Shown here: positions 1 through 64,000 of the stretch, piece after piece | Layout: every line of letters starts with the position of its first letter | Position numbering within the stretch: position 1 is the stretch's first letter | Source of the DNA: a virus | Virus record (IMG/VR): IMGVR_UViG_3300042484_001840 | Span: 1 to 64,000 of that record | Strand: one strand, 5' to 3' | DNA length: 64,000 bases | Notes under the pieces: model-generated | The model's database searches: none | The model's input: the letters and a program-made list of their open reading frames with translations, nothing else | What the model was told of the DNA's origin: nothing | Position numbers and translations under genes: made by a program

Positions 1-496
1 CTCCAGCGCCACCTCGTAAATATGTGGGTCCACCACTGGCAGTTATTGAAAAACCACGAACAGCCTGATGAGGTTGTTTATAGTAATTAGCGCCACCTAG
101 AGCACTCGTTGGTGGAGTTGTGGTTGCTACAACGCCGTTTCCACCAAGACTATGCGTAACAGATACCGTTGCTGCGCCACCCTGTTGGATTGTTCCTGCC
201 GTGGACCACCCCGTGCCATCAGCCCATCCAATACGCGATGCATTACCAAGGGTTAATAGGTTTTGAACAAATATACGATAACCGTTAGGTTGGATTCTTA
301 CACTGTCACCAACAGACATGTTGTAACAATAAATATCTCTAGTTAAAGAGTAGACACTAGAAGAAGGTGCAAGACCCAAGGCTGTTGAACTGCCGTCAAA
401 GACAACAGAACCGTCATCGCCAGTGCCATAAACAACATCTGGCGCGTCAAGGAATTGAGCCAATCCGTTTGAACCATATTTGACTACAGCGGGCAT
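1..496 (-). CDS. Partial tail fibre/appendage protein, Gly-rich
   Basis: The frame is open from an ATG at 496-494 to the left edge, so the C-terminus is missing. The start overlaps the stop of the upstream gene by one base, which indicates translational coupling. The visible 165 residues begin MPAVVKYGSNGLAQF and are rich in Gly, Ser and Thr with no long hydrophobic stretch. A segment reading ATVSVTHSLGGNG resembles the 'NHxLGG' segment in the C-terminal domain of the fibre gene at 5866-6351. The last visible residues are a Gly-rich run (ASGGPTYLRGGAGG). Gly-rich tips occur in some phage adhesins, but too little is visible to assign this. It is the last gene of the minus-strand tail operon seen here and is probably a receptor-binding or fibre component. 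Confidence 0.7.
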   Translation of the reverse strand, partial: MPAVVKYGSNGLAQFLDAPDVVYGTGDDGSVVFDGSSTALGLAPSSSVYSLTRDIYCYNMSVGDSVRIQPNGYRIFVQNLLTLGNASRIGWADGTGWSTAGTIQQGGAATVSVTHSLGGNGVVATTTPPTSALGGANYYKQPHQAVRGFSITASGGPTYLRGGAG

Positions 497-855
497 CAGG
501 TCTCCTCAATACCGACCACTGTCATATTAACAGATGTTGCAGAAGAACATAATGCCGTCAATTGGTCACTGTTTGTAGCGTTTGCTGTAGAACCGTTGTT
601 TGTCATAACCAAGGAACAGTTAAAGGAAATTGTCTCATTAGCCGCAATTGTCATGGCACTTAAAATATCGTGCGTAGCGGCTTCCGTGACATTTAATGGC
701 TTGAGGCGAACTGTCACCGTCTTTGCTGCTGCCGTGGTATTTGTCAAAATAATTTGCTTGACGACTGTCGTTGTACTGATGGGGACAGTGTAGTACACGG
801 CAGTTGAAGCCGTAAGTTGCGATGGTCCGACAAGTCTTTTCTGTGTTAAGGGCAT
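496..855 (-). CDS. Small beta-rich virion protein, probable fibre-associated
   Basis: This 119-residue protein is rich in Thr, Val, Ala and Asn with alternating hydrophobic residues typical of a beta sandwich. It has no signal peptide or membrane segment. Its ATG (855-853) overlaps the stop of the collagen-like fibre gene upstream, and its own stop overlaps the start of the next gene, so three fibre-region genes are read as one coupled unit. I do not recognise a family. Size, composition and position suggest a small structural subunit or tip protein of the tail fibre. It resembles in style, not in clear sequence identity, the 116-residue protein at 28205-28555. Confidence 0.7.
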   Translation of the reverse strand: MPLTQKRLVGPSQLTASTAVYYTVPISTTTVVKQIILTNTTAAAKTVTVRLKPLNVTEAATHDILSAMTIAANETISFNCSLVMTNNGSTANATNSDQLTALCSSATSVNMTVVGIEET

Positions 856-3800
856 TACATAACCTCCATTATAAATCTCATTTCAGCATCACGCACATTC
901 GTTGTCAAAGCAACAGTACCAGTAGCATTGGGTAAAGTAATTGTTCTATCGGCAGTTGGGTCAGTAACGCTTAGGGTTGTTTCGTAAGTATTCGCAGTTG
1001 CGCCTTCAAAAATAACTGAACCTGTTAAGGCAATATTGCCGTCAACATCTAGTTTTTCAGCAGGGTCGTATTTGCCAATACCCACACGATGGTTAGTAGC
1101 ATCAACTTTTAATGTTGTGGAACTTATCCCAGCCCCATCAACTCTTAGGTCTCCTTCTAATACAAGACCAGTTGAGGTGTCATATAAAAGGTTTGCACTG
1201 CCTGCGGGATTGTTTGAACTATCTTTGTAAACGACCTGATACGCATCACCAGCAACAGGACCTGTTGCACCTGAGGGTCCCTGCGCTCCAATTGCTCCCT
1301 GCGGACCCGTATCACCTTGAGGTCCAGTATTACCATTTGTGCCATTCATGCCAGGATAGCCCTCTGGACCTTGTGGTCCAGTTGCACCCGTTGGTCCTGC
1401 TGGGCCTTGCGCTCCCGTTGCTCCCTGAGGTCCAGTATCTCCCGTTGGACCAGCATCCCCCGTGGCACCTGTTGGTCCTACTGGACCCTGCGCTCCCGTT
1501 GCTCCCTGAGGTCCAGTATCTCCCGTAGCACCCGTAGGACCCGAAGGACCCTGCGCTCCCGTTGCCCCCTGAGGACCTTGCGCTCCAACATCGCCAGTAC
1601 GAGCAAAAGTAATAATGATGCTCTCACTATTACTAAACGCCGTAGCAGAACCTGAAACATACGAACAGTCAACATCAAAGAAGCCTGTTTCTTCCGTGAC
1701 AGCAGAAATGGTAAACAAAGCAAAATCTGATGAATCAGCCTTATTAGAAATACGGAAGTGACCCTTTATCGTACTTGTTGAGTCGTCAATAGTTCTTAGA
1801 TATGACTGAATGTCAGTTGCGTTGACATCAACATCGTCAATTTTTAGTTCTGAAGCAAGACTGATGTTTGCGTTGCTGAATTTAAGTTTTCCTGTACCAG
1901 GATCGGTATGTGCTGTATCGGTATCAAATACATATTCAAATGTGATTCCGCCAAAGTTGCCTTGGGCACCTTGTGGTCCTGTTGCGCCTTGGCTTCCTGT
2001 CGCGCCTTGAGCGCCCACATCACCTTGCGGACCCTGAGGACCCGTAGAACCTTGTGCGCCAGTGGCTCCTTGCGAGCCAGTTGCACCTTGGCTTCCAGTT
2101 GCGCCTTGCGGTCCGACATCACCTTGTGGACCAGTCGCGCCCTGAGCGCCTGTAGCACCTTGTGGTCCAGTCGCCCCCTGTGCGCCTTGAGGTCCAGCAT
2201 CACCTTGCGGTCCTGTCGCTCCCTGACTTCCAGTAGCACCCTGCGCTCCCGTAGCGCCCTGTGGACCTTGCACGCCCTGTGGACCCGTCGCCCCCTGAGC
2301 ACCAGTGGCTCCTTGCGAACCAGTCGCACCCTGAGGACCAGACTCCCCCTGAGGTCCTTGTGAGCCAGTTGCGCCCTGAGGTCCAGTTGAACCTTGCGCA
2401 CCTGTAGCCCCCTGAGCGCCAGTTGCACCCTGAGGTCCTTCAGGTCCCTGACTGCCAGTAGCGCCCTGTGCTCCAGTACTACCCTGAGGTCCTGTCGCTC
2501 CTTGGGCACCCTGACTACCCGTTGAACCCTGTGGTCCAGTACTGCCTTGCGGACCTTGGGCACCCTGTGCGCCCATTTCTGCAATAAGAGTCCAGAATGT
2601 TCCTTCTACGGGCGTATCGCCAGTGTTGCCCCCATTTGCATTAATGCGGTACCAAGTCTCGCCGTTATATGTGGCAACATCACCAATCGCATAAGAAGAT
2701 CCAATATTGTACGCACCAGTAAAATTCCATAAGGCGTTAGCCCCCTGTGGTCCCTGAGCGCCCTGCGGACCAGTACTGCCCTGTGGACCCGTACTTCCTT
2801 GAGGACCCTGCGAACCCGTAGCACCCTGACTACCAGTTACTCCTTGAGCGCCCGTACTACCCTGCGGACCAACATCACCTTGAGGACCAGTCGCACCCTG
2901 ACTACCCGTCGCACCTTGCGCTCCAGTTGCTCCCTGAGGACCTTGCGCTCCTTGAGCGCCTTGAGGACCGACAGCAGTGGTAGGAACAAACTTGGTGCCA
3001 TTAAAAACTAGGGCTTGAGCACTTGTTGCGCCAGTCGGGTCAATCTCAATACTGTCAACGGTCAAGGTACTTGAAGACAATGCTCCAGTAACTGTAAGTG
3101 ATGTTGCATTTCGTGAGCCGTCTGCAAGAAGGTACTGAGTATGGTCGTCGTCGCTAAGACCAGTGAGAGAACCGTGGTCAGATACTGGCTCTGTTGGTAC
3201 GCCACCACCAGAAACAATAGAGCGCACATCCGTTACAGCAACAAACGCTGCACTTGGCGTATTTTCAAATGAATTTTTACACTCATAAATAATTTTATAA
3301 AGAGGTCTAAATTCAACAATAGGGAACCCAGCCAAGTCTAGGTCACTATAAATAGCCGCTTCAGCAGCGCTCTTTTGACCATAACTATTTTGACCAAGAA
3401 TTGAAATTACTGGATAGTTAAGATTGTTAGTAGCAATGATGAATGACACACCAAAATAGTTGTTTTGAACATCAACGGTAGACCATGTACCAGCAGTATT
3501 TAAGTTATACCGAGGGCGAGATGTACCCTGCTTTAACGGGAATTGTGTTGGCGCATCATGTTTCCAATGCGCATTAGTGCGATAAAAAACAGGGATTTCA
3601 GCAATACCTTGAAGAACTTGTTCCCAAGTATTTGCTGTAGGTGTATTTGAATGTGTGATGTCAACTTGTAAATCTTCATCAAAGAAAGTTCCGTCAGCGA
3701 TATCTAGTTGAGCGTGAGAATCTAGCGAACCATTACCATCAAGAATATAGTTGTTCGCGCCAAATCCGTTGGCGATAGCCGCGCCACGAGTTCTGTGAAG

Positions 3801-4472
3801 ATACTCGTGTGTTTGCCAGTCAAGAACAATGCCGTGGCGTTCATCAGCAAAGAAGTATGCTTTGTTGTCTACTTCATTCCAGTAAATATATGCGGTAGGG
3901 GTGTCGTTTTCCCAATCAAAATATGATGTGCGATACGAAAGAACACCAGTATTGCTGTAATAAATATAGTAAAGACCACTCGTGTCAGGAATGTCAACAG
4001 TTTCCGTAGTTGTTTTCGTATATTTGACACCCTTGCACCAGACTTCAAATGATGCTGAAACTGGGGAGATTGAGAATCGTCGGTTGCCTTCATCAAAAGC
4101 AATAGTGCTTTGCGACTTATCAGTATGACCAATTGGTTCTCCACCAGGAAGATTGACTGGGGCAGTACCTGGAGCGAACTTAGTACCGTTATAAACAAGC
4201 GTGTTGCCTGTAGCCGCACCAGTTGTATCTACTTCAATACTGTCAACATAAAGCGTAGGAACTTTAAGGGTGTCGTCAGTCTTTAAAACATTGGCAGAGT
4301 CACGATAAATGTTGGTATCAACAGCATCAGTTCCATTACCCCACGAAATTTTTCCGCCAGCATCAATACTGAGGCGAGGATTAGCATCACCATTAACGCC
4401 AACATCTATGGCGGTGTCTGCTGCTGTACTAAAAAATCGTGCGCGGATAGCCGCGAAAAACTTGTTTGCCAT
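855..4472 (-). CDS. Collagen-like tail fibre protein
   Basis: This long fibre protein (1,205 residues) should trimerise through Gly-X-Y triplets. An N-terminal beta-rich region (about 1-500) contains two copies of a motif like VDSIEVDxTGA...NGTKF. Three collagen-like tracts follow (about 500-577, 633-835 and 962-1072) built mainly from [10 protein letters not shown] units. Between tracts 1 and 2 lies an insert with [17 protein letters not shown] and YNGETWYRI, typical of small chitin-binding-like carbohydrate modules. Between tracts 2 and 3 lies a roughly 125-residue beta domain often seen inside collagen-like phage proteins. The C-terminal 130 residues ([28 protein letters not shown]) resemble fibre tip segments that precede S74 chaperone domains, but no chaperone domain is present. 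A TGAGG stretch eight bases before the ATG is the likely ribosome site. Confidence 0.9.
1258..2975 (-). repeat. Collagen-like triplet repeat tracts
   Basis: Three runs of 9-base units encode Gly-X-Y, mostly Gly-Pro-Gln, Gly-Ala-Thr, Gly-Ala-Gln and Gly-Ser-Thr or -Gln. They are interrupted at about 2577-2743 and 1590-1965 by folded inserts. The low complexity gives long spurious open frames on both strands here; these were not annotated. Such tracts are prone to length variation by recombination. Confidence 0.9.
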
Positions 4473-4515
4473 TGAGCCTCAACTCAAAATAGGTGACCCC
4501 GCAAGGTCTATAATT

Positions 4516-5853
4516 TTAGCCTGTTACTACTACTCGGTAAGAAGAAGCACCAGGCGCGACACTGAAAGTAACTTGAACTCTGTTGACCGAGGACCGAACA
4601 ACATCTGTAAAAACAGTGTCGTACGAGGCTGAGTCAAAAACTTGAACTGTGACATCGCGCGTATTGAAGTTGTGGTCAATATCAAATGTTGTCGCAACGC
4701 CAGTTACTGTTTGCGAAGCAACACGAGCCAATGCTGGGGTGTTGGTTGTGCCTCCAGTGATGTCGCCAGCAAGGTTAGTTCGTGCGCCACCAGCAGTACC
4801 TGAGCCAGTACCACCATCTGCGACAGCAATATCAGTGCCGTTCCATGTACCAGTTGTGATGGTTCCAAGGGTTGTAATTGTTGCTTGACCAACATAGTTA
4901 GTTGAAATGTCAATTGCGTCAGACGAAACAGAAATACGGTTTTCTGTTCCGACGGCATCAATTTTGTTACCGTCTTTAGTTAAACCGTTTCCAGCAATAC
5001 TTTGACCAGCAGATGAGAACTGAACGAAAGTGAGGTTGGTCGTATTGAGGGTGATAGTGCCGTCTGTTGTAAGAACCCAACCCGAGTCAGACCATGCTGT
5101 TCCTTGCTCAATAAAAACAAACAAGCCCGGCGTAACTTCAGATGATGCGTTAGCGTCTGATGCTCGTGTTAAGACCCAAGGGTTTGAACCGTCACCAGCG
5201 TCAGTGACAGTGTAAATACCGTTATAGGGGGCATTGCTGGAAGTCTCATTTTTGACAAGGATACGAACACCCTCATCAACACCACGAGTCAATGTCGTTC
5301 CGTCAACAACTAGAGCGGCGTTTGCCGATGCTGTCAAAACATTAGATAAGAATGTGTATCCAGACAAAACAGCGTTAGTTGCCAATTTTGCTGATTGCTT
5401 GACATCTAGACCCGAGCGAGCAGCATCAACATATGCTTTGTTGGCTGCGTCAAGATCATTTTCTGGTGCCGTTACCTGTAGGCGACCATTAGCATCTCGC
5501 ACTGCCAAGGTTCCGTTTGTATTGGATGCTGTGGCATTATTTAATAGGGTGTAAAAAGCACTCGTTAAAAGACCAGCGTTGCTTCCGTCAGCAAGGTTGA
5601 GAGTGAGGGTGATTTCCCCCGCGTTGCTTTCGCCAACCGTCAGGGCGCTAGCGTAAGTTCCAGCGGATGTAACGCCATTGATAAGCGTTTCCCAAGCCGC
5701 ACCTGTGTAGTATTTTACAGCATCGTCGCCCGTATGGTAAAACATACGACCTTCAAATAGGTTGCTATCAGGATTAGCGCCAAGTTTTTCAAATGTACCA
5801 TTTAGAATCTGATTGCTATTCAGATCTAAATTTGTAAGAAATTTTGTTGCCAT
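4516..5853 (-). CDS. Tail fibre protein
   Basis: This 445-residue protein starts MATKFLTNLDLNSNQILN, a common opening of phage fibre proteins that attach to a baseplate. The next 60 residues include a 'GRMFYHTGDDAVKYYTGAAWE' type segment, a short beta motif widespread in fibre N-termini. The middle holds a domain with DAANKAYVDAARSGLDVK, also common in fibres. The C-terminal 60 residues (FDIDHNFNTRDVTVQVFD...VQVTFSVAPGASSYRVVV) match in pattern the C-terminus of the next gene (5866-6351), indicating a shared terminal beta domain. No catalytic motif was recognised. It lies between two other fibre genes in the same direction. Probable function is host recognition or fibre structure. Confidence 0.85.
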   Translation of the reverse strand: MATKFLTNLDLNSNQILNGTFEKLGANPDSNLFEGRMFYHTGDDAVKYYTGAAWETLINGVTSAGTYASALTVGESNAGEITLTLNLADGSNAGLLTSAFYTLLNNATASNTNGTLAVRDANGRLQVTAPENDLDAANKAYVDAARSGLDVKQSAKLATNAVLSGYTFLSNVLTASANAALVVDGTTLTRGVDEGVRILVKNETSSNAPYNGIYTVTDAGDGSNPWVLTRASDANASSEVTPGLFVFIEQGTAWSDSGWVLTTDGTITLNTTNLTFVQFSSAGQSIAGNGLTKDGNKIDAVGTENRISVSSDAIDISTNYVGQATITTLGTITTGTWNGTDIAVADGGTGSGTAGGARTNLAGDITGGTTNTPALARVASQTVTGVATTFDIDHNFNTRDVTVQVFDSASYDTVFTDVVRSSVNRVQVTFSVAPGASSYRVVVTG

Positions 5854-5865
5854 TGAATTTATCCT

Positions 5866-6351
5866 TTAGGTCAAATACGCATAGCCCGAAAAAGGCGCAG
5901 TAAAAGATACACGCACCTGAGATGTACTTATATATGATACTTCCCCAATAACCGTTGTAGATGCAGTATCAACCACAGTTACGCTTGGATACCCACCTAG
6001 GGTGTGATTAATGGTCCATGTGGAAGATGCTGATGCCTGAGTATGAACATGACGAGTTGTTGCACCGGGGATAAAAAATGGAGATGCAGGCCATCCTGAC
6101 GATGTTTTTGGTCCCCATAATGAACTATTTGTAGTATTTACATATATTTCACCAACTCTGCCAATGTTGGAGGTCGGGTTTGTGGTTCCAGTGACAATTC
6201 CAAGACCCTTTGACCCCGAAATGCCAACTAACGAAACAAGGACATTAGTAGTTTCCTCATTTACGGAAACAAGGTTGCGTAACTGGTCGGGGGCATTCTC
6301 AATATTTAGTTTTGTTACTTCTTGGACTACCGAGACATTGACATCGGTCAT
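5866..6351 (-). CDS. Short tail fibre/appendage protein
   Basis: This 161-residue protein has an N-terminal helix-prone part (NVSVVQEVTKLNIENAPD), a linker with VGEIYVNTTNSSLWGPK, and a C-terminal beta domain (TWTINHTLGGYPSVTVVD...VRVSFTAPFSGYAYLT). That last domain is a widespread terminal module of phage fibre and adhesin proteins. Its start overlaps the stop of the upstream gene (6348-6695) by four bases (ATGA), so the two are translationally coupled. Role: a short fibre or adaptor of the baseplate; the receptor is unknown. Confidence 0.8.
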   Translation of the reverse strand: MTDVNVSVVQEVTKLNIENAPDQLRNLVSVNEETTNVLVSLVGISGSKGLGIVTGTTNPTSNIGRVGEIYVNTTNSSLWGPKTSSGWPASPFFIPGATTRHVHTQASASSTWTINHTLGGYPSVTVVDTASTTVIGEVSYISTSQVRVSFTAPFSGYAYLT

Positions 6352-6695
6352 CTAGTGACCTCTAATTCAAGTTTTATTTTACCTTTTAAGATGCGAAACA
6401 CTCTACTTTGTGCGTCAACGATCTCAATGTCGTACACGCCATCCGAAGTCATCAGGGCAGTATCCGCGGCAAGGATAACTAAAGTAACTGTACCTTCATC
6501 GCCACCGAGTGTAATTCCACCATTTGCGGTGGTTAGTGATTTGACGATAGTAGAAGAGTCAATTTCTGTTCTAATTTGCATACGAGCGGTAAAGCCCGTC
6601 AAATCATATATTGAATCATCGGAATTAGTTATAGTTACAACACGCTCAAAATGAGCGCCCTGGTCAATTGTAAAGTTATAATTGCCAGCAAGCAC
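6348..6695 (-). CDS. Phage baseplate/fibre adaptor-like protein
   Basis: A GTG at 6695-6693 is preferred as start because a GGAGG lies six bases upstream; an in-frame ATG at 6713 lies before that ribosome site. The protein is then about 115 residues. The pattern DQGAHFERVVTITNSD...YDLTGFTARMQIRTE is a common N-terminal beta module of phage tail and upper-baseplate proteins. The end (VYDIEIVDAQSRVFRILKGK) fits the rest of that small fold. Its stop overlaps the start of the fibre gene at 5866-6351. Likely a small linker or adaptor between baseplate and fibres; assignment is by pattern only. Confidence 0.75.
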   Translation of the reverse strand: MLAGNYNFTIDQGAHFERVVTITNSDDSIYDLTGFTARMQIRTEIDSSTIVKSLTTANGGITLGGDEGTVTLVILAADTALMTSDGVYDIEIVDAQSRVFRILKGKIKLELEVTR

Positions 6696-6765
6696 ACTAA
6701 ACCTCCAAAACAATGGCTACAACTAATTCTAGCCCTAAATGTGACAGTTTTACAGCATATAAGCA

Positions 6766-6796
6766 AACGGAGCGGTCAGGAGGGTACCGCTCCGTT
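6766..6796 (-). terminator. Hairpin after the 88-residue gene, possible terminator
   Basis: A perfect 11-bp stem (ACGGAGCGGT and its complement, plus flanking A-T pairs) encloses a nine-base loop. It lies just downstream of the stop at 6818 and before the next minus-strand gene. On the minus strand it is followed by TTTGCTT, so the U-run is weak. It could act as a partial terminator or as a mRNA-stabilising element. Confidence 0.5.
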
Positions 6797-6817
6797 GCTC
6801 TCCTTGTCGGGAGGACC

Positions 6818-7084
6818 TTATTCTTCGTCGGTATCTTCGTCTAGGTCATCATTATCGCTATAAAAGAATGATGCATCTAATTCTCTAGTCATCATAATTT
6901 CTCTGGCACAATCAAGCATTCCCGTACCAAGCCAAGTAGTCATCCCATCGGATGTCCCAAGGTGAAGGTCGCGAGAATCATTATCAAGTACTTCGGCAAT
7001 AATGATCCAGTTTGTGATCATTTGCTCTGGGAACGCCTCGGATATTAGACCCTGTAGATCTTTATCATCGTAAGGATTTCCCAT
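6818..7084 (-). CDS. Small acidic protein of unknown function
   Basis: This 88-residue protein ends in a strongly acidic tail (DNDDLDEDTDEE). The body (SEAFPEQMITNWIIIAEVLD, TSDGMTTWLGTGMLDCAREI) has alternating hydrophobic residues and looks globular and soluble. I do not recognise a family with certainty. It stands between the large tail protein at 7130-9937 and the fibre cluster, bounded by a 45-bp gap upstream and a hairpin downstream, so it may be expressed separately. Acidic small proteins at this position could be chaperones for fibre assembly or host-directed factors; neither can be shown. Confidence 0.65.
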   Translation of the reverse strand: MGNPYDDKDLQGLISEAFPEQMITNWIIIAEVLDNDSRDLHLGTSDGMTTWLGTGMLDCAREIMMTRELDASFFYSDNDDLDEDTDEE

Positions 7085-7129
7085 TTATATATTTTAGCAG
7101 TCAAATGAGACTAAAGAATTAAACTAAAA

Positions 7130-9937
7130 TCATGCCTGTACAATGAAAATCTTTCCACCACTAGGTCCAGTATCCCCAACGGTGTATGACCGATAAGCCA
7201 AAAATGAGCGTACAGGGCGTACAAAAGCATTTGTTGTTTTTGTTTGACCATTTAGACTACCAGTATCTATTCTTTGCGTCCATGCCAAGGATGAACTGTT
7301 GAGGTACTCAGTTGAAGTCCAGTATGCGCCAGTCTGAAGGTCACCAATAGCCTCCCTCTGAATACGCAATTGAGCAAATTCATCCTTTGATGGCAAAAAC
7401 CAGTCAGAATAACCGCCATAAACTAAATCTGCACAATACGCAGAGGCGTTAGTTGACGCAACACCACCAGTATCAGCAATGATATCTATTGTATTTTGCG
7501 CTCCAGTACCAATAGCAACGCCATCAGCGGCAGTCAGTCCCCCAGTATTCGCAACAATAAATGCCTCATCTAATGAGCCATCACTATTTAGGCGAGCAAT
7601 AAAGTCAGTTATGGTAGTGCCAATTGTTACAAAAGTACCACCAATAATAATTTTTCCACTAGACTGAATTTCCACACCTTGGACACCCGCACTAGGAGTG
7701 CCATTGCCAATGAATGATGTGTCCAATGAGCCATTGCTATTCAGACGAACAAGATTGTTTGCTGTCGTGTCATTGAATGCAGTAAAATTTCCACCTACAA
7801 CTATTTTACCGTCAGACTGAATTCCCATATCATAAACACCAAGAGTTGCAGTAAATCCAGTACCAGCATTTGTAGTAAATGCGGTATCTAATGAGCCATC
7901 GCTATTCAGTCTTGCAATTCTATTTACGGTAGTCCCATTGAATGAAGTTATACCGCCACCTACTAATATTTTACCATCAGACTGAATTTGTATTACAAAA
8001 ACAGTGTTAATAAATCCAGTACCAGCAGCGGCAACGAAATCGGTGTCTAATGAACCACCACTATTTAGACGAGTTAAATACCTTGTAGTAGTTCCATCAA
8101 ATGTAGTAAAATATCCACCTACAACTATTTTACCGTCAGACTGAATTTTAATTGCTGAAACAATGTAATTAAATCCAGCACCAGTAGCAGTATCAAAATC
8201 AGTATCTAATGAACCATTACTATTTAGGCGAGTTAAATAATTTACGGTAGTTCCGTTGAATGTAGTAAATTGACCACCTACAACTATTTTGCCGTCAGAC
8301 TGAATTTCAATTGCTTCAACAACGCCATTAAATCCAGTACCAGTGTTAGTTGTAAAAGTTGTATCTAAAGTGCCATCAGAATTTAAGCGAACAATACGAC
8401 CTACGGTAGTTCCATTGAATGTCGTGAAAGAACCACCTACAAGTATTTTTCCGTCAGACTGAATTGCTATATAACTAACGGAGTGACTAAATCCAGTACC
8501 AGTAGTAAACGAGTTATCTAATGAGCCATCGCTATTCAGGCGAATTAAACAATTTACAATTATATTATTGAATGAAGTAAAACCACCACCAACAAGTATT
8601 CTTCCGTCAGACTGCGTTTTAGTTATATAAACGACCAGATTGGCACCCGCCTCAACCACACCAGAAGATGGTGCCCAAAGTCTAGTTACTTCTTGAGAGG
8701 CTGGCGCAACTTCAAAACATGTTATTGGAGTAAAAAATTCCTTACAGATGTGTTGAATCGTAAAACCCATTGGGCGTGATTTTTCTACAGCATTAATCAC
8801 TGTCTCGGAGTCTTCTAAGACAACCCCACCTGGAGTTTCCGATGTATATGTTTCAAGGGTAATAGTCCACGGGTTGACAATTGGATCTACTATATAATTT
8901 ACGGTTTTCGTGCCAGTAAGAACAGTTTGAGCAGATTCAATGATTGCAGTCTTTGTTCCAGCGTTGTGACCTATTCTTGCTGTCGTAATCTGATCTCGTC
9001 GCCCTTGGACAAAGTTGTTGTCAGAAGTATCGTATGACTCAATTTCATCCCAATCCGCCGTAGCGTTACCGTCAGCAGGATCGTCTATTAATGATACAAA
9101 AGAAGCCCATGTAGTTGGCAAGTTACCCCACGGAGTAGAGCCACCAGCAGATTGACTGAGTTTTGTGCCAACAATCTGGGCAAGCCAAGGAAGGAATTCC
9201 TTGTTCGCTACTTGTGGTTCAACTAAAGAACTTTTTGTTGAGTTGTCCGTTGCGTCATATCCGCCATCAATATCCAAATAGGGGAATGAGTCAAGTTCGT
9301 CAACTGCCTTACCTGCATAAGCCAAACCAACATCCATGAGCCTTAGCATGGGGAAATTGGGCGCTGTTTGCTCCGAGTCTTTTTCTATAAAAAATACTGG
9401 CATCCGTTCCATGCACATACGCAAAAAGAGGTTATTTCTAATTGCATAGGTGTTAGTCAAAACTGGGTGGGCTAAATAAATTGCTGAGTTATTGTGATTT
9501 ACAATTTGGATTGTTGTGGTGAAACCAGTATTTCCCTCAGTTGGGGGGACTACGATCTCTGGTCCACGAACAATTCCCCATGTGAGGGCGTTTAATACTG
9601 TTGTGACTGAACTGCTATCGCCATACGAAGAAGTGACAGTTACGGTTGCGGTTACTTTAGACTCACAATAGATGCGACCATAAAATGTAATGAAGTCATT
9701 CTTGTACGAAGATGGTAATTGAATCTGTTCGTGTTGTAATGTTACTTGACTAGAGGACGATGGGGTCACCTTTAGCGTATGGTATTGATTTTTAAATCTA
9801 AATGAAAAATCAACACTTGATGTTCCATTTGTGGTTTGCCAAGTTCCAGTAGATGTATTGAAATAAAAATCTTCTGGATCAAGTAAATTTCTACAACTAC
9901 CACTTAGGCTTTCCGCAGCATCAGAACTAGTAGCCAT
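7130..9937 (-). CDS. Tail protein I-like baseplate protein fused to delta-60 propeller and DUF1566-like domain
   Basis: This 935-residue multidomain tail protein has four parts. Residues 1-155 look like a beta jelly roll (DPEDFYFNTSTGTW, VTATVTVTSSYGD). Residues about 160-420 include EFLPWLAQIVGT and a later FVQGRRDQITTARIG, typical of P2 gpI-like tail proteins that join baseplate J to fibres. Residues about 431-798 hold seven repeats of about 53 residues with IQSDGKIxVGGxF...IxRLNSDGSLDxxF, the delta-60 repeat. Residues about 816-930 contain DWFLPSKDEF, YWTSTEYLNSSS and FVRPVRSF, the pattern of DUF1566/Lcl-type domains. The gene directly follows baseplate J (two-base gap), as gpI usually does. 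The fusion of gpI with a propeller and a lectin-like end suggests that baseplate connection and receptor binding are in one polypeptide. Confidence 0.85.
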   Translation of the reverse strand: MATSSDAAESLSGSCRNLLDPEDFYFNTSTGTWQTTNGTSSVDFSFRFKNQYHTLKVTPSSSSQVTLQHEQIQLPSSYKNDFITFYGRIYCESKVTATVTVTSSYGDSSSVTTVLNALTWGIVRGPEIVVPPTEGNTGFTTTIQIVNHNNSAIYLAHPVLTNTYAIRNNLFLRMCMERMPVFFIEKDSEQTAPNFPMLRLMDVGLAYAGKAVDELDSFPYLDIDGGYDATDNSTKSSLVEPQVANKEFLPWLAQIVGTKLSQSAGGSTPWGNLPTTWASFVSLIDDPADGNATADWDEIESYDTSDNNFVQGRRDQITTARIGHNAGTKTAIIESAQTVLTGTKTVNYIVDPIVNPWTITLETYTSETPGGVVLEDSETVINAVEKSRPMGFTIQHICKEFFTPITCFEVAPASQEVTRLWAPSSGVVEAGANLVVYITKTQSDGRILVGGGFTSFNNIIVNCLIRLNSDGSLDNSFTTGTGFSHSVSYIAIQSDGKILVGGSFTTFNGTTVGRIVRLNSDGTLDTTFTTNTGTGFNGVVEAIEIQSDGKIVVGGQFTTFNGTTVNYLTRLNSNGSLDTDFDTATGAGFNYIVSAIKIQSDGKIVVGGYFTTFDGTTTRYLTRLNSGGSLDTDFVAAAGTGFINTVFVIQIQSDGKILVGGGITSFNGTTVNRIARLNSDGSLDTAFTTNAGTGFTATLGVYDMGIQSDGKIVVGGNFTAFNDTTANNLVRLNSNGSLDTSFIGNGTPSAGVQGVEIQSSGKIIIGGTFVTIGTTITDFIARLNSDGSLDEAFIVANTGGLTAADGVAIGTGAQNTIDIIADTGGVASTNASAYCADLVYGGYSDWFLPSKDEFAQLRIQREAIGDLQTGAYWTSTEYLNSSSLAWTQRIDTGSLNGQTKTTNAFVRPVRSFLAYRSYTVGDTGPSGGKIFIVQA
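7545..8645 (-). repeat. Seven delta-60-type repeats inside the tail protein
   Basis: Seven consecutive units of roughly 159-165 bases encode the IQSDGKI-VGG...RLNSDGSLD pattern. DNA identity between units is high around the CAGTCTGACGG-like core, suggesting recent duplication or gene conversion. Exactly seven units would close a seven-bladed beta propeller. Confidence 0.85.
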
Positions 9938-9938
9938 A

Positions 9939-11453
9939 TTAAATGCTTTCTGTGGTTACGGAAGAGACGGGGAGCGTGCCTTTGAAGTTGAAAACAACAT
10001 TGCCAGAAACATCTACTGATGCAAGTTCACTACTATTTGCATTGACACTCATTGTGAATGAGTCAACATAGTCAACGCCAGAAATTTGAGAAACATCGGC
10101 AATCATCTGATTTTTACGAATTTGTGTTGTAAAAGGATATTCAGATGGAGATAAATAATTAGTTAAATATGAATCTATTTCTGTTCTAACATCAAGTGAT
10201 GAATAGCCTTCAATGACGGCAACTGAAACCGTAACTGAAATGTAAGCAAGAATAACATCGGTAATAGACACATCAAGACCACCAATGCATCTTGAAGCGA
10301 TATCGTCAGCAATTACGCCCTTTTGTTCTGCCGTTAGACTAGCGCCAGTTGAATCTGATAAGAAAATTGTAATAGCGCCAGTCTGTTCAGCAGCATCAAA
10401 TCGTACTGTGTCCAAGATCTCCACCTGAGGTGACTGCCCACCTACGGTGGTTAGAACGGTAGTTGCCGCTCCAGTATAAGAATATTCAGCAACTACGCTT
10501 CCACTAGCAACTACACTTGCATTAGTGCCTGAGATGCCCCAAATGGTTTCATAATCATTAATCCCAGTATTTGTAACTCGGACCGTTGAGGCTGCGCTCA
10601 TAATGGGAAATGAGGCTGTTGGTAAGGTATAAAAACTTTCGCCAGTTGAAGTATATTTAATGGCATCATAGCCAGTTCCAGTATTGGCGAAGACTGCCCG
10701 TACTACGCCTGCCGAGTACCTACCAAGTGAATCTGCCTCTAATTTAACCAAACGAGTCAAGTCATATGTTTCTACACGGTAGGTGTCAGAGTAATTCGTC
10801 AAAATATAGTCTGTTGTCTGCGATGCCGTAGCCAATGAACGACTAAGACTTCCGAGGTATGTCCGTGTACGGCTAAAGAATTCAGCGTCTGTTTCCGTTG
10901 CCTCACCTTGAACTAAGGTTCCATCAAATTGTGCGTCAATTAATTTGACAATTGGACTCAAAATTGTCAAAACTGTTCCATCAGCAATAACTGGTTTTGC
11001 GCCAGAAGTAATTGCCTTTACCTGCGTTGAAGCCGACTCCGTATCCCCGCTGGCAATAGTTACTGATGCCGTGGTCTCAAAGATATGAAGGACCACTTGG
11101 TCGTCAGTAGTCTCGTAGTATCCAACTTGAGTTCCAGCAGGAATCGTCAAGCCAGAATCATCAATTGCCGAAAAGATAACAGCACCAGAAGCAAATGTTG
11201 ACTCAAGGCGATACATGCCCATGACGCGGAGCATTCCCTCAATGAGGCTATTTGGAAGCCTATTGATCGCCCCCGTGACGAGACCTGAGACATACGCCAT
11301 TGCCTGAAGCATGGCATCTTCCACGGTTCCTGTTCGTGGGTCAAACTCGGGGAGCGCGATAAGGGCGTATTCACGGGCAAGCGAATAAATATCTGATGGC
11401 TGTAAATCATTAACCGTAAGGTCAATGTATTCACTAAAATCTGGTGATGCCAT
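9939..11453 (-). CDS. Baseplate J-like protein
   Basis: This 504-residue baseplate wedge component belongs to the gpJ/gp6-like family of contractile-tail phages. Family features seen are an N-terminal helical part (IYSLAREYALIALPEFDPRTGTVEDAMLQAMA), a beta region with SGLTIPAGTQVGY (the 'IPAGT' motif typical of gpJ), an ETDAEFFSRTRTYLGSLSRSLATASQ stretch, and a C-terminal part with YSSLDVRTEIDSYLTNYLSP and SGVDYVDSF. Its start overlaps the stop of the gp25-like gene by one base, and the tail protein I-like gene follows after two bases. The order gp25-J-I is the classic myovirus baseplate order. Confidence 0.93.
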   Translation of the reverse strand: MASPDFSEYIDLTVNDLQPSDIYSLAREYALIALPEFDPRTGTVEDAMLQAMAYVSGLVTGAINRLPNSLIEGMLRVMGMYRLESTFASGAVIFSAIDDSGLTIPAGTQVGYYETTDDQVVLHIFETTASVTIASGDTESASTQVKAITSGAKPVIADGTVLTILSPIVKLIDAQFDGTLVQGEATETDAEFFSRTRTYLGSLSRSLATASQTTDYILTNYSDTYRVETYDLTRLVKLEADSLGRYSAGVVRAVFANTGTGYDAIKYTSTGESFYTLPTASFPIMSAASTVRVTNTGINDYETIWGISGTNASVVASGSVVAEYSYTGAATTVLTTVGGQSPQVEILDTVRFDAAEQTGAITIFLSDSTGASLTAEQKGVIADDIASRCIGGLDVSITDVILAYISVTVSVAVIEGYSSLDVRTEIDSYLTNYLSPSEYPFTTQIRKNQMIADVSQISGVDYVDSFTMSVNANSSELASVDVSGNVVFNFKGTLPVSSVTTESI

Positions 11454-11752
11454 TATGTATTCCTCTGCCTAAAGCCTAAACCGATTTCAACTAAGCCTGT
11501 TTCGGTTTCTGATATCTGAACATTGTCAATCATAATTTCTGGAATGAACGCTCCAGCGGTAAACGCCAAGTCTCGCGTTAATGCGGATTGAAATGTAGGG
11601 TCTTCAATTCCGTATGTAGGAGTTATTGGTAATTCACCAGGAATGATCTGGATTGATAGAGCAAGTAATTGCGCGTAATAGTCGTCTGAAGAATCTGTCA
11701 ATTTTTTGACAGCACCATTATAGAATTGAATCGGAAAACGCAGAGTATCCAT
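11453..11752 (-). CDS. gp25/gpW-like baseplate wedge protein
   Basis: This 99-residue protein is of the length and pattern of the gp25-like family that forms the inner baseplate of contractile tails. It opens LRFPIQFYNGAVKKLTD, has a middle helix (SDDYYAQLLALSIQIIPGELP), a PTYGIEDPTFQ segment and a C-terminal strand (VEIGLGFRQR). The typical GERxxxPxxG motif appears here in altered form as PGELPITPTYG. Its end couples to the baseplate J start. It lies between the OB-fold spike gene and baseplate J. Confidence 0.88.
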   Translation of the reverse strand: MDTLRFPIQFYNGAVKKLTDSSDDYYAQLLALSIQIIPGELPITPTYGIEDPTFQSALTRDLAFTAGAFIPEIMIDNVQISETETGLVEIGLGFRQRNT

Positions 11753-11779
11753 ACTACTATTTTGCCATCTTTTTGCTCA

Positions 11780-12082
11780 TCAGGCAGAACCACCATCAAG
11801 CGACTGAGGAGCGGTAGCGATGCCACTTAATGCAATTTTACCAATAACAACCAACTCGGATTTAGAATTGTTTAAAAAGGCGCAAATAACACTGTCATTG
11901 ACCGCTGGGATGGCTTCAACCCCAGAAACAACGCATGGACCAAAAGCGTAACCTGGTGCGACGGCACGAAGTTCAACATAGACCTGAGAGCCGACAACAC
12001 GCCTAACTATCCCATAGTGAATGCCACCCTGAAATGGGACGGAAACTGCCTTGTTTCTGGCTGTGAAATTAGGATTCTGCAT
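11780..12082 (-). CDS. OB-fold baseplate spike/assembly protein
   Basis: This 100-residue protein has a beta-barrel pattern: GIVRRVVGSQVYVELRAV...FGPCVVSG...VNDSVICAFLNN...ELVVIGKI. This matches the OB fold of gpV/gp5 N-terminal and related spike proteins. No C-terminal beta-helix tip is encoded, so it is either a minimal spike base or requires a separate tip. The ATG at 12082 is preceded by an AGGAGT ribosome site and the hub gene ends 12 bases upstream. Role: closure of the tube under the hub, part of the puncturing device. Assignment is by fold pattern and gene order. Confidence 0.75.
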   Translation of the reverse strand: MQNPNFTARNKAVSVPFQGGIHYGIVRRVVGSQVYVELRAVAPGYAFGPCVVSGVEAIPAVNDSVICAFLNNSKSELVVIGKIALSGIATAPQSLDGGSA

Positions 12083-12093
12083 AATTTTTACTC

Positions 12094-13815
12094 CTAAACA
12101 AGACCAGGATAGTTTTGTTTAAATGATTTTTTTGAGTCATATGGAGTAATAAGAAGTTTAACGACACTTTCTTGGCGCACTGCTCTAAAAAATATTTGAT
12201 CATTGAATGCCATAAGTAAATTGTTAGCCTCATTATATTTTTGTATTTTTGCGTTTTTAGTAGGTAATCCATAAATTAATTTTGCCAGCCTCTTTGCACT
12301 AGATTTCATAGTCTCTTTTGATACCCCAGCCTGAGACTGCATATGTTGTCCATTTATGTATTTATCAATTAAAGTATTAACAGCCGCTGGATAAGTCTGT
12401 TGAGGAAGATTAAGTAAATCAATACCGCCACTTGCACCAGAAGAATCAGTTGCACCTTGCGCTGGGGTTACTGTTGTTGTGCCAGTAACTATAGTGGGAA
12501 TCCCTCCTTCTTCTATTGCGGCGAGTGCATCGGGAGATAAGCCCCCAGCAACTGCATATGTTTTTACTGGAATACCAAACATAAAACCCCATAAAATACT
12601 TTCAGCCAAAGCCTTATCTTTCGTTGAAAGTTTTGTAGAATTTTTAATAATAACTTTAGCACTTTCAACACTTCCTCCTCCTCTTAAGAAGTTGGCGGCT
12701 ATATTTACTAAATCTTTAATGAGGTTTCCATTAGAACCCGTATACCTAATATGTGCGAGATATTCTTCCGTATACTTCTTAGAGCCACCAAACTTTACTT
12801 TTGAAAAGTCAATAGCAAATTTGTTTTCTTCTTCAGTGTCGGGGTTACCAATTTCATTATCTTCAGGATTCCCGCCTGATTTTGTCGTGTCTTTTTTTGT
12901 TCCGTTAGTAGAAATGTTTTCTTTATTTGGGTCAACTGGCGTGCGGAACTGAACTCCAACGGGTTCAAAAGTTCCCTCACCGAACTGAACATCACTAATT
13001 AAATAAAAACCATCAAACCCATGCATTCCGCCAATAAGAATAGTCATACCAGGTCTGAGCGAAATGCCGTTTGCCCTATCCACGGTCATAGAACCAGAGG
13101 CAGCGCGAACATCGTCATCCGAGCGACGAATGGTAGGCATGTCTAGAAGAACATATTTATCTATTACTTCTGGAAAATAATCAACTGTCGGCTCTGGCCA
13201 GATAAAAGGAATAAACTTTATATCTCCATAAACAAATTTGGGATCTCCCCACTTGCCAAGAAGCCATTTTTCTGAAGCATAAAAAAGAGTATTGTCAGAT
13301 ACAAAACAAACAAACTCTTGCTCACCAGCAGCGCTTTGTAAAACACTCCAAACAGAGTCGTCAGTGGTACCACTATTAGACTTGACTGTAGCCTGCTTTT
13401 TGGCATCTTTTTGTCCAACAAAGTTCATGTTGTAGCGCAGTGCCATTCTTTGAGCAAGGTCATATCCTGAAATGCCGTTGAATGCCTCAGGGCGCTTATC
13501 TCTCTTCATCAACTGGATAGCCTTTGAACGACAATCAAGTTGATGCTTTGGATGTATTCCTTCACTCCGTGATGTTTCTATGGCTGCAATTTCAAAAAGC
13601 AATCCTTTATAAAAAGCATCTCGTCTAATTTGAAAATAGTTAGCCTTAGCCATTTTGAACTCTGGGTCAATAACGCTTACTGAGATTTCGGATGACCCAG
13701 AAATAGTCAAAGAGACACTTAGTTCTGTTATTGCTGCCGAAATATCCCTATTGGAAAAAGTTCCTAAGTCGCCAAGACTAAATAAATTTATGTCAATGTT
13801 GTCAAAGTATGCCAT
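12094..13815 (-). CDS. Baseplate hub protein (gpD/gp27-like)
   Basis: This 573-residue protein has N-terminal 310 residues that follow the late-control-D/hub pattern: strand-rich start (DISAAITELSVSLTISGSSEISVSVID), a domain including YDLAQRMALRYNM, DDSVWSVLQSAAGEQEFVCFV, then a beta region with LRPGMTILIGG and GFYLISDVQF. From about 315 to 345 there is a charged, low-complexity linker (KKDTTKSGGNPEDNEIGNPD). The C-terminal 230 residues contain helices (LIKDLVNIAANFLRGGG) and no catalytic motif I can identify. The start overlaps the stop of the upstream gene by one base. Hub function rests on the N-terminal pattern and on its place between tape measure and spike. Confidence 0.82.
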   Translation of the reverse strand: MAYFDNIDINLFSLGDLGTFSNRDISAAITELSVSLTISGSSEISVSVIDPEFKMAKANYFQIRRDAFYKGLLFEIAAIETSRSEGIHPKHQLDCRSKAIQLMKRDKRPEAFNGISGYDLAQRMALRYNMNFVGQKDAKKQATVKSNSGTTDDSVWSVLQSAAGEQEFVCFVSDNTLFYASEKWLLGKWGDPKFVYGDIKFIPFIWPEPTVDYFPEVIDKYVLLDMPTIRRSDDDVRAASGSMTVDRANGISLRPGMTILIGGMHGFDGFYLISDVQFGEGTFEPVGVQFRTPVDPNKENISTNGTKKDTTKSGGNPEDNEIGNPDTEEENKFAIDFSKVKFGGSKKYTEEYLAHIRYTGSNGNLIKDLVNIAANFLRGGGSVESAKVIIKNSTKLSTKDKALAESILWGFMFGIPVKTYAVAGGLSPDALAAIEEGGIPTIVTGTTTVTPAQGATDSSGASGGIDLLNLPQQTYPAAVNTLIDKYINGQHMQSQAGVSKETMKSSAKRLAKLIYGLPTKNAKIQKYNEANNLLMAFNDQIFFRAVRQESVVKLLITPYDSKKSFKQNYPGLV

Positions 13816-14558
13816 TATCCTGTTGGTCCTATAATATTGCCACTATATTTATCTCTATCACGGACGGATGTATAACTAATAAACTCATCTTGAGGGTTTG
13901 GACCACCCTTTTTGGGAATGTCAACAGCCGTGTTATAGGTGATTTTAGGCAACTCTGCAATAACGACCCTTGGATTAACATTTTCAACCAATGTCATATT
14001 TGCCTCAGCGGCAGTGATCTGGTTTGAATCATTTCTACGCATAGAACTAAAATTCAAGTCTTGAATAGACCAGAAAATGTTTTTAGATGCGTCAGTCGTC
14101 CCTATTGGATTAGAAATTTGCTTATCCAGGTTTGTAAAAAATACAGGGCGGGCAATGTTTGCTATGTCAAACAATAATTCTAAATCATTATCAACAGATG
14201 TAAACAAACCATCTTTTGGAACTGCAACTAAAAACTTGATAGATAACTGTCTTGACCTAAATCTACTGAATGCAACAATTGGCATTTTGCCAGGACGAGA
14301 AATTTCTTGCAACTCTGGTCCCATATTGCCATACTGGATTTGCTGTGGGGTAAAAGGAAAAGTAAATGAAATTTGCGGCTGAGTTGCAATACTTCTTGTT
14401 ACATGCATTGTTACAGGAAGGGCATTTGCAGTGTTTGTATAGGCTGTTTTAGTTAATTCAACTGTATCAAGTGGATTGCGCTTAAACTTTGTAACAGTCG
14501 TTGAAATAAAGGTACGAGAACTTGGTTTGACAGAGCGCAGATCACTATTGGTTGCCAT
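13815..14558 (-). CDS. Tail/baseplate protein downstream of tape measure
   Basis: This 247-residue protein contains FTFPFTPQQIQYGNMGPELQ, IVAFSRFRSRQLSIKFLVAV and DNDLELLFDIANIARPVFF. It resembles proteins encoded between tape measure and hub in contractile phages, which often link the tail tube end to the hub (tail tube initiator or LysM-type). I see no definite LysM motif. Its start is two bases beyond the tape measure stop and its stop couples to the hub start. Function by position: inner tail-baseplate junction. Confidence 0.68.
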   Translation of the reverse strand: MATNSDLRSVKPSSRTFISTTVTKFKRNPLDTVELTKTAYTNTANALPVTMHVTRSIATQPQISFTFPFTPQQIQYGNMGPELQEISRPGKMPIVAFSRFRSRQLSIKFLVAVPKDGLFTSVDNDLELLFDIANIARPVFFTNLDKQISNPIGTTDASKNIFWSIQDLNFSSMRRNDSNQITAAEANMTLVENVNPRVVIAELPKITYNTAVDIPKKGGPNPQDEFISYTSVRDRDKYSGNIIGPTG

Positions 14559-14560
14559 GA

Positions 14561-17500
14561 TTAGTACCTCTCATTGCGTGAGCGTTGTGCACGCTCAATC
14601 TGATACATGACTTCAGATGCCAGAGCATTGACATCCATATTTGGAGTGGCATTGATAACTAAATTAACATTTGAAGTACTACTTGATGACGGAGCCATGA
14701 TTGGAGCACCCATGTACGGAGTAGTCGTATCACCAACAGGACCATTGCTTGGTACGACATGAAGATGGCGAGCACTGCCATTGCCGTGGAATTCCGCAAA
14801 TCCGCCAGCCTTATTAATCGCCTGTCCGTAGAGTCCAAGGTTTTGACCAACGAGGTCATATGCGCGTCCAGCGGCGTGATCTGAAGACATAGAACCAAGA
14901 GCATTGGTTCTGAAGCCTGATGTCACTGTACGCTTGCCAGCAATCTGAGCATCAAATGCGGAATGCTTACCCATGGTATTCAACATATTTCGTCGGGGAC
15001 TTGCTGTATCTCCGCCAAGTTCGTCAATAATCATTTGAGCGGCTGTACCCAACTTGGTTACCGCAGTACCAAATGCATCCCCAGCATCAACCCACTCAAC
15101 CATTCCAAGAGAGAGGTCATCAACAGAAGCGCGCAAGAGTTCTTCATTTGTTTTCTGAAGTTTTATGTTGTTTGCAAAATCTTCGCCCAGAGCACCACTT
15201 AATTGAGAGTTTATATCGTCATTAATTGATACACCATGAGGAGTTTGTGTGTATTGTGGAGTTAGAAATTCCCCAGCGTTGATTTTGCCAACTATTCTTA
15301 GATACTCATCAATACCCTGCGTAGCAAGGACATTGTTCAGCATTCCAGTTATATCTGCGACACTACCACCCTCATAACCAACACCAGCAAGACCAGAAAC
15401 AAGGTTTTCGGCAGCGGAACCAGAAACAGCACCAGCAAATCCTTGAGCACCAAAAGCAGCCTCCATTATTTTTGCATTGTCACCATTAAACAATGCATCT
15501 GTAATCCGTGTTCCATTAGGATCAGTCAGAACGCCATAACCAATCTTGCCATTTTCATCATAACCGTAAGCATTATATTGTGAACCTTCTTTTGTTCCAA
15601 TATTTCTATACAAAGCCTCAAATGCCTTTACTGGGTCTCCACCAGAAGCAAGAAGTTGTTCTTGGAACATTCCCTCAAGGAATGCTGCTGTATCTTCTGG
15701 GGTTAGGGTGCCAGCAAGTGCTTTCTCGCGAGTTGTTTGAGCAAGTTCATTAGCAACTTTAGGGGCATTTAAGATATCCACTTGTTTTCTAATATTACTA
15801 ACTGCGGTCGCATAGGCATCTGTTAGGTAATTATTTAGGTCGTCACCAAAGCGCATTGTTGCAATACCAGTAGCGGCAAGAACATCTTGGAGTGTCATCA
15901 TGCCATTAGCCAACGAAAATTCTGCGGAGTTTGCTAATTTTGCAATTTCTTCACTAGTTAAGCCGCTCGCGGCGCTTAGATCCTCAAAACGAGACTCCAT
16001 TAATTTGATTCCACCCTCAAGTGATTCTTTTTGCACTTCCCACTGTTTATTTGCTTCGTCTAGTGCGGTTCCACTCTTGAGTTGACCATCTGCCATTATT
16101 TGTGCATATTTTCCAAATTCTTGCATTGCTAGTTTTGCTGATTCAAGGTCATTTTGACCTAAAGAATTATTTACAATGTCTGAATATCCATCAACAAACT
16201 TACCAGCGGCTTCCCTTGCCATTTTTTTGTATTTTCCATCTTGCATCCAGCCCTTAATACCACCGTAAATAGCACCAATAGTTCCTGCAACAATTGCTCC
16301 AACGGCAGGACCGACACCAGGAATAGGAATAACATTACCGACAATAGCGCCAGCACCAGCCCACGCTGCTCCAGTTGCTAAGGCTCCAGTTGCCGTTGAG
16401 GCGGCTCTACTTCCCCCAGTTTTACGGTAAGCCAAATCCGACAGTTGGTCACCAGCCTGATAACCAACTGTTCCGAGGGTAGTAACAGCAGCGCCTAGAC
16501 CACCACCAAGAAGAGGTATTTTATTTCCAACAACAGCACCAACGATAGCGGATGAAATTATGTCATTAATAATATCTGGACCAGGTAGCATCTGAGCAAA
16601 AGCAGCGGCACCTAAGGCTGCTGTAGTTCTATTATTATTGACCCAATTTGCACCCCTCTTACCCCTATCTACCATTCTGTCTTTAAATCCCCCAAATCCA
16701 CCCTCACCAGTCATTGCTTTCATTGCCATCATTGGTCCAACCATGCCAATAAAGGCACCAAGCGGACCCATCTTTGAAAAACTTCGGATAATGGAACTTA
16801 AACCACCAACCATTTTTCCAATAATTTCCGCAATTGTTGTAAGTGTTGGCAATGCTTTCATAAATGCTTCACGCATAGCACCAAATAAATCAAGTATTTT
16901 GGTAATTAAGTTTTCAATAGAGTCACCGAATTTTAAAAACTTATCTTCATTACCAACAACCATGTCACCAAAGTTTTCAAAGTTCTTTTTAAGTCCGCTA
17001 CCAAGCGCCTTGATAATTCCACCAAGGAACTTATTAATAATTTTGCTAGCAGCACTAAATCTTTGTAGATACGCAGTAAAAGAACCAAAGGCTGATTTGA
17101 CTTTTTCCCAAAATGATGCGAATGATTTAAAGAAACCTTCTTGTCTTGGGACATACTCTCGCATGAACTTCACTAAGAACTGCGAAATAACATCTATACC
17201 GTTAACAAATTTGTCTAAAAGTCCACCTTGGGCATAGTCAGCAACAAGTGGACTAATTGCAGTGAATGTCCGCACTACAATGCGTCGGATTTCTTCAAAC
17301 GCATACTGGACAGGCTCAATAAATTGAGCACCAAGGTCACCAAACATGACCTGCATTTGAGTAACAAAGGATTTAAACTGACCAAGTAAAGAGCCTTGCA
17401 CCGCTGCTGAAGCACCAGAAACTCCAGCCTTCTTTGCAAACTCGCCCGATGAGAACATCTTGATAATTTCTGCGCTAGTCATCTTTCCGCCAGCAATCAT

Positions 17501-18328
17501 TTCCTTGTAAGTTTTTTCAAACTCAGGACCGATTTCCTTGGCGGCACCAGTAACTTTTGAACTACTTAAGCCTTCACCTTTTTGAATAAGTGAGATGATG
17601 TTTGCTAGTGAACTTGCGCCTTTTTCAACATCCCCAGATGCGTAAGCAAAGTCAAGCAATCCAGCCAAAGCACCACTTGTTGCGCCAGTGACTTTTGAGT
17701 TCTTTGAAGCGGCTGCAAAAGCCTGTGTAAGACCCTTCATGCCAACAGTAGCAAGACGAGCATCTCCTGTCATCCCTCGTAGGGCGGCGCTAGATGCCTT
17801 ATAGTCCCCTCCGTAGCGACCTGTGGCTTGAGCGGCTACAAACTGACGCTGAGCGGCGGCTACCGTTGCTAGGGCAATAGCGGCAACTGCAGCGCCCTTG
17901 GCTAGGGCAGATAACGCAACTTGGTATGCCTTGGCGGCAAATTTACCAATTGCTAGCAAGCCGTTGACTGAAGACAACGCCAATGCCAAACCAGCAGTTT
18001 CAAGTCCTGCGCCAATCATGGCAAACTTGTAGGTAGTCTTTAGAAAGCCTGCTAGACCCTTTCCTGCCTTGCTTGCTTTTTTGAATCCCTTTCCAGCACC
18101 GTCTGCGTCTTTTCCTAATCTTTGAGTGCTTCTGCCTGCATTGCCAGCCGAGCCGTCAAGATCGTTTAAGGCATCTCCAAATTTTCCAGTACTGATGCCA
18201 GCATTATTTAATTGAGCGTTAGCGAGTTTTGCCTTGGCAACAAGTGCTTGAAGTTTGCGTTCTACCTTGTCAATGCCGCCTGTATTGGCATCGGTATCAA
18301 TTTTTATAGTGACTTGCTCGCGAGCCAT
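14561..18328 (-). CDS. Tape measure protein with C-terminal M15-like peptidase domain
   Basis: This 1,255-residue protein sets tail length and is expected inside the tail tube. The N-terminus is charged and helical (VERKLQALVAKAKLANAQL). Hydrophobic and Gly/Ala-rich helices lie at about 90-170, 515-545 and 580-700 (for example GALATGAAWAGAGAIVGNV), typical of membrane-inserting tape measures. Near the C-terminus a zinc-peptidase pattern is visible: SGFR, then SDHAAGRAYD with H1151 and D1158, then EFH (E1179) and HLH with H1188 and H1190. This matches the M15 D-Ala-D-Ala carboxypeptidase/VanY-like arrangement and should cut peptidoglycan cross-bridges during DNA entry. The start has a GAGG site six bases upstream. 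The gene follows the frameshifted chaperone, the normal position for a tape measure. Confidence 0.92.
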   Translation of the reverse strand: MAREQVTIKIDTDANTGGIDKVERKLQALVAKAKLANAQLNNAGISTGKFGDALNDLDGSAGNAGRSTQRLGKDADGAGKGFKKASKAGKGLAGFLKTTYKFAMIGAGLETAGLALALSSVNGLLAIGKFAAKAYQVALSALAKGAAVAAIALATVAAAQRQFVAAQATGRYGGDYKASSAALRGMTGDARLATVGMKGLTQAFAAASKNSKVTGATSGALAGLLDFAYASGDVEKGASSLANIISLIQKGEGLSSSKVTGAAKEIGPEFEKTYKEMIAGGKMTSAEIIKMFSSGEFAKKAGVSGASAAVQGSLLGQFKSFVTQMQVMFGDLGAQFIEPVQYAFEEIRRIVVRTFTAISPLVADYAQGGLLDKFVNGIDVISQFLVKFMREYVPRQEGFFKSFASFWEKVKSAFGSFTAYLQRFSAASKIINKFLGGIIKALGSGLKKNFENFGDMVVGNEDKFLKFGDSIENLITKILDLFGAMREAFMKALPTLTTIAEIIGKMVGGLSSIIRSFSKMGPLGAFIGMVGPMMAMKAMTGEGGFGGFKDRMVDRGKRGANWVNNNRTTAALGAAAFAQMLPGPDIINDIISSAIVGAVVGNKIPLLGGGLGAAVTTLGTVGYQAGDQLSDLAYRKTGGSRAASTATGALATGAAWAGAGAIVGNVIPIPGVGPAVGAIVAGTIGAIYGGIKGWMQDGKYKKMAREAAGKFVDGYSDIVNNSLGQNDLESAKLAMQEFGKYAQIMADGQLKSGTALDEANKQWEVQKESLEGGIKLMESRFEDLSAASGLTSEEIAKLANSAEFSLANGMMTLQDVLAATGIATMRFGDDLNNYLTDAYATAVSNIRKQVDILNAPKVANELAQTTREKALAGTLTPEDTAAFLEGMFQEQLLASGGDPVKAFEALYRNIGTKEGSQYNAYGYDENGKIGYGVLTDPNGTRITDALFNGDNAKIMEAAFGAQGFAGAVSGSAAENLVSGLAGVGYEGGSVADITGMLNNVLATQGIDEYLRIVGKINAGEFLTPQYTQTPHGVSINDDINSQLSGALGEDFANNIKLQKTNEELLRASVDDLSLGMVEWVDAGDAFGTAVTKLGTAAQMIIDELGGDTASPRRNMLNTMGKHSAFDAQIAGKRTVTSGFRTNALGSMSSDHAAGRAYDLVGQNLGLYGQAINKAGGFAEFHGNGSARHLHVVPSNGPVGDTTTPYMGAPIMAPSSSSTSNVNLVINATPNMDVNALASEVMYQIERAQRSRNERY

Positions 18329-18361
18329 TGGTACCTCAACTAAAGTTTGACGGCTAAAGAA

Positions 18362-18568
18362 CTATTTGTTCTTATTTATTTTACGCTCTTGTTCAGCCCT
18401 ATCAGCCTCAATAACTTTAGCACACGCATACCTAATAATCCATTCTTCATCAGAACAGTTAAGTAATTGTATAGGGTCAGTACCCCATAGTTCGCCAAGT
18501 CTAGCGGCTGCAACAATCCGCCCGTCCGAGACTAGAAAGTCTAGGACATCTTCGTAGGGTCCACCGTC
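18362..18568 (-). CDS. Tail assembly chaperone, second frame reached by -1 frameshift
   Basis: This open frame lies between a TGA (18571-18569) and a TAG (18364-18362) in the -1 frame relative to the upstream chaperone gene. It contains no ATG, GTG or TTG codon, so it is not readily translated by itself. It encodes YEDVLDFLVSDGRIVAAA, LGELWGTDPIQLL and a helical, charged end (YACAKVIEADRAEQERK), typical of the 'T' part of tail assembly chaperones. The slip must occur between 18571 and 18541; a plausible site is the proline codon CCT at 18558-18556, which can re-pair as CCC one base back. The fusion product would then be about 231 residues. It sits directly upstream of the tape measure, the standard place for this programmed frameshift. 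Confidence 0.8.
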   Translation of the reverse strand, partial: DGGPYEDVLDFLVSDGRIVAAARLGELWGTDPIQLLNCSDEEWIIRYACAKVIEADRAEQERKINKNK

Positions 18569-19056
18569 TCAACGGTGTCTGAATACCCCGCCGCCTCTAG
18601 GATTGCTAGAGCCGCCCCTTCAACATGAGGATCAATGCCGAAGAAGGCACGGACGCAATCTGGCACTGGACGAGTTGTGTTGGTCATCTGGAGAATGGCT
18701 TCCGAGGCAAAAGTAAGACCAATGCCATCATCGTTGGTAACTTGCTCGCCATTAATGTAAATTCCTACACAAGTGTGACCCACTACAAAAGCAGCAAAGC
18801 GGGTGGCATCCATACCGCTCTTGCTGTCTTCGCCAGCATTTTTGCGCCAAGAACGAAGTTGATGCTGTGTAATATTTGGCGATACTTCAACTGTTACACC
18901 GGGTCGTTCTGGGACTTCAATAAATACTGATGCCCGTTCAACCTTTTTGGTAATTACTTCTTTCAGTTGTTCCAAAACGCTAGGAGGCTTAACATCCTTA
19001 GCGACCGTCTTTTTGGGGTTGTTATCTTCTGACATGGTGAAAATATCGTTGCTCAT
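18541..19056 (-). CDS. Tail assembly chaperone, first frame
   Basis: This 171-residue protein begins with a charged unstructured stretch and then a beta/alpha part (RASVFIEVPERPGVTVEV, RFAAFVVGHTCVGIYINGEQV) and a helical end (CVRAFFGIDPHVEGAALAIL). It is the 'G' product that binds tape measure during tail assembly; the fused G-T product is made by frameshifting into 18568-18362. The chosen ATG at 19056 has only a weak GGGTT upstream; an in-frame ATG seven codons later (19035) has no better site. A strong hairpin separates it from the tube gene upstream, which would lower its expression relative to tube. Confidence 0.78.
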   Translation of the reverse strand: MSNDIFTMSEDNNPKKTVAKDVKPPSVLEQLKEVITKKVERASVFIEVPERPGVTVEVSPNITQHQLRSWRKNAGEDSKSGMDATRFAAFVVGHTCVGIYINGEQVTNDDGIGLTFASEAILQMTNTTRPVPDCVRAFFGIDPHVEGAALAILEAAGYSDTVETVDPTKMS

Positions 19057-19077
19057 GTTTTGAACCCTAGCATGAAA

Positions 19078-19103
19078 GAAGGAGCACCTAGTGGTACTCC
19101 TTC
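19078..19103 (-). terminator. Hairpin between tail tube and chaperone genes
   Basis: On the minus strand a stem GAAGGAG/CTCCTTC is extended after one mismatch by ACC/GGT, closes a four-base loop and is followed by TTTC. It lies 26-50 bases after the tube stop. It probably acts as a partial terminator so that the abundant tube and sheath are made in excess over chaperone and tape measure. Confidence 0.65.
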
Positions 19104-19129
19104 AGTCAAACTATTACTAAATTTTTAAA

Positions 19130-19600
19130 TCAGGTTAATACTTCAGAAGTCACAGTCTGAATACTAAAGGTCAACGAATAAGTTGAAGGTGCACCGCTAG
19201 CGGCATCGCCATCAGGCTCAGTCAATCCAACAAGTAACGCTTGTGGATAATTACGCTGAAGTTCGGGGGTTGCAACATTGCAGTTCAATTCATCAATTTG
19301 AATGTCAAAATAAGCACGACCAACCATCTGACGAATACTACCAAGAAAGTCTCCGTCAGTGTCTGCGTCATAGTGACGAGTTAATGTGATGTCACCAATT
19401 TCCGCAGGAGCACAAAGCACTTCGGGGAATAACTTTCCACCAATGTAAATTTTTTCAACTGAAGCAGTGATTTCACCACCAGTTACCTGTGCGAAGTACG
19501 CAAGCGTGCCGTCCTTGCCAGGTTCAAGAGGCGTTTCAACATTGCCCTCATCCGACGCACTGATTGATGCGACAATTTGCCTCTGCGCGATTTTGCTCAT
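19130..19600 (-). CDS. Tail tube protein
   Basis: This 156-residue beta-rich protein has the size and pattern of myovirus tube subunits. It contains VEKIYIGGKLFPEVLCAPAEIGDITLTRHYD and YFDIQIDELNCN, with a final strand segment (STYSLTFSIQTVTSEV). It follows the sheath gene after 19 bases with an AGGAGC ribosome site, and is followed by a hairpin and the chaperone frames. The sheath-tube-chaperone-tape order is standard for contractile tails. Confidence 0.87.
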   Translation of the reverse strand: MSKIAQRQIVASISASDEGNVETPLEPGKDGTLAYFAQVTGGEITASVEKIYIGGKLFPEVLCAPAEIGDITLTRHYDADTDGDFLGSIRQMVGRAYFDIQIDELNCNVATPELQRNYPQALLVGLTEPDGDAASGAPSTYSLTFSIQTVTSEVLT

Positions 19601-19619
19601 AGTTGTTCCTTGCTCCTTA

Positions 19620-21080
19620 TCAGTTTACTGATGCTGTGAGATTTGACTTAGTGACATCAACTTGAATCTGGTCACCAATGCTAGAAATACGAACTCCGAC
19701 TTTAGCCTTAACCAAGCCACCAGCCAATTGAGAAAGCGGGTTGATTGCGTCATTGACGACAACCGTGTATCCGTAGTCAATGCGACGACCAGTTGCATCA
19801 AATGCTTCGTACAAGCCACCAGCAATGCGGATTGGCTCTAACATTGAAATGAGGCGACCCTTAACGCGGGTAAATAGCGCCGAACGACCATCAATTGGCG
19901 AGAACACCAAGTCTTCCAAAACTGCCTCACATTTAGCAACAACGAAGTTGAGCATTTCACGAGCGTTCAAGAAACGATAGTTGTCCTCATCGGATGAAAG
20001 CGAACGAGCACCATACACGCGAACGCGACCATTGATGATTCGCAAAGTATTAACTCGCGACTCGTCAAGGGTGTTACTGACGGTCTTGGTGACCGTATCA
20101 TTAAGACCAGTCAACCAGCGTGATTCCGTAACAACACCAGCGTACGCTGCCCATGAACCAGTGCGGTTATGAGCAATTGAACGCTTAGCGGCTACGAATC
20201 CTTCTGGCGAAATGACGATTGCAGTTCCGTCTTCCTTAGTCGCCTTAACCCAAGGCCAAAACAATCCGCCGTATTCTGAATAGTCTTCAGAACCAAGAGT
20301 TTCAGCGTGATCGGCGGCCTGAGTTGCGGTGTAGTCTGACGGCGTTGACAAAACGGCAATACGGTGATTCTCGTAGCAGTGGTCAAGAATTTCAGTATGA
20401 ACTGTTGTGATATTTCCGCTAGTCACCAAACCTGGCATTGAAACAGCACCAGGACCAAAGTCGTAGCCAAAATCATCCAAAGCAGTGAACCATGTTGCAT
20501 CAATAACACCATTACGGTTGTCGTCTCCAGCAGAGAAAGCCGTTGCACTAGTGATATTGTCAAAAGTACCCGTACCGATAGTTGCCGTAATGTACTTAGA
20601 TGCTACGGCAGAGCCAGTAATCTTATTTACAAGGGCAGTAGCGGTAGCAACTTCTCCCGAATTATACACAAGGTCGCCCGAAAGATACAACTTGAGAGTC
20701 TTACCAGAACCAAGCGCAGTAAGCGTTGTGGTCAGGTTTGACGACCAGTCTCCTTGACCAACCGCGGTCAGCGTAAGGGCGGTACCAGAGGCGGTATTAG
20801 GGACTTGCAAAACGCCAGCGGTGGCTGATGCTCCAACGACACGCGAAACATAAACTTGTGCTCCGCCTTCTTCAAAGAAAGTCTGCACCTGTTGGTGAAC
20901 TTCTCCATATGAAACATAATCACCGAAGACTGATTCATAATCAGAAATACTGGTCACTAGTTTCGCTTCGTTAGAAGGACCACGCTCCGTGAATCCGACA
21001 ACAAACCACGAGGCAGTTTGCGACTGGTTGATTGTGCTCGGTCCTGTTCGGACTGATGTGTTGACTACGATTCCGGGCAT
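19620..21080 (-). CDS. Contractile tail sheath protein
   Basis: This is the tail sheath subunit, about 486 residues from the ATG at 21080-21078. That start is chosen because GGAGGAAGG lies directly upstream of it; an ATG seven codons earlier (21101) lies before this ribosome site. The N-terminus (MPGIVVNTSVRTGPST) and the following ASWFVVGFTERGPSNEAKLVTSISDYESVFGDY are typical of sheath proteins. The C-terminal half contains ITTVHTEILDHCYENHRIAVLSTP-type and VNTLRIINGRVRVYGARSLS patterns, and a final RRIDYGYTVVVNDAINPLSQLAGGLV segment that forms the interlocking arm. It lies first in the sheath-tube-tape series, preceded by a 142-bp non-coding stretch that may contain its promoter. Confidence 0.93.
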   Translation of the reverse strand: MPGIVVNTSVRTGPSTINQSQTASWFVVGFTERGPSNEAKLVTSISDYESVFGDYVSYGEVHQQVQTFFEEGGAQVYVSRVVGASATAGVLQVPNTASGTALTLTAVGQGDWSSNLTTTLTALGSGKTLKLYLSGDLVYNSGEVATATALVNKITGSAVASKYITATIGTGTFDNITSATAFSAGDDNRNGVIDATWFTALDDFGYDFGPGAVSMPGLVTSGNITTVHTEILDHCYENHRIAVLSTPSDYTATQAADHAETLGSEDYSEYGGLFWPWVKATKEDGTAIVISPEGFVAAKRSIAHNRTGSWAAYAGVVTESRWLTGLNDTVTKTVSNTLDESRVNTLRIINGRVRVYGARSLSSDEDNYRFLNAREMLNFVVAKCEAVLEDLVFSPIDGRSALFTRVKGRLISMLEPIRIAGGLYEAFDATGRRIDYGYTVVVNDAINPLSQLAGGLVKAKVGVRISSIGDQIQVDVTKSNLTASVN

Positions 21081-21130
21081 CGTGCCTTCCTCCGCTCCCA
21101 TAACTTGGGACTAAGTTCATGACTTTATGA

Positions 21131-21179
21131 AGTATACCTGGTCTAGTGCCTATATTTTGAACAGGTGAAACTTACCTGT
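21131..21179 (-). promoter_or_regulatory. Possible promoter region of sheath gene with inverted repeat
   Basis: The 142 bases between the sheath start and the upstream gene hold a TATACT -10-like hexamer on the minus strand (21136-21131) and, upstream of it, an inverted repeat ACAGGT-N7-ACCTGT (21161-21179). No good -35 box was found. Apart from this I see nothing in the stretch. Confidence 0.3.
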
Positions 21180-21222
21180 AACTATTGTGACCGATTATTG
21201 CTATCCTCTAGTGGAACAACTG

Positions 21223-21825
21223 TTATATATTGTCAAAAGTTTCTTCAATAGCGACATTTACTACTTCTGGCTCTATGCTTGTTGCGCTTGGTGCAATAAC
21301 TGGGACGCGACTAGTTTCCACAATTGTCACTGTGTATCCAAGATAAGCACCAGCCATAACCCGCTCGCCTTTTATGAGCGTCAGTTCAGAATATTCCTCA
21401 CGAATACTTGATTCGTCAATCATTACTTCTAAACCTTCTGTATCCCCACATTGGTTAAGTGATGGACCATCAAGGATGGCAGAGCGCAATACTGTTGTAA
21501 GTCGGTCTCTTTTTAGTGTGGCAAGGTCGCTTTGGTCATCTTTTACCCAGATATATGTGCGCATTGTGTAGTTAACACTAAATCTTGGATCAAATAGGCG
21601 CGTATAGTCGGTTCTTTCCAAGCCATCCATTGAAATCGCTACAGTAATCAAAGTTGGCCAAGCATCAATTGCTACGGGTTCATAGGCTAGATACTTTTTA
21701 GGCTCAGGAAGTTCCTCATCATCCAAGTTCCAAGCATTGCGATATTTAACAAGCCTGTCTGGTAGATCAGATTCTAGATATAAATTGACAAATTCTTTTG
21801 CCTTATGGGGTCCCTGCATTGTCAT
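21223..21825 (-). CDS. Tail terminator/neck protein
   Basis: This 200-residue protein is encoded between the neck protein and the sheath, where the tail terminator is expected. Features are AKEFVNLYLESDLPDRLVKYRNAWNL at the start, a central strand region (AWPTLITVAISMDGLERTDY, YTMRTYIWVKDD) and ATLKRDRLTTVLRSAILDGPSL, a common pattern of phage tail-completion proteins. The C-terminus carries a strand ending in VNVAIEETF. Its start overlaps the stop of the neck gene by one base. Assigned by order and pattern. Confidence 0.7.
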   Translation of the reverse strand: MTMQGPHKAKEFVNLYLESDLPDRLVKYRNAWNLDDEELPEPKKYLAYEPVAIDAWPTLITVAISMDGLERTDYTRLFDPRFSVNYTMRTYIWVKDDQSDLATLKRDRLTTVLRSAILDGPSLNQCGDTEGLEVMIDESSIREEYSELTLIKGERVMAGAYLGYTVTIVETSRVPVIAPSATSIEPEVVNVAIEETFDNI

Positions 21826-22289
21826 TAGAGCGTCCCATTAACAATATAGTTAGCGGCTTTTCGTGATAAATCTTCGCTAAATCCTCGTGGTTCAAAGATA
21901 ATTTTTCGTGCTGGCATCTTTGTTGTCCCATATTGATGAAACTTTGCATATTCAACATTTGTACCAAAATTTGCAAATGTTGGGGTAATAACATTAGGAG
22001 GACCAAATAATGATGTCAAAGAACGCATCAATTTACCAGTAGGACCTGCTAATGGCGGGTGGGTATACGATTTATTATCACGACGCGGTGCCCAGCCACC
22101 CACTGGCAAACCGCCAGTGGCAAAGTTTTCCGCATTTGCTAATTCAAGCATTTTCCTTGCATACATGAAAAGGGGCGTAAAATTCTTTGAACGCAATTTC
22201 ATGGTATTGAGGCGCAAAAGTGCTTCCTTTATATCAACATCAATATCAATATCAACACCAAGGCTCATGATACGCGCACTCTCTTCCAT
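21825..22289 (-). CDS. HK97 gp10-like neck protein
   Basis: This 154-residue protein contains VDIKEALLRLNTMKLRSKNFTPLF, then GGWAPRRDNKSYTHPPLAGPTGKLMRSLT and VEYAKFHQYGTTKMPARKIIF. The 'GPTGKL..S' and 'YAxFHQYGTxKMPAR' elements are characteristic of the HK97-gp10/phage-virion-morphogenesis family, which joins head connector and tail. Its start overlaps the 3' end of the connector gene by 25 bases in another frame, showing tight packing and coupling. Confidence 0.85.
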   Translation of the reverse strand: MEESARIMSLGVDIDIDVDIKEALLRLNTMKLRSKNFTPLFMYARKMLELANAENFATGGLPVGGWAPRRDNKSYTHPPLAGPTGKLMRSLTSLFGPPNVITPTFANFGTNVEYAKFHQYGTTKMPARKIIFEPRGFSEDLSRKAANYIVNGTL

Positions 22290-22894
22290 TTCTTAACAGA
22301 ACGAAGTTCTTCCTCAGAAAAACCAGTAGTTAGAGGTGCGGTGTTTCTAGTCTCAAGATCCTTGATGCCAACAACATCATCGTGCATGTTTTGCATTTCA
22401 CGAGATGCTGCTCGTAAAATTAAGAGTCTAAAGATTTTAATTTCGGAACCTGCCAACCCAGCGGAATACTCAATTTCAATGGAATCGTTGGCGAAGGTTC
22501 GGTAAATATCTACGCCATATCGCCTTACGACATAATCAGTGCCTTCTACCAGAACCTCAGGGACACTCCCTGGTGTGGGCGATGTGACGGTAATTGTCTC
22601 AACAGAAGAGATTGGCGAATTCCGCACATAAAGGGTGTACGGGGGGTGAAACCATGTCATTGGGCGTTCGGTGGTGTCAAGGCTGACATCGTAAAAGAAA
22701 GACGATGTGGGTACGCCAACGCTATTTGACTCAACGACATATGTTTCCGTCAGCGTCAAAACCTCAATAGTACGGCGAAGCCATGCTTCTAATTCGCTTT
22801 GGAGACCTTCAAGGACATATTCGGCAGCGTGAAGTTGCCTGTTACTGAATTTAATGTCCATGTAACGCTCTAATTCAACAATACTGACAAGCAT
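22265..22894 (-). CDS. Head-tail connector (adaptor) protein
   Basis: This 209-residue protein has N-terminal helices (VELERYMDIKFSNRQLHAAEYVLEGLQSELEAWLRR) followed by a beta domain (YTLYVRNSPISSVETITV...VRRYGVDIYRTFANDSIEIEYSAG) and a C-terminal helix (LLILRAASREMQNM). This is the adaptor pattern (gp6/gp15-like) that docks under the portal. An AGGAAGG ribosome site lies upstream of the ATG. It starts the neck-tail run of coupled genes and follows the glycosyltransferase gene. Confidence 0.78.
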   Translation of the reverse strand: MLVSIVELERYMDIKFSNRQLHAAEYVLEGLQSELEAWLRRTIEVLTLTETYVVESNSVGVPTSSFFYDVSLDTTERPMTWFHPPYTLYVRNSPISSVETITVTSPTPGSVPEVLVEGTDYVVRRYGVDIYRTFANDSIEIEYSAGLAGSEIKIFRLLILRAASREMQNMHDDVVGIKDLETRNTAPLTTGFSEEELRSVKKWKRVRVS

Positions 22895-22937
22895 TCTGCA
22901 CCTTCCTTACGGACAAGTTTACTATTTAATGCTCGGC

Positions 22938-24020
22938 TTAGAGGTATGACTCTAAAATGTCATCCCAATTTTTAGCCATAACTTTGACATTTAATGCCTC
23001 AACTAATTTTCTATTCTTTTTGGCTTCTTCAGCACGAGCGTTTAAGTTGCTCATTTCTGTCAGGTAATTAACCCAATCATCCTTACTAGAGGCAAGAAAT
23101 CCAATTCCGTACTCATCATGCAAACGGCGGTATTCGGAAAGGTCGGACATCACTACAGGGATATTTGACGCAGAGTATTCAATTGCTTTAATCCACGACT
23201 TGGCATGATTGAAGGGAACATCGTTGAGGGGAGCAATACCACAGTCAAAGTCAAAAGATAACCGAGCATAATTTTTAGGATGGTGCATCGGAGTCATAGT
23301 TACAAATTTACGATCAACCCCAACTTTATCTGCAAAATAGTCAACAGATGAATTATGCCCAGAGTGGTGCAATCTCCATAGTGGATTCTTTAGTACCCCG
23401 TCTAAAATCTCAAGGTCTCCAGAACGATGCGAAGTTGACCCAACCCATCCAACTTTCATTTTTTTGGGACGGTGATAACGCTGACGAAAATCCGTTATTG
23501 TCACGCAATTTTCAATAAGGTGCACATTTTCGCAACCAAATTCAGTTTTAACCTTTTCAGCAATATATGGCGTACTGACAGTTACGGCATTCCCCAGTTG
23601 AATAATTTGTTTGTAAAAGTCAATATTTTCTGTTTTATTGAAATCTGGATGAGTTAATTCATATGCCTGATTATTTTCGTGAAGTTCCCAATACCAGTCA
23701 TCAATGTCGTTAATAAAGATTTGATTTTTGTTTGGATTATTGGCGATTTTATCTGCAAGATTCTTAAACATGAGCCGTTGCAAGACGATGATTTCGCAAT
23801 CATAATGAGAGGTCCCACTCCAATCTCCAATGCCAAATCCTTTTTGCGGATGATGAACTAAAAGACCAGTAACTGACCTATATTTAAGGTGTTTTCGGTT
23901 TTGTTGAATCCGAACCCAATTTGCGCCACCAGGAACAGGATGACCAGCATCGTCATGCATTGAACGAGACCAATCGGTTGAAGCAAAACCAACCTTAATT
24001 ATTCTTTTAGTATGAGCCAT
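22938..24020 (-). CDS. GT-B glycosyltransferase-like protein
   Basis: This 360-residue protein shows the two-domain pattern of retaining GT4-type transferases. The N-terminal half has a nucleotide-fold start (IIKVGFASTDWSRSMHDDAG) and IFINDIDDWYWELHENNQ. The C-terminal half has MKVGWVGSTSHRSGDLEIL, a sugar-nucleotide domain start, and DFDCGIAPLNDVPFNHAKSWIKAIEYSASNIPVVMSD, with the acidic and Lys residues usually contacting the donor. It lies in the tail-neck operon, 43 bases upstream of the connector gene. Inference: it glycosylates a virion protein or host surface polymer. There is no sign of a DNA base modification pathway linked to it here. Acceptor and donor cannot be read from sequence. 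Confidence 0.78.
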   Translation of the reverse strand: MAHTKRIIKVGFASTDWSRSMHDDAGHPVPGGANWVRIQQNRKHLKYRSVTGLLVHHPQKGFGIGDWSGTSHYDCEIIVLQRLMFKNLADKIANNPNKNQIFINDIDDWYWELHENNQAYELTHPDFNKTENIDFYKQIIQLGNAVTVSTPYIAEKVKTEFGCENVHLIENCVTITDFRQRYHRPKKMKVGWVGSTSHRSGDLEILDGVLKNPLWRLHHSGHNSSVDYFADKVGVDRKFVTMTPMHHPKNYARLSFDFDCGIAPLNDVPFNHAKSWIKAIEYSASNIPVVMSDLSEYRRLHDEYGIGFLASSKDDWVNYLTEMSNLNARAEEAKKNRKLVEALNVKVMAKNWDDILESYL

Positions 24021-24071
24021 TCTTCCCTCGTTTTATAATATAGGGGGAATCCTAGCACGCAATTTTATGGA

Positions 24072-24254
24072 TCAGCGTCCTCCGCGGAACCTATCTGGGA
24101 TTAAGTCTCGTCCAGCACCATCGGGGTTGCCAGCGCCGCCAAGACGACGATTTAAGCCTCTTAAAAGGAATGCAAGAGCACGCCGCCACCACGCAGGGCG
24201 ACGACCTTCGCGCTCGTCTGGTTCAGTATCTGGGGTACCACCGGGTATAGGCAT
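24072..24254 (-). CDS. Small basic protein with amphipathic helix
   Basis: This 60-residue protein begins MPIPGGTPDTEPDE, then has a Trp/Arg/Leu-rich segment (PAWWRRALAFLLRGLNRRL) and a Gly/Arg-rich end. The start is supported by TTAGGAGAAAATATG. The segment would form a cationic amphipathic helix or a short membrane-binding helix. The opposite strand is also open (24067-24273), but the minus-strand frame has the better ribosome site and agrees with its neighbours. GC content is visibly higher than in the flanking genes. No family is recognised; membrane or nucleic-acid binding is possible. Confidence 0.6.
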   Translation of the reverse strand: MPIPGGTPDTEPDEREGRRPAWWRRALAFLLRGLNRRLGGAGNPDGAGRDLIPDRFRGGR

Positions 24255-24307
24255 ATTTTCTCCTAATCTCTAAAAGATTTTAGCACAATATAATAACGCG
24301 CTACTGA

Positions 24308-24898
24308 TTACCCATCGGCGTTCGGCGGACGCTCAATAATAAGGGCATCGTCTTTTGCTGACGATGGGGCTTCAATTGGCACCCACGCTGACGAATACTT
24401 ATGGGCTGAGATATTTTTATCTTTTAACATGGTTCCGTCAACCATTAGGTCAATTTCGTCCATGTGCATGACCAACATACGCTTTATATCGTTTTCGCTA
24501 TATTTACGAGACCGTAGAACTTGCTGGATAATTCTTGATAATTTCTTTGCAACGACCTCACCTCTGCTTCGGTTGAGGCGTACATGAAGAATCATAGCCT
24601 CAATTTCATCACATTCAACAAAAATAACTGGGACAGTATTATCTGTAATTTTTAATAGTTTTTGTAAACTGCAACTAATTTGCCACCTGTGAGATCCATC
24701 AATAATCATATTGGTGTTTTTCTGCACAACAAGGGGCTGAAGCCATCCGTAGTCTTCTAAAGACCTAGCCAAGACCTGCAAATCTGGCTTCAAGATATAA
24801 GTGGTTCTCCATGAGGCAAGATTTAATGCAGAAGCATCAACCCATTCCATTTGCCCATTTCCTAGCATTCCAGATTTTCCTTTTCCAAAAATTCCCAT
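24308..24898 (-). CDS. ParB/sulfiredoxin-fold protein
   Basis: This 196-residue protein contains the ParB N-terminal pattern: LARSLEDYGWLQPLVVQKNTNMIIDGSHRWQISCSL, with the 'GxxQPLVV' and 'DGxHRW' elements of the ParB/Srx superfamily, and a later VIFVECDEIEAMILHVRLNRSRGE. The C-terminal helices (KLSRIIQQVLRSRKYSEND, KRMLVMHMDEID) could form a helix-turn-helix-like region but lack a clear DNA-binding signature. It is followed, eight bases upstream on the same strand, by the PAPS-reductase-like gene and a second ParB-like gene. Such pairs (IbrA/IbrB-like) recur in phages and enterobacteria; the biochemical role is unsettled. Confidence 0.8.
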   Translation of the reverse strand: MGIFGKGKSGMLGNGQMEWVDASALNLASWRTTYILKPDLQVLARSLEDYGWLQPLVVQKNTNMIIDGSHRWQISCSLQKLLKITDNTVPVIFVECDEIEAMILHVRLNRSRGEVVAKKLSRIIQQVLRSRKYSENDIKRMLVMHMDEIDLMVDGTMLKDKNISAHKYSSAWVPIEAPSSAKDDALIIERPPNADG

Positions 24899-24906
24899 GA
24901 TTTCCC

Positions 24907-26070
24907 CTATCGTGAATCGTCTTGATAATCAAGTGCGTCTAATTCAGCCATTTCCTGTGCCTCTGCCAATCGCATAGTATGCGCTCTGGTTTTTGGTCCA
25001 ATTGGATTTACTGAACTAATGTTAAATTCGTTAATTAATAAATTTCTAATCAACCAGTGAACTGGATATGAATAAGGGTCTTTGCGATGTTTTTTCCTAA
25101 ACTCGGATGCAAATGCCATTGCTCGCTGTTTTAACCCTGGTGTAATTATATTGTCATCAATGCACAATTGCACGCCTTTCCATCCTCTAAGGGCATACAT
25201 TTGAATCATGAGTTCAAGGTCAAACTGAGACCACAATCGTCTTTGTGCGTCAATGTGCGGAAAACACTCCACTAATCTGTCGTAAAATTCTGGCTCTGTT
25301 CTGACTACATCTTTAATACGGCGAATAGCAACTGAGTGCAATGGAATACCAATACGACTATTTGAGCCAGATAGAGCAGCGTGGTCATAGTATTCACAAT
25401 ACGAAGCGTTATGTTCTTCTGAAATAAATTTAAACACATCACTTGCTGTCCAGTCATAAATGACCTTAGCAAAACGCAAGGGGATTGATTTTTTCATTTT
25501 GAAAGGAATGTTGATGTAATTTTCGTTTAACTTCTGAACACACGCTCTATATCTGACCATTGACTCGTTGGCTCGTACGCCAGTCAAGAACGCAACACTT
25601 CCAGACTTTCCTTGCATTGTGTAATAGTCAATTGACTCTGGAAGGATTTGATCTCTCGTAAGTCCAAAATGCTCAGCAGTAATTGCCCATGGTGGGATAT
25701 CGCGGTAAAGGCGACCTTCTCGTTCCCGCTTAGCGGACCAAAGTAGGCAAAACTCTCGCCTGCCCAAAACCCAAACTTCTTGACCCATTGGCATGCAGTA
25801 CCACTCCATGTCAACCCAGTCATAGTTGCGTACTTCTTCAATGTATTTAATAGTAAGAGGAGAAACCATCTCTTCATCTCGGAAGATAACTTTTACTGGT
25901 CCAAGCCCGCGTTCTTCGTGGATTTCTTTAGCAAGATACAAAACAGCAGTTGAGTCTTTTCCTCCAGAGAATTGAACGCATACCGTGTCAAAAGTGTCGT
26001 AGACATGGCGAATTCTTTCGCGAGCAGCCTCAACACAATTAATATCTAAAAACATTCTTTGCCTAGTCAT
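24907..26070 (-). CDS. PAPS reductase-like N-type ATP pyrophosphatase (IbrA-like)
   Basis: This 387-residue protein carries the PP-loop SGGKDST at residues 35-41, which binds the ATP pyrophosphate. It continues with FRDEEMVSPLTIKYIEEV and a WSAKRER-type basic stretch, then FLTGVRANESMVRYRACVQK, IYDWTASDVFKFI and SRIGIPLHS, the pattern of the PAPS reductase/DUF3440 (IbrA-like) branch. It is flanked on both sides by ParB-like genes with 8-bp gaps. Known members of this superfamily adenylate a substrate for sulfur transfer or modify nucleic acid (as DndC does). No Dnd genes are visible here, so a phosphorothioate function cannot be claimed. Confidence 0.85.
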   Translation of the reverse strand: MTRQRMFLDINCVEAARERIRHVYDTFDTVCVQFSGGKDSTAVLYLAKEIHEERGLGPVKVIFRDEEMVSPLTIKYIEEVRNYDWVDMEWYCMPMGQEVWVLGRREFCLLWSAKREREGRLYRDIPPWAITAEHFGLTRDQILPESIDYYTMQGKSGSVAFLTGVRANESMVRYRACVQKLNENYINIPFKMKKSIPLRFAKVIYDWTASDVFKFISEEHNASYCEYYDHAALSGSNSRIGIPLHSVAIRRIKDVVRTEPEFYDRLVECFPHIDAQRRLWSQFDLELMIQMYALRGWKGVQLCIDDNIITPGLKQRAMAFASEFRKKHRKDPYSYPVHWLIRNLLINEFNISSVNPIGPKTRAHTMRLAEAQEMAELDALDYQDDSR

Positions 26071-26078
26071 AGTTTTCC

Positions 26079-26855
26079 TTAGCGATAGTCTGCGTGAGCG
26101 TCTAAAAAGTTAATTAATTTTTCAGCGATTGTGTCTCCGTCAGTGGAAACATCGCTTCTAAGCCACTTGACAAATGCATACCAGTGGCTTTGTTGTTCTG
26201 CGTTATCAAAAACAATCGTGTATTGAACTACTGCGTTTCTAGTACCTTGAGCACCAATACTCGTACTTCCAGAAGCGGCGACTTTCCTATTGTCAATTGC
26301 TTCCGATGGGACGAGTCTTGAACCTTCAGTAGTGTGTTCTACGCCGTACTTTGGTGAATTCTGTGATGGATCTATTAAAACTGGAGCGGTGTAACCAATA
26401 GTGCTTTCTTGAGTTCGCTCAATCCTATTAATTTGTTCATTGATTGATGCCATCTCAAACATATCCCAACCCAAATCCTCAAGTAGTTCAGGGTATGTGT
26501 CATCAATGTCCCCAAGTAATGACTTCAGGATAGATGGGTCCGTATATCCAAGTTCGTTTGTCCTGTTGTCCGCAAGAGCGAAAGCAATAGCACGAGTATC
26601 ATCTGCCTCGTATTGAACAGCGGCAATATGCGTCCAACCTAGTTTTTTGGCTGCTTGAAACTGGTGATTACCTGCGATAACAGTCATTGTGCCATCTTCA
26701 TTTGGGCGAACAACAATTGGTTTGAGTTGTCCAAATTCCTTATAGGAAGCAATGATTGCATCCAAGTTTCCCTTGCGAGGGTTATTTGGCAAGGGAATTA
26801 GTTTTTCTATGTCAACTAGCAAATTAGTTAGTGATGTATCAACTTGATAATCCAT
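26079..26855 (-). CDS. ParB-like nuclease domain protein (IbrB-like)
   Basis: This 258-residue protein starts with a complete ParB N-terminal domain: VDIEKLIPLPNNPRKGNLDAI, YKEFGQLKPIVVRPNEDG, VIAGNHQFQAAKKLGWTHI and AIAFALADNRTNELG. The 'NPRxG', 'GQxxPI' and 'AGNHQxxAA' elements are typical of phage ParB-like proteins, some of which have nuclease or CTP/ATP-dependent activity. A linker (about 150-205) precedes a C-terminal segment (VVQYTIVFDNAEQQSHWYAFVKWL) resembling a small domain that follows ParB in other phage proteins. It has an AGGAGAAAT ribosome site. It is first of the three-gene ParB-PAPS-ParB set. Confidence 0.85.
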   Translation of the reverse strand: MDYQVDTSLTNLLVDIEKLIPLPNNPRKGNLDAIIASYKEFGQLKPIVVRPNEDGTMTVIAGNHQFQAAKKLGWTHIAAVQYEADDTRAIAFALADNRTNELGYTDPSILKSLLGDIDDTYPELLEDLGWDMFEMASINEQINRIERTQESTIGYTAPVLIDPSQNSPKYGVEHTTEGSRLVPSEAIDNRKVAASGSTSIGAQGTRNAVVQYTIVFDNAEQQSHWYAFVKWLRSDVSTDGDTIAEKLINFLDAHADYR

Positions 26856-26869
26856 AATTTCTCCTTGGG

Positions 26870-27214
26870 TTACGGCATTGTTTGAGCGCGAACATTGGCA
26901 GCAAGCGTTCTTAGTGCGTCAATACTAGTACGAAGCGAATGAAGGCGTTCTCGTTTACTTTTGACCAATGCTTCACTAATTTTGTATTGCATTATTAAAT
27001 CCTGCAATTTATAATCAGCCCATGCTTCGCGCTCTTTAATTGACCCTTTTGCGCCAAGGTATTCCTTAGCCCATGAAGATTTCATATTTGCGTCTTTAAT
27101 GGCAGCGTCTTGAGCCAAGGTTTCAAAATTTTCTGTTTCATTTTCTAGTAAGCCAGTTAGCCGAAGAATTTCTTCTTCTACTTCAATCTGACTAATTGGT
27201 CGGTTTCTGTTCAA
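26870..27214 (-). CDS. Coiled-coil protein encoded with RuvC
   Basis: This 114-residue, almost entirely helical protein (SQIEVEEEILRLTGLLENE, DLIMQYKISEALVKSKRERL, LRTSIDALRTLAANVRAQ) should form a coiled coil. The start is a TTG at 27214-27212 supported by AGGAGG five bases upstream, which lies inside the 3' end of the resolvase gene; the two overlap by 23 bases. Proteins of this type are frequent beside RuvC-like genes in phages and may be recombination or replication accessory factors. Function not established. Confidence 0.75.
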   Translation of the reverse strand: MNRNRPISQIEVEEEILRLTGLLENETENFETLAQDAAIKDANMKSSWAKEYLGAKGSIKEREAWADYKLQDLIMQYKISEALVKSKRERLHSLRTSIDALRTLAANVRAQTMP

Positions 27215-27731
27215 TTGTGCCTCCTATAGTAGACCAGTCAATTTTTTGTAGACTGTCAATATTTTCTTTTCCCCATTGGTATCTAGGCTTACCGAGGACA
27301 TATAAGCCCATTTCTTGCAAAATCCAAGCGTCACACATATCGTCTGACCCCTTACCAGCCCAAACAATTCCAGTCTTGGCGGATATTGATGAGACTACTT
27401 CATTTTTTGATGCATTACCACGCCCTGTAGCGAATTTTGCTCTACAAGTAGGGGGAACGACAGCAAAAGGTATTTGTAAATTATGTAGGCAAAGCCTAAT
27501 TACTCCACCTAGTTCTCCAATAGAAAACGCTTGCCCGCTACGGCTAGCAAAAGAGTATCCCTCAAGAACAACTACAGGGTTTTGTATTTCTTGTAGCAGT
27601 TTAGTGAATTCGTTTACTATATCAGCAAGGCGATCAGTATCTTTTGATTTGACTGAAATAGTTCCTTGATTATTGTCGTATGCCCACCCCGTAGATGTGA
27701 GTGACAAGTCCAACCCGACAACAGTTTTCAT
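27192..27731 (-). CDS. RuvC-like Holliday junction resolvase
   Basis: This 179-residue RNase H-fold resolvase has the four acidic catalytic residues in place: D8 in VVGLDLSLTSTGW, E57 in VVVLEGYSF, and D131 and D134 in KGSDDMCDAW. The length and the central SGQAFSIGELGGVIR segment fit the phage/bacterial RuvC family. It would cut four-way junctions, either during recombination or to debranch DNA before packaging. It is transcribed divergently from the plus-strand gene at 27794, with a 62-bp intergenic region that must hold both promoters. Confidence 0.9.
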   Translation of the reverse strand: MKTVVGLDLSLTSTGWAYDNNQGTISVKSKDTDRLADIVNEFTKLLQEIQNPVVVLEGYSFASRSGQAFSIGELGGVIRLCLHNLQIPFAVVPPTCRAKFATGRGNASKNEVVSSISAKTGIVWAGKGSDDMCDAWILQEMGLYVLGKPRYQWGKENIDSLQKIDWSTIGGTIEQKPTN

Positions 27732-27748
27732 ATTTTTACATTAGTCGG

Positions 27749-27776
27749 TTGTCATTTTTTTTAGGGGAGATAAACT
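27749..27776 (+). promoter_or_regulatory. Likely promoter for the 27794 gene
   Basis: TTGTCA (27749-27754) and TAAACT (27771-27776) are separated by 16 bases, 17 bases before the ATG of the plus-strand gene, within the divergent intergenic region. The -35 box matches the consensus at five of six positions and the -10 at four of six. The short distance to the ATG would give a very short leader. Confidence 0.4.
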
Positions 27777-27793
27777 GGCGACACGGAGGCATA

Positions 27794-28141
27794 ATGACAC
27801 TAAGTAACGAAGCAAGAAGAGAACGAAGCAAGCAGGCGCAAGCAAACCGCATGGGTTATAGAAACCTGCCAGTTATATATGGTTCAAAGACTCATACAGT
27901 TCTTGAATTTGCTAAATTTTTTAACCGACCTGTTACAAATAGGGAAATTTTTGATTTTTCTTCACGGTTCAAAGAAATTAGAGAAGTAACAGATGGATTT
28001 AACGACCTCAGAGTAAGAGGATTGGCAGTAAGAGTTGGGGACAAGCATCAAATCACAAAACTTGGTATTGATGTCTTATACCTATGCGCAAGAATACATG
28101 TAGAAAAATCATCCTCTTATACAAGAAGCGTCAAATACTAA
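27794..28141 (+). CDS. Putative winged-helix DNA-binding protein
   Basis: This 115-residue protein is read from the ATG at 27794, chosen because CGGAGG lies six bases upstream; the frame extends further upstream without a ribosome site. The N-terminus is basic (NEARRERSKQAQANRMGYR). The rest has helix-helix-strand patterns (THTVLEFAKFFNRPVTNREIFDF, FNDLRVRGLAVRVGDKHQITKLG) as in winged-helix proteins. It is one of only two plus-strand genes in an otherwise minus-strand region. It could be a transcription regulator of the divergent units. This is inference from fold pattern and position. Confidence 0.65.
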   Translation: MTLSNEARRERSKQAQANRMGYRNLPVIYGSKTHTVLEFAKFFNRPVTNREIFDFSSRFKEIREVTDGFNDLRVRGLAVRVGDKHQITKLGIDVLYLCARIHVEKSSSYTRSVKY

Positions 28142-28161
28142 CTAGAGGCTAAAAAACTATT

Positions 28162-28170
28162 TGCTATAAT
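28162..28170 (+). promoter_or_regulatory. Extended -10 promoter for the 28205 gene
   Basis: TGCTATAAT is a perfect extended -10 element (TGnTATAAT) 35 bases before the ATG at 28205. No convincing -35 is present, which is normal for extended -10 promoters. The leader contains AAAGGAAAAAAA before the ATG. This is the closest match to a consensus promoter found in the window. Confidence 0.65.
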
Positions 28171-28204
28171 TTACTTGTCCGTCTAACGCAACAAAGGAAA
28201 AAAA

Positions 28205-28555
28205 ATGGCAACAGGAGTTTTAGCCCCATCAACAATCACCATGACAATCCCGGGTAGCCTAACCACTTCAAGTATTGTTACAATGGCAATGCCTTTTAAT
28301 GGTCAAATTACTGGCGCTTATGTTGCAGTCACGACTGCACCCACCACTTCGGCGCTTACCGCTGACCTCAAGGTTGGTTCTGCCGTTGCCGCTGCTTTCT
28401 CAATTGCCGCTGCAGGAACTTCGGATGAAGGTACTTTGACTGCGGCAAATGTCAAGTTTGACAAGGGTGCCCTTATTAGCCTTGATGTTTCGGCAGTCGG
28501 TTCAGGTACCCCTGGCTCAAACATGACGGTTGCATTCACAGTTATTGAAGGCTGA
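28205..28555 (+). CDS. Small beta-rich protein, probable virion decoration protein
   Basis: This 116-residue protein is rich in Ala, Thr, Val, Ser and Gly with no Cys and few charges. It opens ATGVLAPSTITMTIPGSL, and the remainder alternates strands (GQITGAYVAVTTAPTTSAL, NMTVAFTVIEG). The pattern suits a small capsid decoration or fibre protein. Gene context: its own strong extended -10 promoter and an AGGAAA ribosome site, implying high expression, in a location apart from other plus-strand structural genes. I do not recognise a defined family. Confidence 0.7.
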   Translation: MATGVLAPSTITMTIPGSLTTSSIVTMAMPFNGQITGAYVAVTTAPTTSALTADLKVGSAVAAAFSIAAAGTSDEGTLTAANVKFDKGALISLDVSAVGSGTPGSNMTVAFTVIEG

Positions 28556-28559
28556 TAAA

Positions 28560-28877
28560 TCAGTCCCAAGAATGTTTGGCTAAACCGAGGTCAAATGCTA
28601 ATTGGGGATTATTCCCAATTCGTGTGTGACATTCACGGCATACTGCCATCAAATTGGATTCGTCAAGGATAGACCCACCTTGAGAGCGTCGGACTAGTTC
28701 GTGGATGTCTCTACTAGGGCGACGAATATAAACCATAAGATTGTCATGTTCTGCAAAGACTGGACATGCTTCACACCAACGCCGTTCCTCTAGTAATTTT
28801 TTTACTAGAGGAACTCGTTGTTTATATAGTTCTTCAGTTTTTTTAGAACGCTTTTTTATTGGCTTTCGGGGTTTCAT
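28560..28877 (-). CDS. HNH endonuclease
   Basis: This 105-residue protein has a basic N-terminus (MKPRKPIKKRSKK), a zinc-ribbon-like pair WCEAC (C35, C38) and CREC (C80, C83), and the HNH core: H59 in DIHELVRRSQGG, N75 in ESNLMAVC and H84 after the last Cys. Small HNH nucleases near terminase genes assist genome packaging in many phages; the large terminase lies about 2.5 kb upstream on the same strand. Its stop faces the stop of the plus-strand gene at 28555 with no space for a terminator. Confidence 0.87.
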   Translation of the reverse strand: MKPRKPIKKRSKKTEELYKQRVPLVKKLLEERRWCEACPVFAEHDNLMVYIRRPSRDIHELVRRSQGGSILDESNLMAVCRECHTRIGNNPQLAFDLGLAKHSWD

Positions 28878-28886
28878 GACTTAATT

Positions 28887-29396
28887 TTAGTCAGCAATAA
28901 CATCTTCAGCCCTGATTGTATTAAATGTCCAATTACCTTCAAGCGATGCCCATAAAGCCTCATCAATTGAAGTGGGTTCAATGTCGTATAATTCAATAAG
29001 TGCTTTGTGTTTTTTGATAGCGTTTTCATAAAGCATTACATTTTGACTGGGGTCGTTTTGAATTGTCCCAGTCTTAATCATTAATTCAACTTCATCAAGC
29101 CTTCGCTCAACATGAAATTTGAATCTTTCAATTCTGCTGGAGCGAGCAGAATAAGCAGACATTGCTTCTGCTAGTAATTTTGCACCATCAGCACCGAGTG
29201 CTTCGTATCTCTTTTTATCAGACTCAGAATCAAAATAAATCGTATCCAATTGTTCAGATAAACTGACACTCAAACTAATTAAAGAGCGTTTCCAACGATC
29301 CCAATTTTCTTTTTCTGTAAGAATGCCTCTTTGTGATTTAGAAACTTTATTTTTTACTTCTTCTGCCACAAGACGCGCAAATGCATCATCGTTCAT
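28887..29396 (-). CDS. Helical protein of unknown function
   Basis: This 169-residue, mainly helical, charged protein (DAFARLVAEEVKNKVSKSQRG, KRYEALGADGAKLLAEAMSAYSARSSRIERFKFHVERRL, NAIKKHKALIELYDIEP). It has no membrane segment or catalytic motif. It is encoded between the HNH nuclease and the Cas4-like nuclease in a co-oriented run of DNA metabolism genes with short gaps, so a role in recombination or packaging is possible. No family recognised. Confidence 0.65.
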   Translation of the reverse strand: MNDDAFARLVAEEVKNKVSKSQRGILTEKENWDRWKRSLISLSVSLSEQLDTIYFDSESDKKRYEALGADGAKLLAEAMSAYSARSSRIERFKFHVERRLDEVELMIKTGTIQNDPSQNVMLYENAIKKHKALIELYDIEPTSIDEALWASLEGNWTFNTIRAEDVIAD

Positions 29397-29408
29397 AACT
29401 TCCCTTAT

Positions 29409-30161
29409 CTATTTAGTCCAAGACGGACAGATTTTCTTAAAATTACACCAATTACAAAGAGGACCTGTTTTTGTTGGAAAATTTTCATCTTCGCAGTACT
29501 GGTCAATTAAGGACTTAGTTTTAACAATTTTATCAACTGTTGTTTTTACTATATCCTGAGTTACTGGCGTTGTCAGGACTTTTGGTCCAGTGAGATAGAT
29601 AAGAGAAACTGTCTCAGTCTCGCCAACGCCCAACTCCTGCAACATTGCCGCATATATGAAAAGTTGCAAGAACTTGTCATCCATATATCGTTTATCGGGG
29701 ATTTTCCCTGTTTTGTAATCCTCAATAATAAGTGACCCGTTGTCAGACTTCTTAAATCTGTCAATAAATCCTTTAACAGTTACACCCTCAATTGAACCAT
29801 AAACTTCGCGTTCAACATCTACAAGATTTGTTTCCTGTGGATCTTCAAGTTTCCACAGATTCTCTACGCACCACCATGCTTTCCAGCGGAACTCACGAGC
29901 ATCTAGTCTTAGTTTGCTAGTTTCATCCTTGTAATACTCTTCCCATTTTAATCGCGCTAATCCTTTTGCCATGTCAATTGTTCGTTCATCTGATGGCAAA
30001 AGGTATAACGCTTCAAGAATATCGTGGACAAAGTTTCCAAGAAGAGTGTGAACCGTGGGGGGTTCCATCATTCCGTCAATTTTATTGAATTTAAACTTCA
30101 ATGGGCATTGATGAAATGTATTAATTGATGATGGTGATAGATGCGGTGGCGCTACAAGCAT
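29409..30161 (-). CDS. Cas4/RecB-like PD-(D/E)XK nuclease
   Basis: This 250-residue exonuclease-like protein begins with LSPSSINTFHQCPLKFKF, the common RecB/Cas4 opening. Catalytic pattern: H46, D134 in GFIDRF, E147/D148 and K150 in IIEDYKTGK, and Q166 in FLQLFIYAA, the motif used by RecB-type nucleases. Four cysteines, C19 and C236, C239, C245 near the C-terminus (CNWCNFKKIC), are placed to hold a 4Fe-4S cluster as in Cas4 and AddB. Its start overlaps the stop of the Rad52-like gene by one base, so exonuclease and annealing protein are coupled, as in Red-type recombination pairs. No CRISPR array is present, so it is a phage recombination nuclease rather than a CRISPR gene. Confidence 0.88.
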   Translation of the reverse strand: MLVAPPHLSPSSINTFHQCPLKFKFNKIDGMMEPPTVHTLLGNFVHDILEALYLLPSDERTIDMAKGLARLKWEEYYKDETSKLRLDAREFRWKAWWCVENLWKLEDPQETNLVDVEREVYGSIEGVTVKGFIDRFKKSDNGSLIIEDYKTGKIPDKRYMDDKFLQLFIYAAMLQELGVGETETVSLIYLTGPKVLTTPVTQDIVKTTVDKIVKTKSLIDQYCEDENFPTKTGPLCNWCNFKKICPSWTK

Positions 30162-30832
30162 TATTCTGCGCTGTCAGCAAAATCTGGAGAAATAGTTCCC
30201 CCAAGATGAATGCGGAGAGCCTCCACCGTAAGAACTTCTAGTTCTTTAATGGTGAATTCGCTTGGCTTTGGAATTGCTCGTCCATCGCTCCATGTTGACC
30301 AGTAAGCGCGTAAGTCTTTAACTTGGTCCTCGGTGAGTAAGTCCCTGATTTCCTTGAAACGATTGTACTTATCAACAACTGGGTCAATTTGTACTTCTGC
30401 GTGAATTACTTCATCCATTTCAATTGCATCAGCATCACGAGCAAGGTATAGACCTACTCCAAGATGTTGGCATGCCTTTTTAAGTGCGTCAGAAACGGCA
30501 CCCTTAAATTCATCACCTAGGTCAAGAATATCGCCACTCTTAGTGCGCTTGATCTTGGTTCCACCAAATCCAGCATGGGAAGTATGGAACATAGATGTGG
30601 CACCTTCGTCATAAACATCAACACGAACATGTGCAATTACCCATTCAGGGTCATTCTTGTCTCGTTCGCAAGATACAACAGTATGCGACCATCCACATGG
30701 TCCAAATATCCTGTTCATTCGTGTAATAACTTCCGAAATAGGAATATAGGTAAGGCTTGCCCCACCTTTTTTGACTTGGCGTTCCATTTCTACTGGAAAT
30801 GGATCAGATAGTTTTTCGTATAGATTTTCCAT
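30161..30832 (-). CDS. Rad52-like single-strand annealing protein
   Basis: This 223-residue protein carries the Rad52/Sak core: YIPISEVITRMNRIFGPCGWSHTV, VIAHVRVDVYDEG, then GDEFKGAVSDALKKACQHLGVGLYLA (about 106-131), the best-conserved stretch in this family. The C-terminal part (LTEDQVKDLRAYWSTWSDG) is a helical tail as in phage relatives. It anneals complementary single strands and works with the coupled Cas4-like exonuclease. Ribosome site AGGGTAAATAATC precedes the ATG. Confidence 0.88.
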   Translation of the reverse strand: MENLYEKLSDPFPVEMERQVKKGGASLTYIPISEVITRMNRIFGPCGWSHTVVSCERDKNDPEWVIAHVRVDVYDEGATSMFHTSHAGFGGTKIKRTKSGDILDLGDEFKGAVSDALKKACQHLGVGLYLARDADAIEMDEVIHAEVQIDPVVDKYNRFKEIRDLLTEDQVKDLRAYWSTWSDGRAIPKPSEFTIKELEVLTVEALRIHLGGTISPDFADSAE

Positions 30833-30834
30833 GA

Positions 30835-31362
30835 TTATTTACCCTTCCTTAGTGAGATACTTGGTTCTGCTTCGCCTGACTGACAGTAGTCGTCGGCATT
30901 TACTCCAATATTTGACAATGCCGTAACTCGCCAATATGACGGCTGAACATAGTCAAGTAATGCAGTAATCATTTCTTTCGTTGAAAGTACACGCTCGCCA
31001 GTATCCATGTCAATAGCAAGCGACTCAATTTTTTCCGAAACTACATCTGCTAAATCTTTATGCTTCCATGCTTTTCGGTTTTTGTCCCATTTTTTTTCAA
31101 TGGTGTCACCTGATGAAAGGACTACCATTTCTGTTTCGGTCATTTCTTTGAGCACATGATGAGTTAAAGAATTGTAAATAATTGATAATTGAGTTTTGAA
31201 GTTTGAAATCTCAACGATCATTTCACACCAATTTTCTAGTGTGATTTGGCTATCTACTGGGTCTTTTTCTTTCAATGACTCAATGGAATCATCAAGAAGA
31301 AGAATTGCAGATTGAAAATCTGCAAAATGCAAAGCATTATTGCCCTCGTTAGTATCTTTCAT
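30835..31362 (-). CDS. Conserved phage protein of the recombination module
   Basis: This 175-residue protein has an N-terminal helical half (HFADFQSAILLLDDSIESL, WCEMIVEISNFKTQLSIIYNSLTHHVLKEM) and a central segment (EKKWDKNRKAWKHKDLADVVSEKI) that I associate with proteins encoded next to annealing proteins in actinobacterial phages. The stop is two bases before the Rad52-like start. An AGGAGAAA site precedes the ATG. Probable accessory of the recombination pair, or packaging-related; no catalytic motif. Confidence 0.65.
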   Translation of the reverse strand: MKDTNEGNNALHFADFQSAILLLDDSIESLKEKDPVDSQITLENWCEMIVEISNFKTQLSIIYNSLTHHVLKEMTETEMVVLSSGDTIEKKWDKNRKAWKHKDLADVVSEKIESLAIDMDTGERVLSTKEMITALLDYVQPSYWRVTALSNIGVNADDYCQSGEAEPSISLRKGK

Positions 31363-31387
31363 TTTTCTCCTAGTAAGTAGTTATGTG

Positions 31388-32692
31388 TTAGAGGATTATA
31401 GTTGCTCTACTCCTCTGAGGCAACCCCAAACCTGTTAAATGCGTAAATGCTCCTACGGCAGAGTCAACTTGGTCATCGTGGTTGCAAGCCTCGGGAAAAG
31501 ATGCAAATTCGTCTAACCAATCCGTAAGCCAAGCACCCCTAACTAGGCGAACATTCCCATTGGCTACAGCCGCCGCAAATGGACGGGCGCGGGTAACTTT
31601 ATCGCCAGTCGCCCTTATTCCCATAAAGTCATAGCCTGGTAGTACATATCGTGCATATTGGTCAATCAGTGCTTTTCCTGACGAACCAGGTTCTTGCTCC
31701 ATCCTGATCGTTACCGCATTTCCGTCTTCATAGGCTGTTTGTGCAATTAATTGTTCTACTTTTTCGCCCTTAACTCTGGCTTTCTTTACATCTAATATGT
31801 AACTTATACCCGAATCAAATAAAATTAATGTACCAACGGTCCAGTCGGGGTCTGGGTTGGTATGTGATGGTTCCGTAGCGGCGCAGTCCCAGAACCTAAC
31901 AGCGCGAGCATTAGAGGCAATCTGAGGCACTTCATGAGGGTCAATGATGACAAAGTTCTCTCGGTCAAACAATGTTCCGAGGGAGGTTGTAAACCAGTCG
32001 CCCTCTTCTAGTCTGCGACGCTCAATGGGGTCTAGGGCCTGCAATGCCTGCCGATATGACTCAGCGTCAATACCGGGGTTGTCGTGGAGTTTGGAAGGGA
32101 CGAAGATCCGTCCAGTTTGCATTCCCTCAACGATAAATCTTTGGCGAACCCAATTGGGGGCAGGGTTGGATGCGGATCTCATTCGCAGAGGAACCTGCGC
32201 TAGGGCACCTTTTGCTGGACGGCGGAGACGAGAGAACATATACCGATAGTCGGATTCTCGGATTTCGGTAACTTCATCCATGCCAATAAATTGGAATTCA
32301 GCACCCTTATAGCGAAGGTAGTCCTGCTGGTTATTTAGGTATCCAAATGAGATACGAGCGCCAGAAGGGAAAACAGCAGTATAGTTATTAGCGTTCCACC
32401 TAACATTGTCATAGTTTGCCACCCAAGACTGGAATCTATCCATGATTGCACCAGGGAGGGCAAGGTCGGCGTATGTTCTTCGGAAAAGAATGGCTGAATA
32501 ATTTGGGATATCAACATACTGTAGGGCAGACATTAATAGAGCCGAACTTTTACCTCCGCCAGCCGCTCCTCCAAAAAGTGCTTCTAGAGCGTAAGTCCGA
32601 AGAAAAACCTTCTGAGTCAAGGAAGGCTCCTCAGGGCAAAACTCAGACATTTTTGGTTCTAAATATTTTAGAATTGATTCCCAGTCAGTCAT
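31388..32692 (-). CDS. terL: Terminase large subunit
   Basis: The ATG at 32692-32690 (434 residues, MTDWESILKYLEPKM) is preferred over upstream in-frame codons because those run into the divergent gene's leader and a GAGGGA lies just before it. The packaging ATPase has Walker A at 41-50 (GGAAGGGKSS) and Walker B at FIGMDE with D139 and E140. The nuclease domain has D269 (RFWDCAA), E332 (RMEQEPG) and D406, D407 and D410 (NHDDQVDSAVGAF), the RNase H-like metal site. It translocates DNA into the prohead and cuts at the end of packaging. It is divergent from the portal unit. No small terminase was identified in the window. Confidence 0.95.
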   Translation of the reverse strand: MTDWESILKYLEPKMSEFCPEEPSLTQKVFLRTYALEALFGGAAGGGKSSALLMSALQYVDIPNYSAILFRRTYADLALPGAIMDRFQSWVANYDNVRWNANNYTAVFPSGARISFGYLNNQQDYLRYKGAEFQFIGMDEVTEIRESDYRYMFSRLRRPAKGALAQVPLRMRSASNPAPNWVRQRFIVEGMQTGRIFVPSKLHDNPGIDAESYRQALQALDPIERRRLEEGDWFTTSLGTLFDRENFVIIDPHEVPQIASNARAVRFWDCAATEPSHTNPDPDWTVGTLILFDSGISYILDVKKARVKGEKVEQLIAQTAYEDGNAVTIRMEQEPGSSGKALIDQYARYVLPGYDFMGIRATGDKVTRARPFAAAVANGNVRLVRGAWLTDWLDEFASFPEACNHDDQVDSAVGAFTHLTGLGLPQRSRATIIL

Positions 32693-32750
32693 ACCGTTCC
32701 CTCGTAGATCATAAGATACATTAGTGTTGACCAAAGCCTCAGAGGTACAT

Positions 32751-32930
32751 GTGAAAAATTTTCTGTCAAAATTTAAAGGCAAACCATGGCGCACAATGGC
32801 TGCGGACACTTTAATGATAACATTTATAGTGCTTACAAGTATTGGAGCATACATGATAGCACCGCCAGTTGGACTAATTACTGGTGGGGTATGTTGTGGC
32901 TTATACGGCTTTCTTTTGGGGTCTGAATAA
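32751..32930 (+). CDS. Small two-helix membrane protein
   Basis: A GTG at 32751 is chosen because AGAGG lies five bases upstream (32741-32745), giving 59 residues. A basic N-terminus (VKNFLSKFKGKPWR) is followed by two hydrophobic segments, LMITFIVLTSIGAYMIA and VGLITGGVCCGLYGFLLG. This resembles small holin-like or membrane-anchoring phage proteins. It is the first gene of the plus-strand head unit and ends two bases before the portal ATG. A lysis role is possible but the window has other holin candidates at 60185 and 63624. Confidence 0.65.
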   Translation: MKNFLSKFKGKPWRTMAADTLMITFIVLTSIGAYMIAPPVGLITGGVCCGLYGFLLGSE

Positions 32931-32932
32931 AT

Positions 32933-35203
32933 ATGGCTTGGAATTCACGAAACACCAAGGGACTAAATTCATCTGAATCAAAGGCTGCCTCGCTCGGCCC
33001 TGGCGCTCCTGTTGCACAAAACCCCTCAATGGCTGGTAGGGGTTATAAGGATTCTTGGGATATTGAGCGTGCGTACCGAGAGGGTATGCAGAAAGTAACT
33101 TGGGTTTCGCGTTGTATTGATGCAATCTCAGGTAACCAAGCACGGCTTCCAGTCATTCTGCGAAAAGACAATAGTCCTAGTGGTGAAATTTTTACAAAAA
33201 AACATGAAATTTTAACCCTTCTTAATACAAAAGCAAATATTGGCGAAAACTCATTTATTTTTAGGTATCGTTTATCTAGCCAACTTTTAATGTCAAGCCG
33301 TGGCGTTTTCATTGAAAAGATCCGCGGTCGCGATGGACGGTTAATCGCACTCAACTTACTCCCACCGCAACACACTTCCCCGATCCCAGACGCTAAGAAG
33401 TTTGTCTCTGGGTATGAAGTAATGATGCCAAATGGTGGAAAGATCATTATTCCTCCAGACGATGTGACATGGATTCGTCGCCCGCATCCTCTTGACCCTT
33501 ATTTGTCAATGACACCAATGGAATCCGCTGGTATCGCCATTGAAGTAGAAAACTTAGCAAAGTTATACAACCGAAACTTCCTGCTTAATGACGGTAGACC
33601 AGGTGGTCTTTTGGTTCTTCGTTCGGAAATTGACGATGACGACAAAGATGAATTGCGAAGTCGTTTTCGTGGAAATATTAACAAGACTGGTTCAATTACG
33701 GTCATCTCATCTGATGATGGCGCTGACTATATTGACACCTCGTCTAGCCCGCGTGATGCCAGTTACATTGAAATGCGCCAGATAACCAAGGAAGAAATTC
33801 TTGCCGCATTTGGTGTTCCAGAATCTGTTATTGGAAACGCCGCTGGACGAACTTTTAATAATGCCGCTGAGGAACTTCGCGTTTTCTGGATGGAAACAAT
33901 GATGCCTCACCTTGAGCAAATTGCTCGGGCATTAGATGAATTAGACGAAGAATACTATATTGACTTTGAAACTGGGAATATCCCAATTCTAATTATTGCT
34001 AAGCAAGAGCGTGAGCGATATAGCAAAGATGAATTCCAAACTGGTCTTATTAGTATTAATGAATATCGGACCGCCACTGGACGAAAGACCGTAGAGTCAG
34101 ATATTGCCGACAGTCTCCTCCTGTCTCCGAACCTTGCCCCAGTTGCAAATACAGAGAAGCCTTTTGATGCCGCTCAGGTTCAACCTGTTGATATGGCTGG
34201 TGGTCAACCTGGTGCCCAACCTGGTGCCCCTGCTGGTCCTCCAGGCTTACCTATGCTCGGTTCTGAGCCACCGCCAGAAGGAGAGCCAGCCGTGGGCGAG
34301 GCGACTCCAGTGGGCGAACCAGGTCCAACTGACCAGATTGCACCAGGTGCATCGCCGGGGCAAGAAATTGAAGGAATTGCACCTGTTGCCAACGCGGCAC
34401 CGGGTCAACTTTCCGCTCGTCATGGAAGATTTGAAGTCAAAACAGAGAATCAAGCACTTGATGCTTGGGATGTCAAGGCTGAGCAAACCACAGAACGATG
34501 GTCAGAAATTCTTGATCGTAACTTAGAGCGTTATTTTGAAAGACAACAAAGGGTTGTTCTAGAGAAGGCTCTTGGTGCAAAGGCGCGCAAGTTGATGAGT
34601 TCTCGTGAATTGAAGACAGAGGATGTTTTTGATACCCCTGTCTGGAATAGGCAAATTGCCGACGACCTTGGTCCTGTCTATTTGGCAATTCTCCAAGATG
34701 CTTCTGAAATTTCACTAGGCGACTCTCAAAGTAGTAAAGAATTAGATGAGCAACTGGTCAAAGAGTACATTGCACAGCAAGTTGAGCGAACACAAAAGGT
34801 CAACGACACGACCAAAGAGGAAATTGCGGCGGCTTTATTAGTTGCCATGGCAATTGCCAACGAGGACGAATCTGACAGAATGAGCCTATTACGGGCAGCC
34901 TTAGCCGCTATTTTCGCTAATTTACTTGGCAAGCGTCGTCGCGTCATTGCTGAGCATGAGGCTTCTTCGGCTTTTAACGCTGGTACTTACTTTGCTGGTA
35001 AGCAGTTGGGTAAGTCTTCAAAAACTTGGATTACTCGCCGTGACCAGAAGGTTAGGTCTGAGCACACAATTCTTCATGGCAAGAGTATTCCCCTTGGAGA
35101 AGGTTTCATGGAGGATGGCGCTTTATTGAGGTTCCCTGGTGACCCTACCGCTCCGCTTCATTTGACTATCAACTGCCGATGCAGACTGAAATTCAATAAC
35201 TGA
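32933..35203 (+). CDS. Portal protein fused to MuF-like minor head protein
   Basis: This 756-residue fusion has residues about 35-400 as a HK97/phage-type portal: SRCIDAISGNQARLPVIL, YRLSSQLLMSSRGVFIEKIRG, NLLPPQHTSPIPD, DDVTWIRRPHPLDPYLSMTP, LAKLYNRNFLLNDGRPGGLLV and EILAAFGVPESVIGNAAGRTF. A Pro/Gly/Ala/Glu-rich linker follows (about 405-490). The C-terminus is MuF-like: helices with KRRRVIAEHEASSAFNAG, TWITRRDQKVRSEHTILHGK and the closing NCRCRL, the usual end of MuF/SPP1 gp7-like domains. Fused portal-MuF proteins place a minor head protein at the portal vertex for packaging or ejection. Divergent from terminase; preceded by a small membrane protein. Confidence 0.9.
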   Translation: MAWNSRNTKGLNSSESKAASLGPGAPVAQNPSMAGRGYKDSWDIERAYREGMQKVTWVSRCIDAISGNQARLPVILRKDNSPSGEIFTKKHEILTLLNTKANIGENSFIFRYRLSSQLLMSSRGVFIEKIRGRDGRLIALNLLPPQHTSPIPDAKKFVSGYEVMMPNGGKIIIPPDDVTWIRRPHPLDPYLSMTPMESAGIAIEVENLAKLYNRNFLLNDGRPGGLLVLRSEIDDDDKDELRSRFRGNINKTGSITVISSDDGADYIDTSSSPRDASYIEMRQITKEEILAAFGVPESVIGNAAGRTFNNAAEELRVFWMETMMPHLEQIARALDELDEEYYIDFETGNIPILIIAKQERERYSKDEFQTGLISINEYRTATGRKTVESDIADSLLLSPNLAPVANTEKPFDAAQVQPVDMAGGQPGAQPGAPAGPPGLPMLGSEPPPEGEPAVGEATPVGEPGPTDQIAPGASPGQEIEGIAPVANAAPGQLSARHGRFEVKTENQALDAWDVKAEQTTERWSEILDRNLERYFERQQRVVLEKALGAKARKLMSSRELKTEDVFDTPVWNRQIADDLGPVYLAILQDASEISLGDSQSSKELDEQLVKEYIAQQVERTQKVNDTTKEEIAAALLVAMAIANEDESDRMSLLRAALAAIFANLLGKRRRVIAEHEASSAFNAGTYFAGKQLGKSSKTWITRRDQKVRSEHTILHGKSIPLGEGFMEDGALLRFPGDPTAPLHLTINCRCRLKFNN

Positions 35204-35235
35204 CTTTACTGAAAGTCGTACTTTACTGAAAGTAC
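35202..35235 (+). promoter_or_regulatory. Two abutting inverted repeats after the portal gene
   Basis: GACTTT-ACTG-AAAGTC (35202-35217) and GTACTTT-ACTG-AAAGTAC (35218-35235) are adjacent inverted repeats sharing the 14-base core ACTTTACTGAAAGT. The first begins within the portal stop codon. There is no U-run, so they are not typical terminators. They lie 62-95 bases before the prohead protease ATG and could be protein-binding sites or mRNA processing hairpins. Confidence 0.5.
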
Positions 35236-35296
35236 CTTCCACTAGCAGTACCCCTATTGCGTTTATGATTAGTGTGTTAGTTACATGAGGTGAAAA

Positions 35297-36982
35297 ATGC
35301 CTGTACAAGAAGCAATAGAATTCAAAGCAATGCCTGGTCAAATTGGTATTGACGAGGCTAAAGGCATCGTTGAATGCTTCGTTGCTGGTGTTGGCAACAA
35401 GGACAGCGTTGGCGATATTGTTCTTTCTGGTGCCTTTACTGAAAGTCTGAAGCGACGCAAGCCACGAGTCGTTTGGGGTCACGACTGGAATCACCCAATT
35501 GGCAAAGTTCTAGAAATTTACGAAGTACCTGCTAATGACCCTCGTTTGCCCGCAAAAATGAAGCGCGCTGGAATTGGTGGTCTTTATGCTCGCGTTCAGT
35601 TTAATTTAAAGGCAGATAAAGGTCGCGAGGCGTTTGCCAATGTCGCGTTCTATGGCGAGGACCAAGAATGGTCAATCGGCTACAAAACTTTAGATGCTAT
35701 TTACGATAATGGTCGCCAAGCAAATCTACTTCGTGAAGTAGAACTATATGAAGTAAGCCCTGTATTGCACGGAGCAAACCAACTGACGGGCACTATTTCT
35801 ATTAAAGCAGCAAAAAAAGACGAGCCAGTAAACTCTTTTGGAAAATCAAAATGGGTGATGTTTGATCGTGAATTTGCAAGTCGCCTGAAAAAGGATTATC
35901 CACAAATTTGGGCGCTTGGTGGAAACATCAAGGGCAATGATCAGTATCGCATATTGACACAGATTGCCGAAGCGGGTGGAGTTGCCAAAAATCAGGCACA
36001 GACAAATGCATTAGAATTGCGTGAAGCATGGGTGGCGCGTCATGCAGGAGATTTCCGACTACCTGGCGTAATTGCTCAAATCAAGTGGTTAGCAGTGGGT
36101 AGTCGCGGTGAAGACCACATGAAAAATGTAGTCCGTGAAGCGATGCAAAAGCAAGATGCCAAAATGAAGGAAAAGACATTCCCAGCAGGGGAAATGGACG
36201 AAGAAGAAATGCCAAAAGGCATGGTAGGTCGTCAAATGGGGATGGCTCGCGCTTTGGCGATGGAACTTGGGAATAGGTTTGGTGGTCCTGCTAAAATTCG
36301 CCATGCTGATTCAAATATGGTTGTTTTTGACCACATCATGAATGGCGTTCCAAGCACCATGCGTGTTGCTTTCCATTTTGACGGTGAACGGTTTATGTTC
36401 GGTAAACCAGACCGCGTAAAGCCTACTGTCGTGTATATGCCAGAAAACGAAGATGAGGAATACTCCAAGCCTTCAAAGCCAATGATGAAACCAACTAATG
36501 CTGGCAATGTTTACGACGATCAGTACGAAGATGAGGATAAGCCCGTCTGGATGAAGCCCAAGGCTTGCGGTTGTGGCGGGAAAACTAATGCGTCTTCAGA
36601 AATTGATGATGCATTTGACAGTTTCAAATCTCTTTTTTCTGAAGAGGTCAAGGCTGGTCGCGCTATCAGTTCTGGCAATCTTGAAAAATTGATGCAGGCT
36701 ATTGAATTGATTCGTGGTGTTGTAGCAGGTGGCGGGCGAGCCGAAATTGAAATGAAAGATCCAAGCGCCAACATCTCAACTAACATTGAAGACTTGTTTG
36801 GAGTTAAGCAATTACTTGACCCAGTTTTTGAATACCATAATTTAAAAACACTCGCAACCGAGACTGGTATTGAAATAAAGGGTATAGTTTCAAGTAGTGC
36901 AATGAGCGCCATCAACACGGCGCTTAGTGTTTCTGATTATGATGCTGAATTAGTAGTGGAAAATAATTACACCGATAACTGA
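35297..36982 (+). CDS. Prohead protease (S78) with C-terminal scaffold-like extension
   Basis: This 561-residue protein has an N-terminal roughly 180 residues forming a HK97-type prohead protease: DSVGDIVLSGAFTESL, VVWGHDWNHPIGK (H62, with H66 nearby) and EDQEWSIGYK (nucleophile S126), ending with VELYEVSPVLHGANQLT. A second conserved segment (about 190-270; YRILTQIAEAGG, LREAWVARHAGDFRLPGVIAQIKWLAVGSRG) is known from other phage protease-region proteins. The remainder is acidic and helical, with a CGCGG cluster (KPKACGCGGK), and probably acts as scaffold. The protease matures capsid and possibly the large proteins encoded downstream. Ribosome site GAGGTGAAAA precedes the ATG. Confidence 0.88.
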   Translation: MPVQEAIEFKAMPGQIGIDEAKGIVECFVAGVGNKDSVGDIVLSGAFTESLKRRKPRVVWGHDWNHPIGKVLEIYEVPANDPRLPAKMKRAGIGGLYARVQFNLKADKGREAFANVAFYGEDQEWSIGYKTLDAIYDNGRQANLLREVELYEVSPVLHGANQLTGTISIKAAKKDEPVNSFGKSKWVMFDREFASRLKKDYPQIWALGGNIKGNDQYRILTQIAEAGGVAKNQAQTNALELREAWVARHAGDFRLPGVIAQIKWLAVGSRGEDHMKNVVREAMQKQDAKMKEKTFPAGEMDEEEMPKGMVGRQMGMARALAMELGNRFGGPAKIRHADSNMVVFDHIMNGVPSTMRVAFHFDGERFMFGKPDRVKPTVVYMPENEDEEYSKPSKPMMKPTNAGNVYDDQYEDEDKPVWMKPKACGCGGKTNASSEIDDAFDSFKSLFSEEVKAGRAISSGNLEKLMQAIELIRGVVAGGGRAEIEMKDPSANISTNIEDLFGVKQLLDPVFEYHNLKTLATETGIEIKGIVSSSAMSAINTALSVSDYDAELVVENNYTDN

Positions 36983-36996
36983 TTCAGGAAAGTAAT

Positions 36997-38622
36997 ATGG
37001 ACACAGAAAAATCTTTAGTAAAAATAACAACCAAGTATCACTGCATGGTTTCTGGAAAGAAACAAATGGAACCATGCGACGGATGCACCAACCCACAAGG
37101 CTGTCTTTCAAAAGCCATGCAATACAAGGAGAATGAAGAAATGGACGAACTCAACGAAAAGGCTATCGTCAAACTAGATGCAGACGGTGCTGTCGTAAAG
37201 TGCGCCAAGGGTCTTGAGGCTGCTGAATGTGGCTATAAGGCTGGAGCAAAAGTTTGTGGTGCTTGTGGTGCAATGGCATCAATGACCAAGGCTGACATGA
37301 TGCCAGATGCCGAAGAAGACGAAGAAGAAGAAATGTCGGATGACGACACTTCAATGATGCCCGATAAGAAGAAAAAGGGTGGCATGGGTGGCTACGCAAT
37401 GGGCGAAGATGACGAGGAAGAAATGATTCCCGCAAAGAAGAAGGGCGGGATGGGCGAGTATTCCGAAGATGACGAAGAAGAAGTCATGCCCGCAAAGAAG
37501 CGCGGTATGCCGATGGTGGATGCGGAAATGGCTGACGACGAAGAAATGATGCCTACTCCGAAAAAGAAGAAGCCAATGATGATGGTTGAAGACGAAGAGG
37601 AAATGCCTGAAGACGAAGAAATGGGCAAGACTTGGATGATGAAGCCAAGCAAGCGTTCGCGCATGATGGCAATGAAGTCACTTGAAGTTAAGTCTGAAAA
37701 TGACGATGTTTACATGTGTCAGTTGGAACGCAAGTCATACCCGTCAGCAAGTCAGATTTGCGAGAACTGCCCTGGTGGATGCCAGACAGAAGGCGGCATG
37801 CCTGGTTTGTTGGATGTTGAAGGCGTTGGTCTTGGCATTATCGGCGGAAAAGTACTTGACTCTGGTTACTCGTTTGACGACGACCTTTTTGTTGTTCAAC
37901 TTCAGGCAAAAGATGGCAATACATGGGAAATGATTGCCGATGGTCAAAGTGGTGAAATGTTGCGCATGGAGCGCATTAAGACACCAGACTTTGGCATTGA
38001 AGGCAAGTCGGCATTTGATGAAGAAACTGCTTCAGACTTTGGAATCGTTTCAGCATCAGAAGCAGTTGAGATTGCATTGAAGTCGCTTGAAGCAGAATTT
38101 GATGTAGTTGGCGATGTCGTTTCAACTGACTCGGATGTATTCCTCGGTCATGATGTCTACTCAATTGAAGTGGATGCAATGAATGGCAAGTCATACGATG
38201 TCTATGTTTCGCTTGATGGACAGTTTGTTGGTCTTGACGAGTGGACTGCCGATGAAGCAGAAGAAATTGAAGCAGAGGCTGCTGAAATTGCACTGAAGCG
38301 TGCATACGACGAAGAGTCACGCACAGACATGGCTAAGGGCGGTATGGCAATGCCTGACGGCTCATACCCAATCAAGGATGTTGCTGACCTTCGTAATGCA
38401 ATTCAGGCATACGGACGAGCCAAGGACAAGGAAGCAACCAAGGCACACATCATTAAGCGTGCAATGGCTTTGGGTTCGGAAGATTTGATTCCTGAGAATT
38501 GGGTTCCGAAAGATGTTGCTGACAAGTTCTCTAGCGAAAAATCTGAAGACAATCAATTTATGGCATCTTTGATGGAATTTGAACTTCTCGCACAAGAAGA
38601 GAATCTTAAAGACATTCTCTAA
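36997..38622 (+). CDS. Cys-rich acidic protein with PepSY-like and DUF6582-like regions
   Basis: This 541-residue protein has N-terminal Cys motifs (YHCMVSGKKQMEPCDGCTNP; later CGACG), then a Met/Glu/Asp- and Lys-block region (about 100-215; KKKKGGMGGY, EDDEEEMIPAKKKGG repeats), then another Cys group (MCQLERKSYPSASQICENC). Residues about 265-430 contain two segments (DGNTWEMIADGQSGEMLRME, NGKSYDVYVSLDGQFVGLDE) that look like PepSY folds, which in other proteins inhibit peptidases. Residues about 454-505 (DGSYPIKDVADLRNAIQAYG...IKRAMALGSEDLIPENW) match a short module common in phage head proteins. It lies 14 bases after the protease-scaffold gene, so a scaffold or protease-regulating role is inferred. 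Confidence 0.72.
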   Translation: MDTEKSLVKITTKYHCMVSGKKQMEPCDGCTNPQGCLSKAMQYKENEEMDELNEKAIVKLDADGAVVKCAKGLEAAECGYKAGAKVCGACGAMASMTKADMMPDAEEDEEEEMSDDDTSMMPDKKKKGGMGGYAMGEDDEEEMIPAKKKGGMGEYSEDDEEEVMPAKKRGMPMVDAEMADDEEMMPTPKKKKPMMMVEDEEEMPEDEEMGKTWMMKPSKRSRMMAMKSLEVKSENDDVYMCQLERKSYPSASQICENCPGGCQTEGGMPGLLDVEGVGLGIIGGKVLDSGYSFDDDLFVVQLQAKDGNTWEMIADGQSGEMLRMERIKTPDFGIEGKSAFDEETASDFGIVSASEAVEIALKSLEAEFDVVGDVVSTDSDVFLGHDVYSIEVDAMNGKSYDVYVSLDGQFVGLDEWTADEAEEIEAEAAEIALKRAYDEESRTDMAKGGMAMPDGSYPIKDVADLRNAIQAYGRAKDKEATKAHIIKRAMALGSEDLIPENWVPKDVADKFSSEKSEDNQFMASLMEFELLAQEENLKDIL

Positions 38623-38652
38623 TTACGAATTCCAATTAAAAAGGAGTCATTC

Positions 38653-39276
38653 GTGTCGTTTGATTTTTCAAAAGTTAACGGTGTCCAAGTAAAATTAGCA
38701 GTATCTCCTGATGCTATTCCTCAAGAACGCATCACTGGGGATATTCTTAAAGGACGCGGACCCCGACGAGGAAACCTAGAACGCTTACTTCGTTATTGGC
38801 GACCCATTATGCGCAAGCCTGGTGGATTTCGCCGTTGTAAAGTCATTTTGGCAGACCATCCCGAATTATTCCCATTGAATAACATTTGCGCTTGGCTTCA
38901 TCATGAGACTACTGGCTTATGGCCAAACGAGGGATGCCATCACCCTGGTATGAAAAATTGCCGTAAGAAAATTCAAGGTGTCGTTAGAGGTTCAGTTATT
39001 AGCGATAATGAATTTGCTCAGCGTCTTTCACGGCTTCGTGGCGATGGAAAGTCTCTTGACTCCATGGATGGTTACGATTCTGAAGTTGTAACTGAATCAG
39101 ACTTTAATCACGCAAAAACTGTCCTTGATGATTTTATTGAAATGGAAAATAAATTCATTATTTTTATTAATGATGATAATAATTGGCTTCACGAAGGTCA
39201 AGACGAAGATGGAAATTGGTCTCCGCATGATTGGATGAAGCCAGAAGGTCACGAAAAAGACTGCGGATGCGGGTGA
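38653..39276 (+). CDS. Head-region protein with Cys/His motifs, unknown function
   Basis: A GTG start at 38653 is supported by AAGGAG six bases upstream. The 207-residue protein contains RLLRYWRPIMRKPGGFRRCKVIL, LNNICAWLHHETTGLWPNEGCHHPGMKNCRKKIQG and ends HEKDCGCG. The central C-x-H-H...C-H-H...C arrangement could bind metal. The PGGFRRC segment is seen in other phage head-region proteins known to me only as conserved hypotheticals. The acidic second half is soluble. It lies between the PepSY-like protein and the kinase-like proteins in one operon. Confidence 0.65.
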   Translation: MSFDFSKVNGVQVKLAVSPDAIPQERITGDILKGRGPRRGNLERLLRYWRPIMRKPGGFRRCKVILADHPELFPLNNICAWLHHETTGLWPNEGCHHPGMKNCRKKIQGVVRGSVISDNEFAQRLSRLRGDGKSLDSMDGYDSEVVTESDFNHAKTVLDDFIEMENKFIIFINDDNNWLHEGQDEDGNWSPHDWMKPEGHEKDCGCG

Positions 39277-39281
39277 TTTAA

Positions 39282-41219
39282 TTGGAAGATAGTGACCGCA
39301 GGGAAAACCATCCTGACTGGGTTCAGGCACGGGTTAAATCATTTATTCAGGATACAAAAGTCGGCACTGTTCGTTCTGGTTCTGGCGTAGGGCAAGCACT
39401 ACAAGGCGCAGTTTCATATGTAACTCCTGGTGATGTTAGTGGTGTAACTAGCCCTGTTCGCTCTCGTCTTTACTCCGCCATTACTCCTGGTGGTCGTGGC
39501 TTGCGCCCTCGTGTCAATAGACCAAATGAGCGCGGATATCGTTGCCCTGAGGGATATCAGTTTGGTGGTCGCTTTACTGACTCCAAGTGGTCCACATGTG
39601 GACGACAGTTATTTGATATCCCATCACTATCACGAACTTTGCTTCAAATTGCCGATAACGCTATTCGTGTAGGGCGTGGTATTGGTTATCAAAATCCTGA
39701 CACAAACCCTCTTGGTGGTGCCGAAGTTACTGGCGGTTCATTGATTCAGAGCCGTATGGCAAATATTCCTCGTGTTAGTGCTTTTGACAAAAAGAAGCGT
39801 GATGATGGCTTAAAGGCGGCAATTGACGAGTTAGTCAATCCATTGGCTCCAGCGTCAATGATGATTCGGCGCGATGGTTTCCCAATGCAACCAGTCGTTT
39901 CTGCTGGAGAATTACGGAAAGTTCCAGACAATCGCAATATGGAAGGCGCAGTCTTTCTATTGTCTGCATCCAATATTGATTCTTTTGGTGGCGATGAATT
40001 GGGTTTATTGTCAAATACTGGCGTGAGCACTTTGATTTATGTTCTACCTAATGGTTCTACTGTTCGTATGGACAAAACCCGTGCGTTAACCGTAGGCGAA
40101 CGGCGCAAGTTGGGCAAGACTGTCAGTTCGGCATCCAAGATTGACAATAGTAATGATCCATTGGCTCGTCTAAAAATGGTCATTTCAGACTCTGGTGGCG
40201 GAATTTCTATCAACAAAGATTTTTCTAAAATTCGCAATGCTGAAGAAGTTGTTGATTCAGGCAAATTTAAAGGAAAGCCTCGCTGGGTTGCTGAAGCGTT
40301 TCGCAATAGTGGCAAAAAGCGTACTGTTTCTCCCCAGTCAATTGTTGATGATTCCAAGTTGGATTCCGAAACAGAAACTCAAGCAAGTAAAAATATTAAT
40401 GATATTGAAACTGCTATTGAACATATAAACAACGGTGGAAATCTTTCTGATATTAATCCCGCTATTTTGCCTCAGGCTATTCGTCGTGCAAAAGTTTATC
40501 GTCAAAAGAATATTGGATCTGGTCGTATTCTTTTTGAGCGTGCTGACGGCGGTGTTTCTTTTATAGAGGTTTCCAATGGAAAGCGCCTTGAGCATCTTGG
40601 TGCCCATTTTTCTGCCGCTATCGCTGAACATCTTGAATTACCTACTCCTAAAGTCCGCATCATGGGCGAAGGAGACAATCGCCCGTACCTCGTTCAAAAC
40701 ATTGATACTGTCGTGCCAAATGGCAAATTACAATCTATGAAGTTGACAGATATGCCCGCAAAAGACCTTGCTGGTATTTTTGTTTCTGATTACTTGACAG
40801 ATGTTCGCAAACGAAATCCTTCTACTGTTTCGGCTGTTTCTGCTGATGGTAAAGTTCGCGCAATTGCAACGATGAATACCCCCTCGTCGTTGGCTGGTTT
40901 ATCTGCTGAAGAAATGATCAAGCGTCGCTCCATTGTTATTGGCGATTGGGTAAAAGCAGATGGGAATAACATGATTAATGCCATCAAAAACCGCAATGAA
41001 GAAGTTCGTCGTCAAATTCTGGCTGTTTATGAAGATTTAATTCAACGAGCACGCGCTTTTAAATGGGATAGATACATTAAGCAACTACGGTTAGACGGTA
41101 AACTTTCTAGTGCAGAACAAAAGCATATGGATATTGTTAAATCTCTATATGACCAAAGACTAGACAATTTAGCCAAGTCTAAGGAATCTTTTGCTAATAT
41201 TTTGGAGTTAGGCAAATGA
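39282..41219 (+). CDS. Kinase-fold-like protein lacking catalytic residues, with CPxGxQFGG module
   Basis: This 645-residue protein is read from a TTG at 39282. Residues 88-106 hold CPEGYQFGGRFTD followed by a second Cys (C106), the module shared with the two large proteins downstream. A middle beta-rich region is unassigned. Residues about 375-560 align in pattern with the kinase-like domains downstream: lead-in helix IETAIEHINNGGNLSDINP, then FERADGGVSFIEVSNGKRLE, IAEHLELPTPKVRIMGEG, YLVQNIDTVVPN and IFVSDYLTDVRKRNPSTV. Here the DRHxxN motif is replaced by K510-R511-N512-PST and no IDxG follows, so it looks like a pseudokinase. Its stop overlaps the next start (ATGA). Confidence 0.7.
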   Translation: MEDSDRRENHPDWVQARVKSFIQDTKVGTVRSGSGVGQALQGAVSYVTPGDVSGVTSPVRSRLYSAITPGGRGLRPRVNRPNERGYRCPEGYQFGGRFTDSKWSTCGRQLFDIPSLSRTLLQIADNAIRVGRGIGYQNPDTNPLGGAEVTGGSLIQSRMANIPRVSAFDKKKRDDGLKAAIDELVNPLAPASMMIRRDGFPMQPVVSAGELRKVPDNRNMEGAVFLLSASNIDSFGGDELGLLSNTGVSTLIYVLPNGSTVRMDKTRALTVGERRKLGKTVSSASKIDNSNDPLARLKMVISDSGGGISINKDFSKIRNAEEVVDSGKFKGKPRWVAEAFRNSGKKRTVSPQSIVDDSKLDSETETQASKNINDIETAIEHINNGGNLSDINPAILPQAIRRAKVYRQKNIGSGRILFERADGGVSFIEVSNGKRLEHLGAHFSAAIAEHLELPTPKVRIMGEGDNRPYLVQNIDTVVPNGKLQSMKLTDMPAKDLAGIFVSDYLTDVRKRNPSTVSAVSADGKVRAIATMNTPSSLAGLSAEEMIKRRSIVIGDWVKADGNNMINAIKNRNEEVRRQILAVYEDLIQRARAFKWDRYIKQLRLDGKLSSAEQKHMDIVKSLYDQRLDNLAKSKESFANILELGK

Positions 41220-44200
41220 GTAAAATAGTTCTTATTAAAGACGCAATCAAGGATGAGCCATACGCTCTTGTGTCTTACGACTTCATGGAAGTTAAGGCAT
41301 TTGCGTTAACGGACGATGCCGAAGAGTGGTCTGAGTGGGCTAATCAGTCATGTAAAACAATTGACGAGATTCGTGAAAGTCTTACCTATTCACTTCAGAC
41401 AGAACTTCCACGACCAGCAACTGAAATTGAATTAGATGGAATTAAGCAATTCACCACATCTGAGCGTTTTATTCAAATTAAGTCTGCAATTAGTGAATCA
41501 AAACTTGAAATGGTTGGCACATTCAGTCGTCAGAGTCGTCGCTTTGCCGTAAAGACATTGAAAGATTCGGAACTTCCAGAAAGTCCATCTTCATTGCCTT
41601 TGACTTCTTTTAGTGCTCAAAGTCGGCAGGCAATCATTGAGTATAAGGCCTTGTCTTACAGGGCTGACAATAAGTTCTCGGCTACAGCCTTTGAAGCAAA
41701 GGGTGCGCGAGCATTATGGGACCCCTCCCTTGGACCATCTGGCGGATGGCGATGCCCTACTGGTTCTCAGTTCGGTGGATACATCACTGACCGCTTTGGT
41801 CGTGGATGCGGTGGAGGGGTTCTCCGTCGTGTTGGGCGAGCATTAGTTGATGCAGGTCGTGGAATTGACAAATTGGGCGAGGCACGAGGCGCTCGTCGTC
41901 TTGGTCGTGCCGCTGACAAACTCAATAATAAGCCTGGTGGCGGACGCGCTCAGCGTGCCGTTGGTAATGCGGCTAATGCCCTTGAGCGTGGCGCACAGCG
42001 TTTGGTGGGAGACTTTAAGCCTGGTGATGGGCGTGCTCGTCGTCGTGGTATTTCAGCACCAGATATTGCTCCTGAGCGTAAAAAGGAAATTGATGACCGC
42101 TTGATGGCTATTCAGGCAGAACTTGATGATCTGGTTGATCAGCCTCCGACTGGCGATATTGAGAAGCGTATTACAGAACTTACCAATGAAAATAAGAAGT
42201 TGCGTCGCGAGCGAGATGGAGCAATGCCAAAGCGCATTTCTGCCGTTAAGCCTGCTCCATCAAAGCGTCGTGTTGTTAAGCCTGAGGCTGGACGCAACGA
42301 GCGAGTTCAAGGTGCACGCCCTGTAAAGAAGCCAGTTACGCAAGGTCGTCGTCAGGGCGTTCTAGATCGTGCCGCTCAACGACTCGTTGGAGAATATGAC
42401 CCATCAGAGTATAAGCCTGGTGACAAAAAGCGTATCAAAGATCGCGAAAATCGCTACGCAAAAGTTTCTGATGAAGCATTGATTAATGCGCTAAAGATGA
42501 ACTCGCCCAAGGCTGTTAAGCCGGGTCAGAATCGTGACATTGAGGCAAACAAGCGTCAAGAGCGACTTGAAGTTCTTCAGGAAATGCTCAATCGTGGCAT
42601 TGATGTCCCAGAACAATTCAAGAAGGAAGTCAAGCAGTATCGCTTAAAGCCCCAGCGTAAGAAGCGTGGCGCTAAGGCTGGTAGTCGTCGTAGTCGTGCC
42701 GCCAACGCCCTAGAGCGAGCCGCTCAGCGAGTTCTTGCAGGGGACAAGAATAAGAAGCGTCGTGACCGTAGTCGTCGCAAGCGTGCCGCCGATGCTCTTG
42801 AGCGTGGTGCAAAACGGATTCTTGATGGTAAGAAAAAGCCTAAAAAACAAGATAATCGCAAAAAGCCACAACCAAACGGTGGTCTTAACCTACCTGGCGG
42901 TGGTCGTGGGATTATTGAACCGCGAGATACTGAAGGTCTACCAAAACCAGGTATGGGGGGCATGCGAAAGCCTGGTGAAGGTCAACTCAGTCTTGAAGAA
43001 CTTCAAGATTTAATAGATAGTAATGCAGGAATTACTGGTCTTTCTGAATTACGCAAACAGTTTAAAGATTATGACGATGCCCAGATTGACGATTTTTTAA
43101 GTCGTTTTGTTAAAGCACGCGAAAAAATAGATAATGATGATCCAGAAAGATTAAAACTTGACAAGTGGATCATCAATCTTGAAATGGAAAAAACCGCTCG
43201 TGAACTTGATCGCCTAAAGAAGGGCAAGAAAGAACGAGATAATCAGCGTGCCCGTGCTCGTCGTGCCGTTACCGCTCAAAGCGCATTTACCCCCATTCGT
43301 CGTCCACGCCCAAAGAAAATGAAGGGCGACAAGATTGCTTGGGACGATATGGATGCCCAGCAAAAAGCACGCATGCGTAATCGTGCTATTGCCGAACTTG
43401 ATGATCTTGATGCAAGTTGGCGCAAGCGTCTTGGTTTAAAGAGCAATGAACCACTCACTGACAAGATGATTCGTGACTACATTAAAGAACGAGAGAACAA
43501 CAAGCCTGGTGCTTACATTGGCGTTCTTAAGGCTAACGCTAACGACTGGGGCGTTCTTAAGGATTACGCAAATGACCTTGAGAATGGGGATATTCTAAAT
43601 AATCTTGGTCCGAAGCGTCGCAAGACACTTGTTGACGACTTGAATAATGCTTCTGCACCTAAGCGTGTTAAGACACCAAGTTCACCCCGACCCAAGTCTG
43701 CCCCAAGTGCAAAAAAGCGTGATGGTCTAAACGATAATGAAAAGAACCGTCTCAAAGAACTTGACGGACCTGAGTTTGACAACCAAGTAGAAGCATTTGA
43801 CGAAGCAGAGCGTCTGGCTAAAGCAAATAATGAATCTATGGTTGCGTTTGAACAAGATGGAAAATTCCGTGTTGTCAAGGCTCAAGACTTTAACGATCTA
43901 CTAGATGGCATTGATGATGACAGTCGTATGCAAAATGCGATTGGTAGTGTTCGCCATTTTGATGCTAATGGTAACGAAAGCAAAATTGATGTTTCCGAGT
44001 CTGCTCGCGTTAAGCAATCAATTAAAGAATCACTTGGCATTGATGCTCCAGAATCGCTTGGTGGCTCAATACCCGATGATCGGTCACGACGAAATGTGCG
44101 TAATCGGTTCCCGAATAATGGACTCCCCGATAAGGCATTCTGGCGAGACAAGGACTGGAAGCCTCGTACTGGTGGAGATGATGCAGAAAAGCATGAGCGT

Positions 44201-47200
44201 AGGTTTGGTCGCTACTTTGATTCCGATGGCAATATTAATGCTCGTGGTCGCTTTGTTAACGCTCAGTTAGAACAAGAGCGAGCAGAAAAGGCAAAGCCTA
44301 GGTTTAGTAAGACACCAGAATCTGTAATTCCAGAATCTAGTCGTAGAAAAACATCTACTTTTAATTTTGGTAAAGTTGAAGTTTTTGGCGAGGATAATAA
44401 CGGAAGAGTTCTTTGGAAAGACAAAGATGGCTTTGTTATTCCTGACAACATCGTAAATGATGAAGCCGTACGACAACGCTACATGCGTTATGCAAAAGAG
44501 GGGCGAGATGCCTATCTAAATGGAACATTTGCGCAAAATCTTGGCAAAAAGATTGATGATCTTTTAGTCAATAACGACCCCGATAAGCGTCGTGATTTAA
44601 GAACTAATCTCCAAAATCTCATTGAAGATCGTCGTTTTTTAATTGCACGAGATAACCCCGTTGCGGAACGAGGCAAATGGGCTGGGGAATTAGTCGCATT
44701 CCAAAACATGCTTAACGAGTTGGATGCTCATCCAAACGCAGTAGACATTTCCCCAATGAAAAATGAAGGACTTGATTCCTTGCCCAAGGCTTCTATTAAG
44801 CGTCGCGATTTATCCCTTATCAAATTGCCTGAATTTAAAGAAGCAAAAGAAGTATTCGTTCAATATTATGACCTTCGTAATGACAGGTTCAAAGCACATC
44901 TTGAAAACGACAGGCTTGATGATGCAAATATCATGATTGAAGGACTTGCTAACGAAATTGATGGGCATAATAAGATGTTGGCTGACCCTGCAATGCCCGA
45001 AGAAGACAGAATTAAGATTTTAGCGCGCCGTTCAGCCGCTCTTGAAAAAGTAGGTAAGTTTAACCAAGATTTGCAACTTCGTATGGATGAAATCAATAAA
45101 CGAATTGGCGCAGAGAACGCTGCACGATTAGGAATTCCAAGACTAAGCGAAGGCAACATCCCAGATAGTGTTGACGCACGGCGGAGAGCAATCATTGGAA
45201 ACAATTATGAAATAAGGCTTTTGGACAATATCAACCTTGAAAGAGCAAAGGAACGCGCTGCGGAACTTGCAAAAGAAAAAAATGATGGCGAAGGCATCTA
45301 TGTTACACAGGATAAAAAGAGTGGCAAATTCTTCTTACTAACTCGGGCTAATTTTGAAGAAGCAGTTAAAAACGATGCTTTTTCTGAAAATTATGTCGTT
45401 GATGCTGTCGTCTATGCCGCAAAGACCCCAGCGCCACCAAAGCCTCCTAGCGTTGCAAGAATTCCTGATCTAAATGATCCGTTTGATGGATTTAAATTGT
45501 GGAACATGCCAATGAGTTTTGATGCGGACGATAAAGGTAATGCAATCAACGCAGCAAAAAGATATGCTGTTGAATTTGATAGCGATTTTGTAGTAGCACA
45601 ACGCATAAGTGATGGAAAGAAATTTGTTCTTGATGCTCGTGACTGGAATGACTTTGTAAACTCTCCAAAAGTAAATAGTGATGATTTCACTGGCGTGGCA
45701 ATTTTTGGCGGATATGGAAGAGATACCGACGGAATGCCTCGGCTAAACGCTGGCAAAAAACAACTTATTAATGAAATGCAAAGTAGAGATTTAGGTCGCG
45801 TTTTCCCTAAGGGTAATCGCATTTTTGGTAGTGGTGATAAGAAAGCAAAAGAACGCGCTCAAAAGTTTGCCAAAGAACAAGCAGATGCCGATGGTCGGAA
45901 TCGTTATGTTATTGACACTGGCAAAGAATATATGGTTGTCAATGAAAAAGAATATAAAGAACTGCTAGCAGAATTCAATAACAAGGAACAACGCCTAAAT
46001 GCAACGCTATCTCCAGAGAAGTTCATTAGAGAACGAAAAGGGAATAATGGAGTAGGTAGGGGCGCTCTTTCTGGTCCAAGGGAAATGGATATTGATTCCG
46101 ACGAATATAAAGACGCTGTTGTAGCAGTACATCAACAGAAGGGGTCAATTCAAGATATTCCAGACCCACTATTTGCTGCTGTTGTATTTGACGAAAACAT
46201 TACGGACGGTAAGGGCAATTCATTAGAAATGCCAGATGGAAGTGGCGTTGTTCAATTTGAGGACATTTTTTCTGGACGCTTTCAGCCAGATGAAAATTTT
46301 AGATTTGAAAATTTAAGATTTAAGTTTACGCAGAAAAAGCCAAATAATTACAGAGACCCAGACTATGGCGGGGTCTGGGCTGTTTATAAAGTTGAAGACA
46401 AGCAAACTGGCGAAACTTGGTGGATTAAATCTTCGGCATATGGAGTTCATGACGCACTACTTGAAGACATTGGCATGGAAGGTGCTGGTATCTTTAATTT
46501 TGCCGCTGCAAATAACGCAAAGAACATAAGAATTAGTGGTGAAATTCCGCTTGAGCAAAATGGTAGAAAAGTCAGATGGACTGCCATGCGTGATATTGAT
46601 GCATGGGAAGCCCCAGAGGGTCAAGAGCAACTCAGTTGGGTAGATGCCAATAATGGTGGCATTGACGGCAATAATGTCAGTCTAGAAGATATGGCTAATA
46701 TTTTTGTTATGGATTTTGTCTTGGATAATCAAGATAGGCATGGCGGAAACTTCAAAATTGCAACTGATAATAATGGTGTTCAGCGTCTAGGCATTATTGA
46801 TAATGGTTTAATGTTTGGTGGTCGCGGATATGACATTATTGGTATGAGCCGTGATAACCCATTATCAAAAGCAGACATTAATCAAATTGCTGCAGAACGA
46901 GAAGCGTTAGACATGAAGGGATATGCAGAGGGTGATGGAAATATTTTAATAAGAGGATACAGTCTTCCTTCTTCATTCAAGAATCGCCTAGCGTCAAGTC
47001 AATTTGCTAGAGATGAATTCAATCTTCAGGTTAAATACTCAATTGAAACAATGCGAGAAAATATTGACAGAATTCTTGATGAGCAAAGAATTAAAGGAAA
47101 AGGTATTAAACTTTCAGAAACAGAACTAGCACATCTAAAAGCAATGAAATTAGTTGCTGATGCTCGCTTGAAATATCTTGAAGCAAACCCAACTGCTGTG

Positions 47201-47341
47201 ACTGACTATTTGTTGAAAGACCTACAAGTTAATCAGTCTTCTTCAACTCCCAGTCCAATAAATGCCCCAATGTCTCCAATTCGTCGCCCAAGGGGATTAA
47301 CTGGTCGTCAGGTTGGCTCGCCTTTTGCTGGAGGATTGTAA
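41216..47341 (+). CDS. Giant head-region protein with C-terminal PI3/4-kinase-like domain
   Basis: This 2,041-residue protein has N-terminal 1-160 unassigned, followed by KGARALWDPSLGPSGGWRCP and the QFGGYITDRFGRGCGGG module (about 163-200). A long highly basic region (about 200-580) carries repeats of ALERxAxRxLxG. A DMDAQQKARMRNRAIAELDDLD segment (about 705-740) matches repeats in the 1,416-residue protein. Four alpha/beta units of about 45 residues lie near 858, 1340, 1439 and 1541. The C-terminal domain (about 1627-1960) has WWIKSS (possible nucleotide-binding Lys), DFVLDNQDRHGGNF with D1840, H1842 and N1845, and IIDNG with D1862, spaced as in lipid/PI3-4 kinases and HipA-like kinases. 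The position before the major capsid gene suggests an internal virion protein, perhaps cleaved by the prohead protease. Confidence 0.75.
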   Translation: MSKIVLIKDAIKDEPYALVSYDFMEVKAFALTDDAEEWSEWANQSCKTIDEIRESLTYSLQTELPRPATEIELDGIKQFTTSERFIQIKSAISESKLEMVGTFSRQSRRFAVKTLKDSELPESPSSLPLTSFSAQSRQAIIEYKALSYRADNKFSATAFEAKGARALWDPSLGPSGGWRCPTGSQFGGYITDRFGRGCGGGVLRRVGRALVDAGRGIDKLGEARGARRLGRAADKLNNKPGGGRAQRAVGNAANALERGAQRLVGDFKPGDGRARRRGISAPDIAPERKKEIDDRLMAIQAELDDLVDQPPTGDIEKRITELTNENKKLRRERDGAMPKRISAVKPAPSKRRVVKPEAGRNERVQGARPVKKPVTQGRRQGVLDRAAQRLVGEYDPSEYKPGDKKRIKDRENRYAKVSDEALINALKMNSPKAVKPGQNRDIEANKRQERLEVLQEMLNRGIDVPEQFKKEVKQYRLKPQRKKRGAKAGSRRSRAANALERAAQRVLAGDKNKKRRDRSRRKRAADALERGAKRILDGKKKPKKQDNRKKPQPNGGLNLPGGGRGIIEPRDTEGLPKPGMGGMRKPGEGQLSLEELQDLIDSNAGITGLSELRKQFKDYDDAQIDDFLSRFVKAREKIDNDDPERLKLDKWIINLEMEKTARELDRLKKGKKERDNQRARARRAVTAQSAFTPIRRPRPKKMKGDKIAWDDMDAQQKARMRNRAIAELDDLDASWRKRLGLKSNEPLTDKMIRDYIKERENNKPGAYIGVLKANANDWGVLKDYANDLENGDILNNLGPKRRKTLVDDLNNASAPKRVKTPSSPRPKSAPSAKKRDGLNDNEKNRLKELDGPEFDNQVEAFDEAERLAKANNESMVAFEQDGKFRVVKAQDFNDLLDGIDDDSRMQNAIGSVRHFDANGNESKIDVSESARVKQSIKESLGIDAPESLGGSIPDDRSRRNVRNRFPNNGLPDKAFWRDKDWKPRTGGDDAEKHERRFGRYFDSDGNINARGRFVNAQLEQERAEKAKPRFSKTPESVIPESSRRKTSTFNFGKVEVFGEDNNGRVLWKDKDGFVIPDNIVNDEAVRQRYMRYAKEGRDAYLNGTFAQNLGKKIDDLLVNNDPDKRRDLRTNLQNLIEDRRFLIARDNPVAERGKWAGELVAFQNMLNELDAHPNAVDISPMKNEGLDSLPKASIKRRDLSLIKLPEFKEAKEVFVQYYDLRNDRFKAHLENDRLDDANIMIEGLANEIDGHNKMLADPAMPEEDRIKILARRSAALEKVGKFNQDLQLRMDEINKRIGAENAARLGIPRLSEGNIPDSVDARRRAIIGNNYEIRLLDNINLERAKERAAELAKEKNDGEGIYVTQDKKSGKFFLLTRANFEEAVKNDAFSENYVVDAVVYAAKTPAPPKPPSVARIPDLNDPFDGFKLWNMPMSFDADDKGNAINAAKRYAVEFDSDFVVAQRISDGKKFVLDARDWNDFVNSPKVNSDDFTGVAIFGGYGRDTDGMPRLNAGKKQLINEMQSRDLGRVFPKGNRIFGSGDKKAKERAQKFAKEQADADGRNRYVIDTGKEYMVVNEKEYKELLAEFNNKEQRLNATLSPEKFIRERKGNNGVGRGALSGPREMDIDSDEYKDAVVAVHQQKGSIQDIPDPLFAAVVFDENITDGKGNSLEMPDGSGVVQFEDIFSGRFQPDENFRFENLRFKFTQKKPNNYRDPDYGGVWAVYKVEDKQTGETWWIKSSAYGVHDALLEDIGMEGAGIFNFAAANNAKNIRISGEIPLEQNGRKVRWTAMRDIDAWEAPEGQEQLSWVDANNGGIDGNNVSLEDMANIFVMDFVLDNQDRHGGNFKIATDNNGVQRLGIIDNGLMFGGRGYDIIGMSRDNPLSKADINQIAAEREALDMKGYAEGDGNILIRGYSLPSSFKNRLASSQFARDEFNLQVKYSIETMRENIDRILDEQRIKGKGIKLSETELAHLKAMKLVADARLKYLEANPTAVTDYLLKDLQVNQSSSTPSPINAPMSPIRRPRGLTGRQVGSPFAGGL

Positions 47342-47342
47342 A

Positions 47343-47690
47343 ATGGAACAAGATATTGAAAGAACAGAAAAATCTTTAAAGGATTTAAAGAAAGAAATCA
47401 CATATCCTGCTGTTATTTATGTTGAGACAGAACAGGGAAATATTGCTCCAATTTTAGTTCTTGAACGAAAAGGTAGAATTACTTCTTATTTTTGGGGCGA
47501 TGTTAAACGCTATGATTCAAATGAGTATAATGTTGTTGGTGATACTGTAAGACTATCTATAGGTTCGCAGTCGTCAGCAAAACTATTTTTTATTGATAAT
47601 GCCACTCCTGTGGACATTGACAGACTTATAGATCAGGCTAAGAAAAATAAGATAGTCAAACCAGAACCTAAAGGCAAAACATCAAAATGA
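47343..47690 (+). CDS. Small protein between the kinase-like genes
   Basis: This 115-residue protein is read from the ATG at 47343, preceded by TGGAGG eight bases upstream inside the end of the giant gene; the stop of that gene ends two bases before. It has a helical charged N-terminus (IERTEKSLKDLKKEI), a beta-rich centre (PAVIYVETEQGNIAPILVLERKGRITSYFWGDVKRYD) and a Lys-rich tail. It overlaps the next gene by four bases (ATGA). No family recognised. It may be a partner or inhibitor of the adjacent kinase-like proteins, from position only. Confidence 0.68.
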   Translation: MEQDIERTEKSLKDLKKEITYPAVIYVETEQGNIAPILVLERKGRITSYFWGDVKRYDSNEYNVVGDTVRLSIGSQSSAKLFFIDNATPVDIDRLIDQAKKNKIVKPEPKGKTSK

Positions 47691-50600
47691 CTACCGATTG
47701 CGAAACTTGTCGTCCGCTTGTAAAAGTCATGAACCCCCAAATGTCTACGGACCGTAGGCGGTTTATGATTGAGAGCAAGGCTGCCGAATATCGCAAACAC
47801 ATGGGTCAGCCAAGCGGTTTATTGCAAAAGGGTGCTCGGGCAATATTTGACCCTAAACTTGGTCCGTCTGGTGGATATCGCTGTCCTGAGGGGAGTCAGT
47901 TTGGTGGTTACATTACCGACCGCTTTGGCAGAGGCTGTGGTGGGGGTATTATTCGCCGTGTCGGGCGAGCCTTTGGAAAACTAGGTCGTGGATTAGATAA
48001 CATTGCAGACAGGCGTGACCGTAGTCGTTTGGGTCGTGCCGTCAATCGCCGTAGTAAGCCTAATCGCGTTGCTCGTGCCGCTGGTGCGCTAGAGCGTGGA
48101 GCACAAAGACTTGTTGGCGAATACAAGCCCGGTGACTACAAACCAGGTGACGGTGGTCGTCGTAATAGGCGCAACCTACCTGGTGGACCCTCTTTGCGTC
48201 GTTCTGCTGTTCCACGCAAACCTAAGCGTGAACGCAAACTGCCCAAAGACGGGGACAAGAAGCCTCGCACCCAAGGGGCAACTCCCAAAAAGCGCCCCAT
48301 TATTGAGCGCGCTGCTGAAGGGCTAGAACGCGCTGCTCAGCGTGTTTTGGATGAAGATCGCAAGAAAAGAACACAAGGCGCTAAGCCTGCCAAGCCGAAG
48401 AAGCCTGTTGCTCCCAAGGTTCCTTCACTGAAGCCAAATGTTTCAGAAGATAAAAAACGAAACATCACCGACATTAATGATATTGACTGGGATAATTTAA
48501 CTCCCGAACAGCGTGACGAAATTCAAGGGATTCGTTGGGATGCCATTAGTGACCTTGAAGACAAAATGTCTAAGTATATTGGCGTTCCAAAAGAGCGCAT
48601 GGACCCTGTTCTATTTTTAGACAGAAATGAACGAAACAGAAATAATAAAAAATACCAAGCAGATGTGCTTAAGTGGAGACAATTACACAACAACTTTCAA
48701 GATATGCCAGCAGAAGCAATTAAAGAAATTGACTGGACCGATGGAGAACGCAAGAAGATTCTTGATGTTGTTAATGGGGATGTAAAGCCCGATCTTGCAA
48801 AAGACGGTGGAGAATTTGACTGGGATAATTTAACTCCAGAACAGCGTGGCAAAATCAAGGACATTGCAAACAATGCGCTAGAAGACGACAAAAAAGCACT
48901 TCTGAAACATTTTGGTGCTGCGAGTTGGAATAATGACAGAGTTAATCGTGCTATAGATTTAGCAGACAAAGGATTCATAAAGAAGGATAAAGCCAACGAA
49001 ATAGAAAAAATTGCATTGAGATGGAATCTGTTGCAAACCCAGTGGAATGACGAACCTAATCTTGCTATTAACGACATTAATTGGACAGACGACCAGCGTC
49101 AACAAATCCGTGATGCAATTGGCATAGAGGCTCCTAAGAAGCCCAAGACCCGTGGTGCTGACTTCTGGGAACGACGCAAGAATAACAAGCCGATCAAGCC
49201 TGAAGAATTAGATGTTGAGGATGCTCCAGAGATTTTCTCAAGCAAGCCAGACGGCACATCTGAAAGTAATCGTCTTGTCAAGGCTTGGGAACAAGCATAT
49301 GGAGACGAAATAGATAAATACTTTGCTGAGAAAAATGTAGATCGCCTTGAAAAATTAAAAAATTCAATAGATTTTATTCTCAATAAAAAAGAAATGAATC
49401 TATCTCCTGCTATGCGTCGGATGCTTCAAGAAAAAATTAATGACATAGACAAGAAGGTTGCTGCTCTCCGTGTGCGAAAAGCACGAGGTGCACGCACTGC
49501 CACACCAAAGCCAAAACTTCCCAGTCTTGTAGGTAAGCCAGTAAGCCGTCAATCAAAAATTACTCGTATTAAAGATAATGTCATTGATGCTTTGCGCATT
49601 AAAAACAGGCGTGAGAATGCTATGGGCGACTTTGCTCCAGACGCAATTGGTGATGGCGTACTTGCTTTCCCTGAAAACATTGTTAACGATGACATTAAAA
49701 ATGTGGCAGATGCAGTCAAGTGGCTTGATGACGGAAAATCATTATACGAAATTCCACAACATTATTGGCTAGAGGCAGTGACTGAGCATGTAGATAATGC
49801 AAGAAATCCACAATACAATAAAATTCCAATTAATAACCCTGGTGTTATTAAAAAGATTTTCATGTTTGAAAAATTAGACAAAGATGGAAAAGGCACTGGA
49901 ACTGGTGTCGTTTTTGCTCGTGCTCCAGGTAATGCAAGAGACGGCATGGGCGAGGTTATGGGTCAACAAGTCCTTAATGCTCTTGGTATGAATGTTGCTC
50001 CTGCGCGATTTGACGGAATTGTAAGAGACCCCGGCGGTGAAACTCCTGTTGCCGTAATGCCATTTGCTTGGAATAGGGCAGCACAAGGAGACATGCAACG
50101 ACCAGTAGCGATGAATTTTGACCGAAAGTTGTTTGATCAATTTGAAGATAAAGGATTCCCTGTACGACTAGGAAATTTATTAGGCAACTATTTCATGGGT
50201 GTTGGGGATAGGCACACAAATAACGCAATGATGGCAATTGTTGATGGTCAGCCTCATATTGTTCCTATTGACTTGGGCTGGAATGGTAACAGAAAAGATT
50301 TTTACCTTTATGCAAAGGGTGGATTTCAAGGTTTCTCAATGGACCCTGACTTATATGACAATATTGCAAATCACTTAGCCACACTTGATCCCGCAGAAGC
50401 AAAAAAACAACGCGATAAACTTGTTGAAGTTTTTGATGGAATGGTCTTGCGTGGTGATGCAATTGTTGCCCAAGGTAAAGATAAATTCATTAAAGATGCT
50501 GTAGCAATGATGCATCTTGGTGCTGATCCAGTTAAGAACGAGTCTTTTGTAGTAGAAATTGACAGAAAAGAACTTGAATCTACGATGGAGAAAAAAGCAT

Positions 50601-51937
50601 CGGATATATTTGATGCTTTAGAAGCAAATGTTGCGCAGGCGAAAAATGAAAGAGCGCGTTTATTTGATGCATGGGGAATGGAAGATGTTCCTTCATTGGG
50701 AGTACTTGAAGTAGTCCGCCCCACTAAGCCAAAGACACCAAAGGTATCTACACCCAAGGTATCCACACCTAAGGCACCTACCTCAAATGCATCCAAACCA
50801 AAAAGTGCTCTAGAAAGAATTATTGCACCACTTCGTATCAGTAATCCACAGAAAAGAAACCCACGAGTACCAATCTTGGCGGAAGTAAAATCTGGTGAAT
50901 TAATTGCTCGTCCAAAAATGATAGAAAATCCAAAAATTAAAAACCGCCAAAATGCCAAAGACTGGCTTGACAATGGTGGGCTAATTGAGGAAGTTCCGCA
51001 AAGATTTTGGGCACAAGCACTTTCTGACCATGTAAATGGTAACGCGGCAGTGAAACAGTATAAAGAAATTGACCCATCTGATGAAGTAGGTCAAGGTGCA
51101 GTTAAGACTACAAGAATTTACTTGGCACTTGATGAAAATGGTAAACCAACTGCCCAAGGGTTCCTCATTCAACGCGAAGGTGGAGTAGATAAACTCGGTG
51201 GGGCATTAGACAGAAATAATGTGGCAGAGTTGGTTGTAGCAAACATGCTCAATGCCTTTGGACTTAACTACGAACCAGCAAGACTAGATGGTCAACTTGA
51301 CGAAGATGGAAAAGAAGATTTAAATAAAGTTCCTGCTGTTGTTATTCCATTTGCATGGAATGGCGGACCAAACTATGTGAATGTTCAAAAGCCAAGTGGG
51401 TGGAATGCCGCCAACTTTGACAGGGATATTTTTGATGGTCTTGCTGATAAGGCATACCCACAGCGACTAGCAGCCTTTTTGGGAAATCTTGCTTTTGCCA
51501 TTCCTGATAGGCATGACCAAAATCAAATGGGTCAAATTATTGATGGTGTTCCTATGGTCGTTCCAATTGACTTTGGTTGGGCAGGCAAATACGGTCCAAT
51601 GGATTTCTATGATTATTTAGATGGCGAATTTGAAGAACTTGAACCTGACTTTTTTATGGACATGCAAAATCATTTGAATGGTTTAGACAAACAAACAAAA
51701 ATTGAACAAACACAAGCAATCAAACAAGTTTGGGACAATATTGAATCAAAACTAGAAGAAACATTTAATCGCGGGAAAGATCAATTTATTAACGATTTCC
51801 TTGATTTCTTAACACCAGAACAACGAGCAAACACAAGAGTGGTTGATCAGGCAACATATAAACTTAAGCAAATGTATGAACTTTTAGAAACACAATACAA
51901 TGAAATTCAAATTAATCGTCCTGAATTTCTTAAGTAA
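47687..51937 (+). CDS. Head-region protein with two PI3/4-kinase-like domains
   Basis: This 1,416-residue protein repeats the module of the giant protein at its N-terminus: KGARAIFDPKLGPSGGYRCP, QFGGYITDRFGRGCGGG and a basic ALERGAQRLVGEY region. Two repeats beginning DWDNLTPEQR (near residues 267 and 378) follow. Kinase-like domain A (about 660-930) has lead-in VADAVKWLDDGKSLYEIP, then GVGDRHTNNAMM with D841, H843, N846 and PIDLG with D862. Domain B (about 1085-1380) has lead-in AKDWLDNGGLIEEVP, then AIPDRHDQNQMG with D1274, H1276, N1279 and PIDFG with D1295. Both follow the phosphoinositide-kinase pattern GxGDRHxxN...IDFG very closely. No Lys is obvious at the usual ATP-binding strand, so activity is uncertain. 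Confidence 0.78.
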   Translation: MTTDCETCRPLVKVMNPQMSTDRRRFMIESKAAEYRKHMGQPSGLLQKGARAIFDPKLGPSGGYRCPEGSQFGGYITDRFGRGCGGGIIRRVGRAFGKLGRGLDNIADRRDRSRLGRAVNRRSKPNRVARAAGALERGAQRLVGEYKPGDYKPGDGGRRNRRNLPGGPSLRRSAVPRKPKRERKLPKDGDKKPRTQGATPKKRPIIERAAEGLERAAQRVLDEDRKKRTQGAKPAKPKKPVAPKVPSLKPNVSEDKKRNITDINDIDWDNLTPEQRDEIQGIRWDAISDLEDKMSKYIGVPKERMDPVLFLDRNERNRNNKKYQADVLKWRQLHNNFQDMPAEAIKEIDWTDGERKKILDVVNGDVKPDLAKDGGEFDWDNLTPEQRGKIKDIANNALEDDKKALLKHFGAASWNNDRVNRAIDLADKGFIKKDKANEIEKIALRWNLLQTQWNDEPNLAINDINWTDDQRQQIRDAIGIEAPKKPKTRGADFWERRKNNKPIKPEELDVEDAPEIFSSKPDGTSESNRLVKAWEQAYGDEIDKYFAEKNVDRLEKLKNSIDFILNKKEMNLSPAMRRMLQEKINDIDKKVAALRVRKARGARTATPKPKLPSLVGKPVSRQSKITRIKDNVIDALRIKNRRENAMGDFAPDAIGDGVLAFPENIVNDDIKNVADAVKWLDDGKSLYEIPQHYWLEAVTEHVDNARNPQYNKIPINNPGVIKKIFMFEKLDKDGKGTGTGVVFARAPGNARDGMGEVMGQQVLNALGMNVAPARFDGIVRDPGGETPVAVMPFAWNRAAQGDMQRPVAMNFDRKLFDQFEDKGFPVRLGNLLGNYFMGVGDRHTNNAMMAIVDGQPHIVPIDLGWNGNRKDFYLYAKGGFQGFSMDPDLYDNIANHLATLDPAEAKKQRDKLVEVFDGMVLRGDAIVAQGKDKFIKDAVAMMHLGADPVKNESFVVEIDRKELESTMEKKASDIFDALEANVAQAKNERARLFDAWGMEDVPSLGVLEVVRPTKPKTPKVSTPKVSTPKAPTSNASKPKSALERIIAPLRISNPQKRNPRVPILAEVKSGELIARPKMIENPKIKNRQNAKDWLDNGGLIEEVPQRFWAQALSDHVNGNAAVKQYKEIDPSDEVGQGAVKTTRIYLALDENGKPTAQGFLIQREGGVDKLGGALDRNNVAELVVANMLNAFGLNYEPARLDGQLDEDGKEDLNKVPAVVIPFAWNGGPNYVNVQKPSGWNAANFDRDIFDGLADKAYPQRLAAFLGNLAFAIPDRHDQNQMGQIIDGVPMVVPIDFGWAGKYGPMDFYDYLDGEFEELEPDFFMDMQNHLNGLDKQTKIEQTQAIKQVWDNIESKLEETFNRGKDQFINDFLDFLTPEQRANTRVVDQATYKLKQMYELLETQYNEIQINRPEFLK

Positions 51938-51954
51938 GGTAACAAGGAACTGAC

Positions 51955-52380
51955 ATGGCTCAATATTTAATAGTTTACTCAGCAATTAATCCTGACTATA
52001 AACGAGGCGCTCCGTCTGGTTCTATTAAGTTTGACGGAGTTTCTGCAACAATTGTTGGACCTGATAGATTTGTAAAAGATTGGTCAAAGAAATTATCTAT
52101 TTCCTCGGTCTTGGCTTCAAGCATTAATGACAACAAAGTGGATATTTCAAGTTTTGTTTCAACAAACACCTATGTTGACATGATCTTTTTTGATGACGAT
52201 AGCGCATCTAAGAGTGATGATGGAAAATTAAAAAAGTTATACGATTCCATTTCTGGAAGTAAAAGAAAAATCACCCTTGAACGACTTCCAACTTTTGATG
52301 ATCCAGACTTTACAATTGAAAAACGAAATGCTTTTTTCAAAAAGGCACGCAAAATCAAAGAACAAAGTAGAAAAAAATAA
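51955..52380 (+). CDS. Small head-region protein, paralogue of the next gene
   Basis: This 141-residue protein has an N-terminal 100 residues (MAQYLIVYSAINPD, GSIKFDGVSATIVG, SSVLASSINDNKVDISSFV) that align in pattern with the 109-residue protein immediately downstream, so the pair arose by duplication. The C-terminal 40 residues are an additional basic helix (NAFFKKARKIKEQSRKK). Its stop overlaps the next start by one base (TAATG). An AAGGAACTGAC site precedes the ATG. Function unknown. Confidence 0.7.
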   Translation: MAQYLIVYSAINPDYKRGAPSGSIKFDGVSATIVGPDRFVKDWSKKLSISSVLASSINDNKVDISSFVSTNTYVDMIFFDDDSASKSDDGKLKKLYDSISGSKRKITLERLPTFDDPDFTIEKRNAFFKKARKIKEQSRKK

Positions 52381-52709
52381 TGGCTGAATATCTTATTTAT
52401 CATGGCGATTTTGGCTCCAGTATTGACGACCCCGGTCTGATGTCAATTAAGGCTGATGGGGTCAAATTAACTATTCGGACCTCTCGTGACATGATGGAAG
52501 AGTGGAAAGATCGCATTGAAAATTCTATGGTTTTGCAGGGTTCAATAAAAGATGGACAAGTAGACCTTGAAAGATATATTTTTGCTAATAAGTATTCCAC
52601 ATGGACATTCTTTACTCAAGAAGAATTTGATGACTATAAAAAAGTGTACAATTCTGTAAAGGGTTCATCAGTAGTTGTGACTATTAAGCCAGAGAAAAAG
52701 AGCAACTAA
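52380..52709 (+). CDS. Small head-region protein, paralogue of the preceding gene
   Basis: This 109-residue protein contains MAEYLIYHGDFG, LMSIKADGVKLTIRT, EEWKDRIENSMVLQGSIKDGQVDLERYIF. Shared positions with the upstream gene are the YLI opening, IKxDGVxxTI, and SxVLxxSIxDxxVD. It has a compact alpha/beta pattern and a short Lys-rich end. It is translationally coupled on the upstream side and followed by the 1,082-residue gene after one base. Function unknown; perhaps a heterodimer with its paralogue. Confidence 0.7.
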   Translation: MAEYLIYHGDFGSSIDDPGLMSIKADGVKLTIRTSRDMMEEWKDRIENSMVLQGSIKDGQVDLERYIFANKYSTWTFFTQEEFDDYKKVYNSVKGSSVVVTIKPEKKSN

Positions 52710-52710
52710 A

Positions 52711-55700
52711 ATGGCAAAGATGCGCGCGTCATCCAAAGAAGATGCAATGAAGATTGCACGCTATGTTGGCTGTTCTGGCGCACACCAAGATAAGAAGGGG
52801 AATTGGATACCTTGTGCCAATCCCGAAGATCTGGTGGAGATCCTAGATAAATCTGCAAGAAACTCTACTGAAAAGTTAACCAAGAAAAAGCGTCGTCGGT
52901 TTGTTAATGGTCAATGGGAAAGACTCGGAGAACGAGGTCCTATCAGTATTGACACAATTGACGGCGGTGGACTTGTGTCTGGTATGGGCAAGTCATTAAC
53001 TGAATGGTTCAAAGAGGAATGGGTTGATATTTCAAGACCCAAAAAGGGTGGCGGGTTTGAGGCGTGCGGACGAGATGACGCAGACAAGGGCAAATACCCT
53101 AAATGCGTACCAGCGTCACGAGCAAGCAATATGTCAGAGGAAGAAATTCGTTCTGCGGTTTCACGAAAAAGAAGAGCAGAATCTACACAAAGTAGAGATG
53201 GCAAAAAACCGATTTATGTTCCTACTGATAAAAAGAACGACCCATTTGTTTTGAACGAAAAATCAGCAATACCCACAAATCCAGAACTTTATGCACGGGT
53301 TAAGGCTGAAGCAAAAAAGAAGTTTGATGTTTATCCTTCTGCTTACGCAAACGCTTGGTTAGTAAGGGAATACAAAAAACGGGGTGGCGGATATCGTTCT
53401 GAAAAAGCAGACGATGGCGATTATGAAGACTTTGTTGAAGACCTCACAGAAATGCAACTATCCGATTTTATTGATTGGGTAGATCAAAAAGAAAAAGCAG
53501 AAAAGGTCTGCCCGCCAGCAACATCAGATATTGGCTTAAATATCAAGAATCGTCAGAATGCTATCAACACGGCTGGTTATGGTCCCCTAAACCCTAAAGA
53601 ACCCAATGTGGACTTTTGGGAAAAGAAGGCAAAACGCTGGTCTGTAACGATTGAAGAATCCAAGAAACAAAAGTGCGGAAACTGTGCTGTCTTTATTAAG
53701 ACTCCTCGGATTCTTGAATGCATTGAGTCGGGTCTTGGTAATGAGGCTGGAGACACTGCTTGGGATGCAATCAATGCTGGTGACCTTGGATACTGCGAGG
53801 CATTTGACTTCAAGTGTGCTTCTGCCCGTACCTGTGATGCATGGGTCGGTGGAGGTCCAGTAACTGTTGAAAAGGGTAAGCAAGAGGAAAAGGCTGATAC
53901 TTCCACGATTATTATTGGTCGTGCTAAGCCTCGCATTGGTGACCCCGATGTCTACACCGACCCCAACTCTGCTCGTCTGCGTTCTCGTAAACTTGGTTGC
54001 ATTGGTATCGCTCGTAGAGAAACGCCAGATGGAGAAGTTGTCTGGACACCCTGCACAAATATCTCAGATCAACGCAGATACCAAGGCGAAACACCCTTAG
54101 GTCAGCGAGATGAGGCTCGGCGTTTTGCTGACAGACTTGCTGAAGTTGGCGGTCCTGATCGTAAGCGCCGACGCATGCGTAAGTACAAGAGCCTTGAATA
54201 CACGACAGATATAAAGGCTTTTCGGACTTTGGGTTCAAGTATGGGCGGTCGCGGGATCAGTGGTAGTTGTCGTGAATTTACTGGAGTTGATGGCGATGGT
54301 GATGGATTCGTATGTAATCCCGCCTCTCGCGAGGACGACCTACCCCTTGCGGACACCCGAAAAATTTTTAAGCGTGGCGGTAAAATGCTGTCAAGACAAG
54401 AATTGGTAGAGCAAGATGAAACAATTCTTAATATGTTTGGCAAAGGTGAATCTTTATCAAAAATCGGTAAAGAAGTAGATCTTGACCCAAAAGAAGTTGA
54501 TTTTTTAATCAATGGTTTCCGCAAAAATAATCCAAAATCTGCATTCACATTATTCAATAATCGCAATATCAATATTCAAAAAAAGCGTGAAGAGCGCAGG
54601 AAATTAGTACTTGAGAATGTTAGAAAAGCCACAGATGCCAACCGCAAGTTAAATGCAAGAGGCGAAGACCCTACGCCAGAATCTGATGATGATCTTGATT
54701 TTACCCTTGATCCAGATAAGGTTCCTCAATATCTTAAAAAGAATTTTGCTAAATATATGCAACGCTTAAAAGACCCTGAATTTGCTGATGAAATAAAAAA
54801 AATTGCTGATGATTTGCGTGCTGGTCTTGGTTTGGCTGGAACGGCAAAAAAATACAAACGAGACTCAGCATTTATAGAAATTGTTCGTAGAAATGAAAAA
54901 ATTACAAAAACAAAAAAACTACAAAAAAACATTAGAGAATCAGAAGTTCCTGATTTTAATAATGATACTGATGACCCCGATTTTACTCTTGACCCAGAAA
55001 AAATTCCTCAATTTTTAAAAAGGGGTTTTGCTGGTAATGTTAGGCTAGCAAGAAGTCCTGAGTTTGCGGAAGAAAGAAAGAAAATTGCTGATGACTTGCT
55101 CCTTGGTCTTGGAATTAATGCCGTAAGATTAAAATATAATCGCGATACTTCATTGGTAGATGTAGTTCGCAGGCTTGAAAAAATTCCAAAATCAAAAGAA
55201 CTCAAAAAAGTTGATCCTAAAATTAGACAGGATGTTGTTGACCTTGTAGATAAATTGATTAAAGATGATAATCCATTCATGTCGGTTGCCGAAATCGCAA
55301 AAGAATTTAAAATTACTGGAATGGATGCGCGTCGGATTATTAATGCTGCAAAATTGGAAAAATATTTTGATTTGCACAATAAATATACAGACGCAAAAAG
55401 AAAAAAACTTTTTGCTGAAGTTGCTGAACTTCATAAACTTGATCTTACATATGAAGAAATAGGCAAACGCTTAGGAATTAGTGGTGATGCAGTAAATCAT
55501 ATTGTAAAAAAAATGAAACTACCCCTAAGACGACCTGGCGGGGGAGGTGGTCTTCCTGGAGTAATAAAAAGAGGTGGCGTAATGATTCCTCGTTCATTGG
55601 CAATGAAACAAAACAAGGAAATGCTTGACTTGTATCAGCGTGGCTATTCTCTTACAGATATTGCTAAAGAAATGGGAATCGGTGTTGCTACCGTTAGGGA

Positions 55701-55959
55701 AATTATTAAAAAATTTGCAGACAATGACAAAGTTCGTATTCGTGGAAATAATGTTACTGAAAAAGAAAATCAAATAAGAAAACTTTTGAAAGAAGGTTTG
55801 CACCCTCGTGAAATTATGCGAGACATTATAGGTAATGTTACATATAGTAGAATTTTAGAAATTGCAAAAGAAGAAGATATTAAAATTCCTCCTATGCGTA
55901 AATTTAAATCCGACAATCAAAACTTCAATTCATTTGAGAACAATGATTATTTTTACTAA
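52711..55959 (+). CDS. Modular Cys-domain and helix-turn-helix array protein
   Basis: This 1,082-residue protein has the following domains in order. A Cys-pair module GCSGAHQDKKGNWIPC (C21, C35). A DUF5872-like region (about 105-232) with FEACGRDDADKGKYPKC and YARVKAEAKKKFDVYPSAYA. A Cys cluster from C322 (CGNCAVF, GYCEAFDFKCASARTCDAW) common in marine and freshwater phage proteins. A second Cys-pair module near 430-448 (GCIGIARRETPDGEVVWTPC). An acidic loop VDGDGDGFVCNP (526-537), like EF-hand/excalibur calcium loops. From about 555 to 1060 there are several helix-turn-helix-like units (for example GYSLTDIAKEMGIGVATVREI and LTYEEIGKRLGISGDAVNHI) and two 85-residue repeats (near 661 and 757). 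Last gene before the major capsid gene; perhaps a packaged, DNA-binding internal protein. Confidence 0.72.
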   Translation: MAKMRASSKEDAMKIARYVGCSGAHQDKKGNWIPCANPEDLVEILDKSARNSTEKLTKKKRRRFVNGQWERLGERGPISIDTIDGGGLVSGMGKSLTEWFKEEWVDISRPKKGGGFEACGRDDADKGKYPKCVPASRASNMSEEEIRSAVSRKRRAESTQSRDGKKPIYVPTDKKNDPFVLNEKSAIPTNPELYARVKAEAKKKFDVYPSAYANAWLVREYKKRGGGYRSEKADDGDYEDFVEDLTEMQLSDFIDWVDQKEKAEKVCPPATSDIGLNIKNRQNAINTAGYGPLNPKEPNVDFWEKKAKRWSVTIEESKKQKCGNCAVFIKTPRILECIESGLGNEAGDTAWDAINAGDLGYCEAFDFKCASARTCDAWVGGGPVTVEKGKQEEKADTSTIIIGRAKPRIGDPDVYTDPNSARLRSRKLGCIGIARRETPDGEVVWTPCTNISDQRRYQGETPLGQRDEARRFADRLAEVGGPDRKRRRMRKYKSLEYTTDIKAFRTLGSSMGGRGISGSCREFTGVDGDGDGFVCNPASREDDLPLADTRKIFKRGGKMLSRQELVEQDETILNMFGKGESLSKIGKEVDLDPKEVDFLINGFRKNNPKSAFTLFNNRNINIQKKREERRKLVLENVRKATDANRKLNARGEDPTPESDDDLDFTLDPDKVPQYLKKNFAKYMQRLKDPEFADEIKKIADDLRAGLGLAGTAKKYKRDSAFIEIVRRNEKITKTKKLQKNIRESEVPDFNNDTDDPDFTLDPEKIPQFLKRGFAGNVRLARSPEFAEERKKIADDLLLGLGINAVRLKYNRDTSLVDVVRRLEKIPKSKELKKVDPKIRQDVVDLVDKLIKDDNPFMSVAEIAKEFKITGMDARRIINAAKLEKYFDLHNKYTDAKRKKLFAEVAELHKLDLTYEEIGKRLGISGDAVNHIVKKMKLPLRRPGGGGGLPGVIKRGGVMIPRSLAMKQNKEMLDLYQRGYSLTDIAKEMGIGVATVREIIKKFADNDKVRIRGNNVTEKENQIRKLLKEGLHPREIMRDIIGNVTYSRILEIAKEEDIKIPPMRKFKSDNQNFNSFENNDYFY

Positions 55960-55999
55960 TATTTAACAATTTTTGTAATATAACTGTCAAAAAGTGCGG

Positions 56000-56008
56000 T
56001 GTTACACT
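56000..56008 (+). promoter_or_regulatory. Possible extended -10 promoter of the capsid gene
   Basis: TGTTACACT fits the extended -10 form TGn-TAnAnT-like, 114 bases before the capsid ATG, in the 162-bp gap after the 1,082-residue gene. No clear -35. The leader also holds a GGTAA...TTACC inverted repeat at about 56048-56070 and a strong AAGGAGAGAAAATT ribosome site. A dedicated promoter would suit the high demand for capsid protein. Confidence 0.4.
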
Positions 56009-56121
56009 AGAAGCACTTACATATCTGTTATTGTAAATTGAGACGCGGTAACTGGGTGCTTACCTGAGCATTACTGGTCAGAACAACCAAACCAAATCAA
56101 CATTCTCAAGGAGAGAAAATT

Positions 56122-57420
56122 ATGTCAGTAGACGAAGGTCGCCTCACAGAATTGCAGTCTGCACTGCGTTCAAAAATGGCTGATAACAAGGCTATCGCTG
56201 ATTCGTTCAGCATTGAAGATGGCGTTGTACAGGTCACCACCCAGCAAAAGTCAGCGTTTGACAAGAACATGTCAGACATCAAGGAAATCAAGAGCCTCAT
56301 TGAGGGTCTTGAGTCCATGCGTCAGGTTGAGCAGTGGGGTTCCGCCCCTATCAGCGATTCAATCGCTGCTACTGCCGCTGCTGCAGGATTCCACATTCCC
56401 CGTGGCGCTAAGAGCCTCGGTGAATTGTTTATTGATTCGCCTGAATTCAAGTCGCTTGCTGGCGGTAAGAATGGCGCAAACATGCCCAGCCCGTTCCAGT
56501 TGAACGGTAGCGTTGCAGGACTCGGTTCATTCAGCCAGAAGGACTTGTACTCGTCATTGCCGAGCGGTACCCCTGGTTCGTTCGGTAGCATCCAACGCGA
56601 CCCGATTGTTGTGCCCCCCATGCGTACCAAGCGCGTTCGTGACTTGTTCCCAACCCGCACCACCACTGCCGCCGTTATTGAATACTTCCGTATGACTGGC
56701 TTCACCAACGCCGCTTCAACCGTTGCCGAGCGCAATGGTGGAAACACTGCATTCGGTGCAAAGCCACAGTCGGGCTTCACTTTCGCTGGCGCTCAAGCCC
56801 CCGTTCGTACCTTGGCTCACTGGGAAGCCGCTCACCGCAATGTTCTTGCCGATGAACCGCAATTGCGTTCAATCATTGACAACGAATTGATGTACGGTCT
56901 GCGTCTTGCCGAAGATGACCAAATCCTCAACGGTGACGGAACTGGCGAAAACCTTGAAGGTGTTCTCCAGACCTCGGGCATCCAGACATACGCAAAGGGC
57001 GACAGTGGCGTTGCTTCTGACAACTATGCTGACGCGATTCGTCGTGCGGCTACCTTGTCGTTCCTCGCTTACTACGAGCCAACGGGCGTTGTCATGCACC
57101 CGAATGACTGGGAGCAGATTGAATTGTCCAAGGACGACAATGGTCAGTACCTCGTTGCTGTCAGCGTCGCCCTCGGTGGCGAACCCCGCTTGTGGCGCAT
57201 CCCCGTTGTGGAAACTCCAGCAATTGCTGAAGGAACCGCTTTGGTTGGTGCCTTCGGTACGGGCGCACAGTTGTACGACCGTGAGCAGGCTTCAATTCGC
57301 ATCAGCGAACAGCATGCTGACTTCTTCGTGCGTAACGCCATCGTGATTCTTGCCGAACAGCGCCTTGCGCTCGCCGTCAAGCGTCCTGAGGCATTCGTTT
57401 CTGTGGACTTCACTTCCTGA
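56122..57420 (+). CDS. Major capsid protein (HK97 fold)
   Basis: This 432-residue protein has an N-terminal roughly 80 residues forming a helical delta-like domain (GRLTELQSALRSKMADNKAI, IKEIKSLIEGLESM), expected to be removed by the prohead protease. The body follows HK97-type capsid patterns: DPIVVPPMRTKRVRDLFPTR, a TTAAVIEYFRMTGFTNAAS strand (E-loop region), LRSIIDNELMYGLRLAEDDQILNGDGTG (spine helix and the 'ILNGDG' motif), GVVMHPNDWEQIELSKD and a C-terminal ADFFVRNAIVILAEQRLALAVKRPEAFV. Codon use appears richer in C-ending codons than in neighbours, as for a highly expressed gene. Strong ribosome site and a strong terminator bracket it. Confidence 0.95.
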   Translation: MSVDEGRLTELQSALRSKMADNKAIADSFSIEDGVVQVTTQQKSAFDKNMSDIKEIKSLIEGLESMRQVEQWGSAPISDSIAATAAAAGFHIPRGAKSLGELFIDSPEFKSLAGGKNGANMPSPFQLNGSVAGLGSFSQKDLYSSLPSGTPGSFGSIQRDPIVVPPMRTKRVRDLFPTRTTTAAVIEYFRMTGFTNAASTVAERNGGNTAFGAKPQSGFTFAGAQAPVRTLAHWEAAHRNVLADEPQLRSIIDNELMYGLRLAEDDQILNGDGTGENLEGVLQTSGIQTYAKGDSGVASDNYADAIRRAATLSFLAYYEPTGVVMHPNDWEQIELSKDDNGQYLVAVSVALGGEPRLWRIPVVETPAIAEGTALVGAFGTGAQLYDREQASIRISEQHADFFVRNAIVILAEQRLALAVKRPEAFVSVDFTS

Positions 57421-57442
57421 TTCTAGAACGAATCAAGTGATT

Positions 57443-57467
57443 AGCCCCCCAGCAATGGGGGGCTTTT
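57443..57467 (+). terminator. Intrinsic terminator after the capsid gene
   Basis: AGCCCCCC and GGGGGGCT form an eight-pair stem with a six-base loop (AGCAAT), followed by TTTT (the stem's last T plus three more). It lies 23 bases after the capsid stop. This is the clearest rho-independent terminator in the window. Confidence 0.92.
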
Positions 57468-57493
57468 CGCTGTTCTGGGGCAGGTTTAGGTTG

Positions 57494-57499
57494 TATAAT
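57494..57499 (+). promoter_or_regulatory. Likely promoter -10 for the 57526 gene
   Basis: TATAAT at 57494-57499 is a perfect -10 hexamer, located between the capsid terminator and the AGGGAGA ribosome site of the next gene. No good -35 was found; the preceding bases are TTG. It would restart transcription after the terminator. Confidence 0.5.
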
Positions 57500-57525
57500 T
57501 AGGTAGTCGTTTTAGGGAGAGTTTG

Positions 57526-58419
57526 ATGGCAGTTACTCAAAGTGCACGCTTACAGGTTTATAGGTGGACTGAAGATACCGATGAGTTCACTCGCGCCTAC
57601 ATGGACACCAGTCATGAAAATCTAGAATCTTATGCTGCCAAGTTAACAACTGGCATTAGTTTGCCCGCTGTTTCGTCTGCATATGCTCGTTCTTTCTTTT
57701 TTAACACCGCCACAGATAAACTTTATTTTTATGACACAGGTGACGCTTCTGGGGATTGGCGAGAAATCACCCTAGATCCGTCAGTTAATAAGTCAATCTT
57801 TACTGGCGCTGGTCAGATTCTTTATTCAACTGGTTCGGCTACCCCAGCGGTACTAGCCTCTGGGACTAGTGGGCAGTTTTTAACAACCAATGGCACTGCC
57901 CCAAGTTGGACTAGTGCTGTAGTTACTCCTACGGGCACTCAGACTCTTACTAACAAGACGCTGACATCACCAACGATCAATACCGCACCAATAAACCGTT
58001 CTGTATTGGGCGCTCCTTTTGAGAAGTGGGCAGTCTCTACTTCCGCAATTAGTACAAGTCTCAATACTGGCGTAAACCTATACATAGAAAACAACTCTGG
58101 CGCTTTTATGTATACGGGAAGCGCAACAAATACTTGGATTCCAAACATTAGTTATAGTGCTGCTCTAACGCTAAATAACAATATGGCAATTAATAACACT
58201 TTAACTGTCTCAGTTATTGCAAACATTGGCTCTACTGCCGCTTTTGCAAGTACTTTAAAGATTGATGATTCAACAGTGACGGTTCAATGGCAGGGAGGAC
58301 TCGTGCCCTCAACTGGCAACTCAAGTGCTTATGATGTTTATTCATACGCAATTGTTAAGACAGATACCTCTACTTACACTGTCTTTGGCTCAAGAACCAA
58401 ATTTGACACGGTTCCGTAA
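57526..58419 (+). CDS. Tail fibre/head fibre-like protein
   Basis: The ATG at 57526 has GGGAGA five bases upstream; the protein has 297 residues. An N-terminal region (RLQVYRWTEDTDEFTRAYMD, RSFFFNTATDKLYFYDTGDASGDW) precedes a linker with the motif TGAGQILYSTGSATPAVLASGTSGQFLTTNG (two overlapping halves), then TGTQTLTNKTLTSPTIN, a segment found in many phage fibre proteins ('TLTNKTLT.PxI'). The C-terminal 130 residues are beta-rich (YIENNSGAFMYTGSATNTW). It starts the plus-strand unit after the capsid terminator. Probably a fibre or virion-surface protein. Confidence 0.8.
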   Translation: MAVTQSARLQVYRWTEDTDEFTRAYMDTSHENLESYAAKLTTGISLPAVSSAYARSFFFNTATDKLYFYDTGDASGDWREITLDPSVNKSIFTGAGQILYSTGSATPAVLASGTSGQFLTTNGTAPSWTSAVVTPTGTQTLTNKTLTSPTINTAPINRSVLGAPFEKWAVSTSAISTSLNTGVNLYIENNSGAFMYTGSATNTWIPNISYSAALTLNNNMAINNTLTVSVIANIGSTAAFASTLKIDDSTVTVQWQGGLVPSTGNSSAYDVYSYAIVKTDTSTYTVFGSRTKFDTVP

Positions 58420-58421
58420 CT

Positions 58422-60143
58422 ATGCCTCTATTTTCTAGTTTTTCCGCGAGTTCTGCTCGCTCGTTAGGCTTGACGAGTGGAGCGCCTCCTGGTCCCCCAG
58501 TTATTACCAGTAATTCTTCAACCGCAACAACGCTTACTATTGGTATTACGCCAGTTCTTGGTTCTTTTGAAATTTCAAGATTTGAATACAGTCTCAATGG
58601 TGCGTCGTATACGGGTAATATTTCTGGCTCTGCTACCACATTTCAATTTACTGGACTAGTACCAAGTACTTCATACACAGTTCGTATTCGTGCCGTTGAT
58701 GCTTCTAGTCAGATTAGTGATGTGTCTAATCAGATAACACGAAGTACAACTGCCGAAATTCCACCTTCTGCTCCAAGCGTTAGCCTTACTCAAAGAGAGT
58801 CGGCTGTAGGTTCTGGTGGAACTGCAATTAATGCAACAAAACTTAATTTTTCGTATGGTGTCGCCACTGCTGGAACTTATCCAGTTACTTCCTATGAGTA
58901 CATTCTCTATCGGGGGGCAACGCTCATAACTGCGGCGGCGGTGCCGATGGCTCCGAATACAAATCACATCATTGAGGGCTTGACTCCAGGATCTTCGCAT
59001 ACTGTTTATGTCCGCGCTATTGCTACTGCGAATGGGACAACCCCTGGGGATTACGGTTCTGCAACTGCATCAACGGATACAGAAATTGCAAATAGCCCCC
59101 CTAGTCTAACTATCACGAGCCAAGATACAGTTAATGTCACATTTAGTGTTAGCGGCAGTACTGGCGGAACATACGGCGTAAGGGCATATCTTTGGCTTGT
59201 TGTCCGTAACTCCGATGGAGTGTGGGTTAATTCAGGTGAAACAACAAATACTTCAAACACAGTTAACGCTGGAACTCCACCTGATGGTAGTTTTACAATA
59301 TATGCAGCCGCAAAAAGTTTAGTAAGTAATCTACAAGGTAATAATTCATCTGTTGGCGGTCAGTTGAACCCACTAGTGCCAGCCCCCCCCATTATTTATT
59401 TCTCGTCTGAAAGTGCAAGCGAGCGAGGTACTGCCTATTTAGCATGGAATGCTGTTCCATACGCAACGCAATATCAGGTATTTAGAAATGGAGTTCATTA
59501 CGCCACAACTGGTTCAACATCGTACAATGTCCCAGTTTCTGCTGGCAGTAATTGGAACTTTTTTGTTAGGGCAGGCAATAGACTAGACCAGTTCTCTGGT
59601 AATTCCAATACCAAGTACATGACCACTGGCGCTACGGGTGTTCCGTGGTCCAGTACGGTTTCAACAGCAAGATACATTCAAAACTATGGTTCTTGCGTTC
59701 AGGGCGACTCAATTAGTAGTCTTGTTATCCAAGCACCAGCGTCTGCCAGTAATGAAAATGACGCTGGGCATTACTTTATTGAAAAAATCGGTTTTGAGGG
59801 TTTAAAAACTCCAGGTGGTTTTAATTTTATTCGCTCTTCAACCCGCCTTCTTTATATACAAAAAACATCAGGACCTTCACCAACCGTTCCTGAATGGTCG
59901 GCTGGGAAGCACACTATTAATAACTTTGCATTAAGTGAAACAACTGGGTTCATTTATGAATGGGGCGTTTATCAGGGTGGTGCAGACATTTCAAATGTGG
60001 TTTTTAAAGTGACTACAACACTGCAATACGGAGGCGGATGGGGTGCCTTTAATAGTGGTTGTTCACCACAAGCAGAATATTCTGTTATTGGTAGAAATAT
60101 AAAATTAACTGGAACTGTAGTAACAGCAACTACATATGGTTAA
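58422..60143 (+). CDS. Fibronectin type III repeat virion protein
   Basis: This 573-residue protein has N-terminal residues 20-320 with three fibronectin type III-like domains, shown by phrases such as FEYSLNGASYTGNISG...FTGLVPSTSYTVRIRAVDASS, YEYILYRGATLI...IEGLTPGSSHTVYVRAIATANG and YLWLVVRNSDGVW. A fourth, weaker unit has AYLAWNAVPYATQYQVFRNG. The C-terminal roughly 170 residues (about 400-573) form a separate beta domain with two Cys (NYGSCVQGDS, FNSGCSPQAE). Fn3 domains on phage virions bind cell-surface polysaccharide weakly. It begins two bases after the preceding fibre gene. Confidence 0.85.
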   Translation: MPLFSSFSASSARSLGLTSGAPPGPPVITSNSSTATTLTIGITPVLGSFEISRFEYSLNGASYTGNISGSATTFQFTGLVPSTSYTVRIRAVDASSQISDVSNQITRSTTAEIPPSAPSVSLTQRESAVGSGGTAINATKLNFSYGVATAGTYPVTSYEYILYRGATLITAAAVPMAPNTNHIIEGLTPGSSHTVYVRAIATANGTTPGDYGSATASTDTEIANSPPSLTITSQDTVNVTFSVSGSTGGTYGVRAYLWLVVRNSDGVWVNSGETTNTSNTVNAGTPPDGSFTIYAAAKSLVSNLQGNNSSVGGQLNPLVPAPPIIYFSSESASERGTAYLAWNAVPYATQYQVFRNGVHYATTGSTSYNVPVSAGSNWNFFVRAGNRLDQFSGNSNTKYMTTGATGVPWSSTVSTARYIQNYGSCVQGDSISSLVIQAPASASNENDAGHYFIEKIGFEGLKTPGGFNFIRSSTRLLYIQKTSGPSPTVPEWSAGKHTINNFALSETTGFIYEWGVYQGGADISNVVFKVTTTLQYGGGWGAFNSGCSPQAEYSVIGRNIKLTGTVVTATTYG

Positions 60144-60172
60144 AACTATCACTATAAAGTAAATACCTATGT

Positions 60173-60178
60173 CATAAT
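60173..60178 (+). promoter_or_regulatory. Possible -10 element before holin-like gene
   Basis: CATAAT, preceded by TATGT, lies seven bases before the GTG start of the holin-like gene in a 41-bp gap. The distance is too short for a normal leader unless the mRNA is nearly leaderless. Kept only as a weak candidate. Confidence 0.22.
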
Positions 60179-60184
60179 ATAGGT

Positions 60185-60415
60185 GTGAAAACAATTCTTC
60201 TCCGCATCCTAGCAACATTCGCTGCTTCTGGTCTTGGCGTTATTGGAGCAGGCGCAATCGCTAATGTACCCATTTGGCAATCAATGCTTATGGCTGGAAT
60301 TGGTGGAGTTGCGCTAGTCGTAGAAGGTCTTTCACGGGCATATCTGGATGACGGCAAATTAACTAAAGATGAAATTAATGCCGTTTTCAGTAAGGTAGAC
60401 AAGAAGGCTAAGTGA
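60185..60415 (+). CDS. Holin-like membrane protein
   Basis: This 76-residue protein is read from a GTG at 60185. It has two hydrophobic segments: ILLRILATFAASGLGVIGAGAIA and WQSMLMAGIGGVALVVEGLS, then a charged C-terminus (YLDDGKLTKDEINAVFSKVDKK). Size and topology resemble holins of actinobacterial phages. It lies upstream of two secreted proteins and a probable endolysin. The region between contains only co-oriented genes with 1-base gaps or overlaps, indicating one lysis/surface unit. Confidence 0.75.
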   Translation: MKTILLRILATFAASGLGVIGAGAIANVPIWQSMLMAGIGGVALVVEGLSRAYLDDGKLTKDEINAVFSKVDKKAK

Positions 60416-60416
60416 C

Positions 60417-62447
60417 ATGACGGGCTTTTTTGACCGTCTGAAAAATATAGCAAAAACGCTATTTCGTCATGGTGGGCTTATTTATATACCAGTAGCAATC
60501 CTTGGCTTCTTTGCCCCTACTAACGCTAAAGCAGAAGTTCAATATGGCTTATCTGTGACTTTTTGGGATAACTACACGGGTCAAAATGGGCAGTTTAACA
60601 ATGCTCCGCCAATTCCTCCAACAACTCCCATCTGCTTAGAAACTACATACTTTTCCCTAGTTCATAACTTTAGTAACACCCCTGTCTGTGGAATTTATGA
60701 TGATTTTGTTATGCGTGCCGAAGGGTACATAACAGCACCCGTTAGCGGAACATACAGGCTATATCTGCACGGCGATGATGGTGTAAAACTTTACCTAGAT
60801 GATTCCATAATTATTGATGCTTGGTACGATTCTGGCAACGCTGGATACGCCGTAGATGTTGAGTTCACCGAAGGAGTCTCTAAGTCTTTGACGGCTTGGT
60901 ACTACGAAAATGGCGGCGGCGCACAAGTAAGGCTTGATTACCTAGTTGATGGTCAGTGGATTGCAGTCCCAGATTCTTGGTTTACTCAGAACATTCAAAC
61001 TCCCCCAACAACTACAACCACACTTCCCCCATACCTCAATCCAGTAACAAATTTAATTGCTGTTGCAAAACCAGATGGGAGCGTAGACCTAGGTTGGGAC
61101 GCACCAACATCAAGTAATGTTGATATCTACGCTTACTCAGTTAGTTTTTATGACCTTGACGAGATTGGTGGAACCACATCTGGTGGCTGGGGAGTTTGGA
61201 CTAATCAAGGAACAATTTATTCACTTGCTGAATATATGTTTTCTGGAAGTAATCCTGTCACGACTGGATACGGACCTGTACGCTTTGGTGTCAAAGCGGG
61301 AAATCAAAGTTGCTTTTCTAGTGAGGGCGTAGGTCCGTGTGTGTACGGTCCTGAATTAACTGTTGATGCGACTGTTTTTGACCCAACTCCACCCACAACA
61401 ACTACTCCAGAAATTCCAGAAACGACGACAACATGGGTTCCAGATACAACATCCACAATCCCTCCGATGACGAGTACTACTACTGTCCCCATAGAGACTG
61501 TCCCTGTAACGACGACAGAGCCGACGACAGAGCCACCTACAGAAACGACAGTGGCGGAAGAACCAGAGACCACACCGACAACTGAAGCGGAGGTTCCAGT
61601 TGAAACCAGTGCCCCAGAACCAGAACAAGAGGGACCCGACTCAACGCTACCTGAATCAACAGAACCACCCGAAACAACGCCAACGACGAGTGAAGCGCCG
61701 ATAGATGTCCCTGAGGATGTTCAAGATGCCGCTGAAGAGGCTGTTGATGAAATTCTAGCATCATCTGAAAATATTGAAGAACTATCTAATGCTGTTGATG
61801 AACTGGTTGCTGAGGCTGATACACCAGAAGAACTAGTAGCGGTTATTGACGCTCTTCTTGGGACTGACCTGACAGATGAGCAGTTTGACGCAGTTATTGA
61901 CTCTGTGTTCTCTGAGCCTTTGACGGATGAAAACTTCTCTGCTGCCCTTGACGCAGTATTTGAAGAACCTCTTTCTGATGAGCAGTTTGATTCTGTTATC
62001 ACTGCAATTTTAGACGAGCCATTATCTGACGAGCAATTTGAGGAACTTGTTAGCGTTCTTGAATCAGACTCCGTTACTGAAGAGCAGGTTTCATCTGCTG
62101 TTGATGAAATCATTGCTAATGAAATTTCAGAAGAGCAAGCAGTTGATCTTGCCACTAGTGCAAAAGTTTTGGAAAGCATTGATGGCGAGCAGGCAACAGA
62201 AATTTTTGATGCGGTTGAAATTTCTGCCGTGTCAGAAGAAGAAGCCGCCCAACTTGTAGAGGCTGTTCAAGATGCTCCAACTGAAGTAAAAGAAGCATTT
62301 GAAACTGAAATCAATATTTTCCAAGGCGCTATTGATATATATGTTCCGCTTGGCTCAAGTATTTCAGTTGGCGGACGGCGTGTAGTCGTTGCAGTCAGTA
62401 CCGTCATTGTTATTGCCCCTGCCCCAATTATATCTAGGAGACGCTAG
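60417..62447 (+). CDS. Secreted PA14-domain protein with stalk, helical repeats and C-terminal anchor
   Basis: This 676-residue protein has an N-terminal signal sequence (basic start, hydrophobic LIYIPVAILGFF, cleavage likely after TNAKA near 39). Residues about 40-185 form a PA14 domain (FVMRAEGYITAPVSGTYRLY, LHGDDGVKLYLDD, LTAWYYENGGGAQVRLDY), a carbohydrate-binding fold. A fibronectin-like domain follows (about 205-325), then a Thr/Pro/Glu stalk (about 326-430). Next come about nine acidic helical repeats of about 21 residues (LSDEQFDxVIxxILDEP type). A C-terminal hydrophobic segment (VVVAVSTVIVIAPAPII) and SRRR anchor it. It would be displayed on the host surface rather than in the virion. 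It overlaps the LPxTG gene start by one base. Confidence 0.82.
   Translation: MTGFFDRLKNIAKTLFRHGGLIYIPVAILGFFAPTNAKAEVQYGLSVTFWDNYTGQNGQFNNAPPIPPTTPICLETTYFSLVHNFSNTPVCGIYDDFVMRAEGYITAPVSGTYRLYLHGDDGVKLYLDDSIIIDAWYDSGNAGYAVDVEFTEGVSKSLTAWYYENGGGAQVRLDYLVDGQWIAVPDSWFTQNIQTPPTTTTTLPPYLNPVTNLIAVAKPDGSVDLGWDAPTSSNVDIYAYSVSFYDLDEIGGTTSGGWGVWTNQGTIYSLAEYMFSGSNPVTTGYGPVRFGVKAGNQSCFSSEGVGPCVYGPELTVDATVFDPTPPTTTTPEIPETTTTWVPDTTSTIPPMTSTTTVPIETVPVTTTEPTTEPPTETTVAEEPETTPTTEAEVPVETSAPEPEQEGPDSTLPESTEPPETTPTTSEAPIDVPEDVQDAAEEAVDEILASSENIEELSNAVDELVAEADTPEELVAVIDALLGTDLTDEQFDAVIDSVFSEPLTDENFSAALDAVFEEPLSDEQFDSVITAILDEPLSDEQFEELVSVLESDSVTEEQVSSAVDEIIANEISEEQAVDLATSAKVLESIDGEQATEIFDAVEISAVSEEEAAQLVEAVQDAPTEVKEAFETEINIFQGAIDIYVPLGSSISVGGRRVVVAVSTVIVIAPAPIISRRR
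61815..62290 (+). repeat. Tandem 21-residue acidic helical repeats
   Basis: Units of about 63 bases encode a repeated pattern of L-S/T-D/E-E-Q-F/A followed by a hydrophobic helix face (for example DEPLSDEQFDSVITAIL). Four central units are close in sequence; outer units are diverged. Such repeats form extended helical stalks or bundles. Confidence 0.8.
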
Positions 62448-63631
62448 TGAAAAAGTTTAAATATGTGTTTGTTTTAGTTGCTGTTGTTTTTGGATTGACT
62501 GCATCTCAATCTTTTGCAACAACAACTTCAATTGGCGATTCAGATTTTGAAAATGGCTCTTTGTCTGGATGGGAAAAAGGAACACAAACTGGTTCGCTTT
62601 CTAGCGGTCAAGTTAGCGGAAGCGGAAGTGGCGTTACATTAATCAATAGTTCTGTAACTTTTTCTGCTGGATCTAAGAATGCCGTTGGAAGCCCCACTAT
62701 TGGAGGTTTGCCCAACCCTTATTATGCTCCTGCCGTTGAGCCGACTACATGGACATTCTCCCCTTATGGGACATACGGGGTTGCGCTTCAGCCTAATGGT
62801 CAACAAACATTTGATAATGCAACATCAGCATTGGGATTGAGTTCATCTGAAAATACTGCTATTAAGTCAATGCTTTCAACGCAAGCATCACAATCAGGAA
62901 ATGGCAGTGGTGCGCCAACGGACGCTTCGTGGATTACAAAAGTAGTTACTCTTAATGCTGGAACGACATACACAATGTCATGGAACTACATTGGTACGGA
63001 CTATGTTCCATTCAATGATGGTTCTATTACTTCTCTTGTCTACCAAGGAAGTGGCACGCCTCCAGTAGTTACAGTCAATAACGGAGTATCAAAGTATGCC
63101 CTATTAGGTTTTACAAACCCAGGTACTGGAGATTACTCAACTGGAACCTTTGGTTCAACTGGGTGGCAAGTTTCAACATATCAAGTTTCTATTACGGGGA
63201 CTTACCTTTTAGGATTTGTTGTATTCAACCTAGATGACAATTCACTTTCTCCTGTTCTTTTGGTTGACAGTCAACCAGGTCTAACTTTAAAAAATGGTGA
63301 GAATTTTGGCGCAGTAACGCCAAATAATCCAGATGCACCTGTCGTCACGACATCCCCTCCAACAACTGTTCCCGCAGTAACAACTGCTCCGCCAACTACG
63401 GTTCCAGAAACCACGACCACAACACCGACTGTAACGATTGCTCCAGAAACAACAAGTCCTGAAGTTGTAGTTACCCCTGTAACGGAGCCAGTGGTAACCG
63501 TTCCTATTGAATCATTGCCAGTTACTGGAAATAGCGTCAATTTATTGTTTGTTTTTAGTTTGATATCAACCTTGATTGGACTCGGTTGTATTTGGATTCG
63601 CAAAGAAGGGATTAGTAAAGAAAATGTTTAA
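62447..63631 (+). CDS. Secreted protein with LPxTG cell-wall sorting signal
   Basis: This 394-residue protein is read from a GTG overlapping the previous stop by one base. The signal peptide is MKKFKYVFVLVAVVFGLTAS with probable cleavage after SFA. The mature N-terminus has a carbohydrate-binding jelly-roll style (GDSDFENGSLSGWEKGTQTG), and the rest is beta-rich. A Thr/Pro-rich stalk (about 290-350) leads to LPVTGN at 357-362, a hydrophobic segment (LLFVFSLISTLIGLGCIWI) and RKEG. This is a complete sortase signal, so a host sortase should link the protein to peptidoglycan. A phage product on the infected cell's wall could block superinfection or alter adhesion; that is inference. Confidence 0.85.
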   Translation: MKKFKYVFVLVAVVFGLTASQSFATTTSIGDSDFENGSLSGWEKGTQTGSLSSGQVSGSGSGVTLINSSVTFSAGSKNAVGSPTIGGLPNPYYAPAVEPTTWTFSPYGTYGVALQPNGQQTFDNATSALGLSSSENTAIKSMLSTQASQSGNGSGAPTDASWITKVVTLNAGTTYTMSWNYIGTDYVPFNDGSITSLVYQGSGTPPVVTVNNGVSKYALLGFTNPGTGDYSTGTFGSTGWQVSTYQVSITGTYLLGFVVFNLDDNSLSPVLLVDSQPGLTLKNGENFGAVTPNNPDAPVVTTSPPTTVPAVTTAPPTTVPETTTTTPTVTIAPETTSPEVVVTPVTEPVVTVPIESLPVTGNSVNLLFVFSLISTLIGLGCIWIRKEGISKENV

Positions 63632-63800
63632 AAAATTTCGTAGAGAGATTGCCGCACTTGCATGGACTCTTGGCGGAACCGCAATGGTTCTCATTACGCT
63701 GAGCGGTCAAACTTTGAATCAAGGTTTGTGGATTGTGCTTTTTTCATTTATTTTGCACATGATTGGCGTATTATTTACCAAAGATGATAACGATAAATAA
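63624..63800 (+). CDS. Small two-helix membrane protein, holin/antiholin candidate
   Basis: The ATG at 63624 gives 58 residues; longer upstream starts in the frame lie inside the LPxTG gene without a ribosome site. A basic N-terminus (MFKKFRRE) precedes two hydrophobic segments (IAALAWTLGGTAMVLITLSG, LWIVLFSFILHMIGVLF) and a charged tail. It overlaps the LPxTG gene by eight bases and lies just before the probable endolysin, the usual place of a holin. Confidence 0.7.
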   Translation: MFKKFRREIAALAWTLGGTAMVLITLSGQTLNQGLWIVLFSFILHMIGVLFTKDDNDK

Positions 63801-63802
63801 TG

Positions 63803-63808
63803 TATAAT
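63803..63808 (+). promoter_or_regulatory. Possible promoter -10 before the endolysin
   Basis: TATAAT at 63803-63808, directly preceded by TG, stands 24 bases before the ATG of the last gene, in the 32-bp gap after the small membrane protein. No -35 visible. It resembles TGTATAAT at 57492. Confidence 0.35.
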
Positions 63809-63832
63809 ATATAAAACACTTCTGGAGAAAAA

Positions 63833-64000
63833 ATGACACTTCCTTTCATTAAACTCGTCGTACCAACCGCTCTTAAGCAGTATAAGAATGGTCAGTTGGC
63901 AGAGAGTGTGCTTGCGCCAGTTAAAACAGGCGGAAAAATGTATGCACCTGTTGCTGCTGAATTCAACAAGATGTACGACGCGGCGCTTGCTGCTGGGTTC
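63833..64000 (+). CDS. Probable M15 peptidase endolysin, partial
   Basis: The ATG at 63833 has TGGAG seven bases upstream; the frame is open to the right edge (56 residues visible). The visible part (MTLPFIKLVVPTALKQYKNG, VLAPVKTGGKMYAPVAAEF, NKMYDAALAAGF) resembles the N-terminus of D-Ala-D-Ala carboxypeptidase/VanY-type endolysins, where a conserved Met/Ala stretch precedes the zinc site. The catalytic part is outside the window, so the call rests on this pattern and on the adjacent holin-like gene. Confidence 0.55.
   Translation, partial: MTLPFIKLVVPTALKQYKNGQLAESVLAPVKTGGKMYAPVAAEFNKMYDAALAAGF

Follow-up and report, generated by a model that had tools for sequence, protein, structure and literature searches.

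In phage P2, the baseplate protein gpI (176 aa) is encoded within the gene order J-I-H-G and precedes a separate fibre gene (H) and an assembly gene (G). Other phage baseplates carry propellers that are established or suspected receptor binders: phi11 Gp45 (five blades) and PhiKZ gp131C (seven blades) each place a propeller at the baseplate periphery, as the proven or presumed receptor-binding part (PMC4901313). The DUF5122 repeat has earlier been modelled on a propeller template (PMC8078820). The DUF1566-containing C-terminal domain of the Legionella protein Lcl resembles C-type lectins and binds glycosaminoglycans (PMC11162425), and DUF1566 is the commonest named target domain of diversity-generating retroelements (PMC6642488). 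Domain shuffling in tail proteins is known as well (PMC10684548). Hence, gpI, delta-60 propellers and DUF1566 tail domains are all already known; what is new, within the sets that we searched, is their nested fusion in gpI, which we describe here.

The fusion gene lies in a 64,000-nucleotide window (the whole stretch of DNA that was analyzed, positions 1 to 64,000 of IMG/VR virus record IMGVR_UViG_3300042484_001840). The complete record, a virus contig of 145,042 bp, carries 11.3 kb at its start (window positions 1-11341) that are 99.6% identical to the 11.3 kb at its end (G000:C1:133702-145042); given these redundant ends, the genome has a length of ~133.7 kb. Because the two ends differ at 42 sites, strains are mixed in the record. 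Forty-one of these 42 differences are located in the first 655 bases, mostly in the final part of the gene for a Gly-rich tip protein (L103:7482-8198), suggesting that two strain alleles of this tip protein were brought together in one assembly, whereas the gpI-type gene shows zero differences between its two copies. The tail sheath gene (19620-21101), upstream in the same gene cluster, is closest to those of Gordonia myophages (37-40%), followed by Brevibacterium and Arthrobacter phages. At a G+C content of 43%, actinobacteria of freshwater may reasonably be guessed as the host. A tryptophan-halogenase-like gene (L103:2757-4232, equivalent to G000:C1:128756-130231; PF04820, E=4e-99) is found near the tail genes. 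Two very large proteins (41216-47341, 2041 aa, and 47687-51937, 1416 aa), with sub-cutoff PI3/4-kinase-like matches only, are encoded between the portal/protease genes and the capsid gene.

The gpI-type gene occupies positions 7130-9937 on the minus strand, where it is one open frame of 935 aa; the plus-strand reading of the same positions is full of stops. From the N-terminus, the chain consists of a jelly roll, a gpI core, the start of a DUF1566 domain, a propeller, the rest of the DUF1566 domain and a moved first strand. The gene start at position 9937 directly follows a baseplate J-like gene (9939-11453, minus strand; PHROG 2103), the product of which resembles annotated baseplate J proteins of Gordonia and Arthrobacter phages. 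The gpI core (residues 163-400, positions 8738-9451, minus strand; LPWLAQ... AGTKTAIIESAQTVL... SRPMG) is kept in 418-aa relatives and was matched by no Pfam or NCBIfam model, whether single sequences or 12 family members were used. Comparison of the core profile with nine annotated P2-type gpI proteins using hhalign gave an E-value of 1.3e-5 and a probability of 81% over 112 columns, in which LPWLAQ is aligned to LPWLAW and AGTKTAIIE to KGTIGAIRR. Because of this profile match, and because the J-I order is that of P2, we accept, on sequence grounds, the original prediction that the 935-aa protein belongs to the gpI (phage tail protein I) family. The size of about 200 residues that had been taken as normal for gpI is not a suitable baseline for this phage group, in which gpI has ~410-420 aa including a CBM-like N-terminal domain. 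AlphaFold confidence is low for the gpI core, with pLDDT <50 in many parts. Residues 17-162 (9452-9889, minus strand) are modeled mostly at pLDDT 76-95 as a CBM-like jelly roll (beta sandwich) that matches CBM16, CBM61 and CBM22 with TM(target) up to 0.74, in a Foldseek search of the gpI part that was dominated by jelly-roll matches. Since this N-terminal region is common to aligned relatives that are 65% identical, the jelly roll stands outside the new module and would be ancestral.

Seven delta-60/DUF5122 repeats were detected at residues 438-798 (7544-8626, minus strand), exactly the number that had been predicted, with 7 stretches each for DUF5122 in Pfam (PF17164, E=2e-97, 319.5 bits against a curated cut-off of 27) and for TIGR02608 delta_60_rpt in NCBIfam (E=1.9e-68). 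The blades start at residues 442, 493, 546, 599, 652, 707 and 758, with a spacing of 51-55, and correspond to positions 8507-8614, 8354-8461, 8195-8302, 8036-8143, 7877-7984, 7712-7819 and 7559-7666 on the minus strand. AlphaFold modeled the repeats at pLDDT ~90, and Foldseek matched the model to WD40-type and other propellers of the PDB, with TM on target up to 0.69 and an rmsd of 6-9 Å, as well as to a delta-60 protein of an uncultured phage. Structure prediction thus bears out the propeller fold anticipated for these repeats. With an rmsd of 6-9 Å to the best PDB matches, the model does not by itself establish perfect closure; a closed seven-bladed ring is nevertheless likely in this copy. 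Repeat numbers in relatives are compatible with a closed propeller. We searched the best 80 of 340 viral and the best 80 of 529 cellular delta-60 loci and found that 31 of the 45 complete non-identical viral ORFs inspected contain 7 (14 ORFs), 14 (16 ORFs) or 21 (1 ORF) repeats, and that 41 of the 65 complete cellular ORFs inspected, mostly from Bacteroidota, contain 7 or 14. By chance, one count in seven is expected to be a multiple of seven, and the binomial values are tiny, but the sequences are related and thus not independent. Most off-rule counts are 6, 8 or 13, which a single missed or split blade might explain. This clustering of sequence-derived counts at 7 and 14 supports closed seven-bladed units.

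Identity between blades is 42-71% at the amino acid level and 53-80% at the DNA level. Adjacent blades have 18-31 identical residues in each 36-residue blade, and just 8-23 of these are encoded by the same codon, a proportion that does not support recent blade duplication or ongoing homogenisation. The suggestion that DNA similarity between repeats reflects ongoing change is likewise not supported, with a top DNA identity of 80% and a gene that is identical in both redundant ends of the record. Among the best matches listed, identity over the propeller to delta-60 proteins of phages and Bacteroidota is ~46-60%, with the nearest propellers at 57% (phage) and 54% (Bacteroidota). Because phage and Bacteroidota propellers are about equally distant, no propeller donor can be named.

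The predicted DUF1566-like domain is present (Lcl_C/DUF1566, PF07603, E=7e-12, 46.1 bits against a cut-off of 34.9), the Pfam match covering residues 827-910 and profile positions 23-117 only. Propeller and DUF1566 had been read as consecutive domains; our results indicate that they are nested. An HMM built solely from DUF1566 domains of other phages matched the protein in three pieces, all on the minus strand: model positions 28-57 at residues 408-435 (8633-8716, FEVAPASQEVTRLW; 8.3 bits, c-Evalue 1e-4), model positions 51-166 at residues 801-914 (7196-7537; 121 bits) and model positions 1-16 at residues 918-933 (7139-7186, YTVGDTGPSGGKIFIV; 13.2 bits). The main part also resembles PDB 8q4e (E=6e-6). 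Alignment using MAFFT with 14 DUF1566 domains, carried out without propellers, set the FEVAP stretch before the propeller and the core after it, with 45-53% identity; joint alignments of many propellers and DUF1566 rows (A5, A7, A11, A12 and A14) misplaced the DUF1566 rows and were left out of use, and the folding was based on A13. Given the three ordered HMM pieces and the MAFFT placement on either side of the propeller, the propeller sits, as far as the primary sequence tells, inside the DUF1566 domain, and the first conserved strand is shifted to the C-terminal end. The usual order of GDTGPxGGKIF strand, FEVAP strand and core is here replaced by FEVAP, propeller, core and GDTGP strand. AlphaFold pLDDT is <50 at residues 422-433 and 796-829, at the junctions and DUF1566 halves, so that joint folding of the split pieces into one domain is presumed.

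A second DUF1566 protein of the same genome, of a Gly-rich tail type (G000:C1:131616-133478, equivalent to L103:5617-7479), has a domain that begins with KYFEVAP and ends with YAIGDTGPAGGKIFITP, which is the same permutation without a propeller. Sought as an empty site, this second permuted protein has no homologue in the record of L195, one of the relatives described below. Nearly all other viral DUF1566 ORFs inspected retain the usual strand order, and of the 66 frames with DUF1566 in the inspected loci we noticed reordering in just one other, L173. There, two DUF1566 domain-lengths (L173:3718-5145) are arranged as second half, full domain and first half, an array lacking both outer ends. 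Because truncated tandem arrays such as this one exist, the permutation may have arisen through tandem duplication of DUF1566 followed by loss of both outer pieces. A diversity-generating retroelement was rejected as an explanation of the DUF1566 domain, since the 145-kb record contains no RVT_1 match to a reverse transcriptase, the controls being positive.

The nearest relatives found (L193, L194 and L195), in which baseplate J is 75-78% identical, provide the opportunity to see what the module stands in for. Their gpI has 418 aa, contains neither propeller nor DUF1566 and stops shortly past SRPMGYTYVH. Next come a fibre-like ORF of 190 aa and then a small Phage_tail_APC chaperone ORF (E=5e-15). 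Between L193 (3585-4157) and L194 (2653-3225), the fibre-like ORF differs strongly in its C-terminal half while its neighbours are near-identical, a pattern as expected for a receptor-binding tip if judged by sequence variation. Protein homology of our gpI to these relatives ceases near residue 396. At the DNA level, homology between the window and L195 spans window positions 11499 to 8831 (73%), picks up again at 7121 (90%), 8 bases beyond the stop codon, and continues towards lower positions. Neither DUF5122/delta-60 nor DUF1566 was found in the 129-kb record of L195. Reciprocally, the relatives' fibre ORF found no match in the genome of the window, and the chaperone search yielded no more than a sub-cutoff fragment containing a stop. 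Because both flanks are homologous to L195 and the gene content between them is different, this comparison indicates that the gpI tip, the fibre-like ORF and the tail-assembly-chaperone ORF are exchanged for the DUF1566/propeller module (exchanged block, 7122-8749, no strand given). The exchange probably ran in the direction of the module displacing a separate fibre/chaperone pair. Other gpI relatives contain ordinary DUF1566 domains, inserted between the jelly roll and the gpI core (L155), in the loop after LPWLAQ (L109), or before RPMG in addition to two N-terminal ones (L005, L115), and L129 has two inserts. L004 likewise carries ordinary DUF1566, so that one to three inserts are seen at varied points across L005, L004, L115, L129, L109 and L155. 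Further gpI relatives (L183, L189 and L190) have other inserts. In view of DUF1566 and other inserts at such varied points, gpI of this phage group looks like a frequent acceptor of modules.

Our preferred interpretation, which we consider fairly probable, is that the gene encodes a gpI with an integrated adhesin tip, in which a permuted DUF1566 domain and its nested seven-bladed propeller have replaced fibre and chaperone and would bind the host. The phage would be contractile-tailed and a relative of actinobacterial myophages, and this gpI would be a protein of its baseplate wedge, where the core anchors the chain beside baseplate J. The C-terminal tip would be a circularly permuted C-type-lectin-like DUF1566 domain with the propeller between its early strands and its core, and the lectin-like domain would hold the propeller outward at the baseplate rim. 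The module would have taken over, in one stretch, the place of the relatives' fibre gene and assembly chaperone. On each baseplate, identical heads, which we take by analogy to number about six, would contact a glycan or glycoprotein on the host surface, and no fibre encoded at this locus would be attached. The strongest argument for this putative receptor binding is that the module sits where relatives encode fibre and chaperone, which makes the built-in receptor-binding module of the original prediction plausible; its exposure on the baseplate is presumed. The same tip could instead serve as a structural or docking platform for another phage protein without any host contact. Propellers are often protein-protein scaffolds, and the genome has kept other candidate adhesins downstream, namely a collagen-like 1205-aa fibre (855-4472) and Gly-rich tip proteins, either of which might dock there. 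The Lcl paper also allows DUF1566 a role in trimerisation (PMC11162425). This explanation seems unlikely given that the module sits at the locus of a separate fibre and its chaperone, and that DUF1566 domains of relatives are found at many unrelated points of gpI and of other tail proteins, as befits an exposed module rather than a conserved docking site.

We find it improbable that DUF1566 is a broken remnant, its fold destroyed by the propeller or left over from a truncated tandem pair, with the propeller working alone. The first strand is indeed absent N-terminally, where "KEFFTP", ahead of FEVAP, perhaps duplicates part of the moved strand, model confidence is low at the junctions, and truncated tandem arrays occur in another phage (L173). 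Yet conserved residues (YGGYSDWFLPSKDE, VRPVRSF) persist in the core, which has an HMM score of 121 bits. The C-terminal end carries the moved strand intact, and in the second protein the same permutation is present as a clean insert. Moreover, the termini of propellers and of lectin folds can plausibly both lie close together. Finally, the assembly could have fused gpI of one phage in silico with the propeller/DUF1566 gene of a second phage. Such an assembly chimaera would be compatible with a single metagenomic record for which no second contig with the junction was found, and in which ends differing at 42 sites reveal mixed strains. It is hard to reconcile with an uninterrupted 2.8-kb frame across the junction, with homology resuming 8 bases after the stop codon, with a second, identically permuted DUF1566 protein in the same record and with a gpI gene identical in both redundant ends, and we consider it highly improbable.

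No other case of a propeller inside DUF1566 or fused to gpI was found among the best 80 of 340 viral and the best 80 of 529 cellular delta-60 loci, the best 80 of 110 viral DUF1566 loci and 50,697 annotated phages, the last of which yielded no fusion relative and weak propeller matches only. The fusion was found in one genome, from a metagenomic assembly. Near relatives with a separate fibre and chaperone and the phage with the module fused to a baseplate protein constitute a natural before-and-after pair, which allows domain-level testing of tail-fibre loss and gain. The permuted split lectin-like domain is an uncommon case of a domain held within a domain, and closed delta-60 propellers in phages gain sequence-wide support from the seven-repeat rule. 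More speculatively, gpI of this group might be a general acceptor of adhesin modules, the permuted DUF1566 domain being a socket for a whole propeller with the termini of both folds close together, through which a detachable fibre with its chaperone could become an adhesin within the wedge.

Compared with described systems, the protein resembles P2 gpI (Tail_P2_I) in its position after baseplate J and in a profile match over LPWLAW, KGT..AVR and the C-terminal region, and the J-I-fibre-chaperone order of its relatives matches the J-I-H-G order of P2. Unlike P2 gpI, it carries a jelly roll at the N-terminus, and an adhesin-like module of 530 residues at its C-terminus takes the place of fibre and chaperone. 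Whereas phi11 Gp45 and PhiKZ gp131C are separate proteins attached to the baseplate, the propeller described here belongs to the gpI chain itself and lies within a lectin-like domain. It shares its repeat type and multiples-of-seven counts with delta-60/DUF5122 proteins of phages and Bacteroidota, but in the other delta-60 proteins inspected the repeats stand alone or beside other regions, none of them with DUF1566 in one frame. Likewise, the DUF1566 domains of Legionella Lcl and of diversity-generating retroelement targets have the conserved core and the RPVR ending in common with the domain found here, which in contrast to them is circularly permuted and split by a propeller.
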